Shown here: positions 1-64,000 of the stretch, piece by piece
Numbering within the stretch: position 1 is the stretch's first letter
Layout: every line of letters begins with the position of its first letter
Assembly (NCBI GenBank): GCA_020081605.1
Contig: JAHREC010000045.1
Location: forward strand, 1,364,001 to 1,428,000
DNA length: 64,000 nt
Direction: 5' to 3'
From: Albifimbria verrucaria
Taxonomy: Eukaryota; Ascomycota; Sordariomycetes; Hypocreales; Stachybotryaceae
The notes under the pieces: generated by a model
The model's input: the letters and a program-made list of their open reading frames with translations, nothing else
Databases searched by the model: none
What the model was told of the DNA's origin: nothing
Program-made: the position numbers and the translations under genes

Positions 1-2194
1 CGGCCTATGTCCAACACGAGTCTCAAAGCACTTGGGGTGCTGGCATTGACTCGACTGCTGTTCATGCTGAATACAGCGACTGGGTCAAGCTTGCTACCAA
101 GGTTGTCCCCGGAAACTGTGGTGGTGGCACTCCTTCAAGCACCTCGGCTATTCCCTCCTCTACTTCGTCTGTCCCCGTTGGCACCGGTATCCCGGTCCCA
201 ACTGGTACCTCCTACGACTATATCGTTGTTGGATCTGGTGCCGGAGGTATCCCTGTCGCTGACAAGCTCAGCGAGTCTGGCAAGCGTGTTCTGCTTATTG
301 AGAAGGGCCCTCCTTCTTCCGGACGCTGGGGTGGCAAGCTGAAGCCTAAGTGGCTCGACGGAACCAGCCTGACCCGTTTTGATGTCCCTGGTCTTTGCAA
401 CCAAATTTGGGTTGACTCTGATGGTGTTGCATGCGCTGACACTGACCAGATGGCCGGTTGCGTTTTGGGTGGTGGCACCGCTGTTAACGCTGGTCTCTGG
501 TGGAAGCCCAACCCCGTTGATTGGGACTACAACTTCCCTACAGGCTGGAAGTCTAGTGATATCAAGGCCGCGACGGACCGTGTCTTCTCCCGTATCGGCG
601 GTACTACGACCCCTCAACTGACGGAAAGCTCTATTACCAGCAGGGCTTCAACGTCCTGTCTAACGGACTTAAGGCGGCTGGCTGGACGTCTGTCAACGCA
701 AACAACTCCCCAGCCAGAAGAACCGAACGTACGGCAATGGTCCTTTCATGTTCTCTGGTGGTGAGCGAGGTGGCCCATTGGCCACCTACCTTGCTAGTGC
801 CGACAAGCGTAACAACTTTGACCTCTGGACGAACACCCAGGTCAAGCGCGTGATCCGAAACGGTGGCCATATCACCGGTGTGGAGGTAGAGAACTATGCT
901 GGTGACGGATACCTTGGCACCGTGAACGTGACCCCGTCACTGGCCGTGTCATTTTGTCTGCCGGTACCTTCGGAAGTGCCAAGATCCTTCTGCGAAGTAA
1001 GCTGACCATTTCTCTTTTCCGAAGTGTGCGACTAACATCCCACAGGCGGTATCGGCCCTAAGGATCAGCTGGAAATTGTCAAGAACTCGGCTGACGGCAA
1101 GACCATGGTTGACACCAAGCAGTGGATTGACCTCCTGTTGGCTACAACCTCGAGGACCACACCAACGTGAGTTGTGTGATATGCTTCAAATTCACTATGG
1201 CATGCTGACCTAATTGTAGACTGACCTTGTCATCTCACACCCTGACGTGGTTCACTATGACTTCTACAAGGCCTGGACCGACCCTATCGAGGCTGATAAG
1301 ACTGCTTACCTCAGTATGATGATCCGGACTCCCAGGAGGGTGACTTTGCTAATCGTTTCTCAGGCAAGCGAACTGGCATCCTCGCCCAAGCCGCACCTAA
1401 CATCGGACCTCTGTTCTTCGACGAGGTCCGCGGCACTGACAACATCGTCCGCTCATTCCAGTACACCGCCCGTGTTGAAGGTGGCCACGATATCCCTGAT
1501 GGCAGTATGTATTCCCTCTTGGTAAATTATAAGAAAATTTCTGACCACCTTTGTAGAGGCTATGGTCATCAGCCAATACCTTGGCCGTGGTGCTGTTTCC
1601 AGAGGCCGAATGACCATTACTCCCAGCCTCACCACTGCTGTCAGCACGGTCCCCTACCTCATAGAAAAGGCCGACAGGGAGGCTGTCATCAAGTCCCTTG
1701 AGAACATCCAGAACGCATTGAAGAATGTCAAGGATCTCAAGTGGGAGTACCCCCTGCCGGCACAACGATGCGCCAGCACGTCGAGAACGTAAGTAGTTCT
1801 TTCACTGTTTAAATACTCAGGAAGCTAACCTTGCCAGATGATCATTACCACTGGCAACCGCCGCTCCAACCACTGGATCGGTACCAACAAGATCGGCACA
1901 AAGGATGGCCGTATCGGTGGTGACTCTGTTGTTGATCTTAACACCAAGGTGTATGGTACCGACAACCTGTTCGTCGTTGACGCCTCCATCTTCCCCGGCA
2001 TGGTTACCACCAACCCCTCAGCCTACATTGTCGTCGCCGCTGAGCATGCCAGTCAGAAGATTCTGAACTTGGCTCCTGTCAAGGCTGTCGCCAAGTACGG
2101 GCAGTGCGGTGGTAAGGAATACTCTGGCAGCTTCGTATGTGCCTCAGGCTCTACCTGCCAGTACCAAAACGACTATTACTCGCAGTGTCTATAA
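1..2194 (+). CDS. Cellobiose dehydrogenase, C-terminal part with CBM1 (5' end outside window)
   Basis: Secreted flavocytochrome that oxidises cellobiose and passes electrons to AA9 monooxygenases. Reading starts in frame at base 3 with the end of the haem domain, then a Ser/Thr/Pro linker (about 120-210), an FAD-binding GSGAGG motif near 232-249, the GMC oxidoreductase body, the catalytic-type SNHW motif (His codon 1871-1873), a C-terminal NPSAY motif near 2012, and a fungal cellulose-binding CBM1 (2096-2191) before the stop. Five introns fit the protein: 997-1045, 1167-1219, 1314-1363, 1505-1556 and 1789-1837, all GT-AG and 49-53 bases long. The frame breaks near 616, 716, 933, 1132 and 1759; each is repaired by one extra base in a C or G run, so the gene is probably intact in the organism. 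Family identity is secure; the start lies outside the window. Confidence 0.93.
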
Positions 2195-2409
2195 AAGACG
2201 CACATAGATTGTGTCAGATCCGATTCTAGTATATATATTTGAATGCTACTGTCTATACGGGTTCAATTTACTTGCATATTTCTTATCCTCATACAACTTG
2301 CATGCATGCTATTTTCTGCAAACCGTGCCATGCATCATCTATGACCACTTTACCAACGGAGATGTGTCATTATCATCACTCATCATTTCATATCTATCCC
2401 AAATGTTAT
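2195..2409. other. Convergent 3' intergenic region
   Basis: A short AT-rich gap between two genes that converge, the dehydrogenase on the plus strand and the isomerase on the minus strand. It should hold both 3' UTRs. No further gene is visible. Confidence 0.6.
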
Positions 2410-3670
2410 TTATTCGACATAAGCAATATGCATAAGAAGGCCGTCATCCTTCGCACTGACGTCAAGATTGACTCCTGGGAGACAAAGTAAACATGGCCCT
2501 CCTTCAGTTCAAAAGACTTGCCACCTGCGTTCACTGTAGCGCTACCCTTCGTACCTAGCACGATGGATGCGCCAACCTTGCCAAGGCTCTCCGATTCTCC
2601 TGCTCCTAGACGTGTTTCGAGCACGTTGAACTCGCTTAGTGGCGGCTGGTAGACCTGGGTTTTACCCTCCTTGCTACGCTCGTACGGCTTTGGCTTCAGC
2701 ATGCACTGCTCCGGGCTGTGTGGTGCAAAAGTCAGAACCGCGCAGAAGTCCGCAGCGCTGTTGCGCTCAGCCTTGGGACAGAAGCCAGTGTTGAGGACAT
2801 TATCGGAACGTGCCATGCACTCGATAATGTCGCCTGAGATGTAGGCGTGCACACCATCGGCGGGGATATAAATGGACTGGCCGGGCTGCAGGACCAGGTA
2901 GTTCATGGTCAACAGGGCTGCAACAACGCCGGGGTCGGCGGAATCGTACTGCTCGGCAAGACGAGGAGCCAGTTTGGGGATGTGCTCGTTGATGCCAGTA
3001 AATGTCGAAGAAGGGAGTGAAGTGAGATCCTTGTAGGCTTGCTGGAGAACCTCGGGGATGCTTCAAGGATGGTTTGCATTGTGCGGCGAAGATCATCGTC
3101 GGTGAGCTTGTCATTGCCGCGCTTATCAGACGGAACAAAGTGTTTGAACTGATCGAGCTTGAGAAGTGACATAATGTCGTCCACAGGCTTAAAGCCACAG
3201 AAGGCTTCAAACTCAGTCAACGCCAGAGCAATCTCGGGCTTGTGGTTGGGATCGGTAAAAGCATCGGGGTCCTCCTTGTGGCGCTTGCTAGAAAAGTCCT
3301 TGTTCGGGTGGAGCTGAAGAGGCAACGCCTTGGAGATGGACAAGACCTTTGGGAGGAAGGGAAGCTTGGAGTGGCCGAACTTCTTAACGACGTCGGCGCC
3401 TAGCAGAGAATCCGCGTGGCGGTCGAGAACGTCCTGGAGATCCTCGCCAGTGCTAGCAACGTAGGACGGCAGCACGGGGTATGTGCCCATCCACATCTCA
3501 GCGTACGGCTTGCTTTCATCAATCTGAAAGTCAGTGTCCTTAGAATCGCCGCCCCAGCCGGGCGTTTTGGCACAAAGCTGCGCAGCCAACGACTTGGAGC
3601 CCTGCTTGCCCCAAGGGTAGGAGTTGCAGCTGCATCGGAGCTGGTAGAATGGTTCTAAAGGAGTGGACAT
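2410..3670 (-). CDS. PMI40: Mannose-6-phosphate isomerase (type I)
   Basis: Cytosolic zinc enzyme interconverting mannose 6-phosphate and fructose 6-phosphate, feeding GDP-mannose for glycosylation and cell wall. The start at 3670 gives MSTPLEPFYQL, then the N-terminal SYPWGK motif, the zinc-site residues in LQLHPNK and the following KPEIALAL segment, and the C-terminal metal-site motif IPADGVHAY. No intron is seen. The frame breaks near 3058 and near 2482; in each case one extra C in a C run restores the family sequence, including a C-terminus ending HIAYVE at 2410 rather than the unrelated tail read without the correction. Inferred length is 420 residues, normal for the family. Its break pattern is evidence that the breaks are errors, since yeast PMI40 mutants need added mannose. 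Confidence 0.92.
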
Positions 3671-4343
3671 TTTGTCGAGCTCAAAGGGTATCTGTAGAAT
3701 GAAATTGGTAGCGATGATGGTCAACAGAATTAATGTCAAGAGATTTGCTGCATTGAGAGTATATATAATTGGCAATAACGAATTGTGATCGTCATGGAAG
3801 CCGAGCTCTTTCGTTGACGTCAGTCTGGGTCGTGTGTGCTGTCATGGTCTTGTAAGCAAAGCCCACAATGACAGATAGCTCGAGATACTCTACCCGACGC
3901 GCAAAAGCTGCCCTTGGTTCCGCTCACAAAATCACGGAATCCTCGGGCCACGTAAATCGCCGATCACTCAGTGCCATGAAAGTGACCGGGAGCGGAACGG
4001 CCATATCGACCCACTTTTCCCGGGCAGCCTCCGTATCGACTTGAATGTGATCATCCGAACCGTATTGGCACATAATTTAATTCACACGATACATGCACAT
4101 AAAAATGACCAGAATATTTGTTTCGATGAAGTATTTTCATCATTGATATCAATTTACAATTCCTCCAAAATATCTACATGCATGAAAGATGAACCCCCGA
4201 AAGTGGATAGTCAAGGTGCTAACCAGCATTCGCTAATGTCGGACAGGAGGACTCCTCGTTGGTGTCTCAAGGGTTCAGGTTGACTCGTTTTGCGTCATAT
4301 AGTTTGTAGCTGGGAGAAACTCCAGAGAGTCCACGCCCAAGCC
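3671..4343. other. Promoter region of the isomerase
   Basis: 673 bases between the isomerase start and the xylanase stop, both on the minus strand. It should hold the isomerase promoter and the xylanase 3' UTR. No coding signal is convincing. Confidence 0.5.
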
Positions 4344-7039
<2,696 letters not shown>

Positions 7040-9261
7040 CTATGTCTGCTCCACCATCCCTTCGTTATCGCTCTCTTCCTGTTTGTCCAGGTTCTTGAAA
7101 AACAGCCAAAATAACACAGCCGCAACGGCGGTAAGCCCTCCGATGACACTGTACATGATGACCAGGCTCGGGTCCTTGGTGATGGGAGAGAGAGCGATGC
7201 CCACGATTGCCGCCAGCCCCGCCGTTACCTGCGTCATGGCCTGCACCAGGCTCTTCATGCTCTTGGGCGCCATTTCGTAGGCGATTTCTGAAATTGTGGC
7301 GAACCCGAGGATTTCTCCGATGGCGAGGATGAACCAGACGGGCATCTGCACCCAGACTGCAATATCATTGCCAATGATTCTATCCGTCGAGACCTGTGCC
7401 TCCGCACACACCAACGGTCGGTCGAAACATGGCCCACGCGAGTAAATCAGGTGCTGAATTCCGGCGGCGTATGCCATCGCCACGCTCATAATGAAGCAGG
7501 CCATGGAGATACGCGCAATCGGACGAAAGGAGATGCCTCGTTTTCGCAGCCACCCAAACAAGCCCCGCTGAATGACCGGGCCGAGGATGATGCAGGCTAC
7601 TGGGTTGAACACCTGCATTGTGTCGTTGGGCATCCCGTCGAGCCGCATCTGGCCTGCTTGGGATATCAGGTTGTTCATGATCTGCAGGTAGGCTAGATAG
7701 AAGGGGCAAGAGAAGAGCCTGTTCTTAGTCAGATCACTGCTTGTGCACCGCCAGTTGCTGGACTAAGACGTGGCCCCAGGAAGAAGACTCACAGTACACG
7801 GCTAATGATCAGGGCACGTCTGACGTCCTTGACAATGGTGTCGTCCCAAGCCACCTCTCGGCCGAAATGCTCCCTCTGGTACGACGGAGACGCATGACGA
7901 AGGCTGAATCCATTCCTCGCAGCACACCAAAGAGCCTTCAATGCGAGCGGCAGTATGCTTCCTTGAACTTCAAGCGTCGCTATGATATGGTGAGCAGTTG
8001 TCATGTCAAGCGCTGGTAGTAACTCTTACTGAAACGATTCCTCCAAAGAAAGATGCAGATCTGGGTGATCAGCAGACAAATGAATGACATTAAGTTCGAC
8101 GCCCAGAAATCGACCTTCTTCTCAATAAATGTCGAAGCGAGAGACGACAGCGATGCGACATTGACCAACCTGCAAACTGTCAATGCTGTGATCGTGCAGA
8201 CGGCATATGAGTACAGCTCCATTCCTGCTCCTCATTCCTTCTCGCTGTCTCGGCCGATGCCCACACAGGCCGAGCTCGTTTGAAAGGAGAACAACTCACC
8301 AAAAGAACATATTCGTGATGAACTGGATGGTAAGCGTTCTGTCAGACACAACGACCTTATCACCTTTGGTCTTCAACGTCCTTGGCTCTGTGCGACGATA
8401 TTGATCGACTGGAGTAGATCAGTATAGAACCTCCGGCGCATATGATGATTCCTTACCTAGGAAAGGTGGCAATGTCGCCTTGACGCCAGCCACGCCGATG
8501 CCAATAAAGACCAAGGCTGCAATCAAACCTGGGAGACCGGCTCCATGATCGAGGGCGACAGGAAGCGACGTTACAAACAAGATGATACTCCCGACTTGGT
8601 ATATTCTAGAAGCGCACCGATCAGTCACCTTGTTCTGGGATAGTCGTCCAGTATCTACCCACACCAGACTCAACATGAGGGTATTAAGCCTCCCTAGTCG
8701 CATGTCGGCCAGAAGTGCGAATGGCATTGGCGCCACAAACTGTACAAGCAAGAAGCCATTGGTGATGTTGGTGGCCGTCTGCTGGCCTAGGTTCAAAGCA
8801 CCGGGGTTGGCGAAACCGCTACGTGGATTCTGGATATAGTTTTCTGATAGTCTGATTAGTTTATCACATTCAAACTATTGAACCAGGCTGTCCTTGCTAG
8901 AACAGATCCCCTTGGAGAAGAAGTAGGTTAAGCACTCACGCAATGGCGCTGACAGAGCATAATACGCGAAGCGCTCAGCCGCGCCAGCTACAGCCACTAT
9001 CCAAACACCGCTCGGCAGCTTGTCCACAGCCGCGACTTTGCGCTGAGCATTTGCCGTGCCTTCTTCTAGCGACTTGACAGTGCCTTCGGGTACCTGCTTT
9101 TCAGGCATATCCAAGTTGCCCTGCGCCGGGATTACAGTATGTTGCACCTCGGAAGCGCCATCGCCCACGCTTCTGCCACAACAAGTCAGCATTTCTGCAT
9201 TCAAAGCTGGCCAGATTGCACCCTACTCCCGGGGCGATTGCTGCTTCTCGCTTGTATCCAT
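7040..9261 (-). CDS. POT/PTR2-family proton-linked peptide transporter, eight exons
   Basis: Plasma-membrane carrier of the major facilitator superfamily; relatives import di- and tripeptides, some other families nitrate or modified compounds. Exons are 9261-9227, 9172-8940, 8843-8663, 8605-8457, 8408-8300, 8169-8030, 7979-7793 and 7718-7040, and they join without any frame break into 570 residues, normal for fungal PTR2. Family marks are ERFAYY in helix 1, QNYIQNP after it, DQYRRTEPR in the loop before the long cytosolic segment, and the helix-rich C-terminal half with WFILAIGEILGFAT. The usual ExxER motif of helix 1 reads GAAER, so the first Glu is replaced by Gly. Downstream neighbour of the ATP-grasp ligase on the same strand, which hints at a shared substrate or product. 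The substrate is unknown. Confidence 0.92.
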
Positions 9262-10414
9262 TGTCACTGTGCCTTGCGTGGAGACGCAGCCAGCCCTCGC
9301 ACAGGTGTCGCTTTTAAGATGACGGTGCAGGACCCCGGAATGATGTCTTAGAACAATATTTCACGCTTGCAAAGTGGTAAAGCACCCACTCGGGCAAGAT
9401 TGAAGAAAGAGGTAAAGATGAGGAAAATTCAACTCAAGCGAGTGACTATTACGTGCCATAATCGGCATCAACGAAGTATGCAAAGAGCTGCAGTCTCCGG
9501 ATGCAATGCAACAGTGCTTGGCAAACCAAGCCGTGGCAGGGACGACAGCCACGCAGCCAGTCAGAGCGGCATGCATCGTCTCCACGCACACGATGAACGG
9601 TTCAACGTCGCTGGGGTCTCGGTTACTTGCGTGATCCATGCGTCTGTTGTCTGTGAGAAGGCGCAGATCCCCTCTCGAAAATGTCCGAGCTCGCAATCGA
9701 AGAACGACATCCATGTCACAGATTGCGGTGTGCAAGGAGTTCAGGGTTACCCGCTTACTCTAGTCTCCGGTGTCTAGGTAATGTCAGGACCACAAGAGGC
9801 CATGAAATGCAGTGACAGTGTGTGCTAAACACTCGTCAGTTCGTGCTCTAGTCTGTGGGGTCTGCTGCTAGTTCTATTGCCTGTCCTGTCTGTGGGTTCG
9901 CTCTGAGGTGGTTTGAGCACATATTCATGTATCCAGCAAAGTTCCGGTCGCCACACTCAAGCCCAAGACGAGCTAGGCGATTGGCTTGGTCAACAGGGCC
10001 TTTCATTGACTGACACCCTGGCCCTCCATCAAGGTGCCCTAACACTGTCTCGGCCGATGAGTCGGCTTTACCTAACAGTCTCGATTATTCATGTCAGAAA
10101 CGGTAGGTCATTAAGCTTAAAGACTAGCTAGTTCCGTTACTTAGTGCAAATCATTTACAGGCTGGGGCCTAACACTAAGTCAACCTCTGAGGTTTGTCGT
10201 GCTGCTGTTCCAAACGGCAATGCGCACACCAGTCACCATCTACGTGTCTGCTACGGCGATGATCGCCAATTCTCGCCCCAGACATAGATGTTTTGATTCT
10301 GAGTTTATGATTCATAGAAAACTGAAATGATTTAACGTTATCTATTTAAATGCCTTGTCCTTCTGTCGTTGCCCATCCTGCGGAGTTTTGCGCCCAGCCT
10401 CTCATGGCTCTTAT
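9262..10414. other. Gene-free region: POT transporter promoter
   Basis: 1.15 kb between the transporter start and the ATP-grasp stop, both minus strand. It should hold the transporter promoter and the ligase 3' UTR. Short open frames on both strands overlap each other and carry no recognisable feature. Confidence 0.5.
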
Positions 10415-12497
10415 TTATTCGCCTACTAGTCTATAAGAAAACTTGTCTCTAACAGCTTGAATTCTCTCCAGGCATTCTTTGCGGCTGGTCCTTGAGAATA
10501 CTGACGCATATCCGATGTACCACAGTTGGGTATCGTCTGGTCCGTACACTTGCGAACCACCTTTTCGCATGGTCTGGTACTCAGCAATCCACTCACGCAT
10601 GTACGGGTTCTTTTCCAGCATCTCAGCAATCGCATCCTCCGTTTCCATGATGCCACCTCGCGTTGGTGGAAAGACGGTGAGACCCAGCGTCCATTGCGAA
10701 CCATGGGCAAAGGGCACTGAAAGCGCACGTATACGCTCTTGTGCATCGCCAAGAGCGAACAACAACCGGATCGCATAATAATCGACCCCATGAGTAAGCA
10801 AAGCACAGATTGTGCTAGAGTATCCCGGCGTTCGCGCATTAATCTCATGAAGGTAGCACGATGCTTTGCTGCTTGGCGCTTGATCTGGAACATACAGGTC
10901 CATCAGACCGTTGTCTGACCGAGTTCGGTATTGCGTGCGAGAGTCACGCACACGCGCTTCACAGTGAAACACGCCTGAAGAGAAACCTTGACGCAGAATG
11001 CTCTCTTTCAAAGAGTCTCTAAGGACCAGCTGTTCATCCTCAGGAAGACCCGACGGCAGTAACATAATAGTTTCCATGAAGTTTGGAGCTGCCGCCTCTG
11101 CAGCATTCTGCGCGATCTCCGGGGTGTCGCCAGTACATGGAAAGTCATCCAATACCTGATAGTAAAGGATCTCACCGTCCAGGATGACAAAGTTGGCGTC
11201 CACCTCTGGCCCGCTGATGTACGGCTCTATGACTGTCTTGGTGACCTTGGTTGGCGCGTTCGCGTGTCTTTCTGAAGCCCGATGGACTGCATGACGCAGC
11301 TCGGCAAGGTTTCTTACCTTCGTCACGCAATCGCTGTTCCATCCAAGGCAAGGCTTGACAATGAGGGATACGGTATGTCGCCCTCATGCTTGGATACAAG
11401 GTCATCGAGCTCCTCCACGCTAGAAACCACTGCAACAAAGTCTCCTTGTGCCTTTGGTTCCTTTAAGCGAGATGCGCCCTTATCCCCAGCGACCACGTAG
11501 GAGTCCGAAGGGAAGTTGGCAATCCGAGCATCTCGCAGGTCTTGGCTATACTAGCCAAACGAACATCGCTAATGGTCACCACCCCATGAACCGGACGAGG
11601 ATATGCTTTGACCACGTCGTAGATGCGTTGCGACAGATCCGCGTCAACATCAATGCTGCAGGGAATGAAGGCTTCGCGGAGGTAGGCATATGGTCCGCTG
11701 TCATCTTCCAACCAATGGCCCGCGTGATCGACAATGACCAAGGTGATTCCGAGCGCCCACGCAGCTTCGTATGCACGGTGGATTGATTCGAAGTCTTCAC
11801 GACCTTGAACCCAGACGACACGGCGACGTTCGATAGGCTGTTTGGTCAACCAAGGGAAGGACAGGCGTTTCAGCAACTCATCGTCCAGCGCGCCAAGAAG
11901 CTCTACTTGGCTATCAGAGTCTGACGGCAGGGATAGAATGCCGCCGACAGTTTTAGGTAGCAGATCCAGAAAGTTCGTTTCGGAGACGTGCACCTCGGTC
12001 ACGCCAGCGACACGAGCTAGCGGTGTGAGAAACGACTTGGCACGCTGAGCAAGCTGACAGCCTTCAAATCGACGCTCGAGGAAATCACACCGTATTATGT
12101 AGCCTTCTTCGCGGGAGAAGACCAGTGTGATGAGTACTGACGACGGAGATGCGTCAGTACCTTGACTCAACAAGTCGAATGCATCTCGGAAAAGAGCCCA
12201 TTGGGGCACAGTCTCGCTCTCGCCGACTTCAATAGTCGACCCCAATGAGCCGTTCGTTTCCGACCAATCGTGGATCAAAGACAGGACAAGGTAAACCGCA
12301 TAGTGCCTGTCCGTATGAGTTGACCTCGCATAGCCCTTGACCTGCGTGCCAGAATGGACGACCTGCAGCAAACCTATTCACGATTTGTATCAGTCATGGA
12401 CGCCTTTCGATCTCACCGCAAGCCCGATAAACGTACCGAATCTCTTGCCTAGCCGAAGCAGGATCTTTGCCGCATCTGCAGCCTTCTCGACAGCCAT
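10415..12497 (-). CDS. Long ATP-grasp ligase (carnosine-synthase-like architecture)
   Basis: ATP-grasp enzymes join a carboxylate to an amine or thiol through an acyl phosphate. The first exon (12497-12437) encodes MAVEKAADAAKILLRLGKRF, followed by an intron at 12374-12436 and one long exon to 10415. The first 350 or so residues are a pre-ATP-grasp region; then come the ATP-binding LIVKPCLGWNSD segment, EPYISGPEVDANF, and the metal-binding HEINARTPG motif. The frame breaks near 11500 and 11355, each repaired by one C in a C run, giving an inferred 673 residues. It is divergent to the PLP enzyme at 13422 and upstream of the POT transporter on the same strand. Substrates are not predictable; an amino-acid or dipeptide ligase is the natural first guess. 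The family call is solid, the reaction is not. Confidence 0.82.
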
Positions 12498-13421
12498 GTT
12501 TCACGGATCTCGGAACAAGCCGGGGTGTGTAGCCTATGCCTCGGGAGAAGTGCCAGTGGCTGTTGCACGCTGGACCGGTAAATTGGAGAGGAGGGTGGGA
12601 TGAGCAGCTTTGAGTGAATAGTGTGGTATGTATCCCTGGTAAGCTTGCTAATTAGAGGCGAGAGGAACGTGGGAGAAGTGTCCCTTTTTTGTTCGCGAAC
12701 TACCTCCATGAGCTTGTCTAAGACAGTGGCACATGCAATGCTACCTTAATCCACACAATATGTGCTAACTAGGATATGGAGCCGCATTGGGAGCCACACA
12801 TGTTTACGAGCCGAAACTGACGCATACTTGCGCACCGCCAGACCATTGCGGCTTGCGCTATGGCTTGGCCTGCAGTGGCCTGGGTGTCGATCCATTTACC
12901 CAGCGAACCCAACAATGAACGAATGAATGCCTGGACAGCTGCATTCAATGACAACTTATTACTTTAATGGATGGCACTGTGTTCTTGGCAATGCAACGCT
13001 GCAGCGTCGCTTGGGCCGGATACTACCCATCTAGTGATAGCCGATGCAAAGACAGTGAATCGGGCGCATAGACCTTGCTTCTTCTCGCTCCATCACGCGA
13101 ACACTAGGGTCACTGATTCACAGAGACTAGGGAGTCTTGCTCTCCGCACCCATGACTTGCCACAGTAAGCCGCGGAGGAACAAGTGTATGGCAATGTGTG
13201 TTGACGTACCTTCTGCAATGAAGGACCATACTATCCATACGTGTCGGAGCAGAGTGCAACGTGGTAGGTATATATCTGTATATATGTCTCAGCTCAGCAG
13301 CCTTGGTTCGGTCTGGTATTTAGCACCATTGCCTTCTTCTGTCATTTAGTAGCACCACGAGTACCCTTTGCAGAATCCTACCTCGCTTCTTTATTCAGAC
13401 TCGTAGATCGTGCTGCAAGCC
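12498..13421. promoter_or_regulatory. Shared divergent promoter of ATP-grasp ligase and PLP-rhodanese gene
   Basis: 924 bases separate the two opposite start codons and contain no credible gene. The plus-strand side has two TATATAT runs (13269-13275 and 13279-13285), 137-153 bases before the PLP gene ATG. A divergent pair of this kind is often co-regulated, which supports a common pathway; binding sites for a specific regulator could not be identified by eye. Confidence 0.5.
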
Positions 13422-15464
13422 ATGGCAGCCAACAACGTTTTCAAGGGTCCCGACTCGGTGGCTCAATATTTTGACCCTGACAGCAATCCTCCTCTGCCGT
13501 TGGTCGAAATCCCAAATCGCCTCAACCCGTATCGTCGAGATGGCGTCCGCATATACGCTAAGATGCTGACTGCCCTGCCCGCTCAGAACGTTAAATCCCT
13601 ACCCGGTGTGTGCTTGCTTATCTCGAGTTCTACCTGGCTGCGTGTCTTCCTTATCTAACGCCCATTCGCAGCTCTTAACATGTTGCAAGATAAGGCACCG
13701 CATGTTGCTACACAAGCCATCGTTGAGGCTAGCTCGGGTTCGACCGTGCTATCTTTAGGGATCATCTCGAATGTATTGTGGGGAAATGACAACGTTACAG
13801 CCTATGTAACGAATAAGAAGCACAAGGATTCGTTGAAGTTGTTGAGATTCTTTGGGTTGCAAATGTAAGCCAAGACCTCGTGGCACCTGGATCGACACAA
13901 CCCTCAGACACTTGGCTCATCGTACATAATGCACAGATCCCTGTACGGAGGACTCGCGCAGCAAGAACCTACCGATCCGCGGGGAATTATGAACCGTTTA
14001 CGACAATTGGCTAAAAGTGATGAAAATATATGCTACCCGGGCCAATATGACAACGCAAATGTAAGAGCAACTTGGCCACAGTCACAACACCTCACTAATC
14101 AGAACGGGCAGAACTGGAAAGCACATGAGCGCTGGACAGGGCCGCAGATTCTGAGACAACTGCCTGAGATCAACATCTTCTGCACAACAGTAGGCACAGG
14201 AGGCAAGATATCTCTACTTCATCTATGCATCCTCTTGATCCTAATATTCTCCTCTAGGGTGCATCACGGGAACAGGGGCGTATCTCAAGTTAGAAAAGCC
14301 TTCTGTGAAGGTTCTGGGGTATGTCTACTTCACTTCAGATCTGACCTCACTACTAACAACTCCAAAGTGTCTTCAACGTTTTTGGTGATCCCACTCCTGG
14401 TCCCCGTCATCTTCACGGCTTCAAGTCATGCGGATTTCCGTGGAAAAGTACAGTCGACACTTACACAGAGGTCAAATCTGAGGATTCCTATCGCATGTCC
14501 ATGCGACTCTCACGAGAGGGCCTCATCGCAGGACCTTCATCAGGCGAAGCGCTGCAAGGTCTTCTTGACTACATTGAGGAGTCAAGGCCGCAGGAAAGCT
14601 CTCAGAACTTGCTGACCCTGTAACGGGCGAAGTTTCTTGTGTCTTCACCTGCAGTGATCTTCCTTACCAGTACTTAGACAGTTACTTCACCAAGCTCGGG
14701 GAAAATGAGTTTCCACCAATCCACAATGAGGTAATACATGCATTCTTCAATAATTGGTTGACTTAGCTGACATTTGTGTCAGATACTCCTCTCGTGCGAC
14801 CAAGACAAGCATGACGAACGATGGATCTTAGATCCAAGGCAAGCAGTTGGAATGATATCCGAGGAAAACCAGGCTTCAACGTCTGAATGCGATATAGAGA
14901 GCAAAACCAAGCGGCCTAATCTCTGGTGCTCCCGACATGATGTCAGCGCTAAGAAAGGTGGTTTCGTTTCCAGAGCGAAATCACTCTTCAACTGCACATC
15001 GCCAACTCACCAAAAGCATCCCGTGTGTCAAAAAGCCAACAGGGAAGACGTGTTGGGTCAGGACCCTGGTTATCGACCTCAGGGATCTCACAGCCTTCAA
15101 AACAGCGCATGTCTTAGGAGCGCACTGCGTTCCACTACAGGGTCTCAGTCCTGACACTGCCAATGGAGATCTGTTTGGCGACGCTGAAGCTGTGCACTGG
15201 GCCTGGACGAAGCTGAAGGAGTTGCTCGGCCAACAACAAATAACAAACCTTCTTAAGGCAACACAAGCGACAAAGCGCGAAGTACTTGTGATCTGCTACG
15301 ACGGTGATGCCTCCCGGTTGGCCACCTCAATGCTGCGAAGTCGTGGTATCGAAGCATCAAGTGTTGAGGGTGGCTGGAAAGGATTGAAAGAAGTGCTCAG
15401 CCCAGCAACAAATGACAGCAAAAGTCAGTCGGTCATGGTCTCGACAAACCTGGTCAACGCATAG
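13422..15464 (+). CDS. PLP-dependent cysteine-synthase-fold enzyme fused to a rhodanese domain
   Basis: Fold-II PLP enzymes replace a leaving group on the beta carbon of serine-type substrates. Exons begin at 13422, 13672, 13937, 14103, 14258, 14368 and 14783; introns are 13606-13671, 13865-13936, 14061-14102, 14203-14257 (GC-AG), 14319-14367 and 14731-14782. The PLP lysine is expected in NVKSLPA, which is split by intron 1; SSGSTVLSLG matches the substrate-binding loop and TVGTGG with CITGTG the phosphate loop. The C-terminal 150 residues form a rhodanese domain: LVIDLRD, AHVLGAHCVPL, the active-site loop CYDGDASR and VEGGWKGLKE. Frame breaks near 14583, 14975 and 15057 are each repaired by one base. 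Likely roles are making a sulfur-containing or diamino acid; the fused rhodanese suggests persulfide handling. Role is inferred. Confidence 0.85.
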
Positions 15465-16226
15465 CGTCAGCTGAAAGGGACTATTTAATATTTGATTTCC
15501 TAGTTGGTGTATGGAAAAAGCAAAAGCGAGCATATTACAATGACACAAGAATACTACTACGGAGGGTGGCCCTGTCTGGACGCAGCCTAATGTGTTGGTG
15601 GATGACCTTGGCAATGTGAATCTTCAGTCAGCGAGCAAGTCAAATTTGAATGATTTGTGACGATTATAAAGCAACGTGCCTTCCAAACATCATAATGCCA
15701 ATTTATCGACAGCCAAGATTGCCTTTCAAAGCTCTCCGCATGGTTCCCACGCGGAGTCCACGTCCGGCCTTCTCCTTAAGAGGCACCACGGAAGACACCA
15801 ACACGACACGATTCTTGGTCCTCTGGATGATTGGCTGACTCTGGGTTCCACAACGGGATCAGGTGGGGTAGCGTCCTCCGTGATTTTGAGAGCGTTTTGA
15901 GAGAGAATGAGCAAGATTCTGATGACTAGCAGGGGAGCTAACGGGAGCTAATCAACATCCTGGTATTAGGCCAGGGTCTAGATCAGACTCAGGCCATCAA
16001 GTGCAGTTTCTAAGTGACCGCCAAGGGCAGCCGAAGGTTGCCATCCGTGTGCTGGGATATGCACGTCTAATCACGTAGCTTGTAAATATAAGCGGTTCCC
16101 TAGACCTCATGTAACCCTCTCGGGTTTGTTTTCCTCGCTTATGCCGAGTGTCTTTGGTAAACCGCAAGTGGTTAGGCAAGCGCAGTTCAAGACTTCACAG
16201 TCAGGACGTGCGATATCTTGTTCACC
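15465..16226. other. Gene-free region: promoter of the ferric reductase-like gene
   Basis: 762 bases between two plus-strand genes, holding the PLP gene 3' UTR and the next gene's promoter. Short open frames here have no recognisable content. Confidence 0.5.
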
Positions 16227-18594
16227 ATGGCGCCCAAGTTCCTCACGTTTGGCGCCGTCCTTGGCGGTGCTGGCCTTGCCCTCGCAGACGGCATTGGCTT
16301 GATCGGCTTCGGCAAGGTTATGTATAAGCCAGCATGCGCTTTCTCTTGCCGTAGCGTCATCGCGAGCTGCCCTTTGGCTTGCACACCAAAAGATAGCGAT
16401 GAAGTGTTTGGGTCAGGGCACTCAACATCCTCGACGCCACCGGACTGTTACCTCAGCGATCCCTCCTTTTTGCGAACCTTGGCCCTCTGCATCGACACAT
16501 ACTGCCCCGACAGCGATGGACCGGCCATCAGCGAGATCGAAAAATACTGGGAGGGACATCTGGCAACTGGATCTGTCGGGGACTGGTCCATGAAGCCTAA
16601 CATGTCATACTCGGAAGCTCTTATGGGTGCGAAGGCTGACCAAGGAGAGGATGGAGAAGCCACTCATGACGATCATTCTCATGATGAAGCATCTGGCGAT
16701 CACCACGAAGGTCATTCCTCCAACAGTACTGCTGCGAAAGCGAGAGTCCGTCGACACGGCCATGAAGACCACGAGGACGATGGCGTGGTAGAATTCCACG
16801 GCTCACTACCCATCGCTGTATCCGGACGAGCACTGAACCAAACAAGTTGGATTTCCAAGGATGATTGGCAAGTGCGATACAATGGAAACACGAATTTCGA
16901 ATACAACGAGATCGGCCACTCGAAATATACGTGAGTACTCGATCCTTCTCTATTAGACCAAGTATGTTAACAACGCGGTAGCATCGCCATTACAGCCGTC
17001 GCCCTGGCCATTCCCATCATCTTTTCTCTCCTTCGATTTATTCCCTTCCTCCACACCAGCCAAACCTGGGTCTGGGTCAACTCGATGCTGAACCACCCGC
17101 CTGTTTGGGGCAGCAGGCACCGTGAGCCTGTGGCTATGAAACTTGGTGGTGGCCTGGTCCCTACTCGCGGCCAAGCCATGTACATCGCGCTTCTTAGCAT
17201 TCTGAACCTGGTATTCCTCATTGGGCCATACCAGAGCATCTTCCCTCAGAGCTCTTTCACCAGCTTGAAGGCGCAAGAACTCAGTGTCATCGGCTGCCGT
17301 GCTGGCAATCTGGCCATGGGTAACATGGTCGCCATCTTTGTCTTCTCGTCGCGAAACAACGTCCTTCTCTGGATCACGGATTGAGTCACAGTACTTACTT
17401 GCTACTGCACCGCTGGCTCGGATATTGGGTGATACTCCACACCATTCTACATTCAGTCCTGCTTCTAGCCTACTATGTCCAGTATGGCGATTATGAGGCC
17501 GAGTTAGTGAAGGATTACTGGATCTGGGGATGCGTGGCCACTGTAGCGGTGTCACTCATGCTCCCTTTCTCTGTCCTTACTGTCCGAAGACGGTTCTACG
17601 AGTTCTTTTGGCAAGTCACCAACTTCTAGCCCTAATCTTCCTCATCGGATATTACTACCACATCTGGTACTGCTTTACATACAACTGGGGCTACGAGATT
17701 TGGATGTTCATCGGTGCCGGCATCTGGGCCTTGGAGCGTCTCATTCGCGTTGTGCGTGTTGTGATGCATGGACCTCGAACTGCGACTGTCTCTTTCGTTG
17801 AAGGCTCTAATAATGAGTACATGCGTATCACCATCGAAGGGGTTTCCACTGAGGGTGTCGTGTATCTGAACTTCCCTACTTTATCCTGGAAATTCTGGGA
17901 AACACATCCCTTTTCCGTGGCTAGTTCTTTCATTTATTCAGAGGATCGCTCGGATGAAAGCACCGGCTACGACTCTCCCAAGAAGCTGGATGGCGATGCT
18001 ATTGAGAAGGCCGTTGGCACCACAGTGGCTCCAACCGTCTCCTCCAATTCACACCTCAGCACTGGGGTCAAAACACGGCCTGGAGCAACGTTTGTTGTCC
18101 GAACACGATCGGGAATTACTCGTAACATGGCGAACAAGCTGGCATCAGTTACAGGTCCTATCCGCATACCTGTATTCCTGGAAGGCTCATATCACTCTGC
18201 ACCCCTTGATAAACTCGCCCATTGCACCACTGTTGTCTGTATCGCCGGTGGTGTTGGTATCACCGCTGTTCTCCCATTGCTACAGTCTAACGGCCCCCGC
18301 ACCGCTCGTTTGTTCTGGGGCATGCGCGATGCTTCTCTGGCTCGAGAGATGTCTGATCTCATGGTCAGACTACCTCCTAGTGTTCACACGATTACAGCCA
18401 CAGGTGAACGGTTAGATATTGACGGAATACTGAGAGAGGAGCTTCTTCGCCGAAGAGATGAGACGGGGCCGCTAGCAATCGTTGTGTCTGGACCTTCAGG
18501 TATGGCTGACCAAGTGCGCATGACTGCAACCGCCTTAGGGCGCTCGGGACAGGCTAGGGAGTTTGTGCTCGTTGATGAGGGATTCAGCTGGTAA
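16227..18594 (+). CDS. Ferric reductase-like transmembrane flavocytochrome (FRE/NOX family)
   Basis: Membrane enzyme moving electrons from NAD(P)H through FAD and two haems to metal ions outside the cell. The ATG at 16227 lies in a good context (CACCATGG). Exon 1 (16227-16930) encodes a signal peptide and a Cys-containing ectodomain ending in a His/Asp/Glu-rich tract at about 16665-16790. After the intron 16931-16981 come the transmembrane haem domain with paired His in LLLHRWLGYWVILHTILH and in the next helix pair, the flavin motif HPFSVASS and NAD-binding segments CIAGGVGIT and SGPSGMADQ. Breaks at 17382 and near 17605 are each repaired by one base in a G or T run. Inferred length is 772 residues. 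Adjacent, same strand, to the PLP-rhodanese gene. Confidence 0.88.
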
Positions 18595-18857
18595 TGTCAG
18601 TTTTGTTTTGGCTTTTAGTCGTTATGCGTCACACGGGCCTGTATAATACGGTGTTTGCTTTGATACCACCTCATCTTGCTTAGAATAAATGCACGAACAG
18701 CACAAAAGTCACCATGTCATGATCATACGTGTAGTAGACATTCCAGGGCCTGGCCATTGTGAAGACAGGATCCAAAGCAGATCCAAGTTTAGGGATGAGC
18801 CAATGTAGCAGTAACTCATGACACTGAATATAGCTCGGAGTCGATGCACTCTCCTAT

Positions 18858-20518
18858 TTATTTGCCCACCTCCCTACTACGTTCTGTATTCTGATTTGCA
18901 AAGTGCCTCATCTGTTCTATTAGGTGTTCAAAGTCCCACTGTTCCCAGACACTATATTGGTTCATCCAAATCTCTTCTTGGTGACGACGCAGTGAGAAGA
19001 CGGTATCGACCCACCCGCGCAACTGTTGGTAGAGAAGCGGCATCTTCGTGTAAATCCTTTGGCCAGTAGATTCCTGTATTCTGACCCATGCGAAAGAACT
19101 CTCCATTAGGTGAAGCAAGGTGTTCCTGTATTTCACCAAGTCTCTGATTACAGCAGTGAATTCAATGACCGTGTGGAGAGTGACATTGATTTGCGGAGCC
19201 AAGTAATTTTCTAACACGAATGCTAGCAGCTCGGTTTCTTCCCGCAATCTTGCGAGACACCTGGCCGGAGGCGGCCGCTTCTCTCTGTCTGCATGGGCCC
19301 AAGGCATGATTCGATGCCAGGAGAACTTTTTCAGGGAGGATCAGGTAAATCTGCAACACTGAGTTCTCGCGCTATCTTGAGCAACCGTAAAGCATCATAC
19401 TCGAGGCCAACAAGACCTGTAGCTAGACCCATCAGCGGGGCTGACGGGCTATGCCGACTGGCCAAACGTCATCGAGCACCAAATCATACTCGGCAGGGGG
19501 AAAACAGCACTGTCATTCACCCACTTGACGAAGTGATCGCGTAACCAATTAACGCGCCCATCCAGAGTCATGTTCTCCATTCGTTTATGCGCCAGCCAAC
19601 AAGCTGGATGCACACTCCGAAATTTGGAAGGAGGATAGCGTGGGTCAATCGCTTGACACTTGCTGAGGAAGTACAATGGTATGTCCAGAGGGTGGCCAAG
19701 AGTCCATAAATAAAGCTGATCGAGAAACGCGTGAGCAGGCCCGCTCACTTTGAAGGGTGGAAATCCGTATAAATGCGAGCCATTGCTGCTCTCTTTCATA
19801 TCCGTACCAAGTTTTGTATAGTTGACCACGAACCAATCCTCGTGTTTAAATAACGGGTACAGGTGTTCTATGTCCTCCCAGAAGCGGGACATATGTAACC
19901 GTACTTCGATATTCCAATCATCTCTAATTTCGCGAAGGGTATCCACCCACCTACCCAGAGCTACGATGGACCATTTCGTCACCAGACGGCTCAGGTCCAG
20001 GAATTCTCCATAGGTTCGATTCGCCAATGTCCAGTGCTTGGTTTTTTCTGCAAGGATCAGATTTCCTCTATACGGTCCTTTATAGCCATACGGATCTGCC
20101 TGATACGTATACATGAGACATTCGACATCCTCTGTGATGAACTTGGAGAGTTCACTAACGATGTGAGTTATGGCTGCTCGTGGTGTTGGATCGTCTGGAG
20201 GGAAAGCTGCAGAGACTTGTCTTTCGGGTCGTTGAAGGAGTCCCAGAACAAAAAAGTGCTGGATAGGACCGTCATTCGTTGTGTAATGTCGTCAGCACCA
20301 TCAACCGGATTGAAGATCTCGACTACAGGCGTTTTGGTGAAGAACTTTAGAGTATGGAAAATGATATAAAGTAGCGTAGGTGAAATAACCGCCATGAGTA
20401 GGACCAGCATGGAGAACCTAGTGCCAAGATTTTTGGGATGCCTAGCTTGCACATCAGTGGCAAGACTTCTATCGGATGGAACTGCGTTATCATGGATAGT
20501 ATCCCAATACTCAGACAT
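18858..20518 (-). CDS. Unrecognised protein with one N-terminal membrane segment
   Basis: No family recognised. Starting at 20518 (MSEYWDTIHDNAVPS), a hydrophobic segment (FSMLVLLMAVISPTLLYIIF, residues about 35-55) is followed by some 500 soluble, Trp- and charge-rich residues with helical character, for example LREETELLAFVLENYLAPQ near the C-terminus. Four frame breaks (near 20200, 19503, 19422 and 19340) are each repaired by one C in a C run, giving one uninterrupted 554-residue frame with no intron. That four independent corrections yield one open frame to a single stop supports a real gene. It faces away from the next unknown gene at 21442. Topology suggests a single-pass membrane anchor; function is unknown. 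Confidence 0.65.
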
Positions 20519-21441
20519 GAGCTGTCCATTTGGGCCATTATCTGGCTTGTCCTGGGAGGGTTCGTTGTCCCCCAGAAAGCGTCTCGTGGTTTCATGTCAA
20601 CGGAGAGAAGGCGAAGTTTCAACTGCCTCAGAGCCAACGACGTCTTCTTGAAAGGCAAGCTGACGGGCCAAGGAAGACAAACCGAGCAAAAGACTGAAGA
20701 GCTTGAAGAGATGGCCAAGTAGTGACAACTAGGCCGCTCAGGTCTGCTGAAGAAATTTGTGGTACTGTAGGAGTAAACGTGCAGTTGTACATAGGACTGT
20801 ACAGGACTGTGCAGTAGAACCTCGAGAAATTTAAGGAGGATGGGAATCAGTGCTGTCATAGTGTGTGGAAATTTTGCCCACAAACCACAAATTTTCTTTG
20901 ACGCCAACGGACTGGTCCGACCGCCGTTTTCACTCCGGATACTAAGTTCCGTCAGTTGAGCTTGCCTTTTGTTTGACAGGGTTCACGGACCTGTCCCTGC
21001 CCTGAGATTAACAAACTGAAAGCATACCGACTGTTGCACAAGTATGTAATCCAAGAACAACCTGAAACAAGGCATTGACCGCAATCAATACGGCAATACT
21101 GCCGCGCTTGAGAAGTCAAGATGATTGGGTGTAAAGCTAGACCGCCAAAGCGGTATAGGCCAGCATATGCCGCTATCCGGGATCTTGACCACGTATCCTT
21201 TGTCAACTGGGACGTGACGGTATCCTGCTCATCATCCGAACACGATATGGGCGCCATTATGAGGGATACTTAGTACGTGCTCATTCTATGTGCTTCCATA
21301 GGATACACATATTCCATTCTTGATTTTACGTCTGCTCCTGTCATTATCTATATAAGCAGCTGAGACCAATGATGGTTAGAGGCGTGAAAGCAAATTTATC
21401 ATTGTAGACAAGTCTTTTCAAAACATCCAACCAAGTCTACC
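20519..21441. other. Divergent intergenic region between two unknown genes
   Basis: 923 bases between opposite starts at 20518 and 21442. The plus-strand side has TATATAAG (21348-21355), about 90 bases before the downstream ATG, a plausible TATA element. Other open frames here overlap on both strands and are not supported. Confidence 0.45.
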
Positions 21442-22004
21442 ATGTCGCGTTTTGGTTTTCGGAAGTCCACAGTGATGGTCACATTATTGCTCGGCTTGCT
21501 CATTTCTACCATTGTATCTCTGACCTACTCTTGGTTTCGATCCTCACCGAGAAGTTCACATCTCAAAAACACCAAGGCCATCTCTTCAACTACCATTCTG
21601 GCTCTCGCAACATCCCGTCCCCACTACTACAAATCTGTCGAGCTCACGAGAGTCTTGCGCTGCTGTACGAAGCTATGCCGGACACAGTCCCGACTCTTTT
21701 CAGTGTTCTTAGGCTTGACCCAAGCACTCACCCTTTTCATCCACCTGAGAGCTGTGCTCTAAAGGGTGATAGAAATTACAATGAAGCTAGGGTTAAGATC
21801 GAGAATGCATGGCTGGACCTCCAATCAAAGGACTCAAGCGAAATTGACATCGATGGCCGACACGTAATTGCCACAAACGCTGCAGCCGCCTTACTCAACG
21901 ATGCGGCTAGGACCATATACCTTCGCGATGTTATACCGCAGATGAAGAGTATGGGCCCCGATTGGTGGAAGACAGTATGTGGTGCTAAGTCCGGTTCAAC
22001 TTGA
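21442..22004 (+). CDS. Unrecognised small protein with an N-terminal membrane segment
   Basis: Inferred 187 residues. The start MSRFGFRKSTVMV is followed by a hydrophobic helix (TLLLGLLISTIVSLTYSW, about residues 14-31), either a signal anchor or an uncleaved leader, and then a mostly hydrophilic helical region containing ICRAHESLALLYEAMPD. One frame break near 21543 is repaired by one C. No cysteine pattern or domain is recognised. It lies between two other single-helix unknown proteins and could form a lineage-specific group with them. Confidence 0.5.
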
Positions 22005-22476
22005 TAAGCCGACCCCTAGGGAACTTAGGTGGAAGAAGTTAGTTGATATTGGCATCTGTCATATATGTCACTATGTCACTATGTCAGAGCATAATTTTAG
22101 AAGGAATGAGATAACATTAGAAGAAAACTACGTCACTGCGCATGCGTGTTTCCATTCACTTGCCTGTGGATATTGTATGTTTGCCCAAAACCTCATGAAG
22201 GATTTATGCATCCATCCAGCACGAACCCGACTTTGCTATGGACTAGGTCATATGAAAACACACCCAATATGCTGTGATTAGACTAGGCATCCTTGGTCTA
22301 CGTAATGGCGTTTGCTTTGCATAGTTATAAGTGTATCTTCAACTTCCATCATCTCACTGCCAATTCTCAGATGAACAAGTTAACTTGGGTTCAGGCTTTC
22401 TTCTTATGTGTTTCTATGACCGCTTCTATTCTCAGCCCCGAAATCTTCAGTAAACAAGATCCGCAACTCAACTACT
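22005..22476. other. Intergenic region
   Basis: 472 AT-rich bases between two plus-strand unknown genes. A frame continues past 22004 in places but shows no coherent protein, and nothing else is recognised. Confidence 0.4.
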
Positions 22477-24315
22477 ATGGAGAAGTCCGGTAGCTCCACG
22501 AGACCCGACGCCGCAGATAGCAGGCTAAGTGTTGGGCCGCCTCTCGCCCAAAAACTTGAGGAAACTGCATCCAACCATGACATAACGGGTCATACACATA
22601 CTTTGCAGCTTGGCTCTCTCAGCTCTGGGCAAATTGATAGTCTCGACATAGGCCAGAGTGACGATGTTGAGAGTGACCTCCGATCAAACAGGGACACATC
22701 CAATGAATCTGAGAACAGGAACCAGAGTAGCATTACCAGGGATGACCTTGCCACTCAGAGTTCACAGGTATGACATGCTCCGTTGGTACAACTACTTAAT
22801 GCTTTTATTCCCTCCTCTATGTCCTGGCAAGCTAATCAGTCCCCAATATTTTGCACATTGTTGTCTTCCCACAGAGTCTGACACATTTATTACAGGTCCT
22901 CGAGACAAGTTGTGCCCAATCAATCATAGAGAATGCTACTACTATGGGAGATGAGAACGATCACGATACAAACGGCGACCTTCAGTTGCATCGCGACGAC
23001 AACGAGGTCACCATGAACCAATTCCATCCTTACCTTCTCACTCGACACCGCTCGAGTCATGAAAACACACCTACGGGAGAAAGTTTTACCTACAGTCACG
23101 CTACTCTCCACAGAAACTCTGTTACTATCAACTATAATATCAACGGGACAACAGGCCCCTTCTCCCACGAGTCACCTCACGAGTTCGCCCACGCACCAGC
23201 ACCAGACTCTATGTCGAGATTATTGTTGTCCAGACTCTCTGCGCTGGTGTGCGATATCATATTCAGTCGATTTATGATGTGGTTCATCATCATATGTGGC
23301 TGTACCATTTTTGCTAGTTTCCGATTCCCTTACTGACCACCGTCCTCTCCACTATCTGGCCCTGGGTTTATCGAATAGTCTTTTCCATCGAACAGGGTGG
23401 TGGGCACAGCACCAACCAGTTGATAACCCCAGTCTCTATCAGTATAACTCCTTTCCTTTACTCACCTGACGAGACCATTGCAGCGACAGGGTTTCTGGAG
23501 GAGTTAACATACCACGTCCACACCAAGCTTCACCCACTCAGCGATTGGTACATGGGAGAGGCACATGACCTACGAGAGAAAACGCCGGCCCTCGTCAGTC
23601 GTCTACAAGATATCGAGAGAGATATGAACGCACTGCTCACGAAGTATGAAGAGATACTGCAGATTTTCGAGCAAGAACACAATGCGAACTTTCGAGGGCC
23701 GATCAATGACCATTTGTGCCTGCTTCTGTCCTATGTGGGACTCTGCACGCCTCGAGCAAAAGCTAGAGATAAACTTGTCATACAATGGGAAATGGTACAT
23801 GACGAGATTAGAAAGTATATGGGAGGCTTGGAGATACTGGGGAACCGCCTGAGATACAGGAAACGGGCAAGTCAAGGAGCAGAAGCAGATGGCGAGCGAA
23901 GCGACCTTACATCAAGCCTCCGGGTGACAATTCAAGCCAGCGAAAGTATAAAAATGTTGGCTAATGATCACTTCCGTACCATCATGCGCTCAGCAAAACT
24001 TCGCATTCTTATGGAGCTGGATGGAACGGTGGATGCTGAGGATCGAAAGACTGTATTCGCCATCGCCTCCTATGCTAGCAATCTGCATGCCGTGTTTCGG
24101 AGGGCTCAGCATCAACAGCGTATGGTAACTAAAAAGCCAAAATATTGGTAAACAGGCTTGCGGATGTTTCACTTTTTGCCAAAGCAGAGTTTGAGGACTT
24201 GCGACATTTAACGAGTCGGGACCTTACAGAGATACGTTTGATAGCCTCGAGAAATCTATTGGGCGGAGCTCTGGCTAAGTGGCGCCAGATAAATAATGAG
24301 TTACAGCAGCTCTAA
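22477..24315 (+). CDS. Unrecognised protein: disordered N-terminus, membrane helix, coiled C-terminus
   Basis: Exon 1 (22477-22767) encodes a Ser/Asp/Asn-rich, apparently disordered segment. A 107-base intron (22768-22874) precedes the long second exon. A hydrophobic stretch (MMWFIIICGCTIFASFRF, near 23275-23330) is followed by a helical, Glu/Lys/Arg-rich cytosolic-type region containing LQDIERDMNALLTKYEEIL. Breaks near 23327 and 24135 are each repaired by one base, moving the stop to 24315 and giving an inferred 577 residues. No family recognised. The single helix plus coiled-coil-like tail resembles many fungal orphan membrane proteins; function unknown. Confidence 0.6.
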
Positions 24316-24873
24316 CCAATTGGTTAACAAGCCAAGCATGGCAAAGAATACATGGGTCCATAGCTTTCAAAATAAATAAAATGGTAGGCGTCGTACTATG
24401 AGACAGCCTGATAAATAGGTCGGTGCTTCTGACTGGCTTCTTTCTAAGTACTTGAATCCCACGTCGTTATAATTTTGCGTGTCGAAACTTGCAGGGATGT
24501 CACAGGTGTAGACATATACAAAATATGTGACAACAGCTATATGTGATTTTCGACACACCTACGGCTCTTTCATATTGTTGGCTCATGAGACCATTCGTGT
24601 TTCCTTTGTCACTACTTTCAGCGAGTGCGCAGCCGCCATGCTTCGCTCATGATACTTCTGCTAAGATTAACATGGATATACAATTAGACAGATAACTTAG
24701 AAGCAGGCCTGAAATTCTCGATGTTCAAACTGAAGGCTATGATACGAAAACCAAGCATATGGGGAGGTGAAAGGTCGCGGTGTGTGGGAGCTTCACAGGA
24801 TGAGTTTCTCTGGCCTGATACTCTACATTCTTATTAAAACTACATGTGCCGAGCAAAGACACAGTGTCTACAT
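24316..24873. other. Convergent intergenic region
   Basis: 558 bases between two genes that converge on it. Expected to hold both 3' UTRs; nothing else is recognised. Confidence 0.45.
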
Positions 24874-26663
24874 TCAGGATGCCGATCCTCGCAATCTCCT
24901 TTCCTTCACTGTTTCGTATAAAGCTTCCAAGGCCTCGGCATCCAGAGGAGCGGCCTCTGGTTCCATTTCTGGAGCCCCAGAGTAAATGTCTTCTCGCAAA
25001 GGTATCCATTCATGTGACCCATGAAAATCGTCAAATCTGATATAGTCAAGTTGGAAGTGCTTTTCCTGGCATAATCCAGTGCCATGCAAGTACTTTTCGT
25101 ACGGTTCACCCCAATATGATGTACCAAACTCGGCGTCGAGGGGGTAGGACAGTCGTAAGTTCTGAAGAACATGTTCCTATGCTTTCGCTCATCAAAGAAA
25201 GATGGGGTAGAGGACTCTTCTAGCTCAATCCTCTCGTTGACGCATATGGTATGTGCTGGTGGGTCGTTGTTCCACGATCCTTGGCCCATCTTGAAGATTT
25301 TGAGGCTCGTCATGGTCTCTTTCCAGCGGTGCAAGACTTGGTACCATCTTAGAGGATAGGTCTTCAATTGCGGATCCACCGTCCGCGCCCATCCACGCGG
25401 GCGATCCAAGAAGCGCGTGAAGCCTGTCTTAAGCGGCAGTCCTTCATTGGAAATGATCACTTCACGTCCGGAAGGATCTTTCCCCAGAACTGTGGTTGAA
25501 TCTTCGAAGAGAGATTTATGTACTGCATGGAACATGATGGCGCACTTATCAAGATACAGCTCGGTGAGACCACCGCTGCCGTTCTGCTTGCCGAGCGATG
25601 CAATCCAATCCACTTGCCAGTCCTGGGTGAATATGTAGGAACCCAGAGCTAGAACCCTGAGATTTGGGAACCCGGAATTCTCCTCGGCAAGAGGGTTGAC
25701 TTTGCGAAAGTCCAGCTGTACATGCCAGCCCCATTTTAACATGCTATACAGAGAGAGTTCCTGTAAGTTTTGAGCCAAGGCCGGAGCCAACCAAGTCTGT
25801 GGCATACTCTCAAACATGTCGTACTTTTCTGGGAAAAATATGTCATAGCCAGCATAATTGCTGTCGTCCTCTGTAGCAATCATGAGCTTGAGGGTTGTGA
25901 GATGCCCAGACTCGATAACAGCTCGAAATGCATTCGACATTGTTAACCGCTCGTCATTGAAGTCTGCAAGGTGAGAGATTGTAAGAGTCTTGAGAGCAAG
26001 CGGCATCAATGGCACATCACTCAGATGGCTCAGGTCTACAGATGACGCCGTAGTCTCGTCGTTAATCCCATCGTTGCTCTTTTCTTCTTCACTTTCATAT
26101 TCATCAATGTCCGAGAAAATATCCAGCGACGACGCCTCCTCGATCCGCTTCTGAGCCTCAATGGACCATGACCCTGCAAGGCAATGAAAAATGATAGCCA
26201 GTACAGCGTATCTGAAGTCATTTGTCTCTTCAACGTCGTGACCCCAGCCAGAGTTCGGATCTAAACGACCAACTCCGCAATGTTCGTCAAACCGGATATT
26301 GAGTACCTGCAGATTATGGAAGAAACGCAAATACGGCAATGCCCTAAAGAAGGCCTCCGGCAATTCATAGTCGTGATTTTGGCCATACTCGAAACCGGCC
26401 CCTACATACGTGTCGCAAGTGATTTCGCGGACCACGCACCGAAGATGGTCGGAAGCTACGATGTGTTTGAAGCGGAGAGCAGACGCGTCGCCATCACCAT
26501 CGAGTCGAATGTGGCGGAAGGCCCTGCCTGTAGCCAAGGCGCAAAGACGGCGGTTCAGAAGCCTACAGGCTCGAAGTTCCGGTTGGGTCAAGAATGAGAA
26601 AATATGATCGTATATCTCGGTACTTAGATCAGCCAGCTTAGACTGATTGACGGTCTTGTCCAT
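24874..26663 (-). CDS. F-box protein
   Basis: Predicted substrate receptor of an SCF ubiquitin ligase. The N-terminus after MDKTVNQSKLADL carries the F-box pattern LSTEIYDHIFSFLTQPELRA followed by CRLLNRRLCALA, which would bind Skp1. The remaining 500 residues have scattered Leu-rich stretches such as ALKTLTISHLADF and NLRVLALGSYIF, suggesting irregular leucine-rich repeats for target binding. An acidic patch (DIFSDIDEYESEEEKS) lies near residue 185. One break near 25140, in a run of five C, is repaired by a sixth and gives the natural acidic C-terminus ending at 24874. Inferred 596 residues, no intron. Such F-box genes are numerous in fungi and the target cannot be predicted. Confidence 0.8.
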
Positions 26664-27495
26664 CTTGATAATGAGAGGCAGTCTGAGTATAAACGGAGTA
26701 GATGTAAGCTCTAAAAAAGTAGGACCCCTTATTTAGGCAGGCATTGCCCCTGATTAACCCACTAGCCAGTTTGGCTACTGATTGGCAGGACTTGCCCCTC
26801 TAGTAGCCTATTTACGCCTGTGCAAGAACCTCTGAATGACAATTATCTTGAGGCACCATCCTCAAACTAGTAGGTATTTTGTAATTGTGAAGTGAAATCA
26901 TCTCGAGCAGCGTTCTAGGACATATCTTGCTCTCCCAGGCCTGGACTCAAGAGCTTCTGGCAGCAAATACCGACGATGCAGGGGCTGTTATGAGAGGCGA
27001 TTGTCAGCATGAACCGAATTCGCATTGTTGCTCTGACCCAATCCACGAGTCGATGAGCCAAGGCATATCGCTCTGAATGTCTACAACAGGAGTGCAGAGG
27101 ATTGATGGATTCTCGGTGGAGTAATTATAGCATGTGGATCTGATGTACGGCTAGACTACTTGCTAAGGTTCATGGCATGCCGTCTCTCACATCAACTTTT
27201 CACAAGTGAGATCATTTACGTAGGTGGGTTGGGGCATTCGTCCACCTGTAGCTCGAGGTACAAATAATTGGCACCAATATCCTTGAGAAAGAAGAATGAG
27301 GTAAAGAAAATAAGACCAAAATATGAGTAATCATGATTAAAGAAGAAAAAAAAGCCGATTGTAGTGCTTACGCCGTGCCATTCAGAATAATCAACAATCT
27401 ATGATGCGATGCATTGTTGTGATGTTCATCTGTAGGGTAGTGCTCAACATGTTGAGGGTATATAAGTTTCTTATTGTGCCATGGAATTCAACCAA
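26664..27495. other. Gene-free region upstream of the F-box gene and tRNA-Lys
   Basis: 832 bases holding the F-box promoter and the 5' flank of the tRNA gene. No coding signal. Confidence 0.45.
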
Positions 27496-27617
27496 GCCTC
27501 GGTAGCTCAGTTGGTTTAGAGCTTTCGGCTTTTACAGAAAATCGGGTCTTCCTCACCAGGTTGACTCGAAGCGAGTAGATGACCGAAAGGTCGTGGGTTC
27601 GAGCCCCACCCGAGGCG
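27496..27617 (+). tRNA. tRNA-Lys (anticodon TTT) with a 47-base intron
   Basis: The acceptor stem GCCTCGG (27496-27502) pairs with CCGAGGC (27610-27616), followed by discriminator G. The D arm is GCTC/GAGC, the anticodon stem TTCGG (27524-27528) pairs with CCGAA (27583-27587), the anticodon TTT is at 27531-27533, and the T arm is GTGGG TTCGAGC CCCAC. The intron, 27535-27581, sits at the standard place one base after the anticodon. A, B boxes are intact and a short T run follows at about 27626. The D loop has one more T than usual. Confidence 0.93.
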
Positions 27618-28195
27618 ACGGAGTGTTTCTTTTGCCTCTTCCAGTGAGAGACAGAGACGGTGTTTTCCATATATCGCATTTGCAACAATAATCTCCTTGT
27701 TGTCAGTTTCTTTTCTTCCATAAGCCAGCGTCCTTTTTTTCTTCTTTTTCCCCAGCACATAATTTGACGTGCATCACGCTTACCCTTTTATGTTGTGGAC
27801 ATGGCTACCGTTACACTTACACCTCCATCACATTACATTAATGCAGGATCACCTGCAAAGATGACTTGACTTCGATTTGTTCCCATGGTCAAGTGACTCA
27901 TTTACAGGTAGGCAAATGGAGAAATTGTCGCAATGTTGAACACGTGCCTCACTCAGCAAAGTCAGCATCATGAATAACTTCAATTGGCGCCAGATGCTCT
28001 CGATTATAGCTGCCTTACCATCTCAAAACACGTGACCGTCGCTAACAGCCCACCTTGTGCAAGTGGAAATGCCCCGCCAAATCTTGGGACCCTTTGCGAC
28101 TGGAGACAGACACGCCGTTGTTGCTCAGGTACGTACGATCCGCGCGCGTCCAAGGCCCTAAGCTCACTCAGGGCGCTCCCAGGAACACCCTCACA
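27618..28195. other. Intergenic region, promoter of guanylate kinase
   Basis: 578 bases, with a pyrimidine-rich stretch around 27705-27755. The ATG at 28196 is preceded by a short untranslated leader. No further gene is supported. Confidence 0.45.
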
Positions 28196-28833
28196 ATGGC
28201 TTCCCCTCTGATCGTCGGCCGATTGTCATCTCCGGCCCCAGCGGTGTCGGAAAGGGCACGCTGTTCAAGATGCTCTTCGACCGCCATCCCGATACCTTCA
28301 CCCTCTCCATCTCTCACACCACCCGTAGCCCCCGGCCTGGTGAGCAGCACGGAGTCGACTACTACTACGTCTCCAAGGACGAGTTCCGGGACCTCATTGC
28401 CCAAGATGGTTTCATCGAGCAGTATGTGCTCCCTTCCACACCAACTACAAACCCGAAGACGCTCTACTGACTTGTCGCCTTCTCGCAGTGCCCAGTTCGG
28501 CGAAAACCTCTACGGCACGAGCAAGATGACTATCGGCGAGCAGTCCGCCAAGGGAAAGGTCGTGGTGCTGGACATCGAGATGGAGGGCGTCAAGCAGGTC
28601 AAGAAATCCCACATCGACGCGCGCTTCGTCTTCATCGCGCCCCCAACAACGACGAGCTCGAGAGGCGGCTGCGGTCGCGCGGCACCGAGAAGGAGGAGAG
28701 CATCAAACTGCGACTCGAGCGCGCCAAGGACGAGCTCGAGTTTGGCAAGACGGCTGGCTTTGACAAGATCATCACCAACGACGACCTGGAGACGGCCTAC
28801 AAGGAGCTCGAGGATTGGGTGTATGGCTCTTAG
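28196..28833 (+). CDS. GUK1: Guanylate kinase
   Basis: Essential cytosolic enzyme phosphorylating GMP (and dGMP) to GDP with ATP. Exons 28196-28421 and 28489-28833, separated by a 67-base intron. Visible marks are PIVISGPSGVGKGT (P-loop), TTRSPRPGE and GVDYYYVSKDEF (GMP binding), IEHAQFGENLYGTS across the splice, and VVLDIEMEGVKQV. Breaks near 28205 and 28650, in C runs of four and five, are each repaired by one C and give 190 residues, exactly the family length. Since GUK1 is essential in yeast, breaks in this gene point to sequence error rather than decay. A purine-rich tract at 28869-28902 follows in the 3' UTR. Confidence 0.95.
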
Positions 28834-29311
28834 AGCGCCGGCTGGTGAGTGTGCCGAGACGGTTATTCAAGAAGAGAAAAAGAGAGAAAAAGAAAGAAAA
28901 GTAAAACTCTATTAAGCGCTCTGGTAAAGCTCCGTAGCACTCCCTGTTCGGTTCTCGAGCTACCTTATCTTTTTGCATTATAATGGAAGTATAGACTAGA
29001 AATGTTCAGATAGAACAGCTCATGAATAGAGGCTTGCAATATCATGGCTGTTTGCCCTGCTCCATGAGTTTAACTTGTCAACGTATTGCATTGCTTAGTT
29101 CCAGTCAAAGTATGCGGACCATTGGATGAAGATACTTTATTTGGGTCATTCTCAAGTAAACCGTTCAAGACACCGGTGCCTTCATTGGTTTCAATAGCCA
29201 AGAAAGTTTGTATACAATCAGCAGACTACTAGTACAGAGATGAAGGAATCCCGTGGATATCTGAGTGCTATAATCACAAGACAACTGAATCCTAGCAACA
29301 GACACACTTTG
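28834..29311. other. Convergent intergenic region
   Basis: 478 bases between guanylate kinase and the minus-strand acetyltransferase-domain fragment, including the purine-rich tract at 28869-28902. No gene is seen; in particular nothing resembling the missing downstream domains of a fatty-acid synthase beta subunit. Confidence 0.5.
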
Positions 29312-30756
29312 TCATTCATTAGCAAATATCTCTGGTTGGTAGCCAATTCCAGGAGACGTTCCACACAGAGTCCCAGCTAGTATTACCCTAACTCCGGTAC
29401 TATTCTTGTTTCGACTTGTCAATGCCCCAATTCCATCCACTCCGCCAGGTCCAAAGTCCAGAATGTGTGTTGCGTTAGGAAAATTCGTCGCCGTTGGCCA
29501 ATCCAGCGTATCCCGCGTGATAAGACGAGATAATTCGGGAACTATATTTCCACTAATCTCCCGTAAATCAGCCCCTGTTTTCGTGCTGTATACAGGAATC
29601 TTGAGTTCATTCGCATGAATTTCCAGGTCTTTGAGATCATAGTCGATCCAAGTTAAAGCTGCGTCCAGATATTTGTTATGGAATGGAACCGAGACTGACA
29701 GTTGTTCGCTGCTTTGCCTAGCCGCATCCTGACAATCTTCACTAGGTGAAGCATTGGCTTTCCACAAATATTGATTGAGGTCGTAGACAGCGAAAGGATG
29801 GCCTGTAATGACGAAATCTTGTGGCCCATTTGTAGCCGAAATCTCAACACAGCTACCAGGCCCACGAGCTGCATTGACTTCAAGAACTCGAGCTTCAATT
29901 TGTTCTTTGTTGAAGCCTCTAACACGGAGCATAGGAGTCGGAAGACTTGACCTATCATGACCAGTCTGTTCGCAGATGTTCGCAGAGACGCTGGGGCATA
30001 TTTGTTGACATCGTAGACCAACGACGAAGAGTATTGTTAAAATCGTTTTGACGGTCTCCTCCAAGAATCCCAGTCACCTACTGTAGCAATTGCAGCCGCA
30101 ACGACGACGCCTTGCGAATATCCTGTGACGCCCACAAACCTGTCGCGCAGGTCTCCAGGCTGAAATCCTAGGATTTTGCATGTGATTTCAACAGTTGAGA
30201 GTTGAACAAGCCCTATCAAAGGAAGGCTGACTGGTGCCATGAGCAGGTAGGCTTTACTCGGGGTATAGCTTGGCAACCTAAGCCATTTCATCAAGTCGAA
30301 TCCTTCTGCAAAAAGATGCTCTACGCCGTATCCTTGTATGAGTTTAAGGAGAAGTTTCTGTGAAGCATGGAATAGGTCGGTTATAAAAGATTGATACGTG
30401 GCGAATAGGTCAAGGAGTTCCGAAAAGTATGAATTAACTATGCCTTGGCCACCAAAAATGGCATATACGTTTCTTTTCATGGCATTGCTAGGCTGATCTC
30501 TGAACAGAACCGAATCCTGTGGAGGTGGCGCTCTTCCAATGGCTTGTAGTGCGGCGTAGTAAGAACGAATGATGTCAAGTTTATCCTTTATTGAGATGCT
30601 GAAGTCTCGAATGGCGTAATGGATACTGTCATTGTCCAGATATAATGGATAAAGATCAACATTGTATTCGACCAGCTGGAGAACTCTGGCTTGATCTTTA
30701 GCTTGCTTAGCTTTCTGAACAGCATAGTCAAGATCTTGAGCCCATTTTACAACCAA
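29312..30756 (-). pseudogene. Acetyltransferase-domain fragment of a fatty-acid synthase beta subunit
   Basis: Resembles the N-terminal acetyltransferase (AT) domain of fungal FAS beta (Fas1), including the beta subunits of dedicated synthases in secondary metabolism. Marks are YAIFGGQGIVNSYFSEL, the nucleophile motif GYSQGVVVAA (family GHSQG), the active-site region PTPMLRVRG, and THILDFGPGGVDGIGALTSR. One break near 30065 is repaired by one T. The protein then stops at 29312 after about 480 residues, whereas a complete beta subunit has about 2,000 with enoyl reductase, dehydratase and malonyl/palmitoyl transferase domains after the AT. The start is unclear; no in-frame ATG is near 30756. 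Either a relic or a free-standing AT; the catalytic Ser is present but its usual His was changed to Tyr. Confidence 0.75.
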
Positions 30757-31419
30757 CTGGGGAACCGGAGCTTTTCGACCTTTATTTTTAGTTCCATAAG
30801 CATGAGAAACGTGCTATATGACTGCATTGCAAAGTTCCGTAACTCAGGAGGTAGGTCCTGGGGTGGCCCTTGGACTCGTCTCTTCGTAGAAAGTTGTGAA
30901 GTTGGCATTTGGAATGATGATTAGTGGGCAACAAATCTGTCAAAAACTGTGAGGGGGAATGATATTCGGATAATTTTCAGTGAATGCAGTTATCTGAGTA
31001 AAAATTTCTTCGAATGCTTTTCGTTTCTTCCATGCCTTTGAAATAGTCCCAAGAAAAGCCTAGGTAGGGTTGGATTGGAGTAAGGCAACTTTTCGTAGGA
31101 TGTGCTGACTATCCTTGGTCACGAGAGATTGACCAACCATCAGGGTACTGCATATATACATATTTTAATGCATCTACCGGATCCAGCTACAGGCAATACG
31201 ATGGTCAGAGACGGAGACCAGTCAACTACATGTTCACAGCTATTCTTATTACTACAGCCATTGCAATACAGTATTCTACTCAATTACCAAAAGACATCTA
31301 GAACCTCCACTTTATTGCCGTGGTGACTTGGCAAGACATGTTATTCAGATTGTTTGGCCGCATTTTATCAAGAGGAAAACCGTGATTGCTCTATGAATCA
31401 TAGGAAGGGGTAGCTATGT
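30757..31419. other. Intergenic region upstream of the AT fragment
   Basis: 663 bases. Near 30760-30905 the minus strand, read one frame away from the AT fragment, stays open and could be a further part of its N-terminus behind another run-length error (for example near 30760), but no family match was recognised. The rest shows nothing. Confidence 0.35.
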
Positions 31420-31848
31420 CTACGAAGACCTCGGCTTATGTGGTAAAATAGGTGAACCACTTAGATTCTTTTCACAGTTTAATACCGCACCAACTCTCTG
31501 CCTAATAAGACTATCCAATCGTCCACAGATGCACTTTAGCTCATCCCCAAAAGCAGCCCCAATCGAAAAAACCTCCTTTTGAGAGTCCGAACGTGCTGGG
31601 CGACCTTCGTTAAAACCATATTTCCACTCACAGTAGGAGTCCACGTCTGGGTAATGTAGGCCCTGGTTATCCCGACAACGCCAGTCCCTAGCAGTGGTCC
31701 CTACTGCCGCGATTTGCGCGTTTTGGCCGTACTGCCATTTACAAGCTTCGATCTTATCGACATAACCAGCATAGGTTTTAGCTGATGCTGGCGTGCCGAG
31801 CAGAGCGAGGCCAGCGACGGCGCTGAAGACAATAGAGGCGGCGAACAT
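31420..31848 (-). CDS. Small secreted cysteine-containing protein (effector-like)
   Basis: 142 residues, uninterrupted. An N-terminal signal peptide (MFAASIVFSAVAGLALLGTP then ASA) is followed by a mature part with six cysteines, at EACK, WRCR, SYCEW, KCIC and LNCE. Two short segments resemble each other: ACKWQYGQN and YCEWKYGFNEG, suggesting an internal duplication of about 45 residues. No family recognised. Small size, secretion and even cysteine number fit a secreted effector or antimicrobial protein, but host interaction is only a guess. It has its own promoter with an AT-rich TATAAAT at 32061-32067. Confidence 0.6.
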   Translation of the reverse strand: MFAASIVFSAVAGLALLGTPASAKTYAGYVDKIEACKWQYGQNAQIAAVGTTARDWRCRDNQGLHYPDVDSYCEWKYGFNEGRPARSDSQKEVFSIGAAFGDELKCICGRLDSLIRQRVGAVLNCEKNLSGSPILPHKPRSS

Positions 31849-34082
31849 GACTATTGCGCTTTAGCTTAATGCCAGAAAGTCTCAAGATAATGGCGAGATA
31901 GCCTGTACCTTGTAAGGGCCCATGGAGGTGATTGTTTATTCGAGTTGGATTTGTGAGTTGATAGTTTATGTAGTTGAGTAAATCGCTTGCCAGCAATGAT
32001 ATTTTGAGTGGTCAAATCGTTGTGAGAGAAAATTTGACTACTTAAGGCCTTGAAAGACATATTTATAGTTTAATGTGATGCGTGACAGGAATAAAATTGA
32101 GCTCAAGGGGCTCCGTCTTGGCCAAATACTTGCCGAGGGCTGTTTAGAAACTACACATTGCTCACTATCCTCTCGAAGACCTGAAAAAACCTGGTAGCAT
32201 TTAATTCGTTCATATGAGGTCCCGTCCAGGAACCTTGGAGAATGCGGCGACGGATCCGCTATCCGTAAAAGATGTTGTCTAAGACATCTAACACAAGAGC
32301 TGACTACAGCGACATCGGATGTCTGACTACTAGCCACTTCTAGGTCTCTGGCACTGCCAATTCAGTACTCTGTTCTTCTGATTATCTTTTTGTCTTCTTC
32401 CCAGACTAATGGTTATTGAGCCTTATGTCTCCATCTACGGATGTCCTAGCCATCAATAGATGTCTATCGCGTTTCGACGTGATACCTTCATCAAGTAATC
32501 AGGCTATGCCAGCGTGAAACATGCTCGTGAACGATGAATGGAGGTCTTTGCAACACAAGGTTTGGCCCATTGCCATGTTGGTACTATTAACAAGCATGTG
32601 AGAGATAAGGATGAAAATTCCTAAAACAACTGTGTCGTGAATCACGAAAACCTTGACTACCCTTTGAGTGCTCCTGATTCAGCCTTGTTAGGAATATGTA
32701 TATTGTAGTGGAAGGATCCATTGGAGAAGTATTAATGGTACGGGTTGATTAATTTTGTCATGGAAGAGTATTAAGAGGAGTCTATCATTGCTTAGTAGAT
32801 ATGTAGATAGACGTCATATCCGGGTCAATGTATGGCCTGGCTGACACTACCTTCCGCAATATCAGTCAAGATTGGAAACGGAAGATCGTTTTAACTACGC
32901 ACTATATTAAGGTTTTTATTTGGCCAAGGATTTAGATGTAGAGAATTTAACAGGCCAATCTCATATCGTAGGGTTGAAGTGTGGAAGTAGGCTGCATTCG
33001 TAGGTAGACGTTTACAAACGATATTTCCAGCCTTGCGTATGTAGTTGATCTATTTCTCAACCGATGACATGAATATTATGACTTATGTCTCCTGTGAACT
33101 TACTTTCAGGTCCAGGTAGGGAGAGAGAGAGACAGGTTGAGGGAGAAAGAGACAGATCGAGGGAGGAGATGCTTATGTACTTGATATAAGTAGCTTCAGC
33201 CGTGAATCTTGGCATCATTGCCCAATGAAACACGCTCCAAAGGCCAGGAATGGCCGGCTTATCTCTCAGGAGGCCTGAAAATACCCTTCTCAGCTCGCCT
33301 CACCCGTCATTCCTACGTGTAAGACCTGGCGCTCACGCCACTTTCACATCGTACCTGAAGGGAACACAGAGAACACAGAACAGTTTTATATTCCGTGTCA
33401 AGACCCTGGTCTCTCAAGTACGGCTCTTTTATTGACTTCGTTCTTAAGCCTTGGAACAACAGGGCACAATGCTACCCGCGTCGACTGCGTTTATGTTACA
33501 GCAGTAGAGTCTTGAGTACATTTCAGTAGTTCCAGCCGGCCCAGGCAAAATCAGCAAATAGCTAACTTCAGAAAAGGAAAAATGCTCGATATCTGGTTTG
33601 TTGTATAAAATTGTGCAATTTTAGTACACATGTAGCTATGTCCACTGGGTTGACTCTCAACACAACTCAGAATATCGACTCCCTAGGCTAGACTATTTTC
33701 AACAAGGTTACCCATAAATAGTCCAATATTCAGCCCATTTACACAAGGTGAAGCTTCCAAAACTATTCTAGCAATCACAGATTGATCTTAGTTTGGGACA
33801 TCATATCTATAGAAATTGTTTGTCCATGTATACTATAAGCTGTTACGATACATTGCTTCAGGAGATAAAAATCTTCCTTTATATGCTTCACCACTTCATG
33901 ATGGAAAACGGCGCTTCCCAAGTGGTTGTACAAAAGCAGTTGTGTCTGGCATTTCTTGATTCTTGCTCCGATATCGTTTAACAAAATCTTGTCTCAAACC
34001 TTTTGAGAGTCTTCCTCTACATTGAACAATACCCTAAAAAGTTTAATATATTTGCCGGAACATATGTTTGAAAGGAGTTGAC
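31849..34082. other. Gene-free AT-rich region
   Basis: 2.2 kb without a supported gene. It contains the promoter of the small secreted protein and a purine-rich low-complexity tract at 33118-33170. Short open frames have no coherent splicing or domain. Base composition is visibly AT-richer than nearby coding DNA. Confidence 0.5.
33118..33170. repeat. GA-rich low-complexity tract
   Basis: A purine-rich stretch dominated by GAGA and GGGAG units, with a partly repeated AGACAG half-unit about 20 bases apart. Probably microsatellite drift in non-coding DNA. Confidence 0.6.
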
Positions 34083-35082
34083 TTACCAGGATACAGTCCA
34101 CCCTGGCTGTGGCTTTCCATTAAGACTCTTACATACACCTCTACTGGCCATATTGTCTGGTGCTACGTCTGCCATTGACCAACTTTCGTCACCCCAAAGA
34201 CCAACGTGTTGTCTAAGAAGCTTCGCTGCCAGTATTTTAGCCAATCCTTTACCTCGATATTCTTCCTATGTGATGTTAGTGTCTGTGACTCCGAAAAGAG
34301 AGGGTTCTGGAACCACAACGAACTTCACAATGAAGGCTGCATAGTGACGAGTCCGGGCCTAAGAATGCCCAAGCAACGGGTGTGCCGTCTCTGAGTTTGA
34401 TGACCGTATTCTTCCAACGTACCAGTTTATGCCTATCATAATTTGTTAATGTTTCTACTTGTCGAAATGGGCTTGATACTCACGGTGGCCGTGGCAGGTT
34501 GTTGCGGAGTACGGCTGGTTTACAATCGTCCAATGTCGCGTCGTCCCAATACATACCTTCAGGCAGCGGTGTATCCTTGTTTGGCAACTCCTCTATTCTA
34601 AAGAGCCATTTGTCGTAGAGGCCCGTTGCTCGAGGCTGTATGCGTCCGCTTTTCTCCAGGAGGGAGCGTGTTTGTGAATGCAAAGAACCCAAAAGGACCG
34701 ATCCAGGGTAAGATAGCTCGCCTTGGAATTCCTTTCTGATTTTCAAAATCGCATGGGTAGTATCTTTCAACTCCTTCTGATACTCCATCTCATCAAGTGC
34801 AGCTGCATCATCTTCCCAGGAAGAGTAGATGTACATCTGCGTATCTGGTCCACCACCCATGTCAATGTATGTGACCGTAAACGCGGCGTCTAAGGCGGTT
34901 TCATGGCTCAGTCTTCCATTGGGTGATGTGAAGATGACGCGTGTGTCTGCTGTATGCGCGCCATCAAACTTGCTGCTATGTTGAAGCACCCGCAGCAATA
35001 CCAAAGAATAAGGTAGATGGGCCCTCAGAAGCCTCAATAGATCGTCTGGGACGGCGTTAAATACTTGAGTTGTCCTCGACAT
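34083..35082 (-). CDS. GNAT-family N-acetyltransferase
   Basis: Transfers an acetyl group from acetyl-CoA to an amine of unknown substrate. The chosen start at 35082 (MSRTTQVFNAVPDDLLR) gives 296 residues over three exons, 35082-34484, 34432-34324 and 34265-34083, with no frame break. The third exon carries the acetyl-CoA motif A (EEYRGKGLAKILAAKLL, the R/Q-x-x-G-x-G/A pattern), and exon 2 holds IKLRDGTPVAWAFLGPDSS and SLHCE typical of the FR47-like branch. Intron 2 has a non-standard-looking GTTCGT donor. An upstream in-frame ATG at 35136 is possible but adds a hydrophobic segment unlike relatives. The family call is good, the substrate unknown. Confidence 0.8.
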
Positions 35083-35575
35083 CTTTTCCGTATAACTGGC
35101 GGTTATGGCAAGCCCAATCACTACGGGTATACTCAAAATGCATATGAATACTAGTTCCCTTTGTGAGTCATTAACCTAGACAAAACCACTTTCGGACTAC
35201 AGGGTTGGAATCTCCGCTTTACGTCCGAGCTATTCCAAGTAGAAGTCATGACGCCGATGTCTCCACTTTTGGAAGAGTTCGCAGCTGAATCAATTGAACC
35301 AGGTCTCCCGAGTTGATGGCACTCAAAGGTAGGTTACACGAGGCTCGCAATGGAGGGGCGATTGGGGGATGCTAAGCATAGCATTCAGAAAAATTACTTG
35401 GAAATATCCGGGAGGTATTCGAAAGGAATTCTTGGAAGAAACCTAGACCAAGCGAGGCTAGTAAATTGGGGGTGGTATCCGAAGGATCTAACAGAAGGAA
35501 TATTACATAGTGGTATATCTAGCTGTGTACATAAACTCGTTATACATGCGACGTTGTATGCTGTGTGCTTCGCTT
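35083..35575. other. Intergenic region, GNAT promoter
   Basis: 493 bases between minus-strand genes. A plus-strand open frame at 35350-35589 has no recognisable feature and is not called. Confidence 0.45.
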
Positions 35576-36628
35576 TTAACGTAAAATAGCAAAATCCCAC
35601 CCAATACGGGCAGTGCGTGAAGTCTTTAAGGATCGCTTTAACCAACAGCGATGGAAGCTTCCCGGATCATCCTCAAGTATGCCCCAGCCGCAGCCTTCAC
35701 AGTCTGGGTATCCGGCGCAGTACACCATGCAATCCTCGAAAGTGGGCGTCCAGGCATGGGCCAAGTCGACGGCTGAGTTCTTGCCGGTGTAATCGACTCC
35801 ACAGATACGGACAAACTCCTTGTCTGTACCTGGAACCTTAAATATGGTGTTGTTGGCTGCAGGACAAGAAATCAGGGTTGTGATGGCAGGGTTGCTGGAT
35901 ATGGTGGATGCCGCCGTAGATTTAGACGACTTTGATCTGGTGGCGGTGGATGTGGGTTTCGAGTCAGAAGTAGTAGGAAATGAAGACTCTGTAGGAACCG
36001 ATTGAACGGTTTTCGTAGCGGTGATGCCCTCCGTGGAACCGCTTTTGCCTCATTAGTAAACCACCTCATCATTGAGCTGGATTAAATGTCATACCTCTCT
36101 TGAGCGTCTGCGGCGGTGCTTGATGGAGATTGCTTTGCGCCCACGCCGACTCCAACACCGACGCCCACGGCGATAGCGACGACCAGTAGAACGGCCGCTA
36201 ATACAATCCAGAAGATGCGCTTCCGTACGCCGCAGATGGTCGCAACAGGAATTGGCGCTGGCGGCGCGATGTGATCGTACTTGTAATCATAAGGAGCTTC
36301 CTCTGCGATGAGCGGGGCTGCGTGATTCGATCTACGGGTGGCGGTGGTGTTCCTTCGCGATAAAGGTGTATTTCTCCTTTGCCGACGCAATGCTTCTCTT
36401 GTCGGACCAGGCAACGGCTCGAGGTGTCCTTCCCACACGAAGGGGATTCTTGGAAGGCGGATGCGGAAAGTCGCGAAGCGTCGGTTGACTCTCGGTTATG
36501 GATGTGACAGTCGAATCGCGAAGAGCGGTACCGGATGAAGTTCCGGGAGGCATCGTTGCAGAACCCGAACCCGAGCCAGTGACGCTGCCACCGGTCGCAC
36601 TGCCATCGGGCGTGGCAAACGGATTCAT
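35576..36628 (-). CDS. Single-pass membrane protein with PAN/apple-like ectodomain
   Basis: Two exons, 36628-36095 and 36041-35576, with intron 36042-36094. The N-terminus is Gly/Ser/Thr/Pro-rich and Arg-rich, cytosolic in type; then comes one hydrophobic helix (FWIVLAAVLLVVAIAVGVGV, a GV-repeat tail), then a Ser/Thr-rich stalk, and a C-terminal Cys-rich domain with WTPTFEDCMVYCAGYP, CEGCGWGILEDDPG and HRCWLK, resembling PAN/apple domains that bind carbohydrate or protein. One frame break near 36440 is unusual: dropping one C from a run of four restores a frame, so it looks like an overcount. Inferred 332 residues. Probably a surface sensor or adhesion protein of plasma membrane or wall; ligand unknown. 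Confidence 0.7.
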
Positions 36629-39600
36629 ACTCGGGGCCGGTACGGAGAGACGGGAACTGAGATTGTCGTCGTTGTCGTCGCCCTCAGGCCCATGCCATGA
36701 GCGCCGGAGCGCACAAGCTTCGATTGGTTCGTGGCACAGCTGTTCTCGACAATGTCATGAACAAGTTGTGAACGAGGAGGAAAGGAGACAAGCCTTGGGA
36801 CGCTCCCACCAGGGAGAGACGAGGGCATGCACAAAAGAGAAGGGAACACGACATGGGTGTCCCACACCCTCCGCAGCTCTGCGCAGGCCTAGGCTACGGC
36901 AAGGTCCAAGCGGAACATCCTGGTCAGCGAATGCGACTTAATTTCCCTTGACGTTGAGCCAAGCCATCACGTGGCGATGGGTTACAGTTGCATTGAGAAG
37001 AGGGCGAAGCTGCGGGAAGATCCTTCTGCGTGTGGCACGGAAATCCTGTTTTCTCAAAGGAGACAAAATCGTCTACGATATGCGCTCACGATGAACGGTT
37101 TTGGTGGATTGCATGTCTGTCATACTGATCTGCTACGAGCACTGAGAGACCCACGTCTGGATCTCTCGGAAAGAAACAAGCGAGAACCAAAACAAAAGAG
37201 GGACCAACGCGATTTGCTAATCTCTTCATGCCTGCTTGTCTAACAAGAAAAGGCGGGTACGCGAGGCCCCGGTCGGCCCAACCCTCGTGGGAGCCACCAA
37301 CGCAGACCGGGGTGAGAACGGTGTTGGTGGGTCGGGATCCTCGATGTTGAACCCATCCATGACGATTAGTTGGCCCGTTAAGCGAGGCCGACCGTTGCTT
37401 CTTTGTCCGTGCCCAACAGTTCCTTGCTGTTCCTGACAAAGGATTAATCAGACGACGAGGCGCGGTTGTGGCTTTAAGACACCGATTTAGAACGTTCCAT
37501 AGAACACTTGGCGTCATTTTACTCTGCACATTCCTTACACTGGGGACTTGAAGTTCCTCGATTGATCTTTTCTTCGAGAACAACGTCTTGAGCTACTGTT
37601 ATAGCAGGGCAAGTGGCACTGTATTGGTGTATTGGAAAGCTCATCCTTCAGCCTCAGCTTGGGGAATGTCGAGGTTTCTTTTTCTTCCTGAGCTTTTCCG
37701 GTGCAACTTTGGGCCGACCGATACGTTGAAGTGGGCGGACGGCCTGCATTGCAACGCTGACAATCTTTCTGTGCTGAGATTTTGATGCTGCGCCGGCCCC
37801 GAGTTATAAAGCTAGGCCATGGCATCCCATTGGATAATGTGTTGAGGCAAGTGGGAGACGATATTATTGACGATATCTTCATAGAGAGAAGCAGTCCAGT
37901 TCACTATGACTTCAATATATCATGTCCAAGGTTGCAATAGCTGCTCGCACAACACGGGTGTGTTGTACTCCATAGCACATGGCATGGTGCACCCACTCCA
38001 ATTGCTCTGTTAAACGAACATGTGTTACTACTGTATCCCACAGCATCGATGTTGGTACACAATTATTTACACTACTTCTTTGCGACATTTCTAGCTGGTC
38101 TGTCTAAATATTCAGCTTTCGGACCAAAAACGATAAGCGTCTTGTCGTGCATGTAGAATTGACATGTCCAGTAGCCTCCGTGTGTCAGGTTAGTCAGAGC
38201 CAAAATGCAACGTCCGAGCCTCAGGTGGCTCATGTCACTCATCAATATGGTAGTCTGTTTTAGCCAGAACAAATTGGCACACCACTAGGGATTTAGATGT
38301 ACAAGTACAACCGAGCTTGAAGGATTACAGTTACCTGAACTGGATGCATTCCTTCGTCAGCTGTTGACGATCATGGCTACCCTTTATCTCTTCTGTGTTG
38401 CAGTAGTGGTGGGGTGCGCTGAAAAGGTACGCTGGAAAAGTTGCGAAACTGTGTGCATATTGCGTAGAGTTGGATTCAACTGCTACAATTCTTGTCTTTA
38501 TATTGTAGATCGGACGCACCGATCAATTTGCAGCGCCTAGTCAAGGTTCCCTTGCCACGATAACACCCAAATTACTGTACACGAGGACGATCATTAACAT
38601 GGAACAAAGGCCCCCAATGCCAATCTTACCACAATCAAGCGAAGGGTCCACAATGATGCAGCCGAACCTTCAGTCAGAATGCACAGACCTTTGAAACTGA
38701 GGCAGTCAAGCCCAAAACTGCACACTCTCATTGTTGAATCCTCGAGGTGATGTTGAGGTTTGCCCAGTAGATTACTTACTGATGTATTCGAGAAAGACAC
38801 GTATATATTGTTGTACTCTTAATACCGGCACTCTTGGCTTTCAAAAACGGCATCTCACGTAGTCCATGGCTAAAGCAGGCATGTGCATTTTAGATACCCT
38901 TGAACCATGCATCTGAATGGGATCTGCGTACTTTATCTAGTTGTGCTTCTGAATATAGAACAACCTCCATATATCAGAGCTACTTCAACACCCCGGAGTT
39001 TATATTCATCTATGGCAAAGCCGCACTCACAATTGAAAAGCTTCGACAATGAGCGTTCTGCAACAACAGATGCCGATGGGAAAATATCGACGGATGTTTT
39101 GGCTTGACGCAGCGCATTTCTAATCAAAGAGTCTTACTAATATCAAGCACTTACTGTACTAAGTCTATGCAAGTACAGTTCATGGGTGCCAAGCCTTTAT
39201 CCTCGAAAACCCCAGCACTTGATGCATCCTGACTGAAGCTTCACATTTACTGCGATGATAAGGATTCCATGGGAAAATGGTGCCCTTCTGCAAGCTCTCA
39301 TATTCACTATTCTGATACCTTTAATTATTTGATCGTTGTGCTCGCCATTAAGGTCACTCCTGCCACGCTTATAAGTCTTCGAAGTTTCCGAATTATTCTG
39401 CAAAAAATGATGGGTAACAACTAGTCTACCCAAGGAAAGAAACAGTGCTTGAAATATGATCTCAATTTTAAATCCCATTAATCTCGTAAGCGTAAGCTGT
39501 TGAGTTGCTGGGTGGGTTCTGGAGAATTGTAAGCTAGTAGAGAGAGATACATTAGCCAGAATTCGTATTGACAACTGAGAGAACGGAGTGTAGGGGAGAC

Positions 39601-39655
39601 ATTATTAATGAGCTTACAGTGTTGCCAGAATAATTGATTTGGCGGACACCAAGAC
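36629..39655. other. Gene-free 3-kb region
   Basis: Contains the promoter of the PAN-domain gene at its left end. Minus-strand stretches at 38072-38519 keep short Cys-containing frames but no start, signal peptide or joinable splice sites could be defined. No mobile element or RNA gene was recognised. Confidence 0.45.
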
Positions 39656-40989
39656 TTATGGGTGCACCGGTGTCAGTTTTGTCTCCCTTCCAATCGAATC
39701 GTAAGGTCGAAACGCGGACTGAGCCTCGTTGAGGAGTCCCAAGGCTGTCAATCCGCTAACTTTGATCTCATACGGACCTTGGATGGTCCTCGTACCAGCA
39801 ATAAGTTTTCCAACAGTGCCTGAAACTGTTGCAAATACATCAAAAAGTCGGTCGCTTGAAGAGACTGTAGCAACTCTGTTACCAGTCATATTTGCATAAT
39901 GTCGGTATAAATACCACTCGCCATTCGGACGATAAGTGTTTCCACTTCGAAAGACGAGATTAGCCATAGTATCGTGGAGACCTTGACCGCTACCCCAGTT
40001 TGCTCGAAGCCCTCGTAGGTTGTAACGCTCAAGCTGGGCGAGATACCAGGCAGAAGTACCTGGGTTCTGTTCAGTAGGCCAGGCATATTCGTTCACATCA
40101 ATAGGTCTCTGAGGCAGGCCATGGCGGGTTCGTAGTGCATTAAAGTCAGGAATAGTTCGATCAGGATCACGTTCCCAGGAGCCGATCTGATGCCACGAGT
40201 ATATATCAGGAACTGCATTATTTTGAAGAACGTGAGCCATCCACGTATTCCATGTGTCACGGTCGAGACTCGGAGCATGAGCTCCGGAAGGTCCGCTGAT
40301 CAAAGTACTAGGAAGCTCCCTCCTATGAACCCATATTATTAGTTCACCTATTGGATGTAAGATTTAACCATTGGCTAGGAAAACAAGTACTCTTACCTGA
40401 TGATCTGATGAGCTCGGACATAATATTCCAAAAATTGGTTCCATGGACGAGCCCAGAAAATGTCGAGTTCTGGCTCGTTCCAGATATCAAATACTAGTCC
40501 AGGCAGCATATTGTTGGCTTTGAGATCACTGACAAGTTGCTTGTAGAAGCTCTCCATCAGTGACCAGTCACCATTGTCCCCTGGATAGATACCATTGCCC
40601 AGCCCGCCATCGGCACCCCAAAGGTCATGCGGCAGAAGGAGGAAATCACCTCCATATTTTCGGGTAGTGCGATAGTTGGACAATGTGGAATTAAAGCGCC
40701 CAATGTAGCCCTGATAACCTCCTACTGCCCATCCCTTCGATGGCAGTTGGGCACCACCCGCACGGGAGGTGCGGAACTTGATGCTTGTTATGAGGTTTGA
40801 TGGTATAGTGGTGTCTGCTTGAACAGAGTTATCAGGAAATCCATAGATGAAGCCGGATCCCAGAAAAGTTGCTGCCCCGGTCTGTTGTGCGAAATTGACA
40901 TTAGCGGTACCTCGAGGGGCTTGACGAGACACAACAGAGGCTCCGGAAGAATGGAGTATAAAGGACAACGACAGAATTGATAGCTTCAT
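39656..40989 (-). CDS. Secreted clan GH-A glycoside hydrolase, GH39-like
   Basis: 418 residues in two exons, 40989-40397 and 40319-39656, joined at a 77-base intron without any break. A signal peptide starts MKLSILSLSFILHSSGAS. Domain marks are FDIWNEPELDIFWARPW, where the Glu of NEP is the acid/base residue, and IDVNEYAWPTEQN, with the likely nucleophile Glu, both positions typical of clan GH-A. GFIYGFPDN near the N-terminus and the overall form recall GH39 beta-xylosidase-like or exopolysaccharide hydrolases, but the exact family needs a profile search. It sits beside an MFS sugar permease and an SDR, implying that the product of hydrolysis is imported and oxidised. Confidence 0.8.
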
Positions 40990-41080
40990 GATGCAATTAA
41001 AGGTAACTGCTAAATATTACGGTGTCTTAATTTGCTGTCTGATAGCGTGTAAGTTACAAATTTTCATGCTTTGGAGCAGG

Positions 41081-41087
41081 ATATATA
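41081..41087 (-). promoter_or_regulatory. TATA-like element of the GH-A hydrolase gene
   Basis: ATATATA lies 92-98 bases upstream of the hydrolase ATG at 40989, the expected distance for a fungal TATA box. Assigned by position and sequence only. Confidence 0.4.
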
Positions 41088-41654
41088 GACTGTTTTAAAC
41101 ATGAACCCCGAGCTCAAAACAAACATTAATCATGATTTTTTCATGATCCTCATCATGAATAGTTTCCGCGACGGAAAATAATCTAAGTGTTCTCCTATTC
41201 GAGCGGCATTTCTTACTTAACCTTGATTGCGGTCTTGCCTCCTCATTATTCTCATAGGACCGGGTGTATGGTGAGCCCAATCAGCGCTTCCTTTCAACCC
41301 TTTTTTTTTCACGGAGTAAATCCTGTTTCCGTCGGACTGAAATCTGCCGAAACGCTTAGATCGGCAGTTACAAAGGGCCAATTCGCAGGGCACTTGGAAC
41401 GCAGTAAGGTAGCAACACGCGGGGAAGTGGGACAAGACTGTCTACTACTCGCTCAATATGAATTAGTTCGGTCTATCGATTGAATCACGCCAAATGCCGT
41501 AGCAATACAAGGTAGGACATCATGCTCAGTAGCATTTAAGCTGCAACTATTAGAGCTGTACGCATAACTTTACATCTGGTTTTAATGGTGTCAGTGAGAT
41601 ACAGGTTTCCACATGTTCTCAGATCGTCGAGCCCATATCGAAACGGTTTCAAAC

Positions 41655-41684
41655 GCTGTCAAGTTCAAGTTGACAGCTTGAACT
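41655..41684. repeat. Interleaved inverted repeats
   Basis: Two perfect 8-base inverted repeats overlap. GCTGTCAA (41655-41662) pairs with TTGACAGC (41670-41677), and AGTTCAAG (41662-41669) pairs with CTTGAACT (41677-41684), each with a 7-base loop. The two hairpins exclude each other. Located 110-140 bases past the permease stop and about 670 bases before the hydrolase start. Confidence 0.7.
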
Positions 41685-41793
41685 CATCCTATGATTTGCC
41701 TGTGTATGTATTCTACCAGAATCACAATTGATAAATGGTATGGAAATTCGCGTGCTGTTTTAAAACTTCTGCAAATAAGATTCCACAAACGAC

Positions 41794-43455
41794 TCATTCA
41801 TTCTGCCCCATGAGGATTTCGTCCCCTTTTGCATATGCGTCGACTTTACATTCAGCAAATTGAGATGCTTTCACGCGGTGCTCAAACAAAATGTCGAGCT
41901 CCTCAAAAGTTTTGCCCTTGGTTTCAGGAAGCCGTAAGTATGTCCATGCAAAGAAAACAGCTGAACAGCCTCCCCAAAAGAACCCCGTCTTGCCACGCCA
42001 GTCACCAGCTGTTGGGTTTAGCATATATGGGTTTATAACATTGCAGATAATCTGTGCGACATAGTAAGCGATGCGGCTCAGACAAACGCTTTTGTTACGC
42101 AGTCGGGTAGATGATATCTCCGATATGATGGCGTAACAAATGGGTCCAACAGTCAGGTAATATATGCCCAACCAGCCGAACATCAGCCCAGCCTGGGCGT
42201 AGTTTCCGGCAACAGAATCAGTAGCTCCGACACTAACGAACCCAACAGTGGTTAGGATTGCGGTAAGAAGTCCAAGACCCCATAAATAGAGCGTGCGCCG
42301 ACCACAGCCATGTAGCAGAAACCAGGAAGCTATGGTTCCAAATGAGGCAATACCCAACCCTCCAACAGACATGCGGAATGAAATTGATTCAGGAAGGCCA
42401 GCTTGGACGAAGAAATAGGTAGGTGTACCTCCCATAGCAGAACCGCAGAAGGGTTGAGCTGCAAAAGCCATACAGGCTATCTCTGTGCGACGCATATCCG
42501 TCCCACGGAAACAGTCGAAATATGAGGTACCCTCATCCAAGTCCTTCTCAAGCTGATTTGTGTGTCTCATCATGGCTACTGTCTGTTTGGCATGTCCTTT
42601 TGAGAAGCTGAACTGAGACGGATAACTGACTCCTCTGCCTCATTAAACTTTCCAACCCGTACAAGATGCCAAGGCGATTCAGGAGCAAACCACAAAATAG
42701 CGAAGAGTGGCAGTGGCCAGGCCCATTGTATGGCAAATGGTATGCGGTAGGACCACCGAGTTTCGTTCTCAGAGAAGGCTGCCTGAACGCCAGCCGAGAC
42801 GAGCTGGCCTAGGGCCCAGCAGAAGTTGACATGAACAGTCAAATAACCTCGCAGAGCCATTGGACAGACTTCTGAAGCGTAAGCAGGCGCTGTGGTGGCA
42901 AAGACTAGGCTCAGAAGTTAGTGCTTTCGAGAATATCCGAGTCAAAGTACCTACCTCCCCAGGGATACCACAGAGAAACTGGCCGACCAAAAGGACTGGC
43001 AAGTTTGGCGAAAAGAAAGAGATGAAGATGAAGACACAGATAGCAATTAAAGAAACGAGAAGAACCTTCCGATAGCCAAACTTGTGGGTAAAGTAGCCGT
43101 TTGCAAAGGCACCTATGATAGTACCCACACTCACAGCGTTGCTGAGGCCATTCTGCCACGAAGCGGTGATCTGATACGATTCAGTCTCCGGTATGTATTC
43201 ACCGTAATGTTTTCTGAAGGCTGGCTGGGCAAAGAAGGAACTGATAAGGACAATATCGTAGCCCTCCATTATGATAGCACAGGACACTAGAACAGACCAC
43301 ATTGCAGCTTTAGGATAGCGCTTGACTGCTCCCATGAAACTGAGATTATGCTCCTCATCGGCGGCTTGTTTGGCAAGCGTGTAGTCGAAGCCATCTGGTG
43401 CAGATTCCGGATGTTGAACTGTTTGGGATAGCTCCATGTCTTCAACTACAGGCAT
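41794..43455 (-). CDS. MFS sugar transporter
   Basis: Twelve-helix plasma-membrane permease of the fungal hexose/alpha-glucoside-type family. Start chosen at 43455 (MPVVEDMELSQTV); exons 43455-42955 and 42904-41794, intron 42905-42954. Marks include MEGYDIVLISSFFAQPAF in helix 1, the loop GYRKVLL, CGIPWG across the splice, APESPWHLVR (PESP motif), and PETKGKTFEELDILFE at the end. Breaks at about 42961 and 42602 are repaired by one base each in C and A runs. Inferred 537 residues. Divergent to the SDR gene at 44021 and followed by the GH-A hydrolase. The general-alpha-glucoside permease branch is the best guess, but the sugar cannot be named. Confidence 0.88.
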
Positions 43456-44020
43456 TATGAAGGATGTTACAAACTTGTTGACTGATTTTACAGTCCAAAG
43501 TTTCGTCGACGATTGTTCCACTGAGCAATGAGTACCGAGAAGACATTAAATATCACACTCGAAACCTGGAAGCAGCGGGGTCCGTAAATGTGACCTGGGC
43601 ATCCAATGGATATTTATTCACGCCATGCTACTTCAGATCAACACGGAAAGAAGTATCTCCCTCTTTCTTGTACCAAATTCCCCAATCGGAGGGCATTGCA
43701 ACATCATGAAGTAGGCCTTTGCCTGACTGTCAGCCAATTACGAAAGGGTTCCTTAGACTACTACCACCCTAACAACACAGCTCGCACAGCTTAGGAAAAC
43801 GTAAACAAGAAGTTCCATTAAATATCAAGTTTCTTTTTGAGGCTAAGAAGTCGTAAGCTGCGTATGCTGCATACGGTTGACCCAAGACAGCGCCACAGCC
43901 GATCCATGCCGTTTATAAACGCACATCGTACATCCTTGACCTCCCAACATGAAAGATTCATTCTTAGATCATATTCAAACTTGCGGAAGCTACTAATCCA
44001 TTCCTATACTCTTTACTAAA
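43456..44020. promoter_or_regulatory. Divergent promoter of MFS permease and SDR
   Basis: 565 bases separating the opposite start codons at 43455 and 44021, without a credible gene. Shared control of permease and dehydrogenase is likely from this layout. Confidence 0.5.
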
Positions 44021-44813
44021 ATGGCTTCGAGCGCACGCTCCGTTTCCAAATACCTGGAGTCAGTGTTTGGACTCGCTGGCAAAGTCGCAGTCGTTACTGG
44101 TGGTAGCTCCGGTATCGGCCGCGAAATGGCGACAGCTCTAGCAATGGCTGGCGCGTCGGTGGTGATAGTTGCAAGGCGGCCAGAGTCTCTTGCTGAAACT
44201 GTTGACAAGATATCTGCCACAGGAGCTCAGGCACACGGGTTTTCACTGGATGTCGGCGACTCTGAAGCGTTGGAAAAGGCGGTGGCTTCTATCAACAAGA
44301 AGCATGGTGTACCAGATATACTTGTGAATGCAGCTGGGAACAACCACAGACCACACATGGATCAACTGTCCAGAAAGGAATGGGAAGATACAATGGCCGT
44401 CAATCTGAACGCGCCCTTTTTCTTGGACAAGCCTGGGGCCCGAGAATGGCGGAAAGGGGAGTGGGAGAATCATCAACGTTGTAAGCCAGCAAGCATTCCG
44501 GGCTTACGGCAATAGTGGTGCATATGGTGCCAGTAAAGGTGGTCTTGTTGCGTTGACTAGGTCACAGGCTGAGGCATGGTCATCTCGTGGAGTACTGTGT
44601 AACGCAGTAGCCCCAGGAGTTGTGGACACGCCATTGACTGCGGCTGTCTTCGATGACCAAGATAAGATCAAGGCGCATGCGTCGAGAACCATGATTGGAA
44701 GAAATGGGATCCCAACGGACTTTGCCGGGGTTGCGTTGTTTCTAGCAAGCAACGCCAGTCTTGCAGTTACAGGGCAGACAATTTTTGTAGATGGAGGCTA
44801 CTCTGCCACTTGA
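44021..44813 (+). CDS. Short-chain dehydrogenase/reductase, sugar-type
   Basis: NAD(P)-dependent oxidoreductase. Visible marks are the cofactor motif VTGGSSGIG, ARRPESL after beta strand 2, NAAGNN, the catalytic Ser in VSQQAF and the YxxxK pair in YGASKGG, and the C-terminal GQTIFVDGGYSAT of classical SDRs. Two breaks, near 44435 and 44462 in G runs, are each repaired by one G and give 264 residues, the usual length. No intron. Closest in form to 2-deoxy-D-gluconate 3-dehydrogenase, gluconate 5-dehydrogenase and related sugar or uronate enzymes. Divergent neighbour of a sugar permease, so it probably oxidises the imported sugar. Confidence 0.85.
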
Positions 44814-45207
44814 GGTGAAGGGAATCTGACTGGGCTTCGCAGCTTTTGGGTGATAAGGAATGCCGTTTCAATAAGAAAGGCACTATCGCGTCAAAAATCA
44901 CTACACTTATCATCAATCAATTGGAACCCAGCTTTTGTCAATATCTTTGATGAGTTCAGTTCAGATGTCAGCACTTCCTAGAAAAGTGAATAAATACGCG
45001 CCATTTGAAAACTCTTATTCTGCTCATTGTATAATTATTAAGGCTAGATGAAATCCCTGGCCGATCAAAGCATTCAAGTAAATAAACAACATAGATACGA
45101 ATAACCCCATCCCAGTGCGTAGTCCTTCTAAGAGAGTGTTACTGGGCCTAGCAACCTCCTCTCTCGCGTATAATGTAAAAATTGGTACCTCGGAATGTTG
45201 CAGTGAA
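44814..45207. other. Convergent intergenic region
   Basis: 394 bases between the SDR stop and the 3' end of the minus-strand repeat gene. Nothing else seen. Confidence 0.5.
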
Positions 45208-48200
45208 TCAAAGCGCAACGCAAACATTCAGAATAGGAGAACAGATTCCTATGAGACACGACCTGCCTGAACCACAAGACTGTCCAAGACTAGCCCCTGT
45301 CGAACCTGTCGAGCCGGTCGAACCAGTCGAACCAGTTGAACCAGTTGAACCAGTTGAACCAGTTGAACCAGTTGAACCAGTTGAACCAGTTGAACCAGTT
45401 GAACCAGTTGAACCAGTTGAACCAGTTGAACCAGTTGAACCAGGGGATCCAGTCGAGCCAGTCTGGCCGATACAAATACCAGCAACACCACAAATTTCAA
45501 GACCTACAATCGTACAGTCTGCGTTCGTTCGGCATCCACCATTTCCAGTCGAAGGAGTAGAGCTACCCCCGCCAGTCGAAGGAACAGAACTACCGCCTCC
45601 AGTTGATGGACCAGCATTGCTACCTCCAGTCAATGAGCCAGAAATGCACACACCGGCAACACCGCAGATTTCTAGGCCGGCAATGGTACAGTCTGCATTA
45701 GACTGGCATCCGCCACTTCCAGTTGATGGACCAGACGTACCGCCGCCAGTGGAAGGCACAGAGCTACCGCCCCAGTTGATGAGCCTGAAATGCATACTCC
45801 AGCGATACCGCAGATTTCTAAGCCGAGGATAGTGCAGTCTGCATTTGTCTGGCATCCCCGCCTCCAGTGACTGGCTCAGAGGATCCTCCAGTAGTTGGAG
45901 AACCGGAAATGCATACACCGGCGACACCACATATCTCAAGTCCGATAATTGTGCAATCAGCATTTGATTGGCATTGTCCTTCTGTTCCAGTTGAAGGGCC
46001 AGATGTGCCACCGCTACTTGGAGAACCAGAAATACATATGCCAGCAACGCCGCATATCTCGAATCCTAAAATCGTACAGTCCGCATTGGATTGGCACCTG
46101 CCACTTCCGGTGGATGGATCAGACGAGCTTCCATCAGTCGGCGAACCGGAAATGCATATACCAGCAACACCACATATTTCAAGGCCCACGATGGTGCAAT
46201 CAGTATTAGACTGACATCCACCACCACCCGAAGAGCCTCCAGTAGTCGGGGAACCAGATATGCATACACCAGCAACGCCACAAATCTCAAGTCCTGCAAT
46301 GGTACAGTCTGCATTGGACTGGCACCCACCTCCGGTGGATGGGTCAGAAGAGCCTCCAGTGGTTGGAGAACCAGAGACACATATACCAGCGACACCACAA
46401 ATCTCGAGTCCAGCAATTGTGCAATCAGCATTTGACTGGCATCCTCCTGTTCCAGTCGAAGGGCCGGTTGTGCTATCACCACCAGCTAAGGAGCCAGAAA
46501 CACATACGCCGGCAATACCGCATATCTCAAGGCCTAAAATAGTGCAATCGGCATTGGATTGGCACCCCTGTTCCAGATGAGGATCCGGCGATACATATGC
46601 CGCCAGGGCCACAGATCTCAAGGCCAGCGGCGGTACAGTCTGTGTTGGATTGACATTCTTCAGTTCCTGTTGGTGGCCCGGAAATACAAATGCCGGCGAT
46701 ACCACATATTTCAAGCCCAGCGATGGTGCAGTCCGCATTCGATTGGCATTCGGTATTGCCGCCTCCTGTCGAGGGTCCAGCAATGCATATGCCAGCAAGA
46801 CCACACACTTCAAGCCCAGCAATATTGCAGTCTGCGTTTGACTGGCATGTACCATCGCCGCCCCCTGTCGAAGGCCCAGCAATACATATACCAGCTACTC
46901 CACAGATCTCGAGTCCCGCCACAGTACAGTCTGCATTCGTCAGGCAACCACCACCTCCGGTTGATGGTCCAGCAATGCATATGCCAGCAACGCCGCAAAC
47001 CTCAAGTCCGGCGACAGTGCAGTCTGCGTTCGACTGGCATTCAGTGTCGTCACCTCCTGTCGAGGGCCCAGCAATGCATATCCCAGCTACACCACAAATC
47101 TCAAGTCCGACAATGGTACAGTCTGCATTTGACTGGCAGTTGGTGGCCTCACCTCCTGTTGCTGGTCCTCCAACACAAACACCAGCGATGTTGCAGATTT
47201 CCAGACCAAGTATCGTACAATCTGCATTTGACTGACATCCTCCGTTGCCTTCCCCAGTTGTAGGTTCACCAACACATACACCGGCTATATTGCAAATCTC
47301 TAGGCCTGCAATGGTGCAATCTGCATTTGATTGGCAAGCGCCTGTCGAAGACCCGCCGACACATACACCAAGGATGCTGCATATTTCAAGACCGAGGATG
47401 GTACAGTCTGCGTTCGATTGGCATATCTCGGTGCCAGTTGATGGCCCAGTGCCGCAAATGCCTGTAGCAGTATTGCAGACTTCCAAACCAGGGGTTGTAC
47501 AATCCGTATTGGACTGGCAACCGCCAGTTCCCGGGATGGTCCAGCAACACATACTCCGGTTGCTATATCGCAGATCTCGAGACCAGCAACAGTGCAGTCA
47601 ACGTTGGACGCGCACACACCATCTCCTGTGGAAGGGCCAGAAATACAGATTCCAGTGGCTACGTTGCACACGTTAAGACCAGCGACGGTGCAATCTGCAT
47701 TTGATGAGCATCCATTACCTCCTGTCGGAAGCTCAGCAACGCATACACCTGTTGCAACATTACAGATGCTAAGACCAGCAACGGTACAGTCGGCATTTGA
47801 TGAGCATCCTCCATTGCCTCCTGTGGAAGGTCCAGCAATACAGATGCCTAAAGTGACATCACAGACTCCTAGACCAGCAACAGTACAGTCTGAATTTGAT
47901 AGACATCCATCATCCCCTGTAGAAGGGCCACTGATACATACTCCAGTAGCGACGTTGCAAACCCCAAGGCCAGCAATGGTACAGTCAGTGTCAGATAGAC
48001 AACCATCAGCACCTCCTCCCGGTCCCGCAACACAGATGCTCAGACTTGGGTCGCAGATTTGGCCTGAAATCAGACAGTCGTTATTCGTGGAACAGCTTGT
48101 ACCTCCTGTGGAAGAGGGGACGCAGGCATTGTTGACACAGACGTTCGCACCTAAACAAGGAGGGTTGCAAGTGTTGGAAGACCCATCGGTTGGTGTGCAA

Positions 48201-50153
48201 ACATTCGAGATACAGATTGTACCATTGTCACAAATTGTACCAGAGGGCCCACAGCCTTCGTTGTTGCCGCCATTGCCTGGGTTGAGTGGTACGCAAGCTC
48301 CAAGGACACAAGCTGTTCCCGCAGTACAAGCTGCACCCCTGGCTGGCATCCAGCTGTCACATCGATACAAGTACCAGCAATGCAAACCTCTCCCCGTTGC
48401 AACCAGGTGTTCCACAATTCGAGGTATCTGGACCGTCAATAGGACGACAAGCGTTGTCCAAGCATATGGTGCCTGGACCACATGCAGCTCCTCCGCAGTT
48501 GCTAGGATCAGTCCCAATATCAACCGTTAAGCATTGATTGCGGATACAGAGAGTGTTGGCAGGGCAGGCATTTCCAGGACCAGAACAATTCTGAGGATCT
48601 CCAAGGAGGTCAACACAAACTCCGTTGACCAAGATTTCACCAGCTGCGCAGGTATTTTCCCTGGCTGGGTGCCTGGTTGCGAACCGTCGGAGGGTTGACC
48701 TGGGTTCCCTCCATTGTTGGATCCATCACCACCTGACTGTCCTGGTGAACCTCCATTACCGCCTCCATTGCCGCCTCCATTGCCATTGCCTCCACTGCTT
48801 GCCCCATTTCCGGCTCCATTGTTAGGTCCACTACCGCCATTGGAGCCTCCAGACGAACCACCAACAGAACCGCCAGGTGGATTGCTTGGAGGAGCATTAG
48901 AGTTTCCTCCTGTGGTATTTTCCCCAGCTCCGCTGTTACTACCACCATTCGATGCACCTCCGCCTGAGCTGGATCCACCAGATGGTCCTCCATTGCCTGG
49001 TGTGCTGTTCACAGGGGTGCAGCACCTCCTCCCGATCCTGTATTAGGACCAGCAGAGCTCCCTGCGCCAGAAGACCCGGGAGAATTTCCATTATTTGGAC
49101 TCCCAGAGTTGGGTACGCCTGGAACTCCAGGGGCTCCTGTGCCTGTACCGCCAGTTGCGGTCTGACTACCTTGATTGCTTGAACTGGATGAACCTGCAGA
49201 TGCCCCGGCACCAGATGATCCTGGAGAATCGTTTCCACCAGTCTGGTTTGGTTTACCAGAGTTATTGGGGGATTGCACGAACTTAGCGTTGTAAAAGTCT
49301 CATCAAGGACGTTTGCAATGCAGCTTCCAGACACGCAGACCTCGCCTTTACCACACCCTGTTTCCTGATTGCCGCATGCCGATGGATCCAAACTGAGTGT
49401 CAATGGGCCACATCCATTTGAAGCAGAGCAGGTTTCGCTGGTCCCAGAGTTGATCGTATTGAGTGGGTTACAATTGCCTGCAGCACAAAGGCTGTTCGTC
49501 TCACAAGCTGTTCCTTGGCTGCCGCAATGAGCAGGGTCGACTCAATAACAACTGGAGAACAAATTCCAGCTTGGCATGTCCCAGTAAAAGGACATTGCGA
49601 GTCAGACTCGCACGACGTGGGATAAGTTCCAAGTGTGAGGGCAAGCAAGTGTTCTCGACACAGACGCTACCAGGTCCGCAAGGTGCACCAGAGGCACCAC
49701 AACGTAATGGGTTCGTGCCTATGGAAATAGGCACACAAGCGCTGTTAACACATAGCTCGCCCGACTGGCATGGGCCTAGGTCACCGCAGCTTTGTATATC
49801 CAAAGCCACTTCGATAGGTCGACATTGGCCATTGTCACACCACTGCCCAGTAGTGCACTCATTATTGCAGCTGGAAGTATCTGATCCGCTGGGCAAAGTT
49901 GTACAAACTCCTGCTACGCAGAGTTCCCTGCGTTGCAACCACTTCCTGTGCTGCCACAGTTGGAAAGATCGATATTGAGAAAGGCCGGTGTGCAGAAGCC
50001 ATTAACGCAGATGTTATGGTCAGGGCATAAGGGACCAGTTTGGCGTTTCGAGAGATGTTTGCCGCGAGGGAGGCCATGGACGTATGCGTTCACACACACA
50101 GTTAAATAATGAATATATATTAACAGCGAGAACATAATGGCTACCATGATCAT
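45208..50153 (-). CDS. Giant secreted cysteine-rich tandem-repeat protein
   Basis: Inferred 1,651 residues, no intron. Start at 50153 with a signal peptide ([20 protein letters not shown]) and a KR site soon after. Regions in order: (1) about 50050-49290, modules of the NCG...C..G..C..G.C kind resembling Stig1-like repeats; (2) about 49280-48670, a Gly/Ser/Asn/Pro-rich low-complexity linker; (3) about 48650-48080, more such modules; (4) about 48080-45490, some 25 tandem repeats of 31-40 residues with spacing C-x5-C-x7-C-x5-C and core [19 protein letters not shown], recalling Dickkopf-type N-terminal cysteine domains; (5) a (Gly-Ser-Thr)n tract; (6) a short Cys-rich end ([17 protein letters not shown]). 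Twelve frame breaks, eleven undercounts and one overcount of C/G runs, reconcile to a single frame. Probably a cell-wall or extracellular structural protein; function unknown. Confidence 0.75.
45299..45460 (-). repeat. Nine-base minisatellite coding (Gly-Ser-Thr)n
   Basis: The plus strand shows GTTGAACCA repeated about 16 times with only C/T and A/G changes, then a few degenerate units. In the minus-strand frame it encodes repeating Thr-Gly-Ser, a flexible and potentially O-glycosylated stalk just before the C-terminal Cys end. Copy number probably varies between strains. Confidence 0.85.
45490..48080 (-). repeat. About 25 tandem ~96-125-base repeats coding four-Cys modules
   Basis: On the plus strand the recurring landmark is the antisense of CQSNADCT, seen near 45513, 45687, 45834, 45952, 46076, 46195, 46303, 46423, 46543, 46635, 46727, 46827, 46924, 47018, 47118, 47216, 47315, 47400, 47497, 47593, 47688, 47783, 47880 and 47980, with a degenerate copy near 48070. 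Units in the downstream half of the protein have longer Gly/Ser linkers; copies nearest 48080 have lost most linker. Nucleotide divergence between units is clear, so they are not recent perfect copies. Confidence 0.85.
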
Positions 50154-52527
50154 GCATAGATTGGTCTGTTGGAAGGCTGTGGTTTCTGGTCCTTAGAAGT
50201 CTTTGTCCTCGAAGGGTATTTATAAGAATTTCGAAAGCATTCTTGGACTCATCATCTCGGAGTGCTCCTCCTTGATACCACAACACTCGTTCCACCCAGG
50301 AACTATCACTCTTGTTCAAAGTAAGATCATGACGCCGTGATGCTCTTTGCAGTTCCAAGCAAGGAACGCTTGCCCGTTCTTGTCTGGTAAATGGATCTGC
50401 CTCATTCCATACAAGATAGGCCCTGTCAAGTCGTCTTCATGAAGCCGCTAAGACATGTCACGGGTTCCAAATGGATCTCTCTGTGGGACTCAAGCGTCCA
50501 GCTGGCCTGGGAAGCTAAAATTGGACTTGTCTCCATCGAAATAGCTCACAAGTGAGCAATTTTCTACGAGAGACCCGCTGAGGATGAGCAAGACGCCGAC
50601 AGATGTTTTGATGTACGTGAAGTTCCATCCATGACTATATTCTGAATGTGTCATTCCAAGCATATTGAAACAATTAGTGGTCAGCTGGGAACGAGTGGCA
50701 CTTAGATTGGTAACCCAAATCAAAACTGAAAATCTACGAGAATTCCACAGATCGCAGAAAAACATATACAGTTTGAGATGTGTTTTTAGCTGGGAATAGT
50801 AGCCCGGAACCTAGCTGGTGAGAACCAGATCCAAGATGATTGGATTGTATCCATCAGCAATTTGTCTAGAACGTGGCTTTACGATACTAAAGAACTCCCT
50901 TATATGACGCTGTATTCTGGCCCCGACGTCATTCAAGCGGCTGTAAAGCATAAGCTTTTTCTTATATGCGCTTTATTCCATCCTAGTTACTTTTCAAGGG
51001 GCAAGCTATGCCGATATTTAGGACTGTGTGTCATGGTAATTTCTAAGAGTACGTTGTCACTAAAGGACACGTGCTGAAGCCTTTGCCGGTTGTGGAAATG
51101 TTTCCGAGATATCTCCAGCTACAAGCTGTGCAGATCTCCCGCCCCATCCATACTTTGACTTTACCAGCTCTCCACAATCAAGAGCATTTACGGGCGGCTC
51201 TAAGACAGTACCGGTCAGACGCTTCTACGTAACTCTCCCGGAACTTGGTGAGGTCCCCTCTTGGTGATTATGTTATGTAAGACATCTTGTCGATATGACA
51301 AGCTCTCAGCTTGCTCTCCTCGTTTATTGATCTCAGATATGGGTTTCCAATGACAAGAGACTGCAATTTATGTATCAGCTATCTGGCTAGCAATTCCCTG
51401 CGCAACGTAACCACATTGATCCAGATACCGGGATAGCCAGCAGGACAGTATATTCCGGCCCAAAGATGCTCATTCATGAAGCTAAAACGATACCGAGGAC
51501 CGGGAATAGGAACATAAGGTTATCTCTAGACCTATCGATGAAGTCACCTTTATTATTCCATCTCCCAATCCCAGCAAAGCTGTTCCTATGAACCTTAAAC
51601 TCGTCCTAGGAGAATATCTCCTTAACTGTTGTGTATCCACTTGGAGCAACTCAATTCTTCAACGGCTGGGTCCCTCAGATTCATACTAAGGCTTAGGAAG
51701 CGAATAGCATCACGAATTGTGTTAATCCATAAGAGTGTGGGGCATCCGGATAAGAAACGGTGGATGTGAACAAACTCGGAAGCTGAGCGATCCACATTCC
51801 AGAGCCCGGAGCGAAACCTATGTACATGACGTCGTAGGACTCCCGAAATGTAAAGAACTGGCATTATGATTGGCCAATCTACTCCGTATAACAGGGAGAG
51901 TTTTCATCGGAATGTCTCTAACGGGCGGTTAATCTGGCCTGGTCTCCCGGTTATACCATGTAGATCGTCCCGACTGTTTTGGAAGATCTCAAAGAGAAAT
52001 CGGCTGGGGCCGCTCTAGCTTTTTCATACTTGGCACCGAAGAGCAACTCTTGTACCTTTGTGGGCCTAGGTAGATCAAGGTACTTGAGGGAGATAACTGG
52101 CTTTTTACACCTCAGGTTCGAAGGTACTTACTGTTTGTGTTGATGGATTGATCAAGTTGAGACAGGGGAGAAACACGGTGCCACACAACCGGGATATGTC
52201 ATTGCTATCACCCTAACTTACAGGGACCTACGGAGTAGTCCTGTTCCAGATACTCAAAAGTGAGGGCACGGATTCAATTGTACAAGAGAAGAATCGCCAA
52301 GTACATTCACAATGTAGGTCAATCAGCAATAAGAACGAAAATGTTTGCAATCAAATGTTCATTTCGACTTCCAATCTGCTAGCGATTGTGTCTATGTTCA
52401 GCTCAAGGCTTTGCAAGGCTCATATTTACATGAATTTCAAGATGATCTCTATCCCAGAGATAGCAATTTCCATTGCTTCCATATCCCACCAAATCCCGGT
52501 GTGCGCCAATTTTACCGTAGAAAATGT
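50154..52527. other. Gene-free region
   Basis: 2.4 kb with the promoter of the repeat protein gene on the left and the AA9 3' side on the right. Open frames at 50490-50765 and 51622-51864 (minus) have no domain, signal peptide or conserved motif, and are not called. No repeat structure or RNA gene seen. Confidence 0.45.
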
Positions 52528-53642
52528 TTAAGCTCGGACGGGAGCAACGCGGACAGGGGCAACGCGCAGAGGAGCGACGTTGCGGGCCTTGACGTCACGA
52601 GCGTGGCGGCGGACCTTCTTGGAGCGCTTGCTCTTCTTGCAAGGGGTGGGAGCAGGGTTGGAGGGCTGCTCGGGCTCGGAGGCGGTAGGCTGAGGAGCGG
52701 CAGCCTGGGTGGAGCTGGAGGGAGCGGCGCTGGAGGAGGCGGCGCTGCCAGCGGAGGTGGGAGCAGGAGCCTGGGTAGGCTCAGGGGCGGCGGAAGAAGC
52801 AGGAGCCTTGGTGGGAGAGGGAGCGCTGCCAGAGCCGCTGCCAGTGGTGGGAGTGCCGGTGGAGGTGGCCTTGACGACGCTCTGGGCGGCGGCGGAGGCA
52901 CCCTCGATCAGGGCAGGGCCGGGGATGGGGTAGGTGTCAAGAGGAGTGTAGATGTTGAACAGGATGCCCTTGTCGTCAGCCTTGTACAGCTCAGTGCCCT
53001 TGACACCGGTGGGCTTCTCCGTGCCGGAGCCAGTGATCTCGAGGTTGAAGCACTGGGGGTAGGACTGGGCACCGTTCTCCTGGCCAGCGGAGTGGAGAGC
53101 GATGATCTCGTGACGGAGAACGTAGGAGCCGGGGGCAATGTTCTCGGGGATCTTGACCAGCCAGCCGTTGCCGTTCTTCAGGAGCTCGTCATCGGCGTAG
53201 GTACCGGGGCTGGCCTTGCCGTCGATGAGACCCTTCTCAGAGATCTTGAAGAACTCGAGGTCGGTCTTGTCGACCTTCTCGCAGCCATCAGCGCCGCAAG
53301 AAGCAAGGTAGTCCAGGATGGGACCCTTGTGGGACTCGGGCCAGGTGTCCCACTGGATGAAGATGGAGGCACCAGCGGCGACCTGGGCGTGGCCGCCAGC
53401 GTTCTTGGCGTCACGGTGGCAGATGATGTCGGGGAGCCGAAAGCATCGGGGGCAACGAAGCCGTTGTCAGTGGCGGTGGTGGACCAGCCGACAACAGTGG
53501 GAGGGTTGGCCATGTAGGCCATGGAGGTAACGTCGTAACCGGCGTACTCGACGCCATCAGCGATGATGTGGGTAGCGTGACCGTGGGCGGAAACGGCGAC
53601 GGCGCCGGCCAGGGCGGCAAGGGTAGCACGGGTGAAAGACAT
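52528..53642 (-). CDS. AA9 lytic polysaccharide monooxygenase with basic C-terminal tail
   Basis: Copper enzyme that oxidatively cleaves cellulose and related glucans; electrons can come from cellobiose dehydrogenase, encoded at the window's left end. Start 53642: signal peptide [19 protein letters not shown], then mature [14 protein letters not shown], so His1 would form the copper histidine brace. The second copper His is in [11 protein letters not shown] and the axial Tyr in [13 protein letters not shown]. After the catalytic domain (about residue 250) comes a Ser/Thr/Pro/Ala linker, then no CBM1 but a Lys/Arg-rich tail with repeated VAPVR units before the stop. One break near 53434 is repaired by one C; inferred 371 residues, no intron. 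Confidence 0.92.
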
Positions 53643-55481
53643 CTTGGATGATTCAAAAAGGAAGTTTTGTACCGTGTGTGGTGACAGGTAAGTTGATCCG
53701 GCTAGCGGGTTTGGTTTCGTTTCAAAGAATGGACAGACTTGGGTGAGTCGAAGGACCGTGTGAACTTCAGTCAATGAAGTGTAATGAATGAATGGAAGCG
53801 AATGGAAGCAAAGCCCTTGAGGGAATGTGAAAATGAACTGAAAGCTACTGGGTGAGCCTGTAGAGGAAAGGGAAAGTCGGAACGAGGAGGCGGAGGTTCC
53901 AAGGCTCTTATATCAATCTCGTTGCCCTCGGCGATTGATCTCGTCCCAGGCGCCATGTCATTTCGGCTAGCTGGGCCGAATGCTTGTGATAGAAATTCCA
54001 CCCAATCTGGTAAGCGAAAGGAGAAGGGGTACTATGCACACAGTAGGCGGCAAGCAGGGGGCAGGGGTCTGGCCGTGGGATGTGTGCCTGTTTCATCATA
54101 ATTGCTGTGGATCAGCCTCATAAGTCAACATGTTTTCGAGAAACCAAAAGAACGGCACAGCCAACCGAGAACAGTGGAGATATATTGGACCCTCGAGTTC
54201 CAGAATCGAAGCCTGGCATGGAGACAAAGCCAAGGAAGACACAGTGGATTGGGTTGGTTAATGTATGGACTTGTCGAGTTGAGTTGTCTCCTGGTAAACT
54301 GTGCGATATTTGCTTGAGGAAACAACTGCAGTACTTGGTGGTATCTTGGCGTCAGCAATTTTTCGATAAACGGTAATTTGCCAAGCAAAATAAAGACCAT
54401 CAGGATTTGGCCCCAAGATGCAGGCTGCCCATTCGAACTTCGGTTTTCGTCCCATCTCTGGCTGGTCCATCCTCGTAAACCTACCGGGGCTCCGATCGAT
54501 GAGGCTCCTGGATCCACCCTGCCAGACCTGAAACCCAGCGTGTATCTGATGAAGCAGGGTCCTCCCAACCCCCAAATGGCGCTTCTGCTTGCTCTGTAAA
54601 AATCTGCTGTCAATCTCAAACAAGACCTGGTCCTCCTTCGTCATCATGGCATGCAAGGAGCAGCTGTACGGCCATGGCCACGTTTAAATTGCTTGGCCTG
54701 TTTAGATGAGCTGGCTTGCCGAACGGCCGTTAAATTAATCTGCCCCAGACATGCGTTCTACGTAGCCAGCGAGATGTTATTTAATTGCGCCTGCGTCCGG
54801 ATCAGTCGTTGCCGAAAGTCATGATGCTCCTTCATTCAAGGCATGCCGGATGACATGCTCTTGTCAATGCCGCGGCTAGGCGGCATCGTCGTTGAACAGG
54901 CAGGTCTCCTCTGGTGGCCTATTTGTTTCTCTTGCCGCCTGTTTCGTTCCGAGCGCCTAAGCCAGCGATGCGATGCATAACACAGATCACAAGTTTCGAG
55001 CAAACCTGTACCAATCAGTTGTCGCCTATGCCTGCACGCGCAGAAGCGCTCACATGCACTGTTTTCTGTGATGTTTTGGCCAGAGCATGGCCCCCATGTG
55101 CGCGCGCATAGGCCTACCCGGGTCAACTGTGAGCGAGCACGGCCTCCTATTGCTCGTCAACGGCTGGTGTACACGACACGGGCCAACGGCGCCTGGTGGT
55201 GCAGCAAGTTAAACCGGAGAACGTTGGATCCAAACAAGTTGCGCAGGAGTTGCAAAAATAAAGAGCTGAAGATGCATCGCCATTAGAATGCGGCTTCAAG
55301 TGAGTCCATTTTTAGAAGACCATGCAGAAGCCTCATAGCACACGGCCAGAACGCTTTTATGGCAAGTGATGACGAAGACAGGCGAGCGAGATGTGGGAGC
55401 AACATCTTCCAGCAACAGACGAGGATTCATGGTCAGATGCCTCCCACGGCAAGTCATCTCATCGCGCGCTCTGACTATACC
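53643..55481. other. Gene-free region: AA9 promoter and tRNA 5' flank
   Basis: 1.8 kb without a supported gene. Overlapping short frames on both strands near 54080-54660 have no recognisable content. Confidence 0.5.
53907..53912 (-). promoter_or_regulatory. Possible TATA element of the AA9 gene
   Basis: TATAAG on the minus strand lies about 265 bases before the AA9 ATG. A long leader would be needed, so the assignment is weak. Confidence 0.25.
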
Positions 55482-55574
55482 GGATTCGTGGCCCAATGGC
55501 AAGGCGTCTGACTACGACTTGGGAAATTCCTCAAGGTCATCAGGAGATTGTGGGTTCGATCCCCACCGAGTCCT
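55482..55574 (+). tRNA. tRNA-Arg (anticodon ACG) with a 21-base intron
   Basis: Acceptor GGATTCG (55482-55488) pairs with CGAGTCC (55567-55573). The anticodon stem TCTGA pairs with TCAGG (55540-55544), with anticodon ACG at 55514-55516. The T arm is GTGGG TTCGATC CCCAC. The intron 55518-55538 is at the standard position one base after the anticodon. A run of nine T follows at about 55578, a typical RNA polymerase III stop. Confidence 0.9.
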
Positions 55575-55576
55575 AT

Positions 55577-55589
55577 GTTTTTTTTTCTT
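55577..55589 (+). terminator. Poly-T RNA polymerase III terminator of tRNA-Arg
   Basis: A run of nine T begins three to four bases after the tRNA and is followed by CTTCTTTTTTT, enough to stop RNA polymerase III. Confidence 0.7.
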
Positions 55590-56483
55590 CTTTTTTTCCC
55601 TTGTTCTCCTTTTTATCTTTTTCCCCTGCAGGCCACTATATCGACCTACCTGTACCTACTATACCTACTAAGGTAGCTACCTGTAATCTACCCATTTATG
55701 TCCAGTGTCGTCTGGATTCACAGCCCAGTGTCAAGGCGCCTCTCCCGCAGCAACCAACAGACTATGAACTCGATCCCTACTGACTTCTTCAACGCCCACG
55801 CAAGAAACTCCCTTTGCAGCATAGCAAAAGCAAACGGTGAGCCAATCCACCGTTTCGTATTCGGTGTCGAAGTGCGCTAGTTGCCCTATCCGAGACCATC
55901 CCAGCCCAATAAGGGAGCTGCTCCACCACGGCAGAAAGGTAGAATCAACGCTGCGAATGTTCAATTCACAAGCAGCCCTTCTCCAGAGCCAAAGACACTA
56001 TCATGGCTAAGCTCACCATCACCCATCCATGTCAAGTAGGCTCTCTAGAAAACAACCACCTGCAGCACGCGCCAGTAGCGACTGCCAGCTTGATTCACCC
56101 TGTCTCATCATGTGCCGAATGACCCTTGTCAGGAGATCACCACACTAGCCCAAGCTCTGTCTGACGCTAAGAAGCTCAAGCCAGCTTCCAGAACTGCACA
56201 ATGCTTGGGATCGTAATCTTATCAGGCGCCCATGTGTAGCCAAATGGGCAATTTAGACGAAAACTTCTTGGTCAGCCACTGGCTGTTCATGCGAAGGATC
56301 AAGAAACCCCAGCTCTGTCCTGTCCTTCTTTCTTCAAGCATCATCCCCCTCATCTCATTAGACTCACGACGCCTCCTTGCATGACGAAGAAGCCAGCTGA
56401 AAGTCGAGCACCTCAGCAGATATTTATAGGCGGCAACGCAGCGTTTCTTCAGTATTACTAGCTCCTCAGCTCAGGGGCGCGGA
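55590..56483. other. Gene-free region upstream of membrane protein gene
   Basis: 894 bases, pyrimidine-rich near 55590-55630, then mixed. Promoter of the next gene lies at its right end. Small frames at 55698-55964 are on both strands and unsupported. Confidence 0.45.
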
Positions 56484-57419
56484 ATGCTCGAAGCGACTGT
56501 TGAGCCCAAGGTGGAACCGGTCGTGGCTCCTCTCGCAACTTCAGCCATGTTGCAGGATCCAGAGGCAGAGGCAGGGGTAGCACCAATCTCTTCAGAAAAG
56601 CCAGTGCCGAACCACAATGACGATGAAGACGCTGACCGGCGGCATCTGGAGCCCAGTAGCCGCCTTACGGGTCACCAGCTCTTCTACATCGTCGGCCTGG
56701 ATGGTTTCGGAGGCATGGCGCTGTCTGCAGGCGTCAATTTTGCAATTGCTTACGGTAAAGACCCTTTCCCCATGCCGATCCCTGCAAGAAGGGACCAGCC
56801 CACCTGCAAATTAATAGCGGGTAATCCCCTGTATATGCAAGATTGGCAGACCACGGGTGATCAATATGCTAACTGAAGCCAAAGCTATGTACACAACACA
56901 GAACACTGTCAAGAACCCCATCAGGCTCTTTCAATTACCCAACACGCTCGCTGGTGACGCTGCCGTCACTACGTTTGTGCAATGTATCCTGACATGGTTC
57001 GTAGAGCTGGGCCTAGTCGGCTTCGACCTCAAACAACGATCTGTCCAACCTATTGGCTTCGTACCTGAGCCCAAATCACCATTGTTGCGATGGCTATTCA
57101 TGCTGCCGTTGGACGACGAACCCGCAACCGTGGATTCCAAGTCTAATTGTTTCACCGGCTTAGCCACATTTTTCCAGAACGCGCTTCGTGGGTTCTTCCT
57201 TGCAGTTGTTGGCTTCATCTTATTATGGCCGATTGGTGTAGGAGCACTCACAGCATTGGGCGAGCGACAGGGTGGCGATTACACCTACTCGGATCGCTGG
57301 ACACCACAAGCCTTTAAAGGTGTATATGGGGGATGTTAGGCCTATTAACAACGCCTCCCATGGCTGTATTCTGGCTTCTCAAAGCTGGATGGAAAGCCAA
57401 GCATGGCTCTGGCGGTTGA
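56484..57419 (+). CDS. Conserved fungal multi-pass membrane protein (DUF2456-like)
   Basis: Function unknown. Exon 1 (56484-56754) encodes an acidic, Pro/Glu-rich N-terminus followed by LTGHQLFYIVGLDGFGGMAL and GVNFAIAY, the first helix. A 130-base intron (56755-56884) leads to exon 2 with FQLPNTLAGDAAVTTFVQCI, VELGLVGFDL, VQPIGFVPEP, GFFLAVVGFILLWPIGVGAL and FKGVYGG. The frame breaks near 57333 in a run of five G; one more G adds a further helix (LLTTPPMAVFWLLKAGWKAK) and ends at 57419. Inferred 268 residues with four or five helices. The family assignment is from memory of its conserved segments. Neither location nor partners can be read from the sequence. Confidence 0.75.
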
Positions 57420-60400
57420 GCAAGACCTGGAGAGAATACAGTATTGTACCACGGAACAGAACTCATGCACCATCTTTAGTCTCGCCTTCGCCCGTCCTAC
57501 GATGATACTCAGATGCAGGTAGCCAAGTCGAACCCGCATTCAAGTCGATATATGGCTACTACATTACCGACTCAAGTCAGGTTAAACAACAGCCAACGAG
57601 CATCACAAAGCTGTTCAGGAAATAGCCTTCCACTGATCAGTGGCGCCTTCCAAAACTCCCGAAGATTTAACATACTACGGACCACATTCCCCTGTTTGAT
57701 TCGTTATGGTTTCGATCAAACATTTCACAAATTTCCTGCCGACCTCTGATAAGATCTTATAGAGTGGCGATAGATTACGGATTGAGATGGCGAATAGAAC
57801 CCATAGAAGATGAAGAGAAAAGGCGACGGAGAGGCATGTCATATAGCCTCGACAATCGAGCATCCAGTCTCGAAAACTCATCACCTCCTTGTGATGCCGC
57901 CTCTGCTAGAAGATATAGATACTTCACAATATACCATGCAAAGCATGTAGTTTAGTTAGGTGCTTCACAAAGACCTACTTCATAAACATTAACACATGTG
58001 TTTCTGTATTATTTCTCACGCGCCACGCAGGGCTCAAACTAAGCAGCTTAGTCCTTTCTCAACCAGTTCCCGAGACATAGATTGCTGAATTCTCACTGTT
58101 TCGTGACGTAGGGGTATGCTCTTTAACGGACGCGCAGATCTGCCTTTGTTTTTGAATCGAACATTTACTTATTGTAATGACGGAGTAGATTGACAATAGA
58201 AATATGAAGATCTGTGGGAAATGGGGACTGCTCAACTCGAAATTTTGTCAAGGACAGAGCCGTTGATAGAGTATGTGGTCTACCCTATACAGCTTGATAA
58301 GTATTCACGTCCTGTCTTTCCGAGTTCGAGCAATAGAATTTAAAGAAAGCCAATCACTAAGAAACGTTCTATCATATGAATAACTTCTAATCCTAAGTAA
58401 ATTATATATTTGACTGTAATACGACAATCGTTTCCGTTATGGATCCAAGATCCAACACTACGTAAAGAAAGTGTTGATCAATGGACATAGATTTGTCGAA
58501 CGTATTTCATACAATACCCAACGTTAGATGCTTGCTCAGTATAGAGCTTTGGTCCTTATAAAACTATTTAATGCCAAATTGTAGAGGCTTCCTGCAGAAA
58601 AACCATCAATACGGAACTGGCCAGTATTATGTGTCAAAGATGCTTGGAAGTGTGAAGCAGCTCTAATCTCGATACTCCCCACACACGAGAGTGATTTTTG
58701 CTCATAACATAGCTCATCAGCCTTATTTTACCAAAAACAGGAGAACTTCATCACGAGGCGGGATGCTCCTTGTGTTCAATAACAAGGCCCCTACAATATG
58801 GCGAGATACAAATGTGAGCATTTACGATTGGAGGTAAGCTCAGGTAGTTGAAATATTGGTAATAGTTAAATATGTGGCTAGATACCTTCGAGCTGTATGA
58901 CAATCGTAGTAGGCCGAATACAATAATACAGACACCGCAACTACCCTACGCCAGTCTACCCCTATTTACACATATTTGGCATGTGAGGACTTTTCAGGGG
59001 CAAGTGCGCAAGCTCAAAGGCTGACCAGACATATAACTATCCCTCTGACGAGAGGAGCCTTCGATATTCTCTCTTGTGGGTAAGACAGATGCACTCGCTG
59101 GTGATAATGCAGGTCATTGAAGCATTAGGGAGACATACTATCGATTCCTCAGCATTTCACATCCGTGGCCTAATATCTCGAGAGCATAACACTTGTCTAC
59201 CTTCTTTACTAACGATCTCATGCCCTGAAGACGCTTTGTTCAGGGTTAGGGCTCAATGGCTAGAAGACCCAGCACTTCTGCTGGGTCTGATGCACTCTCG
59301 ACGTCTCTTGAAAATCCGCGGGAGGGAACAGTTCTCTGTGGCCTAGTCTCGTGAGAGTGCAACTTCTTGAAACCAAAGAAATGCGTTATTATTTGGCGTG
59401 TAGTAGCTCATGGATTGGTAATTGGTTCATATTGAACGCAAATGACATGCCTGAAAGGGTGCTCCTGAATGAGCTTTGGATTTCGGTATTAGACGATGGA
59501 CACTGACAGATCGACAGAAAATGTTAGACGTATCGTCATTATTGCCACTCCAATACAAGAGCAGAAAGGTCAGCTGAAGCCTAGAATGATGACAAGCAAT
59601 GTGTGATCGTGGGATGAAAATCACACTGCGGAAATCATCACAAGCCGCACGGTCAGTGGCACCAGTCATTTCCCAACAAGACACACCCAAACATGATCAA
59701 AACTACAGGGGCAATTTTTCAGCTACCATTCTTTTCCTTTTCTGTCGTCTGATCGTCTAGGAGGCACCAGCGCTTCCAACCATCTTACAGCTCGATCTGT
59801 GTCCAGAACACGACGCATTGACAAGCTAGAGCTGTGCCAGGCCTAGATCTCACGAGACCCAATAGTCAGAACCTCAGCCGTATTGGTGTCTCGGACGAAA
59901 AGTTCCTCGAGCCAGGAACCTGGAGTGTGCTCTGTGAGATCATCCAGAATATGTATGCCTGATGACGGCATCAACTTGGTGCTCTGCACGGCTGAAATCC
60001 CTGCAACAGCCTAAAGTTGGACAACATCGATTGCACACAGCTTCATCAGATTTCAGAGTGGGTTACATTGCGATGCCGAGAAGTATAATGACTTCTCGAA
60101 AAGACCTCAATGTGAAGATCATACCAAAAACAACCCCTGAGGGTGTAAAATTGAGACATCATCGAGTGTTGCCACCCTGGTTCTCGATCCATGGCTTATA
60201 TCGGTGACGAAGGAAATAACACCGATGGCAATAACAGCTTGGATATTCCTTGGTTTCTTGGGTCTCGGGCCCTCGCCCTCTGCTTGACAGTCTTTATGGT
60301 GCTGAATGGATGGTTTCATAGATACAAGACCGAAGTTAGGCGTGATCGCACGCAATCCTACTATGATATTGGTAATCCGGTGCACTTTTGTATGTCTGAT

Positions 60401-62250
60401 AGCTCACCGTCAGCTAATTTCTAGTTGGCCTAGAGCCCCGCTAGACTCCGTCCTAAAGCATATTGCAATCTACATTCTTATTCAAATCAATTAATAGGAA
60501 TGAAAACCATGAGATGATGGTATGCCATGTGGACTCTGCCACTTAGAGTTCAAATTCTGCTTAGGCGGGGATCAGCTGCCCTGCATAAAGCCGACGAGCC
60601 ATTCAAGCATAATTCGGGACACCGAAGCTCTTGACAGCGGCATAAGCGAGCTGCATGAACAATACATTGAGGCCTGGAATTGCATGGACTTATCCTGACA
60701 TCGGGCAGGGGAGAAGTGTACATTATTCCATCTACATGGTATATCTTACAAAGTAAGTTGAATACTGGTCAGCGGGAGCAGCAAATGTAAGACTTCACAC
60801 TCGCCACGAGAATGGCTGCATCAACGTCCCGCGAACATGGTCGGTGGCTGTCTGTGGCTGCAGGACTTGGCAATTCCCACCGGCCATGGCGCATTTCGCC
60901 AAGGCTGGCTGTAGCAAAAGACGGATCGTCGGCATCTTTGCAGGAGAATAAGACGTGGGGCTGGGTCGCGTGCTCAGCGGAAGCCGTGAAGCTTTGTTTG
61001 TGTAAGTCAAATGGGATATCCCATGTTGTGAGCCTAACGCGAGCATCCCTTGTCAGGAGACTAATGTTTCCGCGGAGGTGCCACCCGAGACCAATCCAGG
61101 CTGGTCCCCAAAGACAACTTGACTAACTAGGTGGCGAAGCAATATGTCAATCATATACTGAATCTAGGATGCAGGGTTGATCGTGCAGGTAGAGGTGGCA
61201 TCCCTGGGTTGGAAGTATTAGCGTCTCAGTAGCCATTTCCACGTGGAATATGAAATGGCATTGCTTTTGGCGGAACATGTGATGAAGGACGGAAGAAAGG
61301 CAATGAAGGGCTAGCCTTATTCTACCCAGAGTAAAGCCACATATAGCGTGATATCTGCCCAATTCCATGTAATCATGGCAAAGAGACAATGATTGGAGCA
61401 GCTCGAGCACATAGCATCATCATCGAAGATCGTCATGGCAGTAATGTAAACCCTTTCTTCGAAATGGGGACTGTTCCACAACATAGCTGGGGTCCTGGCT
61501 GATCAAGGTTAACAAACATGTTCAAATTGTCAGTGGCTCGCTTCCCGGGTTATGTTGTATCGAGAATGGGGAACCTGGGCGGGTCTCTTCTCGCATGTCT
61601 GTCGCTTGCAACCGAGCGTGAGGCCCTGGTAGCTGTCGTGCGCAGCTGATGGTGAACCCTGGCGCTTTACGATGTGACCCACGGTTCTGGAACGCGGAGC
61701 AAGGGACAAAAACAAGCCTTTTGGAGACAGGAAGGCCGAAGCGGAAAGACTACTAGACATAGTGTCCGCCACGTAGAGGCAATCTGAGATTACAGCCTTC
61801 GCCAACGGGTTGGGAGCAGGCTACGCTCTGAGAGCATGTGAGCTGAGACATGGAACAAGCCGCTGCAACCAGCATGGAAGGATCAACCGCTTCTCGGGGA
61901 GGAGACATGGTGGGGTGGTGGTGCAGAGCCAAGTCGGGCTCGAGGAACGATATCGGACACAAGAGCAAGGGGTAGCGCAGCGAGATATTGTCGGGAGCCA
62001 GTGGCCAGTGAGCACGGTGCCTAGTGTAATGAGCTCATGCCAATTCAACGGTACGAAGTTTGCGCCATTGGGCCTTTGTGAACATCCACTCGGGAGCCTG
62101 GTATTTCGTGGGGAGGGGTGAGCGGTCGGGACCAGGGTCCAGGCGTGTGTCCATGGTCAGTCACGGAGGGAGGGAAGCAGGGTGTGCAATGCGATGTCTG
62201 GCGTGCTAGACGCAGCCAGCGCAAAGTCTACTACCAGGTTATCGCCAATA
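57420..62250. other. Gene-free region of 4.8 kb
   Basis: AT-rich for much of 57900-59000. Scattered short frames, for example 57764-57955 (Arg-rich) and 59074-59346, have no start context, domain or partner exons. No transposon terminal repeats, transposase motif or RNA gene could be recognised by eye. May include decayed sequence. Confidence 0.4.
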
Positions 62251-64000
62251 TTTATCCCGAAGAGAGCAGTGGGCGTTGAAGGATGAGCCAGACCGAGGGC
62301 ATGCTAACGAGGCTTGATGTGGAAGAGGCATCGTTGAAGGAGGAGGAGGAGGTGGAGGAGGATCTGTGTGTTAGGGTAGTCCCTGCGGCATATATTTGAA
62401 ATATCGGCACGATGGAGCGTGTGGATGCACGGCCAAAGGCCAAGAGATGCAAGATGCCATCATCAGGTTGCAGATATGGTGTGGTTGAGGGTCGTTGTGG
62501 GAAAGGCGAGAGATTACAGAGCGGATGGAATGAAGTGTAAGTCGAGCTGCTTTGGGAGGCAGAGAGAGAAAGGAGGGTCTCGGTGGCGGTTGGTTGTCCC
62601 TTTAGCTCAGTAGCTGTACCTGGAGGATACCTAATAATCGCTCCGACCATGTAGAGTAGGACCGAAGAATGGCGGGGCGAGTACCCTGAAAAACTGCACT
62701 TGTCGTCACTGATCGGTCGCGGGAACCCCACCGCATGACGAAAAGCATAGGTAGGTAGTTGTAGACAGAACCCACTGTGGGGTTGCACTGTGCAGGTAGC
62801 TGGACCTGGCGTTGGGCCGCGAGAGCCGCCAATGGCAAGGTACCTGTACCTATTAAAGTTTGTGTTGATGCTCCTTCCCGTTGTTGGCCCCGCCACAATC
62901 CGGCCTTCCGTTGCCAAATCCAGCCAGCACCAGCCAATCGAATGGAGGAGGCTCTGCCCATCCGAATCAACCCAAGCCATTCCAGATCCAGGGCCATCTC
63001 CCTCTCCCTCGTCCATCCCATCTTTGTTCCGTACTCTGCCCTTGTTCCATTTACATAACGAAATCTTTGCCAGAGACGCCCTCAGCCCCGACAGACCGGC
63101 TCCAGCTGACCGCGATGGCCTTGCTCAGCTCGCACCCCGACCTTGCTCCGCGAGGAGGGAAGATGACGAGGGCCACGGTGTGCGAGTCCATGACCACGGT
63201 GGGCGCATCTTAGCACCGACTAGGATCCCAGCGAGTGGATAAGCTGGACCCCGTCGCTGTTCAATTACGGCTCCGGATTGGTCCCGGGGCGATGGCGCAA
63301 TCGGCACTCGAGATTTCATGTTTTCTGACCTTGTCCGGCGTCTCCTCCACCAAGGGCCGATGTTTGTCGCTTCGCTGCCTGTCTGGGACCGTCTCCTTCT
63401 CTCGAGAAAAAAGATACCCACCCGTCTGCGTCAGGACCCCCAAAATGAGCACGCAATCGGGTGGCTCTCTTGGCACAGCACGCCCTTGGAAACGCCCCGG
63501 GGAGTGGCGGCGCCGAAGCTCACTCCCACACCATCATTCATCATCTATCTGGCCGGCCTGTTGCATACACCTTCCAGCTCCAGGTCCAGGCCCCTGTTCC
63601 CGACAGTCCGGTCGCTCGTCCATTGAATCCCTCTCATTTCTCTCCTTCATCTCGTTGCTTTTTCTGCTGTTGTGTTTCGCCCAGCCCGGACCGTCGGTCA
63701 TACCCAGGACTCCCACCACATTCAGCACATTTTCATCCTAGACCGCGACGCCACTGTCGGCACCCAGTCTTGGCCAGTCTTGGCCATCTCTTCGACCTCG
63801 ACCTTCCTCGGACGGATCGTCTTCACCACCAAACAAGCATTTGGCTCTTGGTGATATATAACCAACCATCTCCGCTTCTCTTCTCCACGCTTCCCCTCCC
63901 ATTCAGTCTTCAGCCAGGGCGCTTTTGTGTGTGACCAGGACCCCGGTAGCCTCTGCAGCCTGTCCAGACGCAATTCCAAGCTGCTGTCACACAATACTTA
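62251..64000. promoter_or_regulatory. GC/CT-rich region, probable long 5' leader of a gene beyond the right edge
   Basis: Composition changes to GC-richer and strongly pyrimidine-rich on the plus strand from about 63040, with CT tracts at 63560-63680 and 63870-63900. Such CT-rich leaders are common just upstream of strongly expressed fungal genes. No convincing protein is seen on either strand, although weak splice donors exist. The downstream gene itself is outside the window. Confidence 0.35.

Follow-up and report, generated by a model that had tools for sequence, protein, structure and literature searches.

Descriptions of metal uptake in fungi centre on NRPS siderophores and on reductive uptake. 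In the fusadapamide cluster of Fusarium poae, the PLP enzyme Fda4 is described as joining O-phosphoserine to L-alanine, taking Ala and not Asp or Glu, and as acting together with Fda3, an FAD oxidoreductase, and an NRPS (PMC12751119). Aspergillomarasmine A synthase is likewise described as an O-phosphoserine-dependent PLP enzyme; its product is a metal-chelating aminocarboxylate, described with a two-gene cluster (PMC12751119, PMC11091072), that prefers Zn, Ni and Co (PMC11091072). SbnA of the staphyloferrin B pathway is reported to use O-phosphoserine too (PMC12751119). ATP-grasp amide formation outside an NRPS is described in a fungal cluster for Cp1B of the E-64 pathway (PMC12568646), and a metalloreductase lies in the copper-responsive candidate metallophore cluster of Pseudogymnoascus destructans (PMC12113139).

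We analysed a window of 64,000 nucleotides of the Albifimbria verrucaria genome, in which a sequence-only reading had proposed genes for a POT transporter, an ATP-grasp ligase, a PLP-rhodanese enzyme and a ferric reductase. Pfam searches and gene models bear out all four, and also the divergence of the ligase and PLP genes from one intergenic region:

about 9108–7040, minus strand: POT (peptide-family) transporter gene (PF00854; exons read by eye)
12497–10415, minus strand: ATP-grasp ligase gene (PF18130, PF13535; exon 1 at 12497–12437, exon 2 from 12373)
12498–13421, no strand: divergent intergenic region between the ligase and PLP genes, 924 bp (gene models)
13422–15464, plus strand: gene for a PLP enzyme of cysteine-synthase fold with a C-terminal rhodanese domain (PF00291, PF00581)
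16227–18594, plus strand: ferric reductase gene with a His-rich ectodomain (PF01794, PF08022)

The window PLP enzyme shares with Fda4 (P0089) the combination of PLP and rhodanese domains and is 58% identical to it over the piece searched, whereas the window has an ATP-grasp ligase in place of the NRPS and Fda3 described for the fusadapamide module (PMC12751119). Aspergillomarasmine A synthase was compared by description. The Pseudogymnoascus destructans cluster, as described, has an opine dehydrogenase and a SAM-dependent enzyme against the PLP and ATP-grasp enzymes of the window (PMC12113139). Neither an oxygenase nor an adenylating (ANL) gene of an E-64-type set was seen among the four genes of the group, and no SbnB-like gene was seen beside the PLP gene. 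Our literature search for this gene combination found no description of it. The best explanation of the data is that the divergent ligase and PLP-rhodanese genes form the core of the group, with the ferric reductase as a frequent third member.

The PLP-rhodanese enzyme and the ATP-grasp ligase

Separate pieces of the PLP-rhodanese gene, which has one GC-AG intron (14203–14257), match PF00291 (E = 1.6e-33) and PF00581 (E = 4.5e-8). A relative, P0001 from Paramyrothecium foliicola, is 92% identical over the piece searched, and the architecture of a PALP domain followed by a C-terminal rhodanese is common to the window enzyme, P0001 and Fda4. The solved chains 8h4q and 8h4h are close relatives. 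The columns invariant in 45 homologues include K57, S81–T85, G194, G197 and S270 (P0001 numbering), which we take to be PLP-site residues; their motifs are present in the window piece, and the rhodanese Cys column of the alignment is nearly invariant. P0001 matches the SbnA-type NCBIfam model TIGR03945 (E = 6e-24, 84.6 bits) far below its cut-off of 349.95, and also falls far below the NCBIfam cysteine-synthase cut-offs. By analogy with Fda4, the chemistry is likely to be the joining of the O-phosphoserine carbon to an amino-acid nitrogen.

The PLP tree was built from 107 of the 120 listed matches (those of at least 430 aa) and two pieces of this genome; it therefore lacks 3 of the 14 rows with a linked reductase. 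The window enzyme falls in a clade of 79 rows and Fda4 outside it, among the other 30 (SH-aLRT 100). On inspection ORF by ORF, an Fda3-like FAD oxidoreductase was not seen beside the PLP gene, either among the genes between 7 and 18.6 kb or among the ORFs scanned at a second locus of the genome (contig C41); the nearest FAD-type ORF is GMC-like, at window positions 3–761. Because of this, the conjugate is probably kept and not cleaved to free diaminopropionate.

Pieces of the ligase gene match PF18130 (E = 2.3e-17) and PF13535 (E = 2e-8). We found 56 homologues, the best of which (P0121) is 98% identical. Both ATPgrasp_N and ATP-grasp_4 domains are listed for 54 of the 56, and both were found on the window pieces. 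Seven residues are invariant in 54 ligase sequences (K340, E390, D392, E472, E510, N512 and R514 in P0121 numbering) and presumably form the ATP and metal sites; all four motifs that hold the invariant residues are present in the window piece. Among solved structures, the only relative up to E = 0.01 is the L-amino acid ligase BL00235 (3vot, E = 1.2e-7), which has the same two domains. It aligns with residues 251–482 of P0121 only, the fungal family having an additional N-terminal region. No Cp1B chain appears among the matches of this structure search at E = 0.01. The resemblance to L-amino acid ligases suggests that the enzyme probably forms an amide bond from an ATP-activated carboxylate. 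A search for bacterial counterparts gave 21 stretches that fit a pattern, one of which encoded a relative (24% identity); the operon around it, from Cytobacillus, also encodes another ATP-grasp enzyme, a beta-eliminating lyase and an MFS transporter.

Linkage across ascomycetes

The sequence-only reading would fall if its genes were unlinked in relatives. For the ligase, PLP and reductase genes the core holds together. The ligase and PLP genes are on a common contig in 14 of the 17 strains or species present in both match lists; for the reductase with the PLP gene the figure is 14 of 18 among the matches listed. A common contig was judged by equal contig size, and organism names were paired by eye, sometimes at species level only. 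Four of the 14 ligase–PLP pairs have consecutive locus tags, and two of the 14 reductase–PLP pairs are two locus tags apart. Counted from the ligase side, 14 of the 56 matches lie on the contig of a listed PLP match from the same organism. The candidates scored were those with the most shared words, 7,993 in the ligase search and 7,998 in the reductase search. The match lists hold the best 120 of 1,043 for the PLP enzyme and the best 120 of 136 for the reductase.

A number of the matching contigs run to megabases, a length at which sharing a contig says little. On contigs shorter than 200 kb, which hold 51 PLP matches, the ligase was linked in 3 against 0.09 expected by chance and the reductase in 6 against 0.18. 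Among the matches listed, Decorospora (19.4 kb) and Stachybotrys elegans (2.7 Mb) are the only cases with all three genes on a single contig. The Paramyrothecium foliicola ligase is absent from the ligase match list. The ligase and PLP genes are on separate contigs in Colletotrichum higginsianum, Wilcoxina and Bisporella, as are the reductase and PLP genes in Stachybotrys chartarum IBT 40288, Aphanocladium, Squamulea and Flavoplaca. We consider that the ligase and PLP enzyme are almost certainly a conserved functional pair, and that the reductase very probably belongs to the unit.

A second locus in the same genome

Genes for a ligase, a PLP-rhodanese enzyme and a ferric reductase recur together on contig C41. 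This locus is anciently diverged from that of the window, and the well-supported split in the PLP tree separates the PLP copies of the two. The gene between the PLP and reductase genes on C41 carries a DGNHR motif, which is reminiscent of ParB/Srx-type serine kinases such as SbnI. It gave no match in Pfam or the solved structures at E = 1 and two weak NCBIfam matches far below cut-off, and so is kept as a lead. A motif search found no gene of this type in the window.

The reductase, the transporter and the promoters

The reductase matches PF01794 (whole-genome search) and PF08022 above cut-off, and PF08030 at 16.6 bits against a cut-off of 22.2. Its relative P0177 from Paramyrothecium foliicola (75% over the piece searched) is on the same contig as the PLP homologue of that species. 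The His-rich ectodomain of the sequence-only reading is real, with 10 His in 60 residues, but the loop is confined to near relatives. We rejected it as a group marker, since the first 250 residues contain 5 His in four Dothideomycete reductases that are linked to the cluster, against 12 in P0177. In a tree of 89 of the 120 listed matches and the window piece, the linked reductases are divided between two or more clades and interspersed with rows of unassigned linkage; the tree therefore defines no cluster-specific reductase.

The last POT exon matches PF00854 (E = 3e-23) and an earlier exon does so weakly; reading the exons by eye revealed no frame break. The transporter role that had been proposed fares less well than the core. 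Of six further POT loci in the genome, one is 10 kb from the C41 ligase–PLP pair, but other genes intervene and its gene is not the closest relative of the window POT. Membership of the POT gene in the cluster is somewhat doubtful.

Nine motif types were scanned in five promoters, with shuffles as the control. The copper-type TTTGCKC occurs twice in the C41 divergent promoter (0.30 expected) and the PacC-type GCCARG four times upstream of the window reductase (1.00 expected); with 45 comparisons, we take both as chance. Copper-type and SreA-type sites are both absent from the window divergent promoter. The scan of the five promoters thus gave no convincing enrichment and no support for metal regulation.

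Proposed pathway and alternative readings

We propose that the PLP enzyme would join the serine carbon of O-phosphoserine to an amino-acid nitrogen, as in Fda4 and aspergillomarasmine synthase. The outcome would be a conjugate rich in carboxylates, of the 2,3-diaminopropionate type; since neither an Fda3-like nor an SbnB-like oxidoreductase was seen adjacent to the PLP gene, this conjugate would escape degradation to free diaminopropionate. The ATP-grasp ligase, to judge from its family and conserved residues, would then activate a carboxylate with ATP and form an amide bond to an amino acid. The exported product could bind metal, and the reductase, acting at the cell surface, could reduce the iron or copper in the complex and so release it for uptake. 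The POT transporter might conceivably move the compound or a breakdown product.

That the whole is a conserved NRPS-independent cluster, making an aminocarboxylate-peptide chelator from which the reductase releases the metal, we hold to be an even proposition, and we judge metal binding by the product to be similarly balanced. As aspergillomarasmine A favours Zn, Ni and Co, for whose release a reductase is no help, the product would need to bind iron or copper. For the group itself, the earlier remark on the absence of NRPS and PKS genes stands, but fragments resembling SAT/FAS_N are located 11 kb past the reductase.

The strongest competing reading, which we regard as unlikely, is that the product is a dipeptide of the diaminopropionate type that acts otherwise, as an antimetabolite, toxin or signal, and that the reductase serves the same situation but leaves the product untouched. 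The Fda4 pathway feeds a peptide for which no metal role is reported (PMC12751119), the POT gene adjoins the ligase, and 12 of the 14 ligase–PLP linkages have no reductase on that contig among the matches listed. Set against this, the reductase gene is linked to the PLP gene in 14 of the 18 species compared, as it is at each of the two loci in this genome.

It is improbable that the group is instead a marasmin-type cluster, in which the PLP enzyme would make a compound like aspergillomarasmine or lycomarasmine and the ligase would cap it with an amide. Marasmins are indeed described as metal chelators that a related PLP enzyme builds from O-phosphoserine and Asp (PMC12751119, PMC11091072), but no labelled aspergillomarasmine synthase is among the PLP matches listed. 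To our knowledge, moreover, marasmins as described need no peptide ligase.

Less probable still is a role in sulfur metabolism, with the PLP-rhodanese enzyme making cysteine or a persulfide and the ligase a thiol peptide. The cysteine-synthase fold and the rhodanese with its conserved Cys would suit such a role; the low cysteine-synthase scores of P0001 would not, and Fda4, with the same two domains, is described as forming a C–N bond (PMC12751119).

If the chelator reading is correct, the group may, more tentatively, represent an undescribed class of fungal metallophore, in which a PLP-rhodanese enzyme that depends on O-phosphoserine would act with an ATP-grasp ligase to make a chelator of mixed aminocarboxylate and peptide nature, from which a dedicated ferric reductase would strip the metal. 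Such a class would be an NRPS-free counterpart of siderophore systems across several ascomycete classes, present twice in this genome as two anciently diverged enzyme sets. By clustering an NRPS-free small-molecule builder with a metal reductase, it would link siderophore-type and reductive uptake, and it would add a further fungal setting for diaminopropionate-type chemistry, beside the fusadapamides and marasmins. Finders based on NRPS and PKS genes may miss such a cluster; the genes named here in sequenced species allow a direct test.

Frame changes in the cluster genes

Three of the genes carry two frame changes apiece, a feature absent from the sequence-only reading. They lie near 11.51 and 11.37 kb in the ligase gene, near 14.58 and 14.90 kb in the PLP-rhodanese gene, and near 17.38 and 17.61 kb in the reductase gene. 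We used the HSP70 genes of the same assembly as a control and counted as a junction any frame change with fewer than 40 bases between pieces. There were 8 such junctions in 11,478 bases of matched HSP70 sequence, 5 of them between pieces that overlap or abut, and 4 among the 11 PALP rows compared of 22. Because HSP70 genes break about as often and the cluster genes have homologues of full length, the frame changes look like assembly errors and not decay. A decaying cluster, in which the two changes in each gene would be genuine, was rejected as highly improbable: conserved genes of the same assembly (HSP70 and PALP) break likewise, the full-length ligase P0121 is 98% identical to the window piece, and the window pieces retain the conserved motifs.

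The gene group and its reading frames

The sequence-only reading had described a POT transporter, an ATP-grasp ligase, a PLP-rhodanese enzyme and a ferric reductase as one group, and all four were indeed found between 7.0 and 18.6 kb of the window. The ligase and PLP genes are divergent and are separated by 924 bp.

Features of the window
Within 7.0–18.6 kb, minus: POT transporter gene
Within 7.0–18.6 kb, minus: ATP-grasp ligase gene
Within 7.0–18.6 kb, plus: PLP enzyme gene with rhodanese domain
Within 7.0–18.6 kb, plus: ferric reductase gene
2409–5441 and 52531–53912, minus: phosphomannose isomerase, GH11 xylanase and AA9 lytic polysaccharide monooxygenase, ordinary neighbours
55482–55574: tRNA-Arg

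The piece of the PLP enzyme that was searched is 92% identical to the Paramyrothecium foliicola homologue and 85% identical to that of Stachybotrys elegans, which places this fungal sequence probably within or close to Stachybotryaceae. The gene has an intron at 14203–14257 (plus strand) with a GC rather than a GT donor. Transmembrane and FAD domains are present in the reductase, and sequence comparison indicates that its His-rich loop is lineage-specific. SAT- and FAS_N-like fragments in two overlapping frames at 29315–30813 (minus), 11 kb from the reductase, may belong to a gene for a fatty acid synthase beta subunit or a PKS. A long cysteine-rich repeat array, seen by eye in several frames at 45211–49541 (minus), would be a repetitive and perhaps secreted protein.

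The ligase, PLP and reductase genes each contain two changes of reading frame. As a control, 22 HSP70 rows from the assembly (48.4 Mb in 41 contigs) showed 8 frame-changing junctions with fewer than 40 bases between pieces in 11,478 matched bases; five of these overlap or abut, and in the remaining three the pieces are 19, 35 and 37 bases apart. Of the 22 PALP rows, 11 were compared and gave 4 junctions of this type. Since conserved genes break alike, and full-length homologues exist of the ligase (P0121, 98%) and of the PLP enzyme and reductase (P0001, 92%, and P0177, 75%, both from P. foliicola), the breaks were taken to be assembly errors, and the pieces of the broken genes were searched separately. 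The HSP70 breaks suggest that indel errors occur across the whole assembly, whose protein predictions need care.

Linkage in other fungi

Contig sharing was inferred from exactly equal contig sizes together with agreeing organism names, species overlap between lists being matched by eye; the PLP list comprised the best 120 of 1,043 matches and the reductase list the best 120 of 136. The proposed co-occurrence in relatives held in most of the species compared but not in all. Among the matches listed, 14 of the 56 ligase homologues share a contig with a PLP homologue of the same organism, which amounts to 14 of the 17 strains or species common to both lists; the exceptions are Colletotrichum higginsianum, where one ligase and one reductase lie on a common 6.0-Mb contig, Wilcoxina and Bisporella. 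Likewise, 14 listed PLP matches share a contig with a reductase match (14/18 species in both lists). The four exceptions, Stachybotrys chartarum IBT 40288 (where the reductase sits on a contig of only 10.5 kb), Aphanocladium, Squamulea and Flavoplaca, are also the four of six species tagged in both lists in which the reductase and PLP locus tags are far apart. In the other two the tags differ by two (VTI74DRAFT_2349/2351 and QQX98_006346/006348).

Locus-tag numbering, available for some homologues only, showed four consecutive ligase/PLP pairs (S40293_07766/07767, DL765_002223/002222, FQN57_000253/000252 and AAE478_002261/002260). All three genes occur together, among the matches listed, on a 19.4-kb contig of Decorospora and a 2.7-Mb scaffold of S. 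elegans. In P. foliicola, PLP and reductase genes share a contig, and no ligase of this species was among the 56 homologues. For several of the matches the shared contig runs to megabases, and sharing then carries little weight. On contigs shorter than 200 kb, which hold 51 PLP matches, 3 were linked to a ligase (0.09 expected) and 6 to a reductase (0.18 expected), on the assumption that a genome measures 40 Mb and contributes one ligase and two listed reductases.

A full-text search of openly licensed papers for ATP-grasp with ferric reductase and cysteine synthase gave no match, and the passages seen in further searches did not describe the combination either, although a description may exist in a subscription journal. 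The enzyme kinds are already known, and it is the combination and its conservation that look new.

A related locus on contig C41

Genome searches identified two PLP-rhodanese genes and three ligases of the window ligase family. The additional copies lie on contigs C41 and C10.

Features outside the window
C41 380.7–378.9 kb, minus: second ligase gene, divergent to the PLP gene
C41 381.8–382.9 kb, plus: second PLP gene
C41 383.0–383.5 kb: rhodanese piece of the second PLP gene
C41 387.4–389.6 kb: ferric reductase beyond the second PLP gene
C41 366.8–368.7 kb: POT gene, separated from the C41 ligase by 10 kb that contain other genes
C10 2752185–2754153: third ligase

The 48.4-Mb genome contains a further 20 Ferric_reduct matches and a further 6 POT loci, and rough arithmetic, made after the result was seen, put the chance of a reductase within 5 kb at C41 at ∼0.4% and of a POT gene within 12 kb at ∼0.3%. 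Elsewhere in the genome, the window reductase scores highest against a gene at 4.63 Mb of C41 (39%); with the reductase next to the C41 ligase and PLP genes it shares 41% identity, in a shorter alignment. The window POT is 40% identical to the C41 POT, compared with 45% to a gene on contig C8. It is a possible member of the cluster, on the basis of adjacency and the loose recurrence at C41.

In a tree of 107 of the 120 listed PLP matches and two pieces of this genome, the window enzyme falls in a 79-row clade (SH-aLRT 100) that includes all 23 linked rows. The C41 copy, represented by a 29%-filled piece, is among the other 30 rows, as is Fda4, the PLP-rhodanese enzyme of the Fusarium poae fusadapamide cluster; the Wilcoxina and Bisporella genes are also on the Fda4 side. 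Because they lie on opposite sides of this well-supported split, the phylogeny indicates that the window and C41 copies are not recent duplicates. The Colletotrichum genes divide into P0005/P0007 and the P0024 group, which form separate lineages, and some species may carry two PLP-rhodanese enzymes.

A single-copy gene of 456 aa (C41 383840–385207, minus), with no family match in profile searches, lies between the PLP-rhodanese and reductase genes of C41. It contains a DGNHR motif reminiscent of ParB/Srx-type serine kinases; such a kinase would supply O-phosphoserine. Among the reading frames listed around the third ligase there was no PLP gene. By eye, it is flanked on one side by a Gfo/Idh/MocA-like oxidoreductase and on the other by a short-chain dehydrogenase and an ABC transporter, possibly another small cluster.

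Probable chemistry and a possible link to metal

At E 0.01 or better the ligase has a single solved relative, an L-amino acid ligase, and the putative ATP- and metal-site columns of the ligase are invariant in 54 homologues. The sole bacterial relative found shares its operon with another ATP-grasp gene and with genes for an MFS transporter and a beta-eliminating lyase. By analogy, the ligase product is likely to contain an amide or peptide bond.

Fda4 has the same two domains as the window PLP enzyme, with 58% identity to the piece that was searched. PMC12751119 reports that Fda4 joins O-phosphoserine to L-alanine and refuses L-Asp and L-Glu, that the related aspergillomarasmine synthase couples O-phosphoserine with L-Asp, that marasmins are metal-chelating, and that Fda3, the FAD oxidoreductase of the Fda4 pathway, is proposed to free diaminopropionate. 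Neither the window group nor the scanned C41 reading frames showed an Fda3-like oxidoreductase, so that a carboxylate-rich conjugate made by the PLP enzyme would be kept, not broken down. The nearest FAD-type frame seen to the window group is GMC-like (window 3–761).

A promoter scan gave no convincing support for metal regulation. A copper-responsive cluster of Pseudogymnoascus destructans has a metalloreductase among its candidate metallophore genes, with different chemistry (PMC12113139), and a plant-induced Trichoderma cluster combines reductase-type and copper-transporter genes (PMC12855858). Aspergillomarasmine A favours Zn, Ni and Co (PMC11091072), metals whose release would gain nothing from a reductase; the putative product would therefore need to bind iron or copper.
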